From Opitutus sp. GAS368 (GTDB taxonomy: Bacteria > Verrucomicrobiota > Verrucomicrobiia > Opitutales > Opitutaceae): a stretch of DNA of 47,759 bases. Location: the NCBI GenBank assembly GCA_945906965.1, contig CAMDRP010000012.1:1-47759 (forward strand). The letters run 5' to 3'. The notes beneath the pieces are model-generated. The model did not search any database and had not been told where the DNA came from. It saw only the letters and a list, made by a program, of their open reading frames with translations. Position numbers and translations under genes: made by a program. Below, piece after piece: positions 1-47,759 of the stretch. The stretch's first letter is position 1. The number at the start of each line of letters is the position of its first letter.

Positions 1-258
1 ACTATATGCCTGCACCCCCCGGCGCCCCGGCCACCACGCCGCCATTGACGCGCCGTGGAGCGCCGAGGAGCGCCGAGGAGCCCCAAAAAACGCCAGGTCT
101 GCTGAGCAGTCCCGTGCGCGCTGAAGCTCGCCGTGCACCGCTTGCGCGCTTGCCATACCTCCAGCCTGACGCACCGTCATCGCTCGATAACGTTACCTCG
201 TTTTTACCTCCCACCGTCTCACACGACGACGGCCACTGATTCTGATCTGATTTCTACC
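1..258. other. Upstream region of the first receptor gene; no gene recognised
   Basis: No convincing gene is seen here. An in-frame extension of the following receptor reaches back to 133, but the extra 42 residues are rich in His, Arg and Ser and would put the signal peptide far from the N-terminus. A short G+C-rich tandem (GAGCGCCGAG repeated around 57-80) is present. No clear promoter or operator could be assigned. Confidence 0.4.
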
Positions 259-3200
259 ATGCAAACCAACCCTGCTCGATCCCCGCTCCCGCGGCACACG
301 TGTGCCGCTGTCGCCGTCCTGTTCCTTGTCGGACAGCTCGCCGCCCAAACCGCGCCTACCCCCAAGCCAATGACCGCTCCCGGCAAGGGTCCGGCCCTAA
401 GCGAGGAGACAGTCATGCTCTCGCCCTTCCAAGTCGCGTCTGACGCCGACAAGGGCTACCAGGCCCTGAACACGCTCTCGGGCACGCGCCTCAACTCGAA
501 ACTCGAAGACCTCGGCGCCTCGATCACCGTCGTGACCAAGCAGCAAATGCTCGATACCGCAGTCCTCGATATCAACGACGTCTTCCGCTACGAGGCCAGC
601 ACCGAGGGCACCGATAATTTCACGACGTTCAACCGCAACCGCTCTGGCGGCGTCAACGACCAGGTGCAGTCGAATCCCCAACAGTCGAACCGTATCCGCG
701 GCATCAGCACCGCCGGTCAAAGCGCGGGCGGTGCCAACACCGCCTTCGGTAATTTCCGGACCAACAACTCCATCCCGTTCGACCTCTACAACGTAGCGGC
801 CATCGAAATTTCCCGCGGCCCCAACTCTAATCTATTCGGTCTGGGCGCTGCCTCCGGCACAGTGAACGTCGTGCCCACCCAAGCCAACCCGGACCGCGTC
901 ACCGCCAGCGCCTCCCTCCGCTTCGACGATTGGGGCGGCCACCGCGAGAGCCTCAATTTCAACCAACCGCTCGTGCGCGGAAAACTCGCCCTCCGCGTCG
1001 CCGCCGTGCAGGAAAGCAAAGGCTTCACCCGCCAGCCCGCCTCCGAACGGATTCATCGCGAGTTCGGAACGATTCTCGCCCGCCCGTTCAAGAACACCCA
1101 AATCCGCCTCACCGCGGAGGCCTACAACAACGACTACCGCCGTCCCAACTCAATCACGCCCCGCGACACGACCACGGAGTGGAAAGCCCAGGGCAGCCCG
1201 ACTTGGGATCCGACCACTCAGATCGCAACGTTCGCCAACGGCACCAAGACCGCTGCCATCACCAACGACGCGCTGCTGCCCTTTGGGCTCATCGGCGGCT
1301 ACAACGGCATCTACAACCGCCCCGGCGTTTATATCGACAACACCAGCATCCAGAATTTTTCCGTCCAACGCACCAACAACCCCGTCACCACGGCCACGCC
1401 CACCAACCCCTTCACCGGCGGCAACAGCACGCTGCGCTACCTCCAGAGCGGCACCACCATCCAACGCAACCGCGATATCCTTGGGCCGACCGGTCTGCCT
1501 TTGTATCTGCTTCCCGGGACCAACGACAAATCCATCTACGATTGGTCTTCGATCAACGCCGTCGCCCCCAACAACGGCGTCGACAAAGCGGAAACCTACA
1601 GCGCCGAAATCGAGCAGGTTGTCCTCAACACCCGGAGCCACTTGATCGCCGTCAAGGCCGGCGCATTCTACCAAAAATATGAGAAAAACGAGAACGGCGC
1701 GATCGATAACCTTGAGTCCGTCATCTACGTCGATGTGAACGAAAAGAATCTTGATGGTAGCCCCAACCCCTACTTCAAGCGGCCCTACATTCAGGCCACG
1801 GCGCCTAACAGCACTCGGCGCCCCCAAACCATCGACATCCAATCGGCCGATATCGCCTATCAATTCACGCCCGACAATCTCCCCCGATGGCTATCATGGA
1901 TCGGCCAGCAGCGCTTGGGCTCACACGCTGAAGCAGACCGCGGCGACAGCACGGGCTTCACTTCGGCTCAACGGGTGACCTCGAATCATCCATGGATCAC
2001 GCCGACCAACCGCATCAACACCCAGGGTATCGCCCAGCGCTACCTCCTCGGCGATAATAATGGGCAAAACATGGACTACGGCCCCTCGTTTCTCAAAAAT
2101 CTCAATGGCACCTATCCGCTCACCTGGTTCGACAACCGCAACGGGGTTTGGGTCAAGGAGCCGGTCACCGTCACGAACCAGCTCAACAACGGCCAAGGCG
2201 CCCGCCAGCGCACCGAAACGCGCACGATCAATGCCACCGCCCAGAGCTTCTTCTTCAACGACCGACTGGTGACCACCGTCGGCTTCCGCCGCGATCGTCA
2301 GCGTTCCCGCACCAGCGCCGGCGCCTTCGTGAACCCTGCGACCGGTCTCGCCGATCTTTCCAATACCAACATTTTTGGCCCCGCCCAAGGCTTCGTCTCG
2401 CCCTCCGGCACGGTCATCAATCTGCCCGGTTGGGTCGAACAATCCGGCGACACCAAGACTTACGGTGCCGTGCTCAAGGCCACCAAATGGCTTAATTTCC
2501 ATTTCAACAAGTCGGACAGCTTCGCCCCCCAGGTCGTCCGCCAGTCGGTCGGCCTCGGGAATGTTCCGAATCCTCGCGGCTTCGCCACCGAATGGGGCGT
2601 GAGCGTCTCGGCTCTGCAAGGAAAACTCAATGTTCGCATCAACCGTTTCCAGACGAAGGAACTCAACTCCCGCGGCAGTGAAGTCGGGACCCTCGGCAAC
2701 CGCTACATCGACATGGAGGGCCGCCCCGACGGTTCGAACAACATTCAGCAGGCGTCGTTCCGCTTCTTTGCCACCAACATTGCTCGCGGTCGATTGATCG
2801 CTTCGGGCATTGCCAACCCGACCGAAGCCCAACTCTTCCCCGTCGTGGCATCACTGATGGCGCCCTACGGGGCCGACAAGGCCAAGAACGAGGAGTGGCT
2901 CACTCGCCTCATCTACTCCGGCCCCAGCCAACCTCAGACGGTCGGTACCACCGACGTTTCGTCCAAGGGCTACGAATTCGAGGCTACCTACAACCCCACG
3001 CGCAACTGGCGCATGAAGTTCACCGGCTCGCAGACCCAAGCCCAAGACGATCGCGTCTCGCCCGAGATTTATGATTGGTGGCAGGCGCGCATCCCCGTGT
3101 GGACCACCCTCCGCAGCGACATCACGCCCGGCGACGGGAAGGGTCCGCTTTGGTGGAATACCCTTCCCCCAGGCGAAACGCGCACGCCTGAGACCCGTTA

Positions 3201-3663
3201 CATCGGCGACCAATACGGCCCCTACTGGGCCGCCGCGACCAACGCCGGCCGCCCACGCTCCCAAATCCGCGAATTCCGCGCCACCGGCCTTACCAACTAC
3301 GATTTCACCTCCGGCCGCCTGAAGGACTTCAACATCGGCGGTGCTTTCCGCTGGGAAAGCAAAGCCTCCATCGGCTTCGGTGCCGCCGCGCCCGAGACCA
3401 GCGGGCCTTATCAAGGCACCGTTCTGTTCCTCGATAACAACAAGCCCTACTGGGACAAGGCCCGTTACTACTTCGACGTTTCCGCCGGCTATAAATTCAA
3501 ACTCTGGGACGACAAGATCCGCGCCAAGGCCCAGGTCAACGTGCGTGACATTTTCGAAGACGGCCGCCTTCAAGCCGTCGGCGTTAACCCCGACGGTTCG
3601 CCCTTTGCGTATCGCATCATCAATCCACGTCAGTTCATCTTTAGTATGACGTTCGATCTCTGA
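259..3663 (+). CDS. TonB-dependent outer-membrane receptor (first of a tandem pair)
   Basis: Predicted 1134-residue outer-membrane barrel that imports a ligand using TonB energy. I chose the ATG at 259 because it gives a proper signal peptide (hydrophobic stretch AAVAVLFLVGQLAAQ, cleavage near residue 30). A longer in-frame start at 133 would bury it. Residues 50-59 (ETVMLSPFQV) look like the TonB-box region of verrucomicrobial receptors. The plug follows (GTRLNSKLEDLGASITVV, then NDVFRYEASTEGT, and EISRGPNSNLFGLGAASGTV). The rest is Tyr/Asn/Arg-rich barrel sequence ending in the aromatic-type signal MTFDL. It is a clear paralog of the next gene: plug, barrel and C-terminus align throughout. 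No SusD-like gene is adjacent. The substrate is not visible from sequence; the sulfatase and toroid proteins downstream suggest a sulfated glycan fragment (inference). Confidence 0.93.
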   Translation: MQTNPARSPLPRHTCAAVAVLFLVGQLAAQTAPTPKPMTAPGKGPALSEETVMLSPFQVASDADKGYQALNTLSGTRLNSKLEDLGASITVVTKQQMLDTAVLDINDVFRYEASTEGTDNFTTFNRNRSGGVNDQVQSNPQQSNRIRGISTAGQSAGGANTAFGNFRTNNSIPFDLYNVAAIEISRGPNSNLFGLGAASGTVNVVPTQANPDRVTASASLRFDDWGGHRESLNFNQPLVRGKLALRVAAVQESKGFTRQPASERIHREFGTILARPFKNTQIRLTAEAYNNDYRRPNSITPRDTTTEWKAQGSPTWDPTTQIATFANGTKTAAITNDALLPFGLIGGYNGIYNRPGVYIDNTSIQNFSVQRTNNPVTTATPTNPFTGGNSTLRYLQSGTTIQRNRDILGPTGLPLYLLPGTNDKSIYDWSSINAVAPNNGVDKAETYSAEIEQVVLNTRSHLIAVKAGAFYQKYEKNENGAIDNLESVIYVDVNEKNLDGSPNPYFKRPYIQATAPNSTRRPQTIDIQSADIAYQFTPDNLPRWLSWIGQQRLGSHAEADRGDSTGFTSAQRVTSNHPWITPTNRINTQGIAQRYLLGDNNGQNMDYGPSFLKNLNGTYPLTWFDNRNGVWVKEPVTVTNQLNNGQGARQRTETRTINATAQSFFFNDRLVTTVGFRRDRQRSRTSAGAFVNPATGLADLSNTNIFGPAQGFVSPSGTVINLPGWVEQSGDTKTYGAVLKATKWLNFHFNKSDSFAPQVVRQSVGLGNVPNPRGFATEWGVSVSALQGKLNVRINRFQTKELNSRGSEVGTLGNRYIDMEGRPDGSNNIQQASFRFFATNIARGRLIASGIANPTEAQLFPVVASLMAPYGADKAKNEEWLTRLIYSGPSQPQTVGTTDVSSKGYEFEATYNPTRNWRMKFTGSQTQAQDDRVSPEIYDWWQARIPVWTTLRSDITPGDGKGPLWWNTLPPGETRTPETRYIGDQYGPYWAAATNAGRPRSQIREFRATGLTNYDFTSGRLKDFNIGGAFRWESKASIGFGAAAPETSGPYQGTVLFLDNNKPYWDKARYYFDVSAGYKFKLWDDKIRAKAQVNVRDIFEDGRLQAVGVNPDGSPFAYRIINPRQFIFSMTFDL

Positions 3664-3721
3664 GGTGAATCCATCCTGACCGGTCGGTCTTATTGACCGA
3701 GCCACCGGTTCTGTTTTGATC

Positions 3722-3783
3722 GCCAGCGTTGGTTTCAAGGTCTCGTAGCAACCGAGAACCTAGAAACCAACGCTGGCTTTTTT
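3722..3783 (+). terminator. Intrinsic terminator after the first receptor
   Basis: Perfect 15-bp outer stem (GCCAGCGTTGGTTTC at 3722-3736 with its complement at 3763-3777), an inner partly paired segment (AGGTCTCG against CGAGAACCT) and a run of six T at 3778-3783. It lies 59 bases after the receptor stop codon, so the two receptors are probably transcribed separately. Confidence 0.92.
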
Positions 3784-3840
3784 GTAGCCTGCCACGATCC
3801 GAACCTATACCTCCCAAACGGGCATAATCTTGGGTAATTA

Positions 3841-3855
3841 ATGCAACGCTTGCAT
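3841..3855. promoter_or_regulatory. Palindromic operator candidate upstream of the second receptor
   Basis: ATGCAA-CGC-TTGCAT is a perfect 6-bp inverted repeat around three bases, 106 bases before the ATG at 3962. The TGCAA...TTGCA arms around a CG-containing centre resemble sites bound by LacI-family sugar regulators, although those usually have an even-length centre. No such regulator gene is in the window. The surrounding sequence (3856-3920) is AT-rich, as expected of a promoter region, but I could not fix a -35/-10 pair. Confidence 0.4.
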
Positions 3856-3961
3856 AGGATGAGAACTGACAACTCCCGATAATTCATTTTATTAAAAATC
3901 ACCCCGTTAATCAGAGCCCCCTACCGAACCCCGAGGGTGATTACCCCTAAATACCTTACCC

Positions 3962-6900
3962 ATGAACCACCCAAGCAAAAACCTGATAGAGTGTGCATTA
4001 AAGCACAGCATCAAGACCGCCACAGCCCTGGCTTTGTTAAGTGCAGGCCTCTACGCCCAAGTCGCCACCACGACCAAAAAGACCGCCGAAGATACTTCGG
4101 AGCCGAAGAAAGAGGAGATCGTGGTGATCTCGCCCTTCAAGGTCGTCTCCGACGACAGAGGCTACCAAGCCACCAACACGATGTCCGGCACCCGCCTCAA
4201 CACGAAGTTGGAAGATGTTTTCGCCTCCGTGACCGTCGTCACCAAGCAGCAAATGATCGACACCGCGGTGCTCGATATGAACGACGTGTTCAAATACGAA
4301 GCCAGCACGGAAGGCACCGCCAACTTCACCCTCATTTCCAAGGATCAAAACGGTAGCGTGTCGGATAAAACCGCCAGCGATCCCCAACGCGCCAACCGTA
4401 TCCGCGGCCTCTCCGGCGGCCTGGGTAGCTCCGTCGGCGCCAACAGCGGCGGCGTCAACACCGCCTGGGGCAACTTCCAAAGCAACGGCAGTATCCCGTT
4501 CGATCTTTATAACGTCGAAGCCGTCGAAATTTCCCGCGGACCAAACTCGAGCCTCTTCGGCATCGGTCAGCCCAACGGCACCGTCAACGTCGTGCCGACT
4601 CAAGCCAACCTCCAGCGTTTCTCTTTTGGTGCGACCCTACGCGCCGATGATTGGGGTGGGAATCGGGCCAGCGTGAACATCAATCAACCACTCATCGCCA
4701 ACAAACTCGCCATCCGAGTCGCGGCGGTGAACGAAGAAAAAGGTTTCACCCGCAAACCGGCCAGCGAGAAAATCCACCGCGAATTTGTCTCCTTGCTCGC
4801 GATGCCCTTCAAGACGACCACCCTCCGCATCTCCTCCGAAAACTATCACAACAAAAACCGTCGCCCGGGCTCCATCACGCCGATTGAAACGATTACCTCT
4901 TGGAAAGATAACGGCCGCCCCACTTGGGATCCGACCACGCGATTCGTCACCTACCAAAACGGTAGCACGCTTGGGCCCATCGCGGTCAGCTCCGAGGGCG
5001 GCTTGCCCACCGCCGGCGGTTTACCCATCGGCCTAGGCACGGTATCAACCAGCCAGCCCGTACTTTGGTTCGACAATAACGGCCCACAATACTTCACGGT
5101 CCAACGCACCGCCAATCCCATCACAGGCACGGCGCTCCCCTCGCCTTACACCGTTAACTCGGAATTACGCTACATCACCTCCGGCGGTTACGTCCAACGC
5201 TATCAGGGACAGACCGGTGCTCTCGGCCTCCCGCTCTACGCGCCGAATCGCATCGGGAATAAATCCGTCTACGACTGGTCTTCCGTCAACGTCGTCGGCG
5301 CCAACCATGAAGTGGGCTCGGCCAAGACCACCAGCGCTGAGCTGGAGCAGGTCATCATCAACACCCCGAACCATCTTCTCGCCTTCCGCGGCGGCTGGTT
5401 CCGCCAAGACTTCCGCAACGAGCGCTCCAACTGGCTCGACAGCAATATCACGATCAACTTGGACGTGAACACCAAGCTGCTCGATGGCAAAACTAACCCG
5501 TATTTTCTCCGCCCCTACGTCGAGACCACCTCGCCCAATCCTGGTTACTTGATCAGCATCCAGGACATCCAAAACTCCGACCTCACCTACCAATACACGC
5601 CCCGCGCTCTGCCCAAGTGGCTGTCTTGGATTGGTCAACAACGCATCGCCGGCCACGCTGAAATCAGCCGCTCCGACGCGACGACTTGGAATACGGCGCC
5701 CTACTTCTCCGACCCCGCACAGGTCGTGAAGTGGTCCAACTACAACGCCAGCAATCTCAAACTCGCCAGCAACACCCACGAGATCGCCCACCGCTTCTAC
5801 CTCGGCGCAGCGAACAACGATCCCCGCGTGCAATACGGCGCCTACCCCGAAGACGATGCCGCCGGCACCTATGCCCTCAATTGGTATAATAATAAAACCC
5901 AGCAATGGGTGAGCGAATCATCCAAGATTACTCGGCTCGAACAATCCGGCAATCATAGCCGTGGCCGCACCGAATTGCGCTCCCTCAGCGTGAGCGAACA
6001 AGGCTTCTTTTTCAAAGATCGCCTCGTCACCACCGTCGGTTATCGCAAAGACCGCGTGCGCTCCCGCACCGGCGCTGGCACCGTCATCGATCCGGTTACC
6101 GGCTTAGTGAGCTACGCCCCCAACGTGCTTTTCCCCACCGATTGGTTTAGCTCCACGGGCGAAACTAAGACCTACGGCGCGGTGTTGAAAGCCACCAAAT
6201 GGCTCAGCTTCAGCGGCGGCTATTCCGATAGCGTCAACCCCCGCCCCGTGTTCTACGAATTGGATACCTTGGAACGCGTGAAAGACCCACACGGTTTCAC
6301 CAAAGAATACGGCGTCAATTTCAACCTTATTGACGGCAAACTCTATCTAAAGATTAACCGCTACACCACTAAGACCCTGGGCGACCAAGGCACCGGCATC
6401 CGCACCCTCGGTAACCGCACCCTCGATAGCCTCTTGGGCCGCAATCAGCCTAATAACCGTCCCGGCGCTTCCACGCTGCGTTATTTCGCCGAAGAAACCG
6501 TGGCTGCCCGCTTTAAATTCCAAGGCATTACCCCCTCAGCCGCCCAGTCAAATGCCGCCGTGGCCAAATTCATGAACGTCACCCCGGAGATGCTGGATGT
6601 GCTCATGCGTGACTACGGCAGTCGCATCAACACGGTCGATTCCTGCGACACCTCCTCCCGCGGCTATGAATTGGAAATGACCTATAACCCCTCCCGCAAT
6701 TGGCGCATCAAAGTTACAGGCTCCAAATCCAGCGCCAAGGACGACAGAATCGGCACGAAAATCTACGACTATTGGGTCAACAACGTCCCCTTCTGGTCTG
6801 GCCTCCGCTACGACAGCGTCGCGGGTAACGGCGACGGCAAGGGCCCGCAATGGTGGTCCACTCAGATTAACACCGTCTTCAACCAATACCTCCCCAATGC

Positions 6901-7411
6901 GACTCTGGGCGTGAATAACGATGGCACGATCTGGGCGAATCGTCTCTACACCACCGAATACATCGCCACCTACCAAAACTTGGCGTCCAACGTCGGCAAA
7001 CCTCGCACCCAAGAGCGCGAATATCACTTCGCCACCGTCACCAACTACGATTTCACCCGTGGCCTATTGAAGAACTTCAACATCGGCGGCGCCGTGCGCT
7101 GGGAAAGCCAAGCCTCCATCGGTTTCTTAGCCGGCGCGCCTGAAACCAGCGGCCCCTTCACCGGCGCCGTGCTCAAACTCGACAACGAGAAACCCATCTA
7201 CGACGAATCGCGCTCCTACTTCGATTTCTCCGCCGGTTATCGCTTTAAATTGTACGGCGGTCGCATCGAGTCGAAACTCCAGCTCAACATCCAAAACGCC
7301 TTCGAGGGCGGTCGCTTGCAGGCTATCGCCGTCAATCCCGACGGCAAACCCTACGCTTACCGCATCGTCGATCCCCGCCGCTTCGTGCTGAGCATGTCGT
7401 TCAGCCTCTAA
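3962..7411 (+). CDS. TonB-dependent outer-membrane receptor (second of a tandem pair)
   Basis: Predicted 1149-residue TonB-dependent receptor. A signal peptide is visible (TATALALLSAGLYAQ, cleavage near residue 33). An acidic/basic linker leads to EIVVISPFKV (about residues 52-61), the probable TonB-interacting region. The plug follows (SGTRLNTKLEDVFASVTVV, NDVFKYEASTEGT, EISRGPNSSLFGIGQPNGTV), then a long barrel with many aromatic and Asn/Thr residues, ending in VLSMSFSL. It aligns with the preceding receptor along its whole length, so the pair arose by tandem duplication. The divergence is greatest in mid-barrel regions such as those around residues 330-380, where ligand-facing loops would be expected. 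It has its own upstream palindrome and its own terminator, so independent regulation is likely. Confidence 0.94.
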   Translation: MNHPSKNLIECALKHSIKTATALALLSAGLYAQVATTTKKTAEDTSEPKKEEIVVISPFKVVSDDRGYQATNTMSGTRLNTKLEDVFASVTVVTKQQMIDTAVLDMNDVFKYEASTEGTANFTLISKDQNGSVSDKTASDPQRANRIRGLSGGLGSSVGANSGGVNTAWGNFQSNGSIPFDLYNVEAVEISRGPNSSLFGIGQPNGTVNVVPTQANLQRFSFGATLRADDWGGNRASVNINQPLIANKLAIRVAAVNEEKGFTRKPASEKIHREFVSLLAMPFKTTTLRISSENYHNKNRRPGSITPIETITSWKDNGRPTWDPTTRFVTYQNGSTLGPIAVSSEGGLPTAGGLPIGLGTVSTSQPVLWFDNNGPQYFTVQRTANPITGTALPSPYTVNSELRYITSGGYVQRYQGQTGALGLPLYAPNRIGNKSVYDWSSVNVVGANHEVGSAKTTSAELEQVIINTPNHLLAFRGGWFRQDFRNERSNWLDSNITINLDVNTKLLDGKTNPYFLRPYVETTSPNPGYLISIQDIQNSDLTYQYTPRALPKWLSWIGQQRIAGHAEISRSDATTWNTAPYFSDPAQVVKWSNYNASNLKLASNTHEIAHRFYLGAANNDPRVQYGAYPEDDAAGTYALNWYNNKTQQWVSESSKITRLEQSGNHSRGRTELRSLSVSEQGFFFKDRLVTTVGYRKDRVRSRTGAGTVIDPVTGLVSYAPNVLFPTDWFSSTGETKTYGAVLKATKWLSFSGGYSDSVNPRPVFYELDTLERVKDPHGFTKEYGVNFNLIDGKLYLKINRYTTKTLGDQGTGIRTLGNRTLDSLLGRNQPNNRPGASTLRYFAEETVAARFKFQGITPSAAQSNAAVAKFMNVTPEMLDVLMRDYGSRINTVDSCDTSSRGYELEMTYNPSRNWRIKVTGSKSSAKDDRIGTKIYDYWVNNVPFWSGLRYDSVAGNGDGKGPQWWSTQINTVFNQYLPNATLGVNNDGTIWANRLYTTEYIATYQNLASNVGKPRTQEREYHFATVTNYDFTRGLLKNFNIGGAVRWESQASIGFLAGAPETSGPFTGAVLKLDNEKPIYDESRSYFDFSAGYRFKLYGGRIESKLQLNIQNAFEGGRLQAIAVNPDGKPYAYRIVDPRRFVLSMSFSL

Positions 7412-7452
7412 AAAAGGAACGTGCACCGCCTCGGTGCCTGAGCCTCCCTTTC

Positions 7453-7488
7453 AGGAGCAAGCCGGCCTCGCCGACTTGCTCCTTTTTT
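7453..7488 (+). terminator. Intrinsic terminator after the second receptor
   Basis: Stem AGGAGCAAG (7453-7461) with CTTGCTCCT (7475-7483), one C/A mismatch, then CGGC/GCCG closing a three-base loop, followed by six T (7483-7488). A smaller hairpin, GCACCG-CCT-CGGTGC, lies just before it at 7423-7437. Confidence 0.9.
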
Positions 7489-7620
7489 ATTCCAAAACTA
7501 ATCATCCTTTCCGCCCACGAACAGCTCGCCAAAAGACGTTCCCGAGCCTGGACTGAGTCCAGCAATTTTCGCCAAGCCAAACTCTGCCGCGCACCTTTTA
7601 CCCAAATCCTATCTCCGACC

Positions 7621-9390
7621 ATGACCCAATCCACTTCGCATGAAACGATGGCCCGCCGTGATTTCCTGAAAACCTCCGGACTCGTCGCTCTCCTCAGTGC
7701 CGTCCCATTAAACTCGGTCCGAGCCGCCACGGTGACTTCGTCTCCTGCAAGCGCATCCACGAACGACTTATTGACCGACCTCATCCGCGCCAACAACGCC
7801 CAGATCTCCGCCCTTCTCAGCCAACAAGAACTTCGTCCAAGCCACCGCTGGCACGGCGGGATTATCAACGAATACGGCCTGCACACCGTCGGCGGCACTG
7901 CTAATTTCATCTCCGCCCTCGCCTGCGCTCTTTGCGCGCCTGGCTCGAAATACTCTAACGCCCCCGAGCTCGCCCAACCCCTTCGTCTTGCGGTCGCGTA
8001 TATCATCAACGCGCAGCACGCCGACGGGACCGTTGATTACTACGCGACCAATTTTCATTCGAACCCCGACATGGCGTTCATCCTCGAGCTCGTCTGTCCG
8101 GCTTGCGAGTTATTGCGATTCAGCCCCCTCCCCGTTTACCGCGCCATCGCCGACGAATTAGGTGTCTTTATCACGCGCGGAGCGGACGGACTCGTCACGG
8201 GAGGCATCCACACGCCCAACCACCGTTGGGTCGTGTGCTCCGCCCTCGCCCTAGCCCATGCTTTGTATCCGAATCCTCGTTATGTCGCTCGGATCGACCA
8301 ATGGCTCGCCGAAACCATCGACCTCGATCCCGACGGCCAATACACCGAAAAAAGCACTACGGTCTACTCGCCTACGGTGGATAACTCTCTGGTTCACGTC
8401 GCCCGTCTCCTCAACCGGCCCGCGCTCTACGAACCAGTTCGTCGCAACCTGGAGATGACTCTTTTCTACGTCCACCCCGACGGTGAAGTCGTCACCGAGG
8501 CATCCCGCCGCCAAGATCGCAACACCCGCGGCAGCATGGCCCGTTACTATTACTCTTACCGTGCCCTCGCCCTCCACGACGGCAATGGTCGCTTCGCCGC
8601 CCTGTGTCGTCAGATCGAGCAGACCGCTCGCGCCCAAATCAGCATCCTCCCAGAGTTACTCACCCAATCCGATCTCAACCAGCCGCTCCCGCCCGACGCG
8701 ACCCTGCCCACCGATTACGCCAAAGTCTTCGCTTACTCCAACCTCGCCCGTATCCGCCGCGGCGCTCGCAGTGGCACGATCCTCGCCAATAACACCACTC
8801 TGTTTTCTTACCGCAAAGGCGCCGCCGCGCTGGAAGCCGTCCGCTGCGCCACAGCATTTTTTGGCAAAGGCCAGTTCATCGCCGATACGCTCGAGCCCGT
8901 CGATGGCCGCTACATCTTGCGCCAAAAACTCGAAGGACCCTACTTCCAGCCCCTCAGCGCCGACCAAATCGCCCACGGCGACCACGTCAAAATGGCCCCC
9001 AACGGCACGCTCTCAACCGATAGCCGCGCCCTGCGCACGCGTAGCAATATCCAAACTCTGGAAAGCGTCATCACAATCACCGAGTCCGACGGCAAATTCA
9101 CCTTAGATTTTTCCATTACCGGCACCGATGAGGTCCCCGTCGCCCTCGAATTCGCCTTTCGCCACGGCGGTAAACTCACCGGCGTCGCCCCCATCCCCCA
9201 CGTCAACGACACCTTCCTCCTCTCCTCCGGCACGGGTCGCTACACCGTGGGCGAGGACACGATTGATTTCGGTCCCGGCCAAGCCCCGCACACCTACACC
9301 CAAGTCCGCGGCGCCCTCCCCAAATGGGACGGCCTTAGTGTTTACGTGACCGGCCTCACGCCCTTCAAAACGAGCCTCAAGATCAGCTGA
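7621..9390 (+). CDS. Tat-exported helical-toroid protein, possible polysaccharide lyase or hydrolase
   Basis: 589 residues, exported by the twin-arginine pathway: residues 10-17 read MARRDFLK, followed by a hydrophobic stretch (GLVALLSAVPLNSVRAA). The ATG at 7648 (MARRDFLK) is an equally good start. The next ~330 residues are helical with recurring Trp/His/Tyr (for example HRWHGG, HTPNHRWVVCSALALAHAL, YSPTVDNSLVHVARLLNRP, RGSMARYYYSYRALALHDG), like the (alpha/alpha) toroids of polysaccharide lyases. The last ~200 residues look beta-rich, as in the sandwich domain such enzymes often carry. I cannot name a family, and the activity is inferred from the toroid-plus-sandwich look and the sulfatase nearby. 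It ends three bases before the next gene, so the two are co-transcribed and probably act together in the periplasm. Confidence 0.72.
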   Translation: MTQSTSHETMARRDFLKTSGLVALLSAVPLNSVRAATVTSSPASASTNDLLTDLIRANNAQISALLSQQELRPSHRWHGGIINEYGLHTVGGTANFISALACALCAPGSKYSNAPELAQPLRLAVAYIINAQHADGTVDYYATNFHSNPDMAFILELVCPACELLRFSPLPVYRAIADELGVFITRGADGLVTGGIHTPNHRWVVCSALALAHALYPNPRYVARIDQWLAETIDLDPDGQYTEKSTTVYSPTVDNSLVHVARLLNRPALYEPVRRNLEMTLFYVHPDGEVVTEASRRQDRNTRGSMARYYYSYRALALHDGNGRFAALCRQIEQTARAQISILPELLTQSDLNQPLPPDATLPTDYAKVFAYSNLARIRRGARSGTILANNTTLFSYRKGAAALEAVRCATAFFGKGQFIADTLEPVDGRYILRQKLEGPYFQPLSADQIAHGDHVKMAPNGTLSTDSRALRTRSNIQTLESVITITESDGKFTLDFSITGTDEVPVALEFAFRHGGKLTGVAPIPHVNDTFLLSSGTGRYTVGEDTIDFGPGQAPHTYTQVRGALPKWDGLSVYVTGLTPFKTSLKIS

Positions 9391-9393
9391 AAA

Positions 9394-10437
9394 ATGAAAC
9401 CCTCTCCTTTTGCCAGGATCGCTTTGCTCTTTGCCGCTTTGGTAGCCGCGCCGCTTTTGGCCGCGCCTTTGCCAGCTCCTGCCGCCCCGCTGCGCGAATA
9501 CGACATTCTCCGTGCTTTTCCGGCCGGTCGCCTCGCCGCCCTAGCTGCGGGCGACATGCCCGACGCTGAAGGGCTCACTGGCAATAATCGCGCGCATAAA
9601 TCTTGGGTCGAATCCGGCCCTCAACGCGGCAGTTGCCGCGCCGTGATCGCAGCCGTCATCCGCGACGATCTTGCGGCGGCCGACAACGCCTGGCGCGGCA
9701 TTGATGTGACCTTCAGTCACCAAACCGCCAACGGCGGTTTCGAGTCCAAACCCCAAGCCAACGGTAAAGCTTCCACCGCGTTCAACGCCAACGTCGAGAC
9801 CGCTTACTTCTTTCTCCAAGAACTCGGCCGCGCCATTTTGATCATCCGTCAATCGCCCCACGCCGATCACTTCAAAGCCCGCATCACCGCGCTCGAACCC
9901 AAGCTGCGCCGCGCGGCCGATTACATCAGCAGCGGTATCGACACGATCATCCCCAAAGTCGGCCACTCGGTAAACCGTGTCATCATCGCCGCCAAAGCCT
10001 TTGGCACCTGCGGTGTCGTGCTCGAAGACGAAAAACTGATCGCCCAATCCCGCCGCCTCATCGCGCACGCCATCACACTACGCGACAAAGAGGGCATATT
10101 CATCGAAAACGGCGGCCGCGACTCCAGCTACAACGTCGTCTCCATTCTTTTCGGCTCTCATCTCGCACTGCACGTCCCCATGCCCGAATTTGAGGCCATC
10201 TTGCCCGCCGCCGTGGCCTGGCAACTCACCCGCGTCCTCCCCAGCGGCGAGATCGACGTGAAGAGCAACACCCGCACCGGCGTCGGCAAAGAAGCCAACG
10301 CCTTCGGCCAAGCCAAAACCGTCAATTACCAAGAGGTCGTTTACGCGCTCACTTACTACGGAATCATCCACCGCAATGCGGCGTGCCTCGAGGCCGCCGA
10401 CCGCGTTTTTGCCTACAGCCGTAGCTATAAAAAATAA
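9394..10437 (+). CDS. Secreted helical-toroid protein, possible polysaccharide lyase
   Basis: 347 residues with a Sec signal peptide (ARIALLFAALVAAPLLAAP). The mature part is mostly helical, with conserved-looking polar patches: NNRAHKSWVESGPQRGSCRA (about 64-83), TFSHQTANGGF, FNANVETAYFFLQELGRAIL and ENGGRDSSYNVVSILFG (about 235-251). The Gly-Gly-Arg-Asp-Ser-Ser-Tyr motif and the surrounding helices resemble (alpha/alpha) toroid polysaccharide lyases, where Tyr, His, Asn and Arg do the chemistry, but I cannot assign a CAZy family with confidence. It starts three bases after the Tat protein and sits upstream of an S1 sulfatase, which suggests a shared role in breaking down an acidic, possibly sulfated, polysaccharide. 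Alternative: a non-catalytic glycan-binding toroid. Confidence 0.68.
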   Translation: MKPSPFARIALLFAALVAAPLLAAPLPAPAAPLREYDILRAFPAGRLAALAAGDMPDAEGLTGNNRAHKSWVESGPQRGSCRAVIAAVIRDDLAAADNAWRGIDVTFSHQTANGGFESKPQANGKASTAFNANVETAYFFLQELGRAILIIRQSPHADHFKARITALEPKLRRAADYISSGIDTIIPKVGHSVNRVIIAAKAFGTCGVVLEDEKLIAQSRRLIAHAITLRDKEGIFIENGGRDSSYNVVSILFGSHLALHVPMPEFEAILPAAVAWQLTRVLPSGEIDVKSNTRTGVGKEANAFGQAKTVNYQEVVYALTYYGIIHRNAACLEAADRVFAYSRSYKK

Positions 10438-10741
10438 ATTTTAACCCGATACGCCCCCACCGCGCCCTGAGCTGCGTTCGCTCCGCGCTCCACGCCGCCG
10501 CCTTCGGCAGGCCCCGCGACTACGACGGACACCGTGCCTTGCCCGGCGGCAGCTTCAACCTCCAGTCCGCTCGCGGGAGTCGTCCAAGGCATCCCCTTCG
10601 GCATTGCCGCATCGCCGCAGCGCGCTGAAGGCGATGCCTGAATCCCAGCTTAATCACCTTAGCCCTTCAACCATCACTCCAACCAACGCTACGCGCTTTC
10701 CTCTCGGCCTTCAATGACCGGATTTGCTGCGCATCCCTAAG
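10438..10741. repeat. Extragenic region with nested palindromes
   Basis: No gene is seen here. The region is very G+C-rich and full of inverted repeats. The clearest is AGGCATC-C-CCTTC (10587-10599) with GAAGG-C-GATGCCT (10627-10639): 12 paired bases with one C/C mismatch around a 27-base loop. A second possible pairing joins GCCGCCG near 10494 with CGGCGGC near 10545. This looks like a repeated extragenic palindromic element rather than a terminator, because no T-run follows. A copy elsewhere in the genome would be needed to prove that. Confidence 0.35.
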
Positions 10742-12283
10742 ATGATTCTGCGTCTCTTTATCACCCTGCTGCTTGGCGCCACCCTCCACGCCGCCACGCC
10801 ACCCAACATTGTCTACATCCTCGCCGACGACCTCGGCATCGGTGATGTCTCCGCCTACAACCCCGCCAGCGCCTGGCAAACCCCGCACCTAGACCGCCTC
10901 GCCCGTGAAGGGCTGCGCTTCACCGACGCCCACGCCGCGTCATCGCTTTGCACGCCGAGCCGCTACGCGCTCTTAACGGGCCGGTACGCCTGGCGCGGTC
11001 GCCTCAAACAAGGCGTCCTCCAAGGCTTCAGTCCACCGCTCATTGAAGCCGGCCGACCCACCGTCGCCTCGTTTCTCCAAGCCCACGGCTACGCCACGGC
11101 GATCTTCGGCAAATGGCACCTCGGCCTCGACTGGGTTCGCACCGGACCCCAGCCCGAAAACATTGACTACGCCCAAGCGTTCCGCGGCGGCCCCAACGAT
11201 CACGGCTTCGAGCGTTTCCTCGGTATCAGCGCCTCGCTCGACATGCCGCCCTACGCGTGGCTCGCCCAGAATCGTGTCCCGACTTTACCCTCCCTCACCC
11301 TCCCCGACAGCCCCGCCCCGAAACTCTGGCGCTCCGGCCCGCTCGCGCCTGACTTCAAACTCGAAGAGGTCCAACCCCGGCTCACGGCCAGCGCCGTCGC
11401 CTACATCGCCGAACGCGCTACGGCGAAAGATAAAAAGCCATTCTTTCTCTATCTGCCTCTCGCGGCACCGCACACGCCGATTTTGCCCACCAAAACATTT
11501 GCCGGCAAAACTCAAACGACCTCCTACGGTGATTTTGTGACTCAAGTCGATGCTGACATCGGCGAGATTCTCGCCGCGCTCGCGCAACACGGCTTCGCCC
11601 AAAACACCCTAGTGATCGTCACCTCCGACAACGGTTTCGCTCCCGCCGCTGACGTCCCGGCCCACGCCCGCGTACACCACGACCCCAGTGGCGGCTACCG
11701 CGGCTACAAATCCGATTTATTCGAAGGCGGACACCGCGTGCCCTTTATCGCCCGCTGGCCCGACACGATTCCCGCCGGCGCCACGAGCGGCGCGTTGATC
11801 CAACAACTTGATCTGTTCGCCACCTGCGCCGAAATTCTCGGTCAAGCGTTTCCCGCCACCGTCGCCGAAGACAGCGTGAGTTTCCTCTCAGTACTGCGCC
11901 AACCCAACACGGCTCCCTCGCCCCGTAGGACACTCATCCACCATTCCGCCGAAGGCCGTTTTGCGATCCGCGAAGGCCGTTGGAAACTGCTCGTTTGGGC
12001 CGGTTCCGGCGGTTGGAGCTCACCCACCCCCGCGCCCAGCCAATGGTTGAAAGTCCCACGCACCGATTTGGCCACCCTCCCCGCGTTCCAACTTTACGAT
12101 CTCGAGACCGACCCGGCCGAGACGCAAAATCTTGCCGCCGCGCACCCTGAAATCGTCCAACGCCTCGGCCGCCAGCTGCGTGCCGATATCGAGCGCGGCC
12201 GCAGCACACCCGGCGCACCGCAGCCCTTCACGGCGCCGCCGGAATGGACCCAGCTCGCTTGGCGCGAAAGCTTCGCGCCTTAA
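10742..12283 (+). CDS. Sulfatase of the S1 (arylsulfatase-like) family, exported
   Basis: 513-residue formylglycine-dependent sulfatase that hydrolyses sulfate esters, probably on glycans. I chose the ATG at 10742 because it gives a clean signal peptide (MILRLFITLLLGATLHAA). An upstream in-frame TTG at 10724 would add six residues. The metal-binding start NIVYILADDLGIGD is at about 22-35. The modification motif C-T-P-S-R is at 70-74, with Cys70 the residue expected to become formylglycine, followed by LLTGRYAWR. GKWHLG and the late metal site VIVTSDNGF are also present. Length and motif order are normal for S1 enzymes. No sulfatase-modifying enzyme gene is in the window. Its stop codon overlaps the stop codon of the convergent phoR gene. 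Confidence 0.94.
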   Translation: MILRLFITLLLGATLHAATPPNIVYILADDLGIGDVSAYNPASAWQTPHLDRLAREGLRFTDAHAASSLCTPSRYALLTGRYAWRGRLKQGVLQGFSPPLIEAGRPTVASFLQAHGYATAIFGKWHLGLDWVRTGPQPENIDYAQAFRGGPNDHGFERFLGISASLDMPPYAWLAQNRVPTLPSLTLPDSPAPKLWRSGPLAPDFKLEEVQPRLTASAVAYIAERATAKDKKPFFLYLPLAAPHTPILPTKTFAGKTQTTSYGDFVTQVDADIGEILAALAQHGFAQNTLVIVTSDNGFAPAADVPAHARVHHDPSGGYRGYKSDLFEGGHRVPFIARWPDTIPAGATSGALIQQLDLFATCAEILGQAFPATVAEDSVSFLSVLRQPNTAPSPRRTLIHHSAEGRFAIREGRWKLLVWAGSGGWSSPTPAPSQWLKVPRTDLATLPAFQLYDLETDPAETQNLAAAHPEIVQRLGRQLRADIERGRSTPGAPQPFTAPPEWTQLAWRESFAP

Positions 12284-13455
12284 GCGGCAGGGAGCGTAAA
12301 ACTAAACCGGGCGCCCGCACCCGGCGCACTCTCCACGCGCACTTCTCCGCCGTGCGCTTGCACAACGTGCTTCACAATCGCAAGCCCGAGACCCGTGCCG
12401 CCTTGTTCACGCGAGCGCGCTTTATCCCCGCGAAAAAAGCGCTCGAAAATCCGCGCACACGCATCCGCGGGAATGCCCGGGCCATCATCCTGCACGCAAA
12501 TTTCGATCCGCCGAGTATCCAAGGCCCGCGCGCTAATCACAACCTCTCCTTCGATGCGTCCATACTTGATCGCATTGTCGATGAGATTGGAAAGCACCTG
12601 CCGCAAACGATCAGGATCGGCCTGCACGATCAGCGCGGCATCGACTTTATTTTTAATCGCCACCCCCCGCGCGCTGGCGCGGCCACGCAGATCATCGCCC
12701 GCTTCTTGCACCGCCAGGCGCAGCGAAACAGACTGGAGCGCAAGCCGGATATTACCAGAATCAAGCGTCGAGAGCATTAACAGATCATCGATGAGCAAGG
12801 TCAGTCGATTTGCGTTTTTATCAATAATCTGGAGAAACCGTAGTAACGAATCAGGTTCATCTTTACCCCCGTCGATCAAGGTCTCAGCTGCGCTTTTGAT
12901 CAAAGACAACGGGGTGCGCAGTTCATGGCTCACGTTGGCGACAAATTCCTGCCGCACGGCCTCGAGTTGGCGGAGTTGTGTGAGATCGTGAATCACCAAA
13001 ATGGCGCCGTCGCGCGCGCCCTCGCCATCGCGCAGCGCGAGCGCATTTACTTGGAGAAATTTCGGTGACTCCAGCGTCTCCAGACGTAAGTCGTGGCCTA
13101 AGATCTCTGGCTCGTTTTCCAGCCGAGTCACCAAAGCAGCGACTTCGTGGTGACGGGTCGCTTCCAGAATCGTCCGGCCTACAACCGGAGGCTTGAAATT
13201 GAACAACTCGCCCGCGGCGCGATTGGCGAGGCGGATGCGGCCCGCCGCATCGACGACGATGAGACCTTCGATCATGCGCTCAAAGAGTGCGGCGGTGCGC
13301 TGGGCTTGCTCGCGGAGCTCGTTCTCGCGTTGGGCGCGCTGCTCGGCGAGCTGACCCAAGCGTTCCGCTTCCAAGCGATGGTTACGACCGCGCTCCAACC
13401 ACCAGGCGACGGCAAAGATCGCCGCCAACACGAGGAGAAAAACGGAGGTAAACAT
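12280..13455 (-). CDS. phoR: Sensor histidine kinase PhoR
   Basis: 391-residue membrane sensor kinase for the phosphate response. A single N-terminal membrane helix (SVFLLVLAAIFAVAWWL) is followed by a basic/acidic helical linker and a PAS domain at about 52-160 (IEGLIVVDAAGRIRLANRAA). The dimerisation domain has the phospho-acceptor His177 (NVSHELRTPLSLIKS). The ATPase domain shows NLIDNAIKYG, DDGPGIP and GGTGLGLAIV. One short membrane anchor with no periplasmic sensor domain is typical of PhoR, which senses phosphate through the Pst transporter and PhoU. It lies 48 bases downstream of phoB and is the last gene of the minus-strand Pho cluster. Its stop overlaps that of the sulfatase gene, so there is no room for a separate terminator. 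Confidence 0.93.
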   Translation of the reverse strand: MFTSVFLLVLAAIFAVAWWLERGRNHRLEAERLGQLAEQRAQRENELREQAQRTAALFERMIEGLIVVDAAGRIRLANRAAGELFNFKPPVVGRTILEATRHHEVAALVTRLENEPEILGHDLRLETLESPKFLQVNALALRDGEGARDGAILVIHDLTQLRQLEAVRQEFVANVSHELRTPLSLIKSAAETLIDGGKDEPDSLLRFLQIIDKNANRLTLLIDDLLMLSTLDSGNIRLALQSVSLRLAVQEAGDDLRGRASARGVAIKNKVDAALIVQADPDRLRQVLSNLIDNAIKYGRIEGEVVISARALDTRRIEICVQDDGPGIPADACARIFERFFRGDKARSREQGGTGLGLAIVKHVVQAHGGEVRVESAPGAGARFSFTLPAA

Positions 13456-13503
13456 ACTGTTAATCGCTGAGCCAGAGTGCTAGCCCAGCCTCTACACTAA
13501 GGG

Positions 13504-14190
13504 TTATGCCTCCGCGAGGCAACGATAGCCGACGCCACGCACGGTTTCGAGATAACGCGCGATCTCACCGAGTTTCTCACGCAAACGCCGCATGTGGGTA
13601 TCAACGGTGCGACTATCGATCGGATTGTCGTAGCCCCAGACGTCCTGCAGCAGCCGATCGCGAGTCTGCACGCGACCCCGACGACGGATGAGAATTTCGA
13701 GTAATTTAAACTCGGTCGCGGTCAGCACGAGCGGTTCGCCTGCGACCGTAACTTCATGACGACCCGCGTCGAGGATCAGCTCACCCATGCGCAATTCGGC
13801 ACTGGTTTCTTCGCTACTTTGGGCACGCACCAGGAGTTTTTTGATGCGCAAAAGCAATTCGCGAGGACTGAAAGGTTTGGTGACGTAATCATCGGCCCCC
13901 AATTCGAGTCCGAGGACGCGGTCCATCTCCGCGGCTCGCGCCGTGAGCATGATAATCGGAATAGCCGCAGTGTTGGCGTCACGCCGAAGAATTTTGCACA
14001 CCTCTAGGCCGTCCACCTCGGGCAGCATGAGATCGAGCACGATGAGCGCGGGACGCTCATCACGCGCCAGGGCGATCGCTCGGGCGCCATCTTTGGCTAG
14101 AAGCGCGTTATAACCTGCCTGACGCAGCTTAAAACCGAGTACTTCGAGCGCGTCGGGCTCGTCGTCGACGAGCAGAATTTTAGGTTTCAT
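13504..14190 (-). CDS. phoB: Response regulator PhoB
   Basis: 228-residue OmpR/PhoB-type transcription factor. The receiver domain (1-120) has the acidic pocket VDDEPD, phospho-acceptor Asp53 (IVLDLMLPEVDG), Thr83 and Lys105 (TKPFSPREL). A winged-helix DNA-binding domain fills 130-228 (LTATEFKLLEILIRR, DSRTVDTHMRRLREKLG, TVRGVGYRC). The start overlaps the end of phoU by 11 bases, which points to translational coupling. Phosphorylated PhoB would bind direct 11-bp-spaced repeats; candidate sites lie upstream of the porin gene in this cluster. Confidence 0.95.
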   Translation of the reverse strand: MKPKILLVDDEPDALEVLGFKLRQAGYNALLAKDGARAIALARDERPALIVLDLMLPEVDGLEVCKILRRDANTAAIPIIMLTARAAEMDRVLGLELGADDYVTKPFSPRELLLRIKKLLVRAQSSEETSAELRMGELILDAGRHEVTVAGEPLVLTATEFKLLEILIRRRGRVQTRDRLLQDVWGYDNPIDSRTVDTHMRRLREKLGEIARYLETVRGVGYRCLAEA

Positions 14191-14845
14191 TAGCTTTTCC
14201 GGAGGTGTGGCGAATGTCTTTAGCCTCGTATAAATAGACGACTTCTTCGGCGATGTTGGTGGCGTGGTCGGCGATGCGTTCGAGACTTTTGGAGATGACC
14301 ATCAGGTTCAGGCAGCGTGAAATATTGGAAGGACGTTCAACCATGTAGCTGGAGAGTTCGCGGTGCAGTTGGCGGTTGAGATTATCGACATCGCCATCGC
14401 GCGGCACCACCAAGCGCGCTTTCTCGGGGTCCCGGTTAATGAAAGCGGTGATAGCCTCGCGGAGCATTTCAAGGCCCATGGTAGCCATACGGGGAATATC
14501 GACGTAGGGCTTGAGTTGGGGTTCGGCGTTGAGGTCGATCCCGCGGCGGCAAATGGTGACCGCTTCATCGCCGACCCGCTCTAAATTTTGCGAGATTTTC
14601 ATCGCAACCGTGATCAGTCGAAGCTCGGTCGCGAGCGGCGCCTTGGTGAGAAGATGGATGGCGATGTCGTCGATCTCGACCTCAAGTTGGTCGAGGATGT
14701 TATCATCTTCCTGCACTTGGCGGGCGAGGGCGTCGTCACGCTCTACAAGCGCGCGGATGGAGCGGGCCACGGCCGATTCGGCGTGGCTAGCCATCGCAAG
14801 GAGGCTCTCTTTGAGCCGGTTCATTTCTTCGGAGTAGTGCGTCAT
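14180..14845 (-). CDS. phoU: Phosphate signalling protein PhoU
   Basis: 221-residue all-helical cytoplasmic protein with the two three-helix-bundle repeats of PhoU. The paired metal-binding signatures are visible as SQNLERVGDEAVTI and SKSLERIADHATNIAEEVVY. The N-terminus (HYSEEMNRLKESLLAMASHAESAV) is typical. PhoU links the transport state of PstSCAB to PhoR and keeps the kinase off when phosphate is plentiful. It follows pstB by 16 bases and overlaps phoB by 11. Confidence 0.95.
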   Translation of the reverse strand: MTHYSEEMNRLKESLLAMASHAESAVARSIRALVERDDALARQVQEDDNILDQLEVEIDDIAIHLLTKAPLATELRLITVAMKISQNLERVGDEAVTICRRGIDLNAEPQLKPYVDIPRMATMGLEMLREAITAFINRDPEKARLVVPRDGDVDNLNRQLHRELSSYMVERPSNISRCLNLMVISKSLERIADHATNIAEEVVYLYEAKDIRHTSGKANET

Positions 14846-14861
14846 GTCAGTATAGGGGCTA

Positions 14862-15689
<828 letters not shown>

Positions 15690-15714
15690 AACAGAGGCTA
15701 GGGCTAAGTTGGGC

Positions 15715-16761
15715 TCACCATTTGTAGCGATTACGCAATTTGTTGCGCAGCAGAATCGAGCTCGTCGCGATTGCTGCCACGATCATTAAAAACACAAAGG
15801 CCGTACCGTATTGCACGCGCTCGGTGTATTCATTTTGCGGAATCTTCGAGCTAACGACGTAGATGTGGTAGGGCAGCGCCATGACGCCCTGAAAGAAAAA
15901 ATCACTGACCGAGGTGAGCCCTTCCCAGGGTAATTTGTCGCGGACGACATAGGCAGCAGTAAACATGATCGGTGCCGTCTCACCGGCGACGCGAGCGATG
16001 CCGAGAATCGACGAAGTAAGAATACCGGGAAGTGCGTAGGGTAGAACGTTCTTTCGAATCGTCTGCCACTTGGTTGCCCCCAAAGCGAGCGAGCCCTCCC
16101 GAAAACCTTTCGGCACAGCCTTGAGCGATTCTTCGGAGGCGGTGATGACCACCGGCAACACCATGAGGGCGAGCGTAAACCAACCGGCAATTAACGAAAC
16201 ATTCCAATCGAGATAGATGACGAAAAGGCCTAGACCAAAGAGGCCGAAGACAATTGATGGCACGCCCGCAAGATTGAGGATCGCCAAACGGATCGCGGTG
16301 ACGACCCGGCCTTGCGTGGCGTACTCACTGAGATATACCGCCGCACTCACTCCGAGGGTTAGGGCAATAAACATGGATCCGACCACCAGCAGCACCGTAC
16401 CGACGATACAGGGGAAAATACCACCCGCTGAGTAGACGTAGCTCTCGCTTTTCACGTTACTGGCATCGGGGTGCTGCGCCTTAAAGGCGCGAAATTCACG
16501 ATCGCCCATCTCTCTTTTTTTCCCCTGATATTCAAAAACGTAGAGCGACTCAGGCGCTTCCGTCAAAAATGCGACGTTGATAAACGGCGCCGTGGTGGTG
16601 AACACCGTCTTGGAGCCTTTAAAGACGATGTTGCCAAAAACCAACGCTCCACAAAGCAAGATCACATAAGTGGCGCTACGGAACAACCAGACGGCCGCGG
16701 CCTCCCAACGGCGCGCGGCCGAGGGCTGGGATTGAAGAATATGACGGTTAAGCGCGCTCAT
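15715..16761 (-). CDS. pstA: Phosphate ABC transporter permease PstA
   Basis: 348-residue inner-membrane permease. The first membrane helix ([18 protein letters not shown]) is followed by a hydrophilic, presumably periplasmic loop of about 60 residues containing [19 protein letters not shown], before the transport core begins at [20 protein letters not shown]. The ATPase-contact loop reads [26 protein letters not shown], a good PstA/PstC EAA motif. The loop is longer than in the Escherichia coli protein. It starts four bases after pstC. Confidence 0.94.
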
Positions 16762-16765
16762 GAGA

Positions 16766-18367
16766 TCAGCCGATGGAGATGCGGTATTTGTTCACGATTT
16801 TCTGCGCGAGAAAGTTAATCGCGAGTGAGAGAAAGAAGAGACCGAGACCGACCACGAAGAGCGCGCGATAGTGAATGCTGCCGCGCACCACTTCACCCAT
16901 CTCCTGCGCGATGATTCCCGTCATGGTGTGCACCGGCTGGGTCACCACCGCAAGACCAGCCGTAAAATCGGGGATGGCGATACGGTTACCAGCGCACAGA
17001 AGCACGACCATCGTTTCGCCGATCACGCGCCCCAGGCCCAAGAGCACCGCGGAAATAATACCCGACAACGAAGCCGGCACCACGATCTTGATGATCGTCT
17101 GGAGACGGGTCGCACCAAGGGCGAATGACGCTTCCTTAAAGGCTTTCGGTACGTTTTGCAGCGCGTCCTCGGCGAGGGTGAAAATCGTGGGCACGGCGAT
17201 GAGTGCGAGCAAACAGCCGGCGGTCAGGATGTTCAACCGCTCGCTGAACGGGAAGCCCGGCACCCAAGCGAGTGCGTCCTGCTGCGATAGCCAGCGCAAG
17301 AGTTGCCCGAGCACCGCGATGCCAAAAAAACCAAGCACGACCGAAGGAATCGCGGAGATAAACTCGATACAGGGTTTGATGAAACGTTGCTCAGCCGCGG
17401 AAGCGATCTGGTTAACGTAGATCGCGGCGCCGACACCCATGGGGACCGCGAGCAGTAGCGCCACCAATGAGACCATCAACGAGCCCATAAAAAGTGGCAC
17501 GATCCCATACCAATCCTGCCAGAAGCTGGCGGTGAGCCACTCACGACCAAACAGAAAAGCGGAGAATGCCTGATACCACGGTACAGCCCGAGTGTAATCC
17601 CAAGTCTCGAGGCTACGCGTCGTGGCGGGGAAGGTCGCAGTAAAATCACTGCTGAGCTGGCGAAAACGCTCGAGGCGGGTCGTCAACTCCGCAGTGGGCA
17701 TCGCCGGGGCGGTAAGCAGCGCGGCATCGAGTTTCTTGATGAACTCAGCGGCGAGTTCTTTGTAGGCAGGAAGGGTGCCCGTGAGCGCTTTCACCTCCAC
17801 GGCAAAATCAACCGTTTCAATTTGCACGGCGGCCGCCTCGGCGATCTTTCCCTCAGCGGTGAGTTGTTGGCGTTCGACGGCCTTATCTTCGGCGACAAGG
17901 AACTTCGTTTTGATGGCGGTGGCCTGCTCAGTGAGTTCGGAGACTAAGCCGCGCAAAGGTTCAACAGAGTCACCGTAGAGCGCGGCGAAATTATCAAAAG
18001 CGACAAGCGACTCATTGGCGGCGGCGGGCGTGAGCTTCTTTTCTAGAGTGGCGTGGCTGAACTGACGCAAGCGCAGATCGGAGAGATAACGAGTAAGCGC
18101 GGTGTGGGCGCTCTCTTGCGTGCGAATATAGTCGACGTATTCGAGCCCAGCTTGGCGATACGTGAGCAAATTCCGGTGATTTTGTCCGAAAAAGCCGAAG
18201 CCCTCCTGAAATAAAAAATAGGTGATCAGCGCGAGGACAAGAACCGAGACAAAGGCATTGCCGCCAAAGAAAATTTTGACGGCGTCATCGAAGGAAAGCC
18301 CGAGCACGCGGACACGTTTCTTGTTAACCAAAAAATCCGAGGCGGGTGCGGGTCGCGGGGAATCCAT
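16766..18367 (-). CDS. pstC: Phosphate ABC transporter permease PstC with a long periplasmic insertion
   Basis: 533-residue permease, far longer than the roughly 320 residues usual for PstC. The first membrane helix is at about 38-56 ([17 protein letters not shown]). A mainly helical, charged segment of about 200 residues follows ([58 protein letters not shown]). The normal permease core starts at about 288 ([21 protein letters not shown]). The EAA loop is [27 protein letters not shown]. Topology places the insertion in the periplasm, where PstS docks, so it may act in PstS handling or sensing (inference). The reading frame is continuous, so this is a genuine insertion and not a fusion artefact. 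Confidence 0.93.
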
Positions 18368-18463
18368 GAGATCGATAAAAACTTTTTTCGGGCTAAATCA
18401 TCCGTGACACAAGGGGCAGCCCACGACGGGTCAAGCGGTCCTTGGGTCACAATTAGATGACGC

Positions 18464-19270
18464 TCATGGAACCGAGACGAAGCCGACTTTCTCGGCTATT
18501 TTCTGCCCATCCGGGCTCAATGTGAAAGCAATGAATTTGGCGGCCTCACCGGTGGGTTCACCATTGGTGTAGTAGAACGTTGGGCGGGAATAGGGATAGT
18601 TACCGGCGACAATATCGGCCCGATTCGGTAGCAGTCCATCAATCGATACCACCTTGATGCCAGGGTCATTGATGTAGGCGAGACCGACGTAGCCGATGCC
18701 ACTCGGATTCTTCGCAACTTCGGAGGTGATCTGCTCATTGCCGGCCATTTTTTGCGACGCGGGCGCGTAGTTGCGCTTCTTCATCGCGAGGTCCTTCCAA
18801 TCGGAGTAGGTGCCGGAGGAGGTGTTGCGCGTGTAAATGGAAAACTTACCAGCTTTGCCACCTACGGCAGACCAGTCTGCGACATCACCCGTGAAAATCT
18901 GCTCAACCTGGCGTTTCGTGAGTTGGGTGATGGGATTGTTGGCGTGGACGATGACGGCCATGCCGTCGTAGGCGACCGTGGTGTCCTTGAGGTTCACGCC
19001 TTTAGCCTGACCGGCGGAAATTTCCGTGGGTTTGGCGTGGCGTGACGACATGCCAATCTGGGCGGTGCCGTCGATGATCGCGGCGATACCCGTGGTGGAG
19101 CCTTCGGCGGCAATTTCAAAGGAAACCCCAGGATGGCGCGCTTTGTATTCCTCCGCCAGCGTCGGGACGAGTTTGGCGCCGAGCGTGTCGGAGCCTTTGA
19201 TCACGAGCTTCTGAGCGAAAAGATTCCCGGTCGCAGCAATGAGGGCAAAAAAGGCTAAGGTAATTTTCAT
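18464..19270 (-). CDS. pstS: Phosphate-binding protein PstS, copy next to pstC
   Basis: 268-residue periplasmic phosphate-binding protein with a signal peptide (ITLAFFALIAATGNLFAQ). Ligand-site motifs are visible: KGSDTLGAKL, AEGSTTGIAAI, and RNTSSGTYSDWKDLA for the phosphate-holding Ser/Thr/Arg residues. It belongs to the short (about 270-residue) PstS group. It is closely similar over its full length to the next gene upstream, with the same length and the same motifs, so the pair is a recent duplication. It sits 96 bases upstream of pstC and downstream of a strong terminator. Confidence 0.95.
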   Translation of the reverse strand: MKITLAFFALIAATGNLFAQKLVIKGSDTLGAKLVPTLAEEYKARHPGVSFEIAAEGSTTGIAAIIDGTAQIGMSSRHAKPTEISAGQAKGVNLKDTTVAYDGMAVIVHANNPITQLTKRQVEQIFTGDVADWSAVGGKAGKFSIYTRNTSSGTYSDWKDLAMKKRNYAPASQKMAGNEQITSEVAKNPSGIGYVGLAYINDPGIKVVSIDGLLPNRADIVAGNYPYSRPTFYYTNGEPTGEAAKFIAFTLSPDGQKIAEKVGFVSVP

Positions 19271-19299
19271 GGACTTAGTTTGGGAGAAAAGGCGGAAAG

Positions 19300-19341
19300 A
19301 AAAAAAAGGGCCCGTCCTGACATCTGCCGGGATGGGCCCTT
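19300..19341 (-). terminator. Intrinsic terminator between the two pstS genes
   Basis: On the minus strand the transcript forms a 12-bp stem (AAGGGCCCATCC with GGACGGGCCCTT, one G-U pair) around a 12-base loop and runs into eight consecutive U. It lies 20 bases after the stop of the distal pstS. It should end most transcripts from the porin/pstS promoter and let only read-through, or a separate promoter, feed pstS-pstCAB-phoU-phoBR. Confidence 0.92.
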
Positions 19342-19361
19342 AGGGTTAATTCAATTGGGAC

Positions 19362-20168
19362 TTAGCGGAGGGTGATGAAGCCGACTTTCTCGACGATTTT
19401 TTGGCCTTCGTCGCTCAAGCTAAAATCGATGAACTTGGCCGCTTCGCCAGTGGGCTCACTGTTGGTGTAATAGAACGTCGGACGCGCGTAGGGATACTTC
19501 TTGCTCAAGACGGTCTCTTTGTTGGGCAGCACGCCATCGATCGGGACAATTTTGATACCTTCGGCGTTAATATAAGCTAGGCCGAGGTAGCCGATGCCGT
19601 TCGGGTTCTTCGCCACTTCGGCGGCGATTTGCTCGTTGCCGGCCATTTTTTGCGATGATCCGGCGTAGTCGCGCTTCTTCATCGCCAGATCCTTCCAGTC
19701 GGAGTAAGTGCCAGAAGAGGTGTTGCGCGTGTAGATCGAGATCTTGCCGGCAGGACCACCGACCGCAGACCAGTCCGTGATGTCGCCGGTGAAGATCTGC
19801 TCGACCTGGCGCTTGGTGAGGCCCTTGACCGGGCTCTTGTCGTTCAAGCACACGGCCATGCCATCATAGCACACGATGATCGGCTTCATGGTCACGCCCT
19901 TGGCCTGCGCGGCTGAGACCTCGGTGGTCTTGGCGCGACGGGAGGACATGCCGATCTGGGCGGTACCGTCGATGATCGCAGCTAGACCCGTGGTCGAGCC
20001 TTCAGCGGCGATTTCGAAGGAGACCCCGGGGTGCTTGGCCTTATATTCTTCTGCAAGCGTGGGGACGAGTTTGGCGCCGAGGGTATCGGAGCCTTTGATG
20101 ACGAGCTTCTGCGCCGAGGCCGTCGTGACGAGCGCAAGGGCCGAGAGGAGGAGAATAGTTTTTTTCAT
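19362..20168 (-). CDS. pstS: Phosphate-binding protein PstS, porin-linked copy
   Basis: 268-residue periplasmic phosphate-binding protein with a signal peptide (ILLLSALALVTTASAQ). It has the same binding motifs as its neighbour (KGSDTLGAKL, AEGSTTGLAAI, RNTSSGTYSDWKDLA). It differs mainly around residues 90-115 (PIIVCYDGMAVCLNDKSPV against DTTVAYDGMAVIVHANNPI), where it gains two cysteines. It lies 31 bases downstream of the porin gene and is followed by a strong terminator, so porin and this pstS probably form the abundant first part of the phosphate transcript. Confidence 0.95.
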   Translation of the reverse strand: MKKTILLLSALALVTTASAQKLVIKGSDTLGAKLVPTLAEEYKAKHPGVSFEIAAEGSTTGLAAIIDGTAQIGMSSRRAKTTEVSAAQAKGVTMKPIIVCYDGMAVCLNDKSPVKGLTKRQVEQIFTGDITDWSAVGGPAGKISIYTRNTSSGTYSDWKDLAMKKRDYAGSSQKMAGNEQIAAEVAKNPNGIGYLGLAYINAEGIKIVPIDGVLPNKETVLSKKYPYARPTFYYTNSEPTGEAAKFIDFSLSDEGQKIVEKVGFITLR

Positions 20169-20199
20169 AATAAGTAGGGAAGACGTGCGTTAATGGCGG

Positions 20200-21513
20200 T
20201 TAGAATTTAACAACGAGATCGACGAGCAATTCGCTTGAACGGTTCAAATTACCAAGAGAGTACGTCATTTTCTCTTGCAGAACTTTCGTGTCAAAATAGG
20301 TGACGTTAAAGTTAGCGAAATCGGTAATGTTATAAGAGAGGGCGAGCTTGAGTCCTTTCTGGTTGGTCTTGCCGAAGCCCCAGTCAGAATCATTGGCATT
20401 GGGATCGATCGAGGTCAGGCCGACTTCACGATAGTCGAGCTTGGCGCTGTAGTCGCCCTGTACTTTACCCGTGCCGTAGCTGTAGCCCACACCGGCGAGC
20501 CAAGCACCTTCACCGGCGTCAAACAGCGAGCGGTTCAGATTATAGACACGATACGCACGGGTATCGCCCGTAAAGTTGTAAGAACCATCCCAATAGAGCT
20601 TCACCGCCGTACCGGGACCATACAGGTTAGCGAAGTTTAATTCGCCGCTCAGCGTGCCGTAATTTTGGGCGCGGGTCACACCAGAGAAAGCTGCCGAGTT
20701 AAGCAGGCCCGTCATGGTCGATTGACCATAAGCGGTGTAGCCCAGCGCGAAGATGGCACTGCTTAGATTGTCGGGAGCGAACCAATGCGTGTACACGGCT
20801 TGGTTTTCAAACATCCAGGCATCACGACCGGCGGGACCGACTAGCTGCTCGTTATTGTCGAACATGACGTGCTGCATCGCACGCACCTCAAAAGTATCCT
20901 TGCTGCCGATGAAGGCTTTGTAACCTTGGAAAGCACCCTGGGGGTTGATGTCGCCATCCCAGCGCATGTCAGTGGTGTAAAACGGGTTCTTTTGCTTACC
21001 GAGCACGAAAGACCAGTTAAGGTTAGGCTGCCAGCCCACGTAGGCACGCGTCAGAAAAATCCCGTAATCATCGGCTCCGCCGGTAAAGGTCTGGTTGCCG
21101 GAGTCGGAGGCTTGGGCGGTTTCGAGAGCGAAACCCGCGGTCCAGCCTTTTTGCAGAATCATATCGCCGTTGAAACGGAAACGATAGCGCTGACGGGAGG
21201 TCTCGTTGCTGACGGCGGCACCGCCAGTGACGAGTTCGGGCGTCTGACTGTTAGCCTCGTAACGCATGCGCAGGTCGCCGGAGAGTTTGAATTCGACGAG
21301 CGAGGAGCTGAGATTGAGTTTACCGGCAGATGAATTGACGGCGAAATCTTTTTGGAGTTCGACGCGAAGATCTTCAGCTTCTTGGTCGGTAACGACGCCT
21401 TTTTTGACCAGTAGGTCAATCAGAGGACCACTGTCTTGAGCGAGCAGAGCGCCTGTCGAGAGGCATAAGCCGGCGATAATGGCCAAGCATTTTGTAGTGA
21501 AACGGGATTTCAT
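20200..21513 (-). CDS. Outer-membrane porin of the Pho cluster
   Basis: 437-residue predicted beta-barrel porin with a signal peptide (CLAIIAGLCLSTGALLAQ). A short acidic helical segment comes first (LLVKKGVVTDQEAEDLRVEL, about 33-52). Amphipathic strands then run to a C-terminal Phe (LLVDLVVKF), the usual barrel-assembly signal. Strand pairs such as LSGDLRMRYEA, RQRYRFRFNGDM and YVGWQPNLNWSFVLGKQKNPF resemble putative porins of the OprO/OprP-like and PF16930-like groups. Placed first in the operon with pstS, it probably passes phosphate or phosphorylated compounds. Specificity cannot be read from sequence. Candidate PhoB repeats lie upstream. Confidence 0.85.
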   Translation of the reverse strand: MKSRFTTKCLAIIAGLCLSTGALLAQDSGPLIDLLVKKGVVTDQEAEDLRVELQKDFAVNSSAGKLNLSSSLVEFKLSGDLRMRYEANSQTPELVTGGAAVSNETSRQRYRFRFNGDMILQKGWTAGFALETAQASDSGNQTFTGGADDYGIFLTRAYVGWQPNLNWSFVLGKQKNPFYTTDMRWDGDINPQGAFQGYKAFIGSKDTFEVRAMQHVMFDNNEQLVGPAGRDAWMFENQAVYTHWFAPDNLSSAIFALGYTAYGQSTMTGLLNSAAFSGVTRAQNYGTLSGELNFANLYGPGTAVKLYWDGSYNFTGDTRAYRVYNLNRSLFDAGEGAWLAGVGYSYGTGKVQGDYSAKLDYREVGLTSIDPNANDSDWGFGKTNQKGLKLALSYNITDFANFNVTYFDTKVLQEKMTYSLGNLNRSSELLVDLVVKF

Positions 21514-21567
21514 AGTATAGGTTTGATCGATCGGGATCGTGCCGACCTAGGTAAGATAGCGTTCAAT

Positions 21568-21598
21568 TGTTACGAAATCATGTCATTCATGTTACGAT
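21568..21598 (-). promoter_or_regulatory. GTTAC repeat block upstream of the porin gene
   Basis: Two copies of TGTTACG (21568-21574 and 21590-21596) are spaced exactly 22 bases apart, twice the 11-base period of PhoB sites, with TGTCATT between them. The second copy sits in the 10-mer ATGTTACGAT (21589-21598), which recurs upstream of the receptor gene that starts at 27787. The block lies about 55-85 bases before the porin start codon, between that start and the direct repeat at 21643-21664. Confidence 0.45.
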
Positions 21599-21642
21599 CC
21601 CAAAACATAACGGAAAAAAAAAGGCCATTCAGCGAGGTAAGA

Positions 21643-21664
21643 GCGTTACAGCTGCGTTACATCT
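21643..21664 (-). promoter_or_regulatory. Candidate Pho box (11-bp direct repeat)
   Basis: Read on the minus strand this is ATGTAAC-GCAG-CTGTAAC: two 7-bp units separated by four bases, so the period is 11 bp, exactly the geometry of the Escherichia coli Pho box (CTGTCAT-AAAT-CTGTCAC). The sequence match is partial (CTGT-AC). It lies 129 bases before the porin start and 58 bases before the divergent gene at 21723, so it could serve either. Confidence 0.5.
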
Positions 21665-21722
21665 CAATCAAACCACTGCCGCGGCCTTGACTCATTGAAA
21701 ACGCGATAACCAATGAGTAAAA

Positions 21723-22808
21723 ATGATCATCTGCCTCCTACTCGCAACCACGTTGAGTGTAGCGGCTACCGCCGCCCCAAGCACCGCCCTTCCCGCCGCC
21801 CTAGCCCTCGCCCGGGCAGCCGAAAGCCCCGAGTTACGCACCGAACTGGAGGCCGCGGTCGCCCAAACCATCGCGCTGCAAGGGGGACTGGCCGAGGCCG
21901 AAAAAATCGCCGCAGCGCTCCCCCCTTATCAGCATGCCTCCGTCCTGCTCGCGTTAGCCGAGGTCACATCGTTGGTGGAACGTGCTGCAGCTGAAAAATT
22001 CCTCTTGGCGGTGCAAACGGACAAAGCGCTCACCACTGATTGGCACAAAAGCCGGATCGCACGGGGCCTCGCGGTGGCGTATGCCCGGCTCGGGCGCCTC
22101 GATACCGCTGAAGTCTTCGCTCGCGAAGTGCCAGACACCGAGGACCGCGCCTATGCCCTACAAGCTATCGTCGGGCCTCTCTGCCAAGCCGGCGAGGTAG
22201 CCCGAGCCCGAGAGCTAGCGGGCAGCATCGAGGAAAATCGGCGCTACGGCACCTACCGACAGAAAGCTGAGGCTCTCGCTCAGGTTGCCACCGCCTTGCA
22301 TAGTCGCGGAGATAATGAAGGCGCGGCTACACTGCTCGCCCAAGCGGCGCTCCTGCTGCCGAAGAAACCAGGCTGGAGCGACGGCGGCGCCATGCGCGGA
22401 GTCGCCGTGGCGCAGTACGCCTGCGGCGAAACGGCATCCGCGACGGCCCTACTCAACCGAGCCGACGACCTAGCCTCAGCGATTGCCGGTCCCTGGAAGG
22501 TTTCCGAATTCACCCAAATTTCCGCGGCCTGGCGTCGCTGCGGTGAGTCGGCTCGCGCCGATCAGCGGCTCGCTGAAGCCGCGATTTCTCTCACCACGCT
22601 GACTGTCACTGATCGCATTCCTGAGGCCCTCACCCTTGCTCGCGCCCAATTCGCCGCCGGTCAGAAGCTCGCAGCGCGCGAACTCCTCGCCGCTACCCTC
22701 GCCGAAGCCCTGGAACTGGCCAGCCCCGAAGTCGCCCGCGCGCATCATGTGCGCACACTGCTGGCATGGGCTGAGCTTTTTAGCACCGAGCCCCTACCGA
22801 CGGAGTGA
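21723..22808 (+). CDS. Secreted helical-repeat (TPR-like) protein of unknown function
   Basis: 361 residues with a signal peptide (MIICLLLATTLSVAATAA). The remainder is almost wholly Ala/Leu/Arg-rich helices of 30-35-residue spacing (ARGLAVAYARLGRLDTAEVF, AIVGPLCQAGEVARARELA, ALAQVATALHSRGDNEGAAT, MRGVAVAQYACGETASATAL), the pattern of tetratricopeptide-like repeats. I do not recognise a named family. It is divergent from the porin/pst cluster and shares its 209-base promoter region, so phosphate regulation is possible. Repeat proteins of this type usually act as scaffolds in the periplasm or envelope. Confidence 0.7.
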   Translation: MIICLLLATTLSVAATAAPSTALPAALALARAAESPELRTELEAAVAQTIALQGGLAEAEKIAAALPPYQHASVLLALAEVTSLVERAAAEKFLLAVQTDKALTTDWHKSRIARGLAVAYARLGRLDTAEVFAREVPDTEDRAYALQAIVGPLCQAGEVARARELAGSIEENRRYGTYRQKAEALAQVATALHSRGDNEGAATLLAQAALLLPKKPGWSDGGAMRGVAVAQYACGETASATALLNRADDLASAIAGPWKVSEFTQISAAWRRCGESARADQRLAEAAISLTTLTVTDRIPEALTLARAQFAAGQKLAARELLAATLAEALELASPEVARAHHVRTLLAWAELFSTEPLPTE

Positions 22809-23014
22809 ACTCCTCGCAACGCGAGTCAGCGGGAACGTGAATGTATTCGGCGCTGCTAGTGGCCGACTAAGCCCGGTTTTTTCATAACCAAAGCCAGCGT
22901 AAAAAATCAGCGGGAGCTCGAATCGTCCTAAAAGCACGTTCAAGGATAAGACCGAGGGAAGCCTTGGAATTAGATTGATGCTTGGTTCGGCCAACGATGC
23001 CGCGCTACGACCAT

Positions 23015-23042
23015 AAAAAAGCGGCGCCCCTAAGGGCGCCGC
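23015..23042 (-). terminator. Intrinsic terminator after the beta-helix protein gene
   Basis: Perfect 9-bp stem GCGGCGCCC (23021-23029) with GGGCGCCGC (23034-23042) around a four-base loop. On the minus strand it is followed by six U (23015-23020). It lies 35 bases past the stop codon of the minus-strand gene at 23078. The 22809-23014 stretch between the convergent genes otherwise holds nothing I recognise. Confidence 0.92.
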
Positions 23043-23077
23043 CGTATGGATCAAAATCAATTTAACAACAGCTCGGC

Positions 23078-24871
23078 TTAGTTGATCTCGTAAACTTCGA
23101 AGATTACTTCGCCTGCAGCGCCCTTGCCCTTGATCTGGACCGTGTAGCCGCCAGGCGTGAGAGTTTTCACGAGCACCGCGTCTTTGCTAAAAGCAGGTAG
23201 AGCGAAGGCACCAGAGGTGGAGGCGAGGGAAGAGGCCTGCGTGCCGCTCCAGTCATCGTTCGACGCGATCACATTGGTGCCTTGGTAAAGTTCCATGGTG
23301 GGATCTACGAGGGCGCCAGACACGCCGAGGGGCGTGAGGCCAGGACCGACGGCGCGAATTAGCACCGTCTTGGACTGGGTGCCGGTGATGGAGAAGCCGC
23401 CGATGAGCGTGCCGTTGGCGGCGAGCGTAGCGCGAGTGGCGATGTTGAAAATCTTGCTCGTGGAACCACGGACGACGGGCTCATCAGCCACGGTCGCATC
23501 GGCATCGGTCAGGTAACCGAGCGCGGAGATCGCGCTCCAACTTTTAGCCCAGTTGGCGGCCTTAAAGGCGCCGACATAGTCGGTTGCGGTGAAGAAACCG
23601 TCGGCAGGAGGGGTTTTAGCGCCAGACAGAGCAGGGCTGCCGGTGGCGGGACGGGGGTCGAGGAACTTATTGCGGCTACGGCTGATGCCGGTGAGCATCG
23701 GGTCGGTGTTGATGCGATTAGACTGAGCCGTGCCAGTGATATGTTCCACGCTGTAATTAGTGGAGGGAACCGCACCACCAGAAGTAGCGTTGGGGGCAAG
23801 GAAGAGCTGGGTGTTGCCCGTGCCAGCACCGAAGGTGCCGAAGATGCTGTTACCGATAGCGAGGTCGCCGGCCGCGAGGCGCTTGGCGCTATCCTGGGAC
23901 TGAGCGCTCTCGGTCTCGATACGCACAGCGTAATTACGATAGTCATGGACGATCGAATTATAGATTTTACCGCCCGTGTTATCACGGAAGATCAAACCGT
24001 TGCTGTTGGTGTTGCTCGAGCCTGAGCCTGAGCCGATGAGCGTGAGATTGTAGAGTTCTGGAATGGCATAGGGCATGCCGTCCTCTGGGGTGGTACCGCC
24101 GTCCATTTCCATGGCTTGGTTACCTTTGTCGGATGCACCGATGGCAAACCAGAATTGACCTTTGCCGCGGAAGCTCTCGTCCCAGTCGAAGTTGTCATCG
24201 TCGTTGAACGAGCTGATGAGATACTTGGTGTTGACGGTGCCGCCGAACCACTCGTAGCCGTCGTCGTTACCAGCGTAGACGTCGATGTACTCGATGGTCG
24301 TGCCGCGACCAACCGCGCCCAAGGTAAGGCCGTTGAGTTCGACGTTTGCCGCTACGATGGCTCCGCTGTGTTTGATTTGGGCGTAGCGGAGAATGCCGGA
24401 GTTATCGTCATCATCGGTGCCGCCGTAGGTGCCGAGGGGCTCGGTGGTGGGTATACCTTCGACGTTGCCTTGACCGCTGGTGGTGTTGATGCGCGAGCGA
24501 CCGAGGATCACGACGCCACCCCAGAGACCGCGGTCGGATTGGGTGAGGTTGGCGGTCAGCAGATCGGACTCGGCCGTGAAGATGATGGGGCTCGTGGCGG
24601 TGCCTTGAGCGTTAATCTTACCGCCGCGGGCGATGACCAGAGCGGTGGCGTCGACGGGATTGGCTTTGGCCCGGCCCTTGACTACGGTGCCGGCCTCAAT
24701 CGTGAGGGTAGCGCCGCTGGTGACGTAAATCTTGGTGTCGAGGATATACACATTGGACTTGGTCCAAGTGGCGTTAGCGGTGATGTTACTCGTGACGACA
24801 ACATCGGCGGAGAACACGCCGGCGGGAGCGGCGAGTAACGCGATTAGGGAGCTTATCAGGGGACGTTTCAT
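23078..24871 (-). CDS. Secreted beta-helix-like protein, partner of the adjacent TonB receptor
   Basis: 597 residues with a signal peptide (LISSLIALLAAPAGVFSA). Residues about 25-430 have the look of a right-handed beta-helix: NITANATWTKSNVYILDTKI, GATLTIEAGTVVKGRA, DRGLWGGVVILGRSRIN, ELNGLTLGAVGRGTTIEYID, NDDGYEWFGGTVNTKYLISS, FNDDDNFDWDESFRGKGQFW. The many acidic clusters (TDDDDNSG, NDDDNFDWDE) suggest bound calcium. The last ~110 residues form a separate beta domain (VLIRAVGPGLTPLGVSGA, FALPAFSKDAVLVKTL, GGYTVQIKG) found at the C-terminus of many verrucomicrobial secreted proteins. Similar beta-helix proteins occur beside TonB-dependent receptors in several Gram-negative groups, to my knowledge without a settled function. 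It lies 48 bases after the receptor gene, so the two form an operon. Confidence 0.85.
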   Translation of the reverse strand: MKRPLISSLIALLAAPAGVFSADVVVTSNITANATWTKSNVYILDTKIYVTSGATLTIEAGTVVKGRAKANPVDATALVIARGGKINAQGTATSPIIFTAESDLLTANLTQSDRGLWGGVVILGRSRINTTSGQGNVEGIPTTEPLGTYGGTDDDDNSGILRYAQIKHSGAIVAANVELNGLTLGAVGRGTTIEYIDVYAGNDDGYEWFGGTVNTKYLISSFNDDDNFDWDESFRGKGQFWFAIGASDKGNQAMEMDGGTTPEDGMPYAIPELYNLTLIGSGSGSSNTNSNGLIFRDNTGGKIYNSIVHDYRNYAVRIETESAQSQDSAKRLAAGDLAIGNSIFGTFGAGTGNTQLFLAPNATSGGAVPSTNYSVEHITGTAQSNRINTDPMLTGISRSRNKFLDPRPATGSPALSGAKTPPADGFFTATDYVGAFKAANWAKSWSAISALGYLTDADATVADEPVVRGSTSKIFNIATRATLAANGTLIGGFSITGTQSKTVLIRAVGPGLTPLGVSGALVDPTMELYQGTNVIASNDDWSGTQASSLASTSGAFALPAFSKDAVLVKTLTPGGYTVQIKGKGAAGEVIFEVYEIN

Positions 24872-24919
24872 GCGGATGGATGGTTATTTTTGATAGTTGG
24901 CTGACAAAAATGCGTGCGC

Positions 24920-27787
24920 TCAGAAGCCGTAGCCGAGGCTGAGCGAATAACTGCGACCGCGCGTGCGCTCGTAACGCGTGTAATCAATGCCGCGGAAGGT
25001 CTGCGTCGCCTCTTCGCTCGAGTTAAGGAGGTTCTTCGCGGAAACACCGACCTTCCAACGCACGCCGAATTTCTGCGACACGATGAAGTCGAGCTCAGTC
25101 GCGGGTTGCTCGTAAATATCGGGCGTGCCGGGCGGGCTCACGAGCGCGAGACGCTCACCGAAAACGTTGTAATAAATGCTAGCCGAGGTGCGGGTGCGCG
25201 GATTTGAGTAACTGAGATCACCGTTAACGAGGTGGTTCGACTGGCCGGCCAGAGGACGCTTCGAGGAGGTGTTGGGCTCGTATAGGCGTGCCACCTTGAG
25301 CTCACTCGCCGAGATATCGACGGAAGATTCCACAAACGTAAGATTGAGCCCAGCAGTGAAGTTTTCCAACGGCGACCAGAGCCCGCCCAATTTCTGGCGC
25401 AATTCAAACTCGGCGCCTAAAACCCGACCTTTTTCGGGATTCTGGAATTGGATTTCACCTTGGTTAATGATCACGCCAGTGGGCGCAAAGATAGCTTTCT
25501 CAATGGGATTCTTCATCTCTTTGAGAAAGGCGCTCACCGCCACGATGCGGCCGGGACCCGTAAACCACTCCCAGCGCAAATCATAATTATCGATCAGCGT
25601 ACGCTTCAAATCAGGGTTACCGATATAGACGAAGTCGCCGACGAACTCGAAGGTTTCATACGGCGCGAGTTCGCGGAAATTCGGCCGAGCGAGCGTGCGG
25701 CCAAAGGCGGCTCGCAAGTTCATCTTGGGCTGCAATTCGTAGACCAGATTCAACGACGGCAGCGTGTCACGGAGATCGAGTATGCCCTTGCGCCGGGTCG
25801 GGTCGCCACTGCTGACGAGAATATCGGTGCTCTCAATACGGGCACCGCCGATGGCGCGGAGCTTCTTGGTCAACGGCACCTCGGCCATGAAGTAGTAACC
25901 ATCAACATCCATCGCGGCGTCGTAGTTATTGCGTGGAGCCGAAGTGTCTTGGAGGAAGATCGTATCGTTGGTGAAACGACCCGTAGTCGAGTTCACGTTG
26001 CCGACAAATGACGGAAGAAAGAATGTCTGGTCGTTGCCGTCGAAACGTCGCCCGAGGGATCGATAGAGATATTGGCGCTCCCGGAAGGTGCGTTCGATGC
26101 GGGACATCGTGAAGCCGGACTTTAACTTAAATTCTTTACCGCCGGCCGTGGTCAGCGGGAGGGTGAAGTCCGCACCAAAATCACGACGCGTCTCCTCGAG
26201 GTCGCGATAGTAACGCGCCGGATTGACGAGGCCGGAGGTCTCCCATTCGTAAAATGTTTGGCCGCCAAGGACGCGGCTGGAGTTATTGAAGAAACGGGTG
26301 TCGGGCTCTTTTTGGGTGTTCGTCGCATTTGCTGCGGACCACTCGACCAAGAAATCGTGCCACGCCGGAAAAACATGTCGGCCGGTGAGTTGACCCGAGC
26401 GCAATGAGCGCTCGGTAAACTTCAAGGTACGCGTCGTGTAGGTCTGGTCGTTATCGAGACCACCGCCCGCGATATAGAGCCCACTTTGGAGCCGGGCAAC
26501 GTCCTCGCTGGTGGTGTTATAAAGACCGTTGAGCGAGATCTCATGGGCCGTACTGGGTTGCCAGGAGATCTTGCCAGTTGCGCCCGCTGCGATCTCTTCG
26601 GCGCTGCGGTTGTCTTCAAGCGAGACCGTAGTGGAAAGCTGGGGACTATTGATGCCCTGACGCTCGTTGCGACCGATTTTACCACCGGTGTAACTGTTGT
26701 AGTCGTGAGCGTAGGTGAGTGCCGCGATAACGCCGAGCTTTTGTTCGCCCAAATCGAAACGATCGCCATAAGTGATGGAGCCTTTGCGGTTCCACGGTGC
26801 TTCGGTCGAGTGTGGCGCCATGATCGGGGAAAAGAGCCGCGACAGCCGGCCGATTTCCGCGTCGGTGGAGAGCCCGCGCGCCGGAATGGTTTTACCTTGA
26901 AGTTCGGCGGGGATCTGCCGCGAGCCGTCGTCTCGGCCTAGCCAGTCTTCGCCTGCGTCGTAGGTCAGAAATTTCTTGCCGGTAGTCTGCGAGTTGAAGG
27001 AGGTGCCGACCGATATCGCCAGCGTCCGGGTGTCAGGCATGGTCTTAGTGCGAATATCAACATTACCACCTGAAAAATTACCGGGACGATCCGGTGTGAA
27101 CGTCTTAGTGGTGACGATGGCGTCGATCAGTTCGGCCGGGAAAAGATCCATCTGCACAGCGCGGCGATCCGGATCGGCACTGGGCACTTCAGCGCCATTA
27201 AGCGAAGTCGAGCTATAGCGTTCCCCGAGGCCGCGGATGTAGACGTATTTGCCGTCGACGACGGAGGCGCCCGTGACGGCTTTCATCGCCTGCGCCGCGT
27301 CGTTGAAACCGAGGCGGCTCATCTGGTCACTGCCGATGGCGTCACTCACCGCGGTCGCCTTCTGGCGCTGCGCCAGCAAGCCGGCGCCGGAGTTGACCAC
27401 CACGGCGGCAGAGGTGGTAAAGGCGTCCATCTTGATCACGCTATCGGCCTGAGTCAGCGCGGGATTGAGCGCCAAATCGAGGCGCTCGTTGCCGTCTGCT
27501 TTGACCTGAACGTCCGTGATTTTTAACGGATCGAAGCCGGACTTGGCCAAAGTGAGTTCGTGCGCGCCGGCTGGCACTCGGTCCAAGCGGAAAAGACCAT
27601 TAAGATCCGTTTGCGTAGACAGTCCTGACGCGCTGACCGCCACACCCATGATACCGACGCCGTTGGCCGTACTGACCACTCGACCAGAGAGCGTACCCAA
27701 AATCGAATCACTTTGGGCCCAAACCGGTACGACCATACTTAAAAGTGTGACATAAATGAGCGCACGCAGCGCCGTGTATGAGATCAT
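24920..27787 (-). CDS. TonB-dependent receptor with N-terminal carboxypeptidase-regulatory-like domain
   Basis: 955-residue outer-membrane receptor. The signal peptide is ALRALIYVTLLSMVVPVWAQ (ends about 25). A carboxypeptidase-D regulatory-like domain fills about 30-112 (GRVVSTANGVGIMGVAVSAS, TDLNGLFRLDRVPAGAHEL). The plug is about 135-260 (SDQMSRLGFNDAAQAMKAVT, YVYIRGLGERYSSTSLNGAE, FSGGNVDIRTK), followed by a TonB-dependent receptor barrel (GRTLARPNFRELAPYETFEF, NYDLRWEWF) with terminal Phe (SLSLGYGF). It is unrelated in layout to the two receptors at the left end. It is transcribed first, followed by the beta-helix protein. Its promoter region shares the ATCGTAACAT motif (minus strand) with the porin/pst promoter. 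Confidence 0.93.
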   Translation of the reverse strand: MISYTALRALIYVTLLSMVVPVWAQSDSILGTLSGRVVSTANGVGIMGVAVSASGLSTQTDLNGLFRLDRVPAGAHELTLAKSGFDPLKITDVQVKADGNERLDLALNPALTQADSVIKMDAFTTSAAVVVNSGAGLLAQRQKATAVSDAIGSDQMSRLGFNDAAQAMKAVTGASVVDGKYVYIRGLGERYSSTSLNGAEVPSADPDRRAVQMDLFPAELIDAIVTTKTFTPDRPGNFSGGNVDIRTKTMPDTRTLAISVGTSFNSQTTGKKFLTYDAGEDWLGRDDGSRQIPAELQGKTIPARGLSTDAEIGRLSRLFSPIMAPHSTEAPWNRKGSITYGDRFDLGEQKLGVIAALTYAHDYNSYTGGKIGRNERQGINSPQLSTTVSLEDNRSAEEIAAGATGKISWQPSTAHEISLNGLYNTTSEDVARLQSGLYIAGGGLDNDQTYTTRTLKFTERSLRSGQLTGRHVFPAWHDFLVEWSAANATNTQKEPDTRFFNNSSRVLGGQTFYEWETSGLVNPARYYRDLEETRRDFGADFTLPLTTAGGKEFKLKSGFTMSRIERTFRERQYLYRSLGRRFDGNDQTFFLPSFVGNVNSTTGRFTNDTIFLQDTSAPRNNYDAAMDVDGYYFMAEVPLTKKLRAIGGARIESTDILVSSGDPTRRKGILDLRDTLPSLNLVYELQPKMNLRAAFGRTLARPNFRELAPYETFEFVGDFVYIGNPDLKRTLIDNYDLRWEWFTGPGRIVAVSAFLKEMKNPIEKAIFAPTGVIINQGEIQFQNPEKGRVLGAEFELRQKLGGLWSPLENFTAGLNLTFVESSVDISASELKVARLYEPNTSSKRPLAGQSNHLVNGDLSYSNPRTRTSASIYYNVFGERLALVSPPGTPDIYEQPATELDFIVSQKFGVRWKVGVSAKNLLNSSEEATQTFRGIDYTRYERTRGRSYSLSLGYGF

Positions 27788-27854
27788 GCTTGCAACGTGG
27801 CAGACGCACGAACCGGTCCCGCAACGCTAAAGCTGCGCCGTCACGGAAAGTTGA

Positions 27855-27889
27855 CGTTACAGACACATAACCGTAACAAATGTTACGAT
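27855..27889 (-). promoter_or_regulatory. GTTAC motif cluster upstream of the receptor gene
   Basis: CGTTACA (27855-27861), then the palindrome CGTAACA-AA-TGTTACG (27872-27887), which is part of the 10-mer ATGTTACGAT (27880-27889). The same 10-mer occurs at 21589-21598 upstream of the porin gene, and CGTTACA occurs twice in the candidate Pho box at 21643-21664. The cluster lies 68-102 bases before the receptor start codon, a normal activator position. The rest of 27788-28286 shows no gene, and I found no clear asnS promoter there. Confidence 0.42.
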
Positions 27890-28286
27890 TTCGCGCCTGT
27901 CCCTGCGAGCGCTGGTGAACCAGGATCACGATCATCACCGACTCAATCGCTAGCCCTCAAAATGGCTCGGCTCGTATGCTTCCCCAAAAACAGAAACATT
28001 TATCTCAGTGGACGGCGCTAAAACCCAGTCCTTTAGGGGCCGGTAGGAGCTCAACCCGAACAATCCTTAGCCACAGTGCCGCGGAGCACCAATAATCCCA
28101 TATCGCCCGCCCCTAGTAGCCGCCACCAAATCAGCAGCATGCGACTGAAAATATCTTAGTGAGTAGACGCATCCCTTGAAACGAACGAATCTCGCCAACG
28201 GCGCAACGGCCGCTTTGTTCAAATCCAGCATAATTAGCCTCGCCTCAACCGAGCCGAGCCCGAAACCCTTCCGTACTAAAACGCCC

Positions 28287-29684
28287 ATGAATCGCACGCT
28301 CGTCAAAGACGCCCTCGCCAGCACCCAAGCCCTCGACACCATCTTTCTCCAAGGCTGGGTCCGCACCCGCCGCGACGCCAAAGCCTTTTCCTTTGTCGAG
28401 CTCAACGACGGCTCCTGCCTCAAGGGCATCCAAGTCATCGTCGACGCCACCCTGCCCGACTACGCCGCCGTGACCCGCGCCAGCACCGGCGCATCGATCG
28501 CCGTCCGCGGCAAACTCGTCCCCTCGCAAGGTCAGGGCCAAAAATGGGAAGTCGTCGCCGAGAAATTCGAAGTCCTCGGTGAAGCGGATGCCACCTACCC
28601 ACTCCAGAAAAAAGGCCACACCCTCGAATTTCTCCGCGAAATCGCCCACCTCCGCCCCCGCTCCAATCTTTTCGGTGCCGTCTTCCGCGTACGCAGCCGA
28701 CTCGCTTACGCCGTCCACCAATTTTTCCAGGAAAAATCCTTCTGCTACGTCCACACGCCCATCATCACCGCCAGCGATGCCGAAGGTGCGGGCGACATGT
28801 TCCGCGTCACCACGCTCGATCTGGCTCAACCGCCCAAGACCGAGGATGGCGCCATCGACTCCACCCAAGATTTCTTCGCGAAGAAAACGTTTCTCACCGT
28901 CTCCGGCCAACTTGAAGCTGAGATCTTCGCCACGGCACTTTCTAATGTTTATACTTTCGGGCCCACGTTCCGCGCCGAAAACTCCCACACCTCCCGCCAC
29001 GCCTCGGAGTTCTGGATGATCGAGCCTGAGATGGCATTTTGCGATCTTCAGGGCGACATGGCCCTCGCCGAAGAATTCGTCAAATACCTCATCCGCGACG
29101 CTAAACAACACTGCGCCGCCGACCTCGAGTTCTTCTCCAAGTTCGTCGATAAAGACCTAATCGCCCGCCTCGACTTCGTCCTCGAGCGCCCGTTCCAACG
29201 CTGCAGCTACACCGAAGCCATCGCGATCCTCACCGCGTCCGGCCGCACGTGGGAACATCCCGTCGTCTGGGGCGACAATCTCCAATCTGAGCACGAACGT
29301 TTCCTCAGCGAGGAACACTTCAAGTGCCCCGTCACGGTCTACAATTACCCGCGCGCGATCAAAGCGTTCTACATGCGCAAAAACGACGGTGACGCGCCCG
29401 ATCGTCAGACGGTCGCCGCGATGGATCTTCTTGTCCCCGGCATCGGCGAAATCATCGGCGGCAGCCAACGTGAGGAACGCCTCGATGTCCTTCGCGAAGG
29501 CATGGCGCTCCACCACCTCGACGAGAAATCTTATTGGTGGTACCTCGACCTCCGCCGCTACGGCACGGTACCCCACGCCGGTTTCGGCCTCGGCTTCGAG
29601 CGCATGCTCATGTTCGTCACCGGCGTCGCCAACATCCGCGACGTCATCCCCTTCGCCCGCACCCCCGGCACGGCTGAATTTTAA
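28287..29684 (+). CDS. asnS: Asparaginyl-tRNA synthetase
   Basis: 465-residue class IIb aminoacyl-tRNA synthetase that charges tRNA(Asn); the length matches the family. I chose the ATG at 28287 because [10 protein letters not shown] starts where other AsnRS proteins do. An upstream in-frame TTG would add 37 unrelated residues. The N-terminal OB-fold anticodon-binding domain includes [20 protein letters not shown] (about 17-36). The catalytic domain shows [13 protein letters not shown], motif 2 in [20 protein letters not shown], and motif 3 in [20 protein letters not shown]. The [11 protein letters not shown] stretch and the ARTPG end are typical of AsnRS rather than AspRS. Cytoplasmic housekeeping gene. 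Confidence 0.96.
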
Positions 29685-29753
29685 TATTCTCGGGCCGTCC
29701 CGCCCATTTCAGGGATTGCCCGCCACATAATACCCCGCAACCTCCTAAATCTT

Positions 29754-30485
29754 ATGGGACGTCAATGGCTCCACGCGAAACGCGCCATCGTTAATGAGCG
29801 TAAAAGCAAAGTTTCCGGCAAGCTGACCAAAGAAATCAGCGTCGCCGCCAAACTCGGCGGACCCGATCTTGCGGGCAACGCCCGACTGTTCGCTGCCGTC
29901 GAAAAAGCTAAAAAAGCCAGCGTCACCCGCGACGTCATCGAGCGGGCCATCAAAAAAGGTGCCGGCATCGGCGACGATAAAATGGTCCTCGAACACGTCG
30001 TCTTCGAGGGCTACGCGCCCCACAAAGTCCCCGTCATCGTCGAAGTTTACACGGACAACCACCAACGCACCGCGCCCGAAATGCGCGTGATGTTTAAAAA
30101 GGGCATCCTGGGCGGGGCCGGTAGTAATAAATTTCTTTTCGATCACGTCGGACTCGTCGAAGCCCACCATCCCGTTGCGACGACCGACCTTGAAGCCGCC
30201 GCCATCGAGGCCGGCGCTAATGATTTCGAAGCCGTCTCCTCCGAGACCAACGACGACATCCCGGAAGGCCACGCCGGCGCCCGCTTCATCACGGGCATCA
30301 AAGACGTGCACGCCGTCTCCACGTGGCTCGGTAAAAACGGTTGGACCGTCGTCACCGCGGAACTTGGTTACCTCGCCAAAAATTACCCGCAACTCGACGA
30401 GGCCGCTCGCATCGAAGTCGGCGAATTTCTCCACGAACTTGACGACCACGACGACGTTCAACGCGTCTGGGCCGCCGTTAAATAA
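29754..30485 (+). CDS. YebC/PmpR-family protein (translation or transcription regulator)
   Basis: 243 residues, the normal length for the YebC/PmpR/TACO1 family. Typical features are the N-terminal helical part (KLTKEISVAAKLGGPDLAGN, LFAAVEKAKKASVTRDVIER, AIKKGAG), VFEGYAPHKVPVIVEVYTDN in the middle, and MFKKGILGGAGSNKFLFDHVG. The first residues (MGRQWLHAKR) differ from the commonest MAGHSKWANI start and are nearer the YeeN-type start. Members are described as DNA-binding regulators and, more recently, as ribosome-associated factors that relieve stalling. Which applies here cannot be read from sequence. It follows asnS by 69 bases with no terminator between. Confidence 0.92.
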   Translation: MGRQWLHAKRAIVNERKSKVSGKLTKEISVAAKLGGPDLAGNARLFAAVEKAKKASVTRDVIERAIKKGAGIGDDKMVLEHVVFEGYAPHKVPVIVEVYTDNHQRTAPEMRVMFKKGILGGAGSNKFLFDHVGLVEAHHPVATTDLEAAAIEAGANDFEAVSSETNDDIPEGHAGARFITGIKDVHAVSTWLGKNGWTVVTAELGYLAKNYPQLDEAARIEVGEFLHELDDHDDVQRVWAAVK

Positions 30486-30513
30486 CGCTCACCTCCGCTC
30501 TGGCGCGGCCCGT

Positions 30514-33372
30514 TTATTTCTGGGCGCGCCAGCGCTTCAGCGCCTGCCCCGTGAGTGAACGCGCGCAGCTTTCGATGTCTGCGCGCGCGCCCGCGTAAAC
30601 GAGTTCTCCGCCCTCGCGACCGCCACCCGGCCCGAGATCAATGAGCCAGTCGGCGAGATGGATCACGTCGAGATTGTGTTCGATCACGATGATGGTGTTG
30701 CCCGCATCGCGGAGCTTGAAAAGTAGATCCATCAATTTTTGAATATCGACCCAGTGCAGCCCCGTCGTCGGCTCATCCAGAATGTAGAGCGTCGAGCCTT
30801 GTTGGCGTTTACTCAGTTCCAGTGAGAGTTTGATGCGTTGCGCCTCGCCCCCTGAGAGCGTCGTGGACGATTGCCCCAGCGTGAGATAACCGAGCCCCAC
30901 GGCGTCGAGCGTCGCGAGCTTGTCGATCACGCGCGGGACATTGCGAAACAAGGTGATCGCCTCCCGCACCGTCATCGCGAGCACATCGGCGATGGACTTA
31001 CCGTGAAACAAAATCTCCAGCGTCTCGCGGTTAAACCGTTTACCGCCGCAACTCGGGCACGGCGCGTAGGCGTCGGCCATGAATTGCATATCGAGTTTGA
31101 TCGCGCCATCGCCCTGACAACGTTCACAGCGACCGCCGCGCACGTTGAAGGAAAACCGACTGGCCTTGTAACCACGCACTTTAGCGAGCGGTACCATCGC
31201 GAAAAGATCGCGCAGCAACCCGAGCAGATCGATGTAAGTCGCCGGGTTTGAACGTGGACTCCGGCCGATGGGCTCTTGGTCGACCTGAACGAGCTTTTCA
31301 AAAAAATCCAGATTCTCGATATGGCGGTGTTTACCAGGCAAAGCGCGCGCGCCGTTGAGTTTTTTCGCGGCAGCGACGGCGAGGACGTCATTCACGAGCG
31401 TACTTTTGCCCGAGCCGGAAACGCCCGTGACGCAGGTGAGCAAGCCCACGGGGAATTGCGCATCGACGCCTTTTAAATTGTGCTCGCGCGCCTCGCGCAC
31501 GGTCAGCCACGCACCGTCAGGCTTTTTGTTTTTCGCCTCTTTCATGACCGCTTGTTTGCGCGCCAGAAACGGACCCGTGCGCGACACACTCGGCGGCTGT
31601 GCGGCGCACAAAGCCGGCGGACCTAGAAACAAGATGCGCCCGCCCTCGACGCCGGCTTCGGGGCCGAGTTCCAAAATCTCGTCAGCCGCGCGCATCGTAT
31701 CTTCGTCGTGTTCGACGACGATCACGGTGTTGCCGCGATCGCGCAACGCCACGAGCGTCTCGATCAATTTCTGATTATCGTGCGCGTGCAGGCCGATGCT
31801 CGGTTCATCGAGCACGTAGATCACGCCGATTAGCCCCATGCCGAGCTGAGTCGCGAGACGGACGCGCTGCGATTCGCCGCCGGAAAGCGTCGCGTAATCA
31901 CGCTCGAGCGTGAGGTAACCGAGTCCTGTTTCCAAAAGAAAATGCAAGCGCTGCTCGATGCCCACGACGACATCTCCGAGCGCCGGATTTTCCCGATACG
32001 CCGCCAACAACTCGCGCGCGAAGGCGTGCGCCTCGCCGATGTCGAGTCGCATGAATTCAGGAAACGTGCGGCCGGCCACTCGCACCGCACCGCTGCGGGC
32101 GTTGAGTCGCGCGCCGTGACATTCCGGACATTCGCCGCTCACCATAAACGTCGTGAGCCGCGCGCGGAATCCCTCGCTGTCGGTGTGACGAAAACTTTCC
32201 TCGAGATCGGCGATCACGCCGGCAAACGGCATCGCCTTGGCCTCGCGCATGCGCCGGAGCTTGAAGGCGAACTCACGCGGGCCGGCGCCGTGGAGGATCG
32301 CATCGCGCGTTTTCGTCGGCAGGTCTTTCCACGGTGTGTCAGCGTCGAAGGGCAATTGCTCGGCAAGCTGTTTGAGCAGCGCGTTGTGTTTAATGATGAG
32401 ATTTTTTCCGCCGATACGCCAGGGTTTGAGCGCGCCGCCGCGCACCGATTTTTCTGGATCAGCGACGATCAGCTCCGGCACGAAGCGCAATTTCCGTCCG
32501 AGTCCGCCGCAGGTGCCGCACGCGCCGTCACTGTGGTTGAAGGAAAAATGGCGCGGGGTGAGTTTCTCGAAAATATCGCCGCATAGTTCACACGCGAGCG
32601 ATTGACTGAGGGCCACTTCACGCCACGGGGCATCGGAGGTTTTTTGCGCGAGCACGATCGCACGGTCCTTGCCCTCACGAAACGCCAGCTCGAGGGAATC
32701 GGCGAGGCGGCTGCGTTGATCGGCGCCGGCCACGAGGCGGTCGATCACCAACTCGACGTTCATCTCTTTCGTGCCGAGGCCCGTCGGAATGAGTTTCGGA
32801 TCGTCGAGGTTTTTAATTTCGCCGTCGAGGCGGACGCGTTGAAAACCCCGCTGGCGCACGCGCGGCAATTCATCGCGGAGAACGGCGGGCTTGGCGCGCA
32901 TGAATGGCGCAAGCAAGACGACGCGCTCGCCCGGGCATTCCGCGAGGACGCGTTGGACGTTATCGTCGAGCGAACGCTGGACGACGCGACCGCCGTCTTT
33001 GGGACAGGTCTGGGCACCGGCGAGCGCCCAAAGCAATTGGGCGTAGTCGGCGATTTCGGTGACCGTGGCGATGGTGCTACGAGGGGAACCGCCGCCGGTT
33101 CGCTGCTCGATGGCTAGGACGGGGGAAAGGCCGTGGATGAAATCGACGTCGGGTCGCTTGAGCTGGTCGAGCACTTGGCGCGCCTGCGTGGACAGGCTTT
33201 CCATGTATTTCCGGTAGCCCTCCGCGTAAATCGTATCGAAAGCCAGCGAGGATTTACCCGATCCGCTCGGCCCGGTAATGACCACGAGTTTCCCGCGCGG
33301 CAGCCGAAGATCGAGGTTCTTCAGGTTGTGCTCGCGGGCGCCTTTGACGTGAATATGAGTGGCGGCCTGCAT
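30514..33372 (-). CDS. uvrA: Excinuclease ABC subunit A
   Basis: 952-residue damage-recognition ATPase of nucleotide excision repair. The first ABC domain has Walker [10 protein letters not shown] at 34-42 ([20 protein letters not shown]). The zinc module [20 protein letters not shown] with CGTCGGLG follows, then the first signature [16 protein letters not shown] with [13 protein letters not shown]. The second half has [15 protein letters not shown], the zinc finger [19 protein letters not shown] with [24 protein letters not shown] and [12 protein letters not shown]. Length and order are normal. It is convergent with the YebC-family gene; a hairpin without a T-run spans the 28-base gap (30500-30532). 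No LexA-type box was recognised upstream. Confidence 0.97.
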
Positions 33373-33540
33373 GAAGTGAAACGCAGCTTAAGCATTCGCG
33401 GCACGGGTCAACGCACTAAGCAATTGTGCGACCGATCCGCTTCAAATTCGGCCTTGATGCCGCAATAATAGGTTCATTTTATGTCAAAAGCATTACCCCT
33501 ACTGCAGCAGCATCCGCAAACCAAATAGCGGCCGTCTTCT

Positions 33541-33568
33541 TTGATCTGATAAACCTAGCGGCTATATA
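33541..33568 (+). promoter_or_regulatory. Possible promoter of the DUF1302 cassette
   Basis: TTGATC (33541-33546) and TATATA (33563-33568) are 16 bases apart, close to sigma-70 spacing. If used, transcription would start almost at the ATG at 33576, giving a leaderless or nearly leaderless message. The -35 match is weak. The remaining gap sequence (33373-33540) shows nothing else I recognise. Confidence 0.25.
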
Positions 33569-33575
33569 ACCTTTT

Positions 33576-35546
33576 ATGAACCACGTCTCACTGAACCGTA
33601 TCAACTCCGCTCGCCAACTCGGCGTGACGGCCGTCACCGCCCTCGCGCTTATTGCCTCCGCCACGACGGGGCACGCCTTCCAATTCGCTTATGGCGAACT
33701 CAAAGGTAGCTTCGACTCCACTGTCTCGGTCGGCGCCATGTACCGCCTGCAGGACCCCAGCGCCGTCTACTACGCCACGTCGAACACTTACAATGGCATC
33801 CCCGGCCTGCAAACCTCCGTCAATACCGACGACGGCAACCTCAATTACAAGAAAGGCTGGGTCTCCGAGCTCCTCAAAGGTTCGCATGACCTCGAGCTGC
33901 GCTATCGCAATTTTGCCGGCTTCGCCCGCGGCTATTATTTCCGCGACCTCAAGGCCGAGGACACCGCCCGAACTGACCTCGGTTACCAAGCCAAAGACCG
34001 CGTCGTCAGCGGCGCCGAGCTGCTCGACGCCTACGTCCTCGCCAAATTTGAAGCCGCCAATAACATCCCCGTCGACCTGCGCTTCGGTCGCCAAGTGCTC
34101 AGTCTGGGCGAAAGCACCTTCATTCCGAACGGTATTAACGTCGTTAACCCCGTCGAACTCTCTAAACTCCGCGTCCCGGGCGCCGAGCTGAAAGAAGCTT
34201 TCCTGCCCGTTAACATGCTCAAGGCCTCCATCGGCCTGACGAAAAATCTCACCGTCGAGCCGTTTTGGCTGCTCGAATTCCGCCGCAACGAACTCGAACC
34301 CGCCGGCACGTATTTCTCGACCAACGATTTCGCCAGCCGCGGTGGCCAAAATGTTTTCCTAGGCTTCGGCTCGCTCTCGGACACCAGCACCCTCGGCGGT
34401 ATCCCGCGCGACTACGATCGCGAAGGCAATAACTTCACTCAGTACGGCGTAGCAGCTCACTATCAAGCTCGCGCGCTCAACGACACCGACATCGGTTTCT
34501 ACTACGCCAAATACCATAACCGCTCGCCCCTAATCAGCGCCCGTACGCCGACCAGCGCCATCAACACCAACCTTACCGGTCCCCTGACTGCCGTCTTCAT
34601 CCGCGCCGGACTTCCCGCGGCCACCGCCGCCGCCCAAGCCGCCGGCATTTACCAACTCATCGTCCTCTCCCAGACCAATCCCGCCGCCCTCAACGCCACC
34701 CAAATTGCCACCCTGCAAGCTCCCACCACGCAGGCCGCTATCAACGGAGCGAGATCCATCGCTCTGCTCACCGCTGCCGCCACGGGTCGCTATTTCACCG
34801 AGTATCCCGAAGGCGTCGACATGTACGGCCTCAGCTTCAACACCTCCCTCGGCAAAACCGGCATCTCTTGGCAGGGCGAAGTCTCCTACAAGCAAGATCA
34901 ACCACTCCAAGTTGATGACGTCGAAATCCTCTTCGCCGCGCTCTCGACTCTCAATCCGGCCTTCGGCGCCAACAACCAAGTCGGCAATTACCTCGGGCAA
35001 TACGGCCGCGAAATTTCTGGTTTCCGTCGCCACTCCGTGACCACCGCCCAGACCACCCTCACCAAAGTCTTCGGCCCCGTCCTCGGCTCCCAGCAATTCA
35101 CCCTCCTTGGCGAAGTCGGCGGCGTCTGGGCCAACCTGCCCGCTAAAGACGTGCTGCGCTATGACGGTCCCGCCACCTTCACGAGCGCCAATTACGCCAG
35201 CATGCTCAACACCGGTAACGGCGCCTATCCCGCCACTCCCAGCGAAGCGTTCGCCGATAAATTCTCTTGGGGCTACCAAATCGCCGGCCGCCTCGATTAC
35301 ACCAACGTCTTTGCTAACGTGAACGTCTCCCCCTCCTTCGCCTTAACCCACGACGTCAAAGGCAACACGCCCCTGCCCCTCGGCAACTACCTGTCCCAAC
35401 GCAAGAGCACCAACATTGCCGTCGAGTTCACCTACCAAAACGCTTGGGCCTTCGAAATCCGCTACGTGAACTTCTTCGACGCCGGTCGCTACAACCTGCT
35501 CTCCGACCGCGACTACGTCTCCACCACCATCAAATACTCCTTCTAA
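33576..35546 (+). CDS. DUF1302-family outer-membrane protein
   Basis: 656 residues with a signal peptide (AVTALALIASATTGHAF). DUF1302 proteins are predicted outer-membrane beta-barrels. The family start FQFAYGELKGSFDSTVSVGA is clear, followed by GYYFRDLKAEDTARTDLGYQ, LRFGRQVLSLGESTFIPNGI and VNPVELSKLRVPGAELKEAF, all characteristic. Alternating strands run to a C-terminal Phe (DYVSTTIKYSF). An Ala-rich insertion at about 345-395 (AGLPAATAAAQAAGIYQ and beyond) has little strand character and may be a surface or plug loop. It is the first gene of a four-gene plus-strand cassette, 39 bases before the DUF1329 gene. Confidence 0.9.
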   Translation: MNHVSLNRINSARQLGVTAVTALALIASATTGHAFQFAYGELKGSFDSTVSVGAMYRLQDPSAVYYATSNTYNGIPGLQTSVNTDDGNLNYKKGWVSELLKGSHDLELRYRNFAGFARGYYFRDLKAEDTARTDLGYQAKDRVVSGAELLDAYVLAKFEAANNIPVDLRFGRQVLSLGESTFIPNGINVVNPVELSKLRVPGAELKEAFLPVNMLKASIGLTKNLTVEPFWLLEFRRNELEPAGTYFSTNDFASRGGQNVFLGFGSLSDTSTLGGIPRDYDREGNNFTQYGVAAHYQARALNDTDIGFYYAKYHNRSPLISARTPTSAINTNLTGPLTAVFIRAGLPAATAAAQAAGIYQLIVLSQTNPAALNATQIATLQAPTTQAAINGARSIALLTAAATGRYFTEYPEGVDMYGLSFNTSLGKTGISWQGEVSYKQDQPLQVDDVEILFAALSTLNPAFGANNQVGNYLGQYGREISGFRRHSVTTAQTTLTKVFGPVLGSQQFTLLGEVGGVWANLPAKDVLRYDGPATFTSANYASMLNTGNGAYPATPSEAFADKFSWGYQIAGRLDYTNVFANVNVSPSFALTHDVKGNTPLPLGNYLSQRKSTNIAVEFTYQNAWAFEIRYVNFFDAGRYNLLSDRDYVSTTIKYSF

Positions 35547-35585
35547 ACAAGATAACCCGCAGCCACGACGAACCCCGTCACTCCG

Positions 35586-36935
35586 ATGAAAAAAAACCTC
35601 TTACTCTCATCCCTGTTCACCCTCATCGCCTTAAACCTCCACGCTGCGGTTAAGCCCGCCGAAGCCGCCCGTCTCGGCGCCGACCTCACCCCCCTCGGCG
35701 CCGAAACCGCCGGCAACGCCGAAGGCACCATCCCGGCCTGGAACGGCGGTATTCTTACCCCGCCCGCGGGCTATAAAGTAGGCGATCACCATCAAGACCC
35801 GTTCGCCGCCGATAAACCCCTTTACACAATCACGCCGTCCAACGTCGGCCAATACGAATCCAAACTCACTGCCGGCTCAGTCTCGCTGCTCAAAGCCTAC
35901 GCTGACTACAAACTTATCGTCTACCCCACCCGCCGCAGCGCCAACGCGCCGCAGCGCATCTACGACGCCACCAAAGCCAACGCGATCACCGGCACCCTCG
36001 CCAATAACGGCAACTCGTTCGAAAACGCTCTCACCGGCATCCCCTTTCCTCTGCCCACCAGCGGTCTCGAAGTGATGTGGAATCACCTCGCCCGCTACCG
36101 CGGAGTGTCTGCTTCCCGCCACATTGCCCAGGCCGCCCCCACGCGCAGCGGCAGCTATAACCTCGTCCAGTTTGAAGACGAATTTCTCTTCAACTACGCC
36201 CGCCCCGATGTTACCGCCGCCCAGCTCGAAAACATCCTCGTCTACTACAAACAAGCCGTCACCGCCCCCGCCCGCCAAGCCGGCACCATCCTCTTAGCCC
36301 ACGAGACCATCGACCAAGTAAAAGAAAAACGCAGCGCTTGGGTCTACAACACCGGGCAACGCCGCGTCCGCCGCGCCCCCGATGTCGCCTACGACAATCC
36401 CGGCACCGCCGCCGACGGCATGCGCACCAGCGACCAATTCGATATGTATAACGGCGCGCCCGACCGCTACGACTGGAAGCTCGTCGGCAAACGCGAGATG
36501 ATCGTTCCCTACAACTCCTACAAACTGCACAGCGACTCAGTTAAATACGCTGACATCCTTAAGCCCCTTCACCTCAACCAAAACCTCGCCCGCTACGAAC
36601 TCCACCGCGTCTGGATCGTCGAAGCCACCCTGAAGCCCGGCGCCTCGCACATCTACAAACGCCGCACCTTCTACGTCGACGAGGACTCCTGGCAAATCCT
36701 AGCCGTCGACCAATATGACTCCCGTGACCAGATGTGGCGCGTCTCCGAAGCGCACTGCGTTAATTACTACGACGCCCAAGTTTTCTGGAGCACCCTCGAA
36801 GCGCACACCGATCTGATCGCCGGTCGCTACCTCGTTGTCGGTCTCGACAATGAAAACGCCATGTACGACTTCAGCATCAAGCGCACCCCCGCTGATTACA
36901 CCGCCGACGCCCTCCGTCGCGACGGTATCCGCTAA
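35586..36935 (+). CDS. DUF1329-family secreted protein
   Basis: 449 residues with a signal peptide (LLLSSLFTLIALNLHAA). The mature N-terminus (EAARLGADLTPLGAETAGNA, then GTIPAWNGGI) and later blocks (VQFEDEFLFNYARPDVTAAQ, YNTGQRRVRRAPDVAYDNPG, GMRTSDQFDMYNGAPDRYDW, GKREMIVPYNSYKLHS) are hallmark DUF1329 sequence. DUF1329 proteins are related in shape to LolA/LolB-like lipid carriers and typically travel with DUF1302 proteins and RND transporters. A role as periplasmic shuttle for a hydrophobic substrate is inferred from that. It sits between its outer-membrane partner and the terminator-like hairpin at 37021. Confidence 0.92.
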   Translation: MKKNLLLSSLFTLIALNLHAAVKPAEAARLGADLTPLGAETAGNAEGTIPAWNGGILTPPAGYKVGDHHQDPFAADKPLYTITPSNVGQYESKLTAGSVSLLKAYADYKLIVYPTRRSANAPQRIYDATKANAITGTLANNGNSFENALTGIPFPLPTSGLEVMWNHLARYRGVSASRHIAQAAPTRSGSYNLVQFEDEFLFNYARPDVTAAQLENILVYYKQAVTAPARQAGTILLAHETIDQVKEKRSAWVYNTGQRRVRRAPDVAYDNPGTAADGMRTSDQFDMYNGAPDRYDWKLVGKREMIVPYNSYKLHSDSVKYADILKPLHLNQNLARYELHRVWIVEATLKPGASHIYKRRTFYVDEDSWQILAVDQYDSRDQMWRVSEAHCVNYYDAQVFWSTLEAHTDLIAGRYLVVGLDNENAMYDFSIKRTPADYTADALRRDGIR

Positions 36936-37020
36936 GGTCGGGCCATCCCTCCGGTCGGCCCATTCGTGCCACCTGCTTTTGACCCGCGCCTTATGCCACC
37001 TCGTTCAATCGCCAGGTGGA

Positions 37021-37046
37021 GCCCGATGTTCCCATCGGGCTTTTTT
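37021..37046 (+). terminator. Terminator-shaped hairpin on the start codon of the propeller gene
   Basis: GCCCGATG (37021-37028) pairs perfectly with CATCGGGC (37033-37040) around a four-base loop, followed by six T (37041-37046): a textbook intrinsic terminator. The ATG inside the left arm (37026-37028) is the most likely start codon of the next gene, and all alternative starts would put the whole hairpin inside the coding region. It could end the DUF1302-DUF1329 transcript, or act as an attenuator or translation block for the two downstream genes. Confidence 0.75.
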
Positions 37047-37967
37047 CGCGCTGTCTTTTTAGCCGCGCTGGTCGTGAGCACCCGAGCCGCCGACGTCACC
37101 CCGCGGATGCTGCTCCTCGCCGGCGCCCAACCCACCGCGACTAACCTTATCGCCGTCGGCGAACGCGCCACCATCCTGCGCTCCGCCGATTCCGCCCGCA
37201 CCTGGCAATCCGCGTCACTGCCCGCTGGCCTCACGGCCACGCTGACCGGCCTCAGCTTCGGCCCCGACGGCACCCACGCTTGGGCGGTCGGCCACGACGC
37301 AATCATACTCGCCACCACCGACGCCGGCCGCACTTGGCAAAAATCCTGGCAAAGCGAAAACCTCACCGAATCCTTTCTCGAGGTCCTCGTCGTCGATGCC
37401 CGCCACATCATCGCGATCGGCGCCTATGGGCTCTACGTCGAAAGCACCGATGGTGGCACCACCTGGCAGCGCCGTAAAATCCTGAGCGATGACCTCCACC
37501 TCAACCGCCTCACCCGCGGTCCCACCGGCACTCTCTACCTCGCCGGCGAGCGCGGCACCTTGCTCCGCTCCAAGGATGCCGGTGCCACCTGGCAACCGAT
37601 CGAAGCCCCCTACGACGGTTCTTTCTACGGCATCCTCCCGCTCGCTCAAAACACCCTAGTCGCCCACGGTCTGCGCGGCCGCCTCTACCGCACGGATGAC
37701 GACGGCCGCACCTGGAATCTCATTTCCGTACCCGACCGCGTCCTGCTCGCCACCGCGCTCAAACTTAAAAACGACACCGTCCTTTTCGCCGGCCAGGCCC
37801 GCGCCTTTTTCGCCAGCCACGACCAAGCCCGTACCGTGGCCGCCCAACCCGTTCCCTTCTCCAGCGCCGTCGCTGCCCTGCTCGAGCTCGCCGACGGCCG
37901 CCTCCTCGCCCTTGGCGAAGCCGGCGCCACCGTCTTCACGCTCCCCGCCCCGTCCGCCCAACCATGA
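37026..37967 (+). CDS. Secreted YCF48/BNR-type beta-propeller protein
   Basis: 313 residues if started at the ATG at 37026, which gives a compact signal peptide (FFRAVFLAALVVSTRAAD). In-frame GTG 36966 and ATG 36993 are weaker choices. The protein has five Asp-box-like repeats spaced 40-45 residues apart: SADSARTWQS, TTDAGRTWQK, STDGGTTWQR, SKDAGATWQP and TDDDGRTWNL. This is the pattern of YCF48/HCF136-like and BNR propellers. In photosynthetic organisms the family helps assemble photosystem II. In heterotrophs it is found beside RND transporters, where it probably acts as a periplasmic assembly or coupling factor (inference). Its stop codon overlaps the RND start (ATGA), so the two are translationally coupled. 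Confidence 0.85.
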   Translation: MFPSGFFRAVFLAALVVSTRAADVTPRMLLLAGAQPTATNLIAVGERATILRSADSARTWQSASLPAGLTATLTGLSFGPDGTHAWAVGHDAIILATTDAGRTWQKSWQSENLTESFLEVLVVDARHIIAIGAYGLYVESTDGGTTWQRRKILSDDLHLNRLTRGPTGTLYLAGERGTLLRSKDAGATWQPIEAPYDGSFYGILPLAQNTLVAHGLRGRLYRTDDDGRTWNLISVPDRVLLATALKLKNDTVLFAGQARAFFASHDQARTVAAQPVPFSSAVAALLELADGRLLALGEAGATVFTLPAPSAQP

Positions 37968-40297
37968 TCGAACGCTTCGCCCACTGGCTCTTTCGCTGGC
38001 GCACTCCGCTCATCATCGGCTTCACGCTGCTCACCGGCTACATGGCTTGGTCCGCCGCCCATCTCCGCGTCGACGCCAGCTTCAACAAATCGCTCCCGCT
38101 CGATCACCCGTACATCCGCACGTTCACCCAATACCAGAACGACTTTGGCGGCGCCAACCGCGTCCTCATCGCGCTCGTCCCGGCCCAGGGCGATATTTTT
38201 AACGCCACCTATTTTGCCACGCTCAAAAGCGTCACCGACGAAGCGTACTACCTGCCGGGCGTCGACCGCGCGCAAGTTCAGTCGCTCTACACGCCCAACG
38301 TCCGCTTTATCGAGGTCGTCGAAGATGGCTTCGCTGGCGGCAACGTCATCCCCGCCGACTTCGCCCCCACCCCCACTGGCTTCGCCAAAGTCCGCGATAA
38401 CATCATCAAATCCGGCAAGCTCGGCCAACTCGTCGCCAACGATTTCACCGGCGCCATCGTCAGCGCGCAGCTCCTCGAGATCGATCCGAGCACAGGGCAA
38501 AAACTCGACTACGCCAAAGTCGCTGCCGCCCTCGAAGCGATTCGCACCCGCGTCACCGCCGATTCCAAAGGCGCCGTCAACGTCCACATCATCGGCTTCG
38601 CCAAAGTCATCGGCGATATCTCCGAAGGCGCGCGCGGCGTAATTTTACTCTTTGGTATTTCCATCTTAGTCACCGGCCTACTCGTGTGGGACTACGCCGG
38701 CCGCTGGAAACTCGCGTTCGCCCCCGTGCTGTGCTCGCTCGTGGCCGTCATCTGGCAACTCGGCGCGCTCACCGCTCTCGGCTACGGGGTCGATCCGTTT
38801 TCGATCCTAGTCCCGTTTTTGGTCTTCGCTATAGGCGTCAGCCACGGCGTCCAAAAAATCTGCACGTTTCGCAACGAGATCTTCGCCGGTCACGATGGAA
38901 AGACCGCCGCCCGCAATGCCTTCATCCAGCTCATCGCTCCCGGCATGGTAGCGCTCATCTGCGATATCATCGGCTTCATCACGATGATGGTCATCAAAAT
39001 CACGACGATCCACGAGCTCGCCATCACCGCCAGCCTCGGCGTGGGCGTCATCATCATCACCAATTTCTTTCTCCTACCGATTCTTCTCTCCTACCTGCAT
39101 CTGCCCGACAGTTACGCGCACTGGGTCAAGGCCCGCCGCCAACGCACGGATGCCCGCTGGGCCCGCCTCGGCCGCGCCCTCAAACCCGGCCCCTCACTCG
39201 CGATCGTATTCGTGTCTTTGGCCCTCGGCGTCTGGGCTTATTTCAAAGCTGAACACGTCCGCATCGGCGACACCAACGCCGGCGTCCCCGAGCTTCGCCA
39301 AAATTCTCGTTACAACACCGACAGCCGTCTCATCACCGAAAAATTTAGCATCGGCGTCGACGTGCTCTCCGTGATCGTCGAGACGATACCCAACGGCTGC
39401 GTCGATCACGACGTCGTCACGCTCATGGATCAATTCGAGGGCCACATCCGCACGATCCCCGGCGTCCAATCCGTCGTCAGCCTGACCACCGCCGCCAAGA
39501 CCATCAACGCCGGCTTCAACGAAGGCTCCCTCAAATGGCGCGTACTCCCGCGCCAACCGCAGGCGCTTGCCCAATCCGTTTCCCCTATCGAAACCGCGAC
39601 CGGCCTGCTCAACGCCGACGCCAGCGTGATGCCGATTTTGATTTTTCTCGCCGACCACAAAGCCGAGACGCTCCGCGCCGTCACCGCCGCCACCGAGGCC
39701 TTCGCGGCCGCCCATCCTTCGCCTAAGGCCAAATTTCTCCTCGCCAGTGGCAACGCCGGTGTGATGGCCGCGACCAACGAAGTCGTCGCTGCCGCGCAAA
39801 CGCCCATCTTACTCTGGGTCTTCGGCGCCGTGATCGCCTTGTGTTTGATCACGTTTCGCTCGTTCGCGGCGACCCTGTGCATCGTCGTGCCACTGGGAAT
39901 CGTGAGTTTTCTCGCCTACGTGGTCATGGTTTACCTCGAGATCGGGTTAAAAACTTCCACGCTGCCCGTCGTCGCCCTCGGCGTCGGAATTGGCGTAGAT
40001 TACGGCATCTATCTTTTCGCCCGGCTCGAAACCGCCATGAAATCGGGCGCTTATTTTGAAGACGCGATGATCATCGCCTACAAAGACACCGGCGCGGCGA
40101 TCGTCTTTACCGGCCTCACGCTTGCGATCGGCGTCAGTCTGTGGATTTTTTCCGATCTCAAATTCCAAGCCGACATGGGTATTTTGCTCACGTTCATGTT
40201 TCTGGTAAACATGTTGGGCGCGATCATCCTGTTACCCGCGATGGCCCGCTGGTTTTGGCGCCAGCATGGCGGCCAAGTAACAGCCACGCCGTCATAA
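37964..40297 (+). CDS. MMPL/RND-superfamily transporter
   Basis: 777-residue inner-membrane transporter with two repeat halves. The first membrane helix (LIIGFTLLTGYMAWSAAHLR) is followed by a periplasmic domain. A helix bundle with GVILLFGISILVTGLLVWDY and VPFLVFAIGVSHGVQKICTF comes next, then a second periplasmic domain and a second bundle with LPVVALGVGIGVDYGIYLFA, TGAAIVFTGLTLAIGVSLWI and TFMFLVNMLGAIILLPAMAR. The GVGIGVDYGIY motif is typical of the MMPL branch that moves lipids and other hydrophobic molecules. There is no adaptor (MFP) protein or TolC gene nearby. The DUF1302 and DUF1329 proteins upstream probably take those roles. It overlaps the propeller gene by four bases. Confidence 0.93.
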   Translation: MIERFAHWLFRWRTPLIIGFTLLTGYMAWSAAHLRVDASFNKSLPLDHPYIRTFTQYQNDFGGANRVLIALVPAQGDIFNATYFATLKSVTDEAYYLPGVDRAQVQSLYTPNVRFIEVVEDGFAGGNVIPADFAPTPTGFAKVRDNIIKSGKLGQLVANDFTGAIVSAQLLEIDPSTGQKLDYAKVAAALEAIRTRVTADSKGAVNVHIIGFAKVIGDISEGARGVILLFGISILVTGLLVWDYAGRWKLAFAPVLCSLVAVIWQLGALTALGYGVDPFSILVPFLVFAIGVSHGVQKICTFRNEIFAGHDGKTAARNAFIQLIAPGMVALICDIIGFITMMVIKITTIHELAITASLGVGVIIITNFFLLPILLSYLHLPDSYAHWVKARRQRTDARWARLGRALKPGPSLAIVFVSLALGVWAYFKAEHVRIGDTNAGVPELRQNSRYNTDSRLITEKFSIGVDVLSVIVETIPNGCVDHDVVTLMDQFEGHIRTIPGVQSVVSLTTAAKTINAGFNEGSLKWRVLPRQPQALAQSVSPIETATGLLNADASVMPILIFLADHKAETLRAVTAATEAFAAAHPSPKAKFLLASGNAGVMAATNEVVAAAQTPILLWVFGAVIALCLITFRSFAATLCIVVPLGIVSFLAYVVMVYLEIGLKTSTLPVVALGVGIGVDYGIYLFARLETAMKSGAYFEDAMIIAYKDTGAAIVFTGLTLAIGVSLWIFSDLKFQADMGILLTFMFLVNMLGAIILLPAMARWFWRQHGGQVTATPS

Positions 40298-40358
40298 GAT
40301 TAGATCGATTATTTTTCGCGCTAGTCAAAACCCGCCGCTTCGGGCAATCCTCAACGCC

Positions 40359-41513
40359 ATGTCCGGCGCCCCCGAATCTTCGCCTAGTACTTCGCTTCTG
40401 ACCGCCAGCCAACGCCGCGCGGTCGGATTCGCCCTCACCCTCGCGGCCGTTTGCGGCGCCCTCGCGCTCCTGATTGCCGGCGGCCTCGCCCTTGGGCGCA
40501 TGATCAGTTTTTTTTCTAGCGTGCTCTGGCCTTTAGCCGTCGCAGGCGTGCTCGCCCTGATGTTGCGACCCATCGTCGATCTACTCGGCGCGCGCCTGCG
40601 TTTACGCCGCATCACGGCCGTTGTGGTCATTTACGGGACCGCATTGTTGATGTGCAGCGGCACGTTATTGCTGCTCCTGCCACCTTTGGTCGACCAAGTG
40701 CTCGATTTCATCGGCTACGTACCCACGCTGGGCGAACAAGCCAGTCTCTACATCGAGTCGCATTATCCCGACTGGATCACCTTTGCCCAACGTCAGCTCG
40801 CCAACCCTGTCGTCCGCCAACTCAGTGAAGGTCTCGGCGCGGAAGCGCAGAATCTATTCAAGCAAACGCTGCCCTCTTTGCGTGCCGCTGGGGGCAGTCT
40901 GCTCGGCCTCGGCGCGTTCGCGACCCACCTGGCGATCATTCCCGTTTATCTCTTTTTCTTTCTACTCTCGGTCGGCGGTGACCCAACTAAAAACCTGCCC
41001 GAGCACCTCTCATTTTTAAAACCCACCGTGCGTGACGACCTGATTTTTCTCGTGCGCGAATTCATCGGGATCATCGCATCTTTTTTCCGAGGCCAAATCC
41101 TCATTGGTCTGATCATGGGGGCATTGCTGGCGCTGGGGTTCAGCCTCATCGGATTAAAGTTTGGCCTCTTCATCGGACTCTGCGTCGGCGTGCTCAACAT
41201 CGTCCCCTACCTCGGCAGCATCATCGGCCTCGCACTCACCTTGCCGCTCGCCTTCCTCCAAAACGATGGCGGCTGGAAACTCGTCGGACTTGTGCTCGGC
41301 GTAAAGATGATCGTGCAGCTTTTCGAGGGCTGGGTACTCACGCCCAAAATCATGGGCGCCCGCACCGGCCTGCATCCGGTCACGATCATTGTCGCAATTT
41401 TCTTCTGGGGCACCGCCTTCGACGGCGTGCTGGGTATGTTGCTCGCAATCCCACTTACCGCGTTCTTCGTCACCGCGTGGCGGTTGGTTAAACATAAATA
41501 TTTCGCCGCCTGA
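40359..41513 (+). CDS. AI-2E family permease
   Basis: 384-residue membrane protein of the AI-2E (PF01594) family. Two N-terminal helix pairs (ALLIAGGLALGRMISFF, VLWPLAVAGVLALMLRPIVD) precede a soluble-looking stretch with YVPTLGEQASLYIESHYPDW. The characteristic C-terminal membrane block follows: FFRGQILIGLIMGALLALGF, LKFGLFIGLCVGVLNIVPYL, GSIIGLALTLPLAFL, and WVLTPKIMGARTGLHPVTII with GMLLAIPLTAFF. Despite the name, members include Na+/H+ antiporters and undefined exporters, so the substrate here is open. It starts 61 bases after the RND gene and could be co-transcribed. Confidence 0.92.
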   Translation: MSGAPESSPSTSLLTASQRRAVGFALTLAAVCGALALLIAGGLALGRMISFFSSVLWPLAVAGVLALMLRPIVDLLGARLRLRRITAVVVIYGTALLMCSGTLLLLLPPLVDQVLDFIGYVPTLGEQASLYIESHYPDWITFAQRQLANPVVRQLSEGLGAEAQNLFKQTLPSLRAAGGSLLGLGAFATHLAIIPVYLFFFLLSVGGDPTKNLPEHLSFLKPTVRDDLIFLVREFIGIIASFFRGQILIGLIMGALLALGFSLIGLKFGLFIGLCVGVLNIVPYLGSIIGLALTLPLAFLQNDGGWKLVGLVLGVKMIVQLFEGWVLTPKIMGARTGLHPVTIIVAIFFWGTAFDGVLGMLLAIPLTAFFVTAWRLVKHKYFAA

Positions 41514-41521
41514 TTACTTCT

Positions 41522-41788
41522 GTGGCTCGCACTCCTTCGCCTCCTTCGAACTGCGCCCAGTGTGGCGCCGAGATTCCCCAACGAGCTCACTCTTGTCCCG
41601 GGTGCGGCGCCGACGAGCGCACCGGCTGGCGCGACCCCTCGATCTACGACGGTCTCGACTTACCCGATGCCGACTCAGAGCGCCCAGCGTCCTCTTACAA
41701 AAATTCCGGCGGCCTAGCTTGGTATTGGATCCTCACCGGAGTAGCAGTGTTATTGATTATCCTACTTTCAGCTCTCGGCCTGCGCTGA
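41522..41788 (+). CDS. Small zinc-ribbon membrane protein
   Basis: 88 residues, starting at GTG 41522 only eight bases after the AI-2E gene. Residues 11-30 contain two CxxC knuckles (CAQCGAEIPQRAHSCPGCGA), a zinc ribbon of the type found at the start of many uncharacterised membrane proteins. An acidic linker follows, then one C-terminal membrane helix (WYWILTGVAVLLIILLSALG). No ribosome-binding site decides the start, but the zinc ribbon must be included. Function unknown; probably a membrane-tethered regulatory or assembly microprotein. Confidence 0.75.
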   Translation: MARTPSPPSNCAQCGAEIPQRAHSCPGCGADERTGWRDPSIYDGLDLPDADSERPASSYKNSGGLAWYWILTGVAVLLIILLSALGLR

Positions 41789-41880
41789 TCACCTAGCTGG
41801 GTATTGAAACCGAGGCAGATTAATTACCTCACTAGCGCCTTTCGTCTTTCGTTTCACGGGCCTCGCCCTTTGCGTGGGAC

Positions 41881-42864
41881 ATGGCTTGGGAGATTCAATT
41901 TAAACACGGTATTCATCTGCCCCAAATCGGCTGGTCCCTCGACGCGACCCGTCGCGTCGAGCGCGCCTTCGTTTCCCACGCGCACTCCGATCACATGGCC
42001 CGCCACGCCGAGGTAATTTGTACCCATGCGACCGCCCGGCTGATGCGCGCCCGCCTCCCGAGCAAAAAACGCCTAGAGCACATTTTGCCCTTCGGCCAAA
42101 CCGAGCAACTCACCCCCGAGTGCACTGTCACACTCCATCCCGCCGGCCATATTTTTGGTTCTGCTCAGATCCTCCTCGATCACACCACGCACGGATCGCT
42201 GCTTTACACCGGCGATTTCAAACTCCTCCCGAGCCACGCCGCCGAGCCCTGCGCCACCCCGCGCGCCGATACGCTCATCATGGAGACCACCTTCGGGCTC
42301 CCACGCTACGTCTTCCCCCCCAGCGCTGAAATCATCGCCAACCTAGTAGCCTTTTGCCGTAGAACCCTCGCGGCCGGCGCCACGCCCGTATTGCTCTGTT
42401 ATAGTCTCGGTAAGAGCCAAGAAGTCCTGCGCGCCCTCGCCGACTCTAAACTACCGATCATGCTTCAATCCGAGACCCACCGCCTCACTCGCATTTGTGC
42501 CCAATTCGGGCTCGATTTTCCGCCGCATAGCGAATTCGACGCGGCGACCCACGCCGGCCACGTCGTCATCTGCCCGCCGCACGGGCCCGGCCTCCTCAAA
42601 CGTATCGCCGCTCCGCGCACCGCCTCGATTACCGGTTGGGCCCTCGATTCACGCCCCTTCCACGGCCAGCAACACGCCGCCGCTTTTCCACTCTCCGACC
42701 ACGCCGATTACCCGTCGCTGCTCCGCTACGTCGAACTCGTCCAACCCAAACGTGTCTACACCCTCCACGGCTTCGCCAAACCCTTTGCCGCCACCCTGCG
42801 CGCCCTCGGCATCGCCGCCCAGCCCATCGGCACCGATTTCCAAACCGAACTCCCGCTCGCCTAA
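41881..42864 (+). CDS. Metallo-beta-lactamase/beta-CASP nuclease-like protein
   Basis: 327 residues of the MBL-fold RNase/exonuclease type. The metal-binding motif HAHSDH is at 33-38, a further ligand His at 90 (HPAGHIFGSAQI), Asp at 112 (YTGDFKLLPS), and a late HADY-type histidine in FPLSDHADYPSLLRYVELVQ. The TLIMETTFGLPRYVFP segment and the VYTLHGFAKPFAATLRALG end match the bacterial 'ligase-associated DNA exonuclease / mRNA 3'-end processing factor' group. No ligase or Lhr helicase gene is adjacent here, so a DNA-repair role is only an inference from the family. Length is normal. Confidence 0.85.
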   Translation: MAWEIQFKHGIHLPQIGWSLDATRRVERAFVSHAHSDHMARHAEVICTHATARLMRARLPSKKRLEHILPFGQTEQLTPECTVTLHPAGHIFGSAQILLDHTTHGSLLYTGDFKLLPSHAAEPCATPRADTLIMETTFGLPRYVFPPSAEIIANLVAFCRRTLAAGATPVLLCYSLGKSQEVLRALADSKLPIMLQSETHRLTRICAQFGLDFPPHSEFDAATHAGHVVICPPHGPGLLKRIAAPRTASITGWALDSRPFHGQQHAAAFPLSDHADYPSLLRYVELVQPKRVYTLHGFAKPFAATLRALGIAAQPIGTDFQTELPLA

Positions 42865-42903
42865 CCAATCAGTTTAACCCATCTCGCATCGCTCGACGTC
42901 CCC

Positions 42904-43173
42904 ATGAAAATCCAAGCCGTGCGTTACGAATCCATCACCACTCCGATTGCCACGTTCAACACCCTCCTGCTGGAGCCTCGCATGGAAAAAAATCTGCCTA
43001 AAGGCATGTTAAAACAGGGCACCGCCGTCCGCGTCTGGATCGCGCAAAACGACCCGCCGCGCCTGCCGGTCCGCTTTGAAGTCGAATTCCAATTCGGTTC
43101 GGGTGTCGCCACGCTCATTTCCGACCAACCGCCTAGCGCCCCAACCACCGATGCGCCGCATCCTCATTTTTAG
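42904..43173 (+). CDS. Short protein resembling the C-terminal part of DUF3108
   Basis: 89 residues. FNTLLLEPRMEKNLPKGMLK followed by TAVRVWIAQNDPPRLPVRFE and FGSGVATLISD resembles the last third of DUF3108 proteins (the 'vWlsdD-rr-Pv ... fG-v-aeL' end). Whole DUF3108 proteins are secreted and about 230 residues long. Here no signal peptide and no N-terminal two-thirds are present, and only 39 bases separate it from the nuclease gene. It is therefore either a truncated remnant or a stand-alone mini-domain. The C-terminal tail overlaps the next gene by 23 bases, so the frame may have been extended after truncation. Confidence 0.55.
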   Translation: MKIQAVRYESITTPIATFNTLLLEPRMEKNLPKGMLKQGTAVRVWIAQNDPPRLPVRFEVEFQFGSGVATLISDQPPSAPTTDAPHPHF

Positions 43174-44035
43174 AGGCGGCGCGCTCGGTGATTTCATCGT
43201 CACCCTCCCCGCGCTCGCAGCGCTCCGCCACGAAGCCCCCGCCGCCCGCATCGAGCTCGCCGGCAACGCCTCCGCCGCCAGCCTCGCGGTCACCCGTGGC
43301 CTCCTCAACGCCGTCCATTCCCAACACGAAGCCCGCTGGGCCGCGCTCTACGCACGCGCCCCGCTCGCCGCTGATTTTGCCTCCTGGCTCGCGAGCTTCG
43401 ATGTCATCCTTAATTTCTGGCCCGACCCCGCCGCCGACCTCGCCCACCACTTTCCGCTTCATCCCGCGCAGACATTTCTCACTGCCTCCGCCCATCCCAC
43501 CTGCGCGCCCGCCGCCGCCCACTACTGCGCGCCACTGCGCGCGCTCGGCATCGCCACTGCCGCCCTTTTTCACCCTCTGGCCCAGCGAATCGCGCCACCT
43601 CCAACCCGGCGCATCGCGATCCATCCCGGCAGCGGCTCACCGCAAAAAAATTGGCCGCTTGAGCGCTGGCTCGAACTCGTCACTTGGCTCCGCTCCACCC
43701 ACCAGGCCGAACTTCTGATCATCACCGGCGAGGCGGAAAGCTCCGCCACGCGTCTCGCCTTCGCCCCACTCGGCGCCGCCGCGCACCAGCTCCCGCTTGA
43801 AACCCTTATCCGCGAATTCTCCACCTGTCGGCTTTTTCTCGGCAACGACTCGGGCATCAGCCATCTCGGCGCCGCGTGCTCCGTGCCGAGTCTGCTTTTT
43901 TTTGGCCCCACCGATCCTGCCATCTGGGCTCCGCCCACACCGCACGTGCACTGGCTACAGTCCAGCTCGAGCGTCGCCAGCATCTCCTTGGCAAGCGCGC
44001 AAACGGCCATCCGCTCCCTTCTCGGAGCCTCATAG
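43151..44035 (+). CDS. Glycosyltransferase family 9 (heptosyltransferase-like)
   Basis: 294 residues of the GT9/GT-B type that adds heptose or a related sugar to lipopolysaccharide core from the cytoplasmic face. I chose the ATG at 43151 because MRRILIFRGGALGDFIVTLP is the standard N-terminal nucleotide-sugar motif. An in-frame start at 43076 would add 25 unrelated residues. The C-terminal half has the donor-binding block IHPGSGSPQKNWPLERWLEL and the closing GNDSGISHLGAACSVPSLLF with FGPTDPAIW. It is at the short end of the family's length range. The exact sugar and acceptor cannot be told from sequence. Confidence 0.88.
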   Translation: MRRILIFRGGALGDFIVTLPALAALRHEAPAARIELAGNASAASLAVTRGLLNAVHSQHEARWAALYARAPLAADFASWLASFDVILNFWPDPAADLAHHFPLHPAQTFLTASAHPTCAPAAAHYCAPLRALGIATAALFHPLAQRIAPPPTRRIAIHPGSGSPQKNWPLERWLELVTWLRSTHQAELLIITGEAESSATRLAFAPLGAAAHQLPLETLIREFSTCRLFLGNDSGISHLGAACSVPSLLFFGPTDPAIWAPPTPHVHWLQSSSSVASISLASAQTAIRSLLGAS

Positions 44036-44117
44036 CCAAGGCAGGCGGGACCGCGAGCGGCCCATGGCGCTTCGCCGCGAAAGCGCGGTTTAACTTTGAT
44101 TATCTGCGGCGCGGCCT

Positions 44118-45542
44118 TTGATTGCGCGCCTTTCCACGTTGAACGCCACCATCGCGAACACCTCCGCTACGCAAAAAAAGCACGATCTCGCTCGCAGCTT
44201 CCGCTTGTGCACGGTCGACGGCATTGTCGCCATGCCTATCGTGACGATGTCACTGCCGGTTAATGTGTTCATCACTGCGCTGGTCACTAAAGCCTTCGTC
44301 TTACCCAAACCCGCGATTGGACTACTCACAGCGATGCCCTTCATCGCTAATTTTTTCCAGATTTTTGCGGCACCGTTTATTGCGCGTTGGCGCCCACCGA
44401 AGACGGTCACCGTGACTGCGGCGTGCATCCATCTCGCACTTTGGGTTATGCTCGGAGTAGGTTTGCCGTGGATACCGCGCGCCGAACCTGCCATCGCTGC
44501 TCGCTGGCTCATCCTCTGGTTTTTCATCTCCAGTTGCTTCGCGGCCGTGGCCGGCGTGTCGTGGAATTCTTGGGTGCAGGAATGGGTCCCTGCTCGGCTG
44601 CGCGGAAAATATTTCTCCCGCCGCAACGCTTACCTCCAGTTCTCCACGCTGGCCTTTTTATTTTTCGCGGGCTGGACGCTCGCACACTGGGACTACGCCA
44701 TTGCCGCTTTTCAGGCCGTAATCGGAGTTTCGTGTTTCGTGCGCATTTACTCGATTTATTGGCAGTGGATCGCGCCGACGCGCAGCCTGCCACGGGCGAT
44801 CGCGCCCGTGCTTTCCACACGCGAACAATTCCAGGTACTCCAACGCAGCCGTTCGTTTCTGCTCTTCATCGTGTTCGGTTCCGTGTGGTCGTTCGCGGCG
44901 AATTGTTTCGGTCCGTTTTATCACGTGTTCATGTTTGAGCAGCTCAACTTTTCGGCGTTCGACGTCGGCATTTTATCCACGCTCACCGCACTGGGCGGTG
45001 CGCTCGCGCTCCCGGCGTGGGGGCGCCTGCTCGATCGTTTCGGCAACAAGCCCGTCATGACGTTCGCGCTCATCACTTGGCAGCTTCAAAACTTCCTCTG
45101 GTGTTTCATCACGCCCGCCAACCGTGAATTACTTTACGGCATGTGGGTCTTTGGTGGGCTCACCAGCGCGTGTTTCATTTTAGGGCAATTTACCCTCCTG
45201 CTGCGCTTGCTCCCCGTCGAAGCCAAGAACCTCGCCATCGGCTTTAATCTCGCGGTCACCTCGCTCGTCGCCGCCGTCGCACCGATCATCGGCGGTGGCG
45301 TCTTACAATGGGCGCTTGCGCGCTGGAGCGACGATCTCGCGGTTTACCACGTTTGCTTTTTACTCCAACCGCTCCTCTCCCTCGTCGCCGCGGGTATATT
45401 GCTGCGCGTGCACGAGCCCGCGGCAGGTTCGCTCACGATGGTTTTTGGCGCCATGCGCAACATCCGCACCCTCGGCGGCGTGCTCGGCTTGGATTTCTTG
45501 ATCAATTACGTCTTTTACCGCGCCCCCAGCAAACGCCGCTAG
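44118..45542 (+). CDS. Major facilitator superfamily permease
   Basis: Up to 474 residues. About twelve hydrophobic segments are seen, including VAMPIVTMSLPVNVFITALV, GLLTAMPFIANFFQIFAAPF, LILWFFISSCFAAVAGVSWN, LGILTALGG-type helices after residue 280, and LAIGFNLAVTSLVAAVAPII. The cytoplasmic loop motif WVQEWVPARLRGKYFSRRNA resembles the 'vP...RG-f-g-R' loop of MFS proteins that lack a named substrate. The start is uncertain: TTG 44118, TTG 44139 or ATG 44232 are all in frame, and the last would cut into the first membrane helix region. No substrate can be inferred from neighbours. Confidence 0.85.
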   Translation: MIARLSTLNATIANTSATQKKHDLARSFRLCTVDGIVAMPIVTMSLPVNVFITALVTKAFVLPKPAIGLLTAMPFIANFFQIFAAPFIARWRPPKTVTVTAACIHLALWVMLGVGLPWIPRAEPAIAARWLILWFFISSCFAAVAGVSWNSWVQEWVPARLRGKYFSRRNAYLQFSTLAFLFFAGWTLAHWDYAIAAFQAVIGVSCFVRIYSIYWQWIAPTRSLPRAIAPVLSTREQFQVLQRSRSFLLFIVFGSVWSFAANCFGPFYHVFMFEQLNFSAFDVGILSTLTALGGALALPAWGRLLDRFGNKPVMTFALITWQLQNFLWCFITPANRELLYGMWVFGGLTSACFILGQFTLLLRLLPVEAKNLAIGFNLAVTSLVAAVAPIIGGGVLQWALARWSDDLAVYHVCFLLQPLLSLVAAGILLRVHEPAAGSLTMVFGAMRNIRTLGGVLGLDFLINYVFYRAPSKRR

Positions 45543-45681
45543 TCGCCCGCCCGAAGCGCAGTCCCAAGCTAGTCGCTGCAATGAGCAAGGAGCCCGAACC
45601 CCAACATCAAACTCTATCCGAGGTAGCGGAAGAACGGCTGGCGCGCGCCTAAGACTGTTAAAGGGACAGAAAAATGCGGCC

Positions 45682-45698
45682 TGTAACGAAGTATTGAA
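45682..45698 (+). repeat. Left copy of a 17-bp direct repeat
   Basis: TGTAACGAAGTATTGAA. It matches TGTAAGGAAGTATTGAA at 46695-46711 with one mismatch. The two copies flank the Doc toxin module and the decayed-looking stretch next to it. Confidence 0.45.
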
Positions 45699-45711
45699 GC
45701 AAGCGGGAAGT

Positions 45712-46146
45712 TCACGGACTGCTCCTCTTTCCTAGTGGATTACGTTTTCTCAGCGCCGATCCCCGCGGTTTGCTATTAGCGGCCAACCATGCGGCATACC
45801 CAGCTTCATCCAAGTCATGTGCCGCTAGGGCCAGAGTTTGTATGGTGGCATCGACCTCTGCAGCCGCAAAAGTATATCCATTAAGTTCAAGAAAAAGGAC
45901 TGCGGTCGTAAAACCGATCCGTTTGTTGCCGTCCACAAAAGGGTGATCACGTATTAGCCCGAACGCATAAGCGGCGGCCAATTCGGGGATGCCGGGAGAG
46001 CCATAGGTCCATCGATGCAAGGGGCGGGAAAGGGCGGATTCTAACATGCCGGCATCCCGAATGGCAGCACCACCGCCAAACTCGGACAATAGACGGTCAT
46101 GGAGGGCGCGAACCACCTCCGGCAAGATCCAGACCGGATCGTTCAT
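45712..46146 (-). CDS. doc: Doc-type toxin (Fic fold)
   Basis: 144 residues of the death-on-curing family. The active-site motif HPFVDGNKRIGFTTA has its core HPFVDGNKR at 68-76, the Doc variant of the Fic motif in which the usual GNGR is GNKR. Doc enzymes of this type phosphorylate EF-Tu rather than AMPylating targets. The N-terminus (WILPEVVRALHDRLLSEFGG) and GMLESALSRPLHRWTYG are also standard. The C-terminal 20 residues are unusually basic (KPRGSALRKRNPLGKRSS). It overlaps its antitoxin gene by four bases. Confidence 0.93.
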   Translation of the reverse strand: MNDPVWILPEVVRALHDRLLSEFGGGAAIRDAGMLESALSRPLHRWTYGSPGIPELAAAYAFGLIRDHPFVDGNKRIGFTTAVLFLELNGYTFAAAEVDATIQTLALAAHDLDEAGYAAWLAANSKPRGSALRKRNPLGKRSSP

Positions 46147-46373
46147 TTCGCCAGTTCCCGAAGCGTGTTGCGGTACCGGTGAATCACATCCTCGGCCGCT
46201 TTCATTTGCCGCGCGAAGTCGGCCTGATTATGCGCAATCCGAAAGCTACCATCAGGTGCATCGGTCAGTACGAGAGTACCGCCCTCTGCGGAATTTAGCC
46301 GCGCCAAGGCTTCTTTGGGCAATACGATGCCGACGGAATTTCCAATTTTGCGTAATTTAAGTTCGAGGACCAT
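46143..46373 (-). CDS. AbrB/MazE-type antitoxin
   Basis: 76 residues. The N-terminal swapped-hairpin DNA-binding domain is plain (LKLRKIGNSVGIVLPKEALA, residues 5-24). The C-terminal half (FARQMKAAEDVIHRYRNTLR) is a helix that would wrap and neutralise the toxin. It is the first gene of the pair, with a four-base overlap (ATGA type) into doc. Such proteins normally repress their own promoter. Confidence 0.93.
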   Translation of the reverse strand: MVLELKLRKIGNSVGIVLPKEALARLNSAEGGTLVLTDAPDGSFRIAHNQADFARQMKAAEDVIHRYRNTLRELAK

Positions 46374-46713
46374 TGATCAGTGGGTACGAGCGTAATAACG
46401 CGGCACTGACCCAGAAGGTCAAGTTAGAAGCGCGTTTGGCTCATCAATTCGCTAAGAAATGTGGCGAGTATTTCTTCGCGGGAGATTTTCTTGGCGGGGA
46501 TGACCTAGCGCAGGATTGCATCAAGCGCACCTAGGCGAAGCGGTTAAAAATCGGCAATTACGATACGGTTACGCTGAAGAGGGGGGTCTAAAGTATAATA
46601 TGGCAACCGACCTAATGAACCTCTGAGGCACAATACTTTAAAGAAATGGCCTACTTCGCTGTTCTTACTCGACTCAACGCGATGATGATTGGGGTGTAAG
46701 GAAGTATTGAATA
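46374..46713. other. Gene-free, AT-richer spacer between two toxin modules
   Basis: No intact gene is seen here. On the minus strand around 46427-46507 a 26-codon stretch reads VIPAKKISREEILATFLSEL then MSQTRF and stop, preceded directly by an in-frame stop. It looks like the C-terminal scrap of a lost gene. A TATAAT hexamer is at 46594-46599 without a good partner. The stretch is poorer in G+C than the rest of the window, consistent with acquired and decaying DNA. Confidence 0.45.
46695..46711 (+). repeat. Right copy of a 17-bp direct repeat, overlapping a Shine-Dalgarno-like site
   Basis: TGTAAGGAAGTATTGAA, one mismatch from 45682-45698. Its AAGGAAG (46698-46704) is also a good ribosome-binding site, nine bases before the ATG at 46714. 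Confidence 0.45.
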
Positions 46714-47091
46714 ATGGCGTCATTTTTAAATTTTGACATCAAAAAAAATAGAACTGTAAATCTCACTATGCCAAGAAAAGCCTCCACCCACCGTCTTGAA
46801 CCTGATGTTCAGGCCGGTTTGAACCACCTCAGTAAAGTGCTCCACCGGCCGAAGAACAAATTGATGAACGAAGCGGTGAGTCGCTTCGTTCAGGAACGAT
46901 CTATCCAACTGGTCCAAGAGATGGAGGGCGTGATCAATTCGTTGAAGAAATATCAGCGCAGCGACCCGGATTTTGAACGCGCAATTGAGAGATTGGTAAA
47001 CGATGAGGTCGCGCAGGCCGGCGCAGATCCATTAGAGGGCCGTCCGGCCGGCGCTGTGCAGGCGGAAATTCGCGGCCTGCTCCATGCCTAA
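46714..47091 (+). CDS. Probable antitoxin, ribbon-helix-helix-like, partner of Fic
   Basis: 125 residues from ATG 46714, which has AAGGAAG nine bases upstream. An alternative ATG at 46768 would give 107 residues starting MPRKASTHRLEPDVQAGLNH. The strand-helix-helix pattern THRLEPDVQAGLNHLSKVLH followed by RPKNKLMNEAVSRFVQERS is that of small DNA-binding antitoxins. A charged C-terminal helix region follows. It overlaps the fic gene by eight bases, as antitoxin-toxin pairs do. I do not see the (S/T)xxxE(G/N) inhibitory motif that class I Fic antitoxins use, so neutralisation may work differently. Confidence 0.72.
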   Translation: MASFLNFDIKKNRTVNLTMPRKASTHRLEPDVQAGLNHLSKVLHRPKNKLMNEAVSRFVQERSIQLVQEMEGVINSLKKYQRSDPDFERAIERLVNDEVAQAGADPLEGRPAGAVQAEIRGLLHA

Positions 47092-47692
47092 TGGGGACGA
47101 AGACAGCCCGAAGTTGGGGCACAATCTGCGCGGGTTGCTCCATCGGATTCGGGATGACGCGCGCCGCCGTGTTAAACCAAGTCTTGCGGCTGCACGCAGC
47201 TGGCATCTGGAATTTCTCACCGGTCTGACCGTTCCCAATATCAATGCGGTCGGAAAATTTCGCGGCGAGCCAGGGCTCGAAAATATCGAGGTCGAGATTG
47301 GCTCGCGTCGCGGTATGGCATCGATCGACGTGGTTCCGGCGCTCGTTACCTTTGAAAGAGTGCTACAGACAGCGGTTTCACGACTGGACGCTTTGATTCC
47401 AGCCGGAACTGCGCTTGATGTCGACAAGCTGTCCGCGGTTATCGATGTGTGTGCATGGGCGCACTCCGAGTGGGTCCGCATCCATCCATTTCTCAATGGC
47501 AACGGTCGAACGGCGCGTCTTTGGGCGAATAGTCTCGGCATGAGATACGGACTTCCACCTTTCGTCAGTCCGAGACCACGCCCGGACGGCGGATATGAAG
47601 CCGCCGCGGAATCCGCGATGCAGGGAAAATGGCAACCCACGGCCATCGTTTTCCGGCAAATGCTCGCAACGGCTTTGCGCGAATCCCGGTAG
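47084..47692 (+). CDS. Fic-domain protein, probable AMPylating toxin
   Basis: 202 residues. The complete canonical Fic motif HPFLNGNGRTAR is at 134-145, with catalytic His134 and the GNGR anion hole, so nucleotide transfer (usually AMP to a hydroxyl of the target) is expected. A flap-like segment lies before it (GKFRGEPGLENIEVEIG, about 58-74). The N-terminus (HNLRGLLHRIRDDARRRVKP) is helical and basic. The last residues, ATALRESR, contain a T-x-x-x-E-S that falls just short of the inhibitory consensus. Start ATG 47084 overlaps the upstream gene by eight bases, which implies coupled translation. Confidence 0.88.
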   Translation: MPNGDEDSPKLGHNLRGLLHRIRDDARRRVKPSLAAARSWHLEFLTGLTVPNINAVGKFRGEPGLENIEVEIGSRRGMASIDVVPALVTFERVLQTAVSRLDALIPAGTALDVDKLSAVIDVCAWAHSEWVRIHPFLNGNGRTARLWANSLGMRYGLPPFVSPRPRPDGGYEAAAESAMQGKWQPTAIVFRQMLATALRESR

Positions 47693-47759
47693 CCTTGTTT
47701 TTTGTCGGGACTATCCGGCGCCGGAAAATTCAGCCACTATGCCAAAGTGAAACTCCGCG

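Follow-up and report, generated by a model that had tools for sequence, protein, structure and literature searches.

The TBDR and BHX genes and the adjoining phosphate cluster

Analysis of the window, the whole 47,759-nucleotide stretch of Opitutus sp. GAS368 DNA, identified a gene for a TonB-dependent receptor (TBDR) that is followed on the same strand, after 48 bases, by the gene of a beta-helix protein (BHX).

24920..27787, minus strand, TonB-dependent receptor (TBDR), 955 aa, with Pfam CarboxypepD_reg, Plug and TonB-barrel domains
23078..24871, minus strand, beta-helix protein (BHX), 597 aa, assigned by AlphaFold2, fold search and conservation
23020..23043, minus strand, terminator-like hairpin of 10 pairs (9 G-C) with a T-run, 3' of BHX, from the sequence

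The pair adjoins a porin-pst-pho cluster in which both PstS proteins, PstA, PstB and PhoU passed their NCBIfam cut-offs and the regulator and kinase scored below theirs. For the kinase, the PhoR model TIGR02966 ranked third (282.2 bits, below its cut-off of 334.2).

20200..21513, minus strand, porin (Porin_5), first gene of the pst cluster, by Pfam and gene order
19362..20168, minus strand, PstS phosphate-binding protein 1 (TIGR02136, 231.9 bits, cut-off 206.6)
18464..19270, minus strand, PstS phosphate-binding protein 2 (TIGR02136, 228.8 bits, cut-off 206.6)
16766..18367, minus strand, PstC-type permease (BPD_transp_1), a name inferred from operon position
15715..16761, minus strand, PstA permease (TIGR00974, 256.9 bits, cut-off 193.45)
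14862..15689, minus strand, PstB ATPase (TIGR00972, 409.1 bits, cut-off 343.2)
14180..14845, minus strand, PhoU (TIGR02135, 195 bits, cut-off 130.25)
13504..14190, minus strand, PhoB-like response regulator (best model TIGR02154, 247.6 bits, below its cut-off of 296.2)
12280..13455, minus strand, PhoR/PnpS-like histidine kinase (best model NF046044 PnpS, 352 bits, below its cut-off of 400)

A first-pass annotation had described TBDR and BHX as a two-gene operon beside a Pho locus. The pair and its setting stand as described. Terminator-like sites as a class showed no excess in the region (4, versus 5.2 in its shuffles), and the operon is therefore likely, short of demonstrated.

Predicted structures of TBDR and BHX

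The translations of both genes begin with what reads as a signal peptide. The AlphaFold2 model of TBDR (mean pLDDT 85.7) has the TonB-transporter fold, with FecA (Z 36.8) and, third, BtuB1-BtuG1 (Z 35.1) among the fold matches listed; the absence of a SusC label from the 50 listed proves nothing. TBDR scored 244.3 bits against TIGR01782 (TonB-Xanth-Caul receptors), which is under the curated cut-off of 310 and leaves it outside that family, and it had no PDB sequence relatives at E up to 0.001.

BHX matched nothing in Pfam or NCBIfam at E 0.001 and had no sequence relatives in the PDB even at E up to 10. Its confident AlphaFold2 model (mean pLDDT 87.8) is a right-handed beta-helix at approximately residues 20-455, the fold of the GH28/PL enzymes, with Z up to 22.8 against alginate epimerase/lyases, followed by a beta-sandwich at approximately 470-597. 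This C-terminal domain also terminates other proteins of the same genome. The window protein has no lipobox (translation and regular expression) and no type IX tail. Among 43 BHX sequences, residues D203, D204, E207, D225 and D229 were invariant and D226, D231, E255 and D257 nearly so, and the conserved acidic residues of the beta-helix are spaced about one helix turn apart.

These features bear on the possibility that BHX is an enzyme or a helper, that is, a beta-helix hydrolase/lyase or an activator of an extracellular phosphatase, as proposed for the Caulobacter protein ElpS, that would release phosphate extracellularly, TBDR then taking up the product or having another role. In its favor are the conserved acidic residues, the presence of alginate epimerase/lyases, PL6, PL9 and GH28 enzymes among the nearest of the 50 fold matches listed, and the comparison by Lidbury et al. 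of the proteins FI and FII with a polygalacturonase (PMC8115612). However, the same list includes proteins that are not enzymes (an adenovirus cementing protein and a streptococcal adhesin), identity to the 50 matches listed was 4-15%, and ElpS, whether purified or immunoprecipitated, lacked phosphatase activity, with activity unchanged on its deletion (PMC2996285). On balance, we consider an enzyme or helper role unlikely.

Promoter repeats

Repeats resembling Pho boxes were found upstream of both TBDR and the porin.

27837..27888, minus strand, Pho-box-like ladder in the TBDR promoter, located with a profile from nine other genomes
21567..21661, minus strand, Pho-box-like repeats upstream of the porin: CGTAACA twice, 22 bases apart, and TGTAACG twice, 11 bases apart

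The TBDR ladder has GTNNC-type half-sites at 0, 9, 20, 31 and 42 (the site at 31 is GTCAA), the first being 99 bases upstream of the TBDR start codon. The profile was built from nine promoters picked by eye for one common spacing pattern, with the window and G062 excluded and G018, which has a variant spacing, kept out; it placed the TBDR promoter first in the window at 40.3 bits, the runner-up scoring 2.0.

The first-pass annotation had singled out ATGTTACGAT and CGTTACA as elements common to the TBDR promoter and that of the porin/pstS genes. ATGTTACGAT occurs exactly twice in the window, upstream of the porin and of TBDR (0.05 expected; at least two copies in 2/100 shuffles). CGTTACA by itself was not significant (6 in the window versus 3.1 expected, 7/100 shuffles). 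The window has a single copy of the strict pair GTNACN6GTNAC, located at the porin; 36/100 shuffles contained one. The TBDR promoter of the window has no strict 11-bp pair, only the degenerate ladder, which is convincing only through comparison with the promoters of relatives.

The strict pair was present in 16 of 26 TBDR upstream regions and 10 of 19 pst-porin upstream regions of the window's own family, compared with 3 of 146 controls. The 26 exclude the near-duplicate G062, L039 and L049, which are cut by contig ends, and further copies of loci already counted; the 19 are those with a matched porin N-terminus; and the controls, from which sequences sharing 30-base words with TBDR upstream regions had been removed, were defined by naive ORF calling, so that some may contain coding DNA. 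Ladder spacings in the relatives' promoters were read by eye. The 11-bp repeats were retained where the pair lies on a different contig from pst or approximately 480 kb away from it (L045-L048, L051). TBDR and pst thus have in common an 11-bp direct-repeat, Pho-box-like promoter, as expected of a Pho regulon, the window form being degenerate. At the level of sequence, we take the quoted motifs as weak evidence from a single genome and the cross-genome comparison as strong evidence.

Outside the own family, among 18 spacings compared for exact 5-mer repeats, 11 had the strongest enrichment (21/50 versus 59/274, p=0.0026), and the 6-mer test was weaker (p=0.038 at 11, 0.022 at 22); L120, L121, L134 and L144 were excluded from these tests. 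The strict GTNAC pair was found there in only 4 of 53 pair upstream regions versus 3 of 289 controls, with four own-family loci among the candidates. Because 0.45 strict repeats are expected per window by chance, the repeat is too unspecific for mapping the whole regulon of its own genome. The 16-base inverted repeat CGTAACAAATGTTACG was rejected as a regulon marker, as its one exact site in its own genome is the present one.

Pairing and Pho linkage in other genomes

TBDR followed by BHX on one strand was found in all own-family genomes with a TBDR match (29/29), in a search limited to eight first-look candidates for each genome, which leaves absences less than firm. Across many phyla, 58 of 80 BHX loci had a TBDR within 3 kb. 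The other 22 had no TBDR of this family inside that distance; in 14 of these the DNA ended within 3 kb on one side, and eight had room on both sides (L167, L173, L175, L178, L182, L184, L186 and L188), L184 having a weak match only. As the genomes are related, the counts of pairing, linkage and repeats are not independent.

The co-occurrence near pst or phoBR genes that had been suggested as a check was observed: 27 of the 80 BHX loci had pst/phoU genes (11 loci, the assignment in L122 being one partial PstC match) or a PhoB-like regulator (21 loci), these being raw counts. A PhoB model was the top match for 13/13 scanned regulators. Lineages with both the pairing and the Pho linkage include Opitutaceae-like bacteria, Bacteroidota, Zixibacteria, Latescibacterota and a marine Alteromonas plasmid, in which the order is phoB-phoR-phosphate-binding protein-2OG oxygenase-BHX-TBDR-DUF3450-ExbB-ExbB-ExbD-TonB.

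Pairs consistently located near iron systems, a pattern named earlier as evidence against a phosphate role, were not seen, the exception being one Pseudoalteromonas pair with fhuF and a siderophore receptor approximately 2-3 kb downstream of its TBDR. Together with an own-family clade in which the pair lies amid non-Pho genes, this is what might be expected if the pair served another nutrient, such as a metal or glycan, and was a mere passenger of the Pho locus. Yet the 11-bp repeats persist in the promoter of that same clade, the association with Pho genes is seen repeatedly in different phyla, with the gene order varying, and three TBDTs of Flavobacterium johnsoniae were reported to be induced by Pi depletion only, not by N or Fe depletion (PMC8115612). 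We regard the passenger interpretation as very unlikely.

Comparison with known systems

In Caulobacter crescentus, ElpS (CC_0170) adjoins the TBDR CC_0171 and is produced under phosphate starvation; it is at the cell surface, being accessible to proteinase K (PMC2996285). The likeness to the window pair is that of a TBDR and a surface protein without a known domain, produced under phosphate starvation, although cc0171 itself was reported to be constitutive, ElpS was still made after its deletion, and the study showed no transport phenotype (PMC2996285). The window pair differs in adjoining pst/pho genes, in the order TBDR then BHX, and in that ElpS is a lipoprotein whereas the window BHX lacks a lipoprotein signal of that N-terminal type (translation, regular expression) and has a C-terminal beta-sandwich. 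Alphaproteobacterial BHX relatives in Sphingomonas and Indioceanicola have the same BHX-TBDR-gsp (T2SS) layout as ElpS/CC_0171, and the window BHX is homologous to these, with identities of 36.8% over 242 residues and 33.1% over 350, respectively.

A second likeness involves the annotation IPR011050, the pectin-lyase fold. PUSIV of F. johnsoniae consists of the TBDT Fjoh_0545 followed by the IPR011050-annotated lipoprotein FII (Fjoh_0546) and adjoins phoBR (PMC8115612). Pi depletion raised both strongly (FC 8.02 for Fjoh_0545 and 9.91 for Fjoh_0546 in Table 1, taken as log2), Fjoh_0545 being among the Pi-induced TBDTs of the table and these same-layout relatives belonging to the group of F. 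johnsoniae genes with the strongest phosphate-dependent induction (PMC8115612). The likeness is one of layout and annotation, and the window BHX differs from FII in not being a lipoprotein. Plant-associated Bacteroidetes are described as lacking PstSABC (PMC8115612).

Other systems were more distant. SusCD/PusCD likewise join a TBDR to a surface partner, with PusCD Pi-induced (PMC8115612), but the window partner is a beta-helix. No SusD-family match was found by Pfam for the window BHX or in 43 relatives. BtuB-BtuG of Bacteroides, the source of the third TBDR fold match, also combines a TBDR and a lipoprotein at the surface. In this case the partner, BtuG, is a vitamin B12 beta-propeller, and the system differs from the window pair in partner fold and in regulation. 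YjbI, a surface protein with a quadrilateral beta-helix that affects the expression of TBDRs in Caulobacter (PMC12864828), was set aside as a comparison, as was PMC9426549. Within the library and search terms used, the literature yielded neither the pair in Verrucomicrobia nor a proven function for it. By fold search, the window has a TBDR adjoining a secreted beta-helix gene, and the pair resembles the published kind formed by ElpS/CC0171 and PUSIV, both linked to phosphate starvation, from which its BHX differs in having no lipid anchor.

The manner in which BHX might reach the surface raises the question of whether TBDR exports it, acting as an outer-membrane port in the way that Oar is needed for PopC secretion in Myxococcus (PMC6434023). 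The absence of a lipobox and type IX tail from the window BHX, the co-occurrence with TBDR in 29/29 own-family genomes, and the passage of ElpS through the outer membrane by an unknown, T2SS-independent route (PMC2996285) would fit such a role. Against it, 11 of 43 BHX relatives have a type IX tail and others have lipoboxes, so these have a delivery route of their own, yet many keep the TBDR; the occurrence of the BHX C-terminal domain at the ends of other proteins suggests a general route; and deletion of cc0171 did not halt ElpS production, its localisation not being stated (PMC2996285). We believe export by TBDR to be highly improbable.

Proposed function

Based on these findings, we propose, with a probability of roughly two in three, that TBDR and BHX form a PhoB-activated two-gene operon for outer-membrane phosphorus scavenging, in which a surface BHX feeds a phosphorus-containing ligand to TBDR. 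Under phosphate limitation, PhoB would bind the 11-bp repeat ladder and switch on both genes along with the pst operon. Once exported, BHX would lie at the cell surface, its beta-helix binding the ligand, perhaps an anionic polymer held via metal ions, and would cooperate with TBDR in much the way that SusD and BtuG cooperate with their transporters. TBDR would then import the ligand, powered by TonB, and phosphate freed in the periplasm would be taken up by Pst.

The regulation and the pairing are well supported. Phosphate responsiveness, as first suggested, is upheld by the repeats conserved in relatives, the recurrent linkage to pst and PhoB-like genes, and the published induction of same-layout pairs (PMC8115612, PMC2996285). 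The partner had initially been placed at the surface or in the periplasm; the proteinase K access of ElpS (PMC2996285) favors the former, and a periplasmic BHX is less likely because many relatives carry surface-delivery signals. The accompanying suggestion of an organic or bound phosphorus source that the pair would capture or process is a plausible hypothesis.

Since related pairs accompany phosphate genes in bacteria of very different kinds, the pair is probably a widespread, little-understood way to scavenge phosphorus. This recurrence of pairing and Pho linkage suggests a general role and points to well-behaved laboratory hosts for finding the ligand. More tentatively, and at less than even odds, the pairs may represent a phylum-spanning class of phosphorus transporter in which a surface beta-helix, in place of SusD/BtuG, serves a TonB-driven channel as its capture lid and allows import of large phosphorus-bearing polymers for which porins offer no passage, with delivery by lipid anchor, type IX tail or C-terminal domain according to lineage. 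If the pair does import phosphorus polymers, it would extend the phosphorus cycle by a step missing from porin-and-phosphatase models.

Other neighbors of BHX loci

A scan of 85 of 214 candidate neighbors, from which recognised Pho genes had been removed beforehand, was assessed from the best 25 of 146 Pfam and best 25 of 131 NCBIfam families, outside of which families matched by two neighbors or fewer may fall. No phosphatase or phosphodiesterase family was among these, and a dedicated phosphatase was therefore rejected on the basis of the matches listed; an iron system was likewise rejected, with no iron family among the best 25 of 146 Pfam families. Peptidase M28, MotA_ExbB and DUF4301, which have no known link, were each matched by three of the 85 neighbors among the matches listed. 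Phosphate-related families among these matches were polyphosphate kinase (2/85) and the PHO4 transporter (2/85). The models OlsF, GlsA and GlsB for phosphorus-free lipids also each matched 2/85, perhaps the same two proteins.

The gene pair and its surroundings

Analysis of the window, which is one entire contig, bore out the two ORFs that the first-pass annotation had claimed:

24920-27787, minus strand: ORF, TonB-dependent receptor gene (TBDR), with CarboxypepD_reg, Plug and TonB-barrel domains
23078-24871, minus strand: ORF, beta-helix partner gene (BHX)

The genes are on the same strand, separated by 48 bases. TBDR scored 244 bits against TIGR01782, under the cut-off of 310, and BHX had no match in Pfam or NCBIfam at E 0.001. 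A hairpin (10 pairs and a T-run) was found 3' of BHX, a class of site that showed no enrichment there. Downstream of BHX the order is an opposite-strand ORF, the porin, two PstS genes, PstC/A/B, PhoU, and PhoB-like and PhoR/PnpS-like genes. Together, TBDR and BHX are a real outer-membrane gene pair, and the computational links to phosphate control are strong.

The opposite-strand ORF between the porin and BHX (21723-22808, plus strand, 361 aa) had no Pfam match; three relatives carry it close to the pair or the porin, at 46-54% identity. The tandem PstS genes (18464-20168, minus strand) each score about 230 bits to TIGR02136 and are 74% identical; adjacent double copies are also present in two other genomes (G018 and G062).

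Conservation and linkage to Pho genes

With a threshold of E 1e-30, 29 of 100 family genomes had a TBDR homologue, counting the source genome (at most eight candidates scored per genome), and in all 29 BHX was directly 3' on the same strand. The pair adjoins pst in seven genomes from four genera (G000, G062, G054, G090, G020, G064 and G055). It is distant from pst in G048 and G013, each a single contig, and in the two-contig G046; in several others the contig ends are too close for the distance to be decided.

The nearest named BHX records were Opitutae/Opitutaceae MAGs. A scan of named genomes matched at least 598 BHX loci, and the top 80 of these came, by title, from Bacteroidetes, Ignavibacteria, Latescibacterota, Zixibacteriota, Gemmatimonadales, Acidobacteria, Verrucomicrobia and other groups. 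Among these 80, a family TBDR was within 3 kb of BHX in 58 (same-strand in 56). The first-pass annotation had proposed searching for co-occurrence near pst or phoBR, and such genes were present at 27 of these 80 loci: pst or phoU in 11, two of them Opitutaceae by title (L121 and L134), and a PhoB-like regulator (tblastn) in 21. A PhoB model was the best match for all 13 regulators scanned from those 21 loci, with none passing the curated cut-off; two of five PstS candidates scanned passed that of TIGR02136 and three missed it. By estimate only, chance would be expected to place pst at far fewer than 1% of loci and an OmpR-type regulator of any kind at a few per cent.

Five loci (L167, L178, L182, L186 and L188) carried a Bacteroidales-type BHX with, by reading, a cysteine at the signal-peptide end, and had no family TBDR within 3 kb though flanks were ample. 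These are possibly an orphan branch resembling Flavobacterium FIII.

Related and published pairs

BHX matches were present in 21 plasmid records, and five proteobacterial ones were examined; their proteins were 28-39% identical to those of the window. Sphingomonas and Indioceanicola had the order BHX-TBDR-gspC-D-E-F, the first gsp gene being annotated "protein N", which is the layout described for Caulobacter elpS (PMC2996285). The Alteromonas order was phoB-phoR-phosphate-binding protein-2OG oxygenase-BHX-TBDR-DUF3450-ExbB-ExbB-ExbD-TonB. In Pseudoalteromonas the pair had those energising genes on its upstream side, and iron genes 2-3 kb downstream. The Marinobacter copy had no adjoining TBDR. 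The Pseudoalteromonas and Alteromonas pairs each have their own ExbB-ExbB-ExbD-TonB set, and their BHX lengths fit two or three beta-helix units (separate BLAST segments).

The phosphate link of same-layout pairs is already in print. In PMC8115612, Flavobacterium Fjoh_0545 (TBDT) and Fjoh_0546 (lipoprotein FII, IPR011050) sit in the phoBR operon, with fold changes on Pi depletion of 8.02 and 9.91, which we take as log2; FI, FII and FIII are 31-36% identical to the Caulobacter lipoprotein over 50-54%. PMC2996285 describes ElpS as surface-exposed and produced under phosphate starvation. In that study overexpression of ElpS increased alkaline phosphatase activity outside the cell, ElpS in isolation had no such activity, its deletion was without effect, and cc0171 was described as constitutive. 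Members of the Caulobacter PhoB regulon include Pst, the T2SS and TonB receptors, according to PMC11208175. The earlier remark that no settled function is known for such pairs still holds in the light of PMC8115612 and PMC2996285.

Promoter repeats

The first-pass annotation proposed a phosphate response from the adjacent Pho locus and two promoter motifs. In the window alone ATGTTACGAT was rare, CGTTACA was not, and evidence from the single genome is thin. The strict repeat (GTNACN6GTNAC, Pho-box-like half-sites 11 bp apart) occurred in the window at the porin only, possibly by chance as 36 of 100 shuffles also had one. The case from sequence, thin in one genome, is strong across relatives. 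Their pst-porin promoters have half-sites 11 and 22 bases apart, and TBDR promoters read by eye have ladders of 0, 9, 20, 31, 42 in one clade and 0, 11, 31, 42 in five promoters (L045-L048 and L051) whose pair and pst are on different contigs or, in G048, about 480 kb apart.

When GTNAC pairs were counted at every spacing, 11 rose well above the spacings next to it. The 26 TBDR upstreams had 29 pairs at 11, with one at 12 and none at 10; the 19 porin upstreams had 24 at 11, and the 146 controls had four. At least one strict pair was present in 16/26, 10/19 and 3/146, respectively; the Fisher p values against controls (3e-13 for TBDR, 7e-9 for porin) overstate certainty because the genomes are related and naive ORF calls supplied the controls. 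A profile 52 bases long, built on nine other genomes, scored the window TBDR promoter at 40.3 bits, with a runner-up in the window of 2.0 (window mean -59.7, sd 13.7), and its sites lay 98-102 bases upstream of the assigned start in 10 of 10 cases.

Outside the family, in a test that assumed no motif, spacing 11 was the most enriched for exact 5-mer repeats (21/50 pair upstreams versus 59/274 controls), with a p of 0.0026 that is only modest since 18 spacings were tested; 6-mer repeats were weaker (p=0.038 at 11, 0.022 at 22). The strict GTNAC pair was present in 4/53 pair upstreams versus 3/289 controls, so the half-site in other phyla would not be the same. We predict PhoB control of the pair, with a probability of roughly 0.9.

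Predicted structures and surface delivery

The AlphaFold2 model of BHX (43 aligned sequences, mean pLDDT 87.8) had a right-handed beta-helix over roughly the first 435 residues and a separate beta-sandwich in the last ~130 residues. The best fold matches were an alginate epimerase/lyase (8jaz, Z 22.8, 281 residues, 3.7 A), phage tailspikes, and enzymes of PL6, PL9 and GH28; across the 50 matches listed, identity ran from 4 to 15%. These matches establish the fold and not an activity. D203, D204, E207, D225 and D229 were invariant in the alignment, and D226, D231, E255 and D257 nearly so. As these acidic residues are spaced about one helix turn apart, they suggest a putative metal or ligand site. 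The TBDR model (mean pLDDT 85.7) was an ordinary TonB transporter (FecA Z 36.8; BtuB1-BtuG1 Z 35.1).

The nearest solved folds to the beta-sandwich were pre-peptidase C-terminal, collagen-binding and GOLD domains (5sv5: probability 1.00, E 1.7e-3); the domain had no Pfam family match in BHX. When the source genome was searched with the BHX alignment, one of the 28 matches was BHX itself and the other 27 all fell within model positions 431-588. In 12 ORFs, from 13 stretches (L205-L217), the domain stood at the extreme C-terminus, with 1-3 residues after it in 11 ORFs and 24 in the remaining one, and in 11 of the 12 it was in tandem pairs. From this position, it may be a lineage-specific surface/anchoring or sorting module. 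Its coding region in the window is 23078-23494 (minus strand), and the 12 other carriers are 614-1959 aa.

A type IX sorting tail (PF18962) was present in 11 of the 43 aligned BHX sequences and CHU_C in one. A regular expression flagged lipoboxes in 13 of 43, at least two of them doubtful and several obvious ones missed; the window BHX had neither tail by domain search nor a lipobox by that expression. We consider a surface location of BHX very probable.

Probable joint function and candidate substrate

We are similarly confident that TBDR and BHX act jointly. Of 214 candidate neighbours of the pair, 85 were scanned. Among the families listed for them, polyphosphate kinase, PHO4 transporter and phosphorus-free lipid models occurred twice each, and there was no phosphatase family; the neighbour genes do not name a substrate. 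Putative import of a phosphorus-containing ligand is the somewhat favored role.

The phosphorus-free lipid synthesis models were OlsF and GlsA/GlsB. In two Latescibacterota, a polyphosphate kinase gene (L124:4309-6708 and L127:4188-6701) adjoins both the pair and pst.
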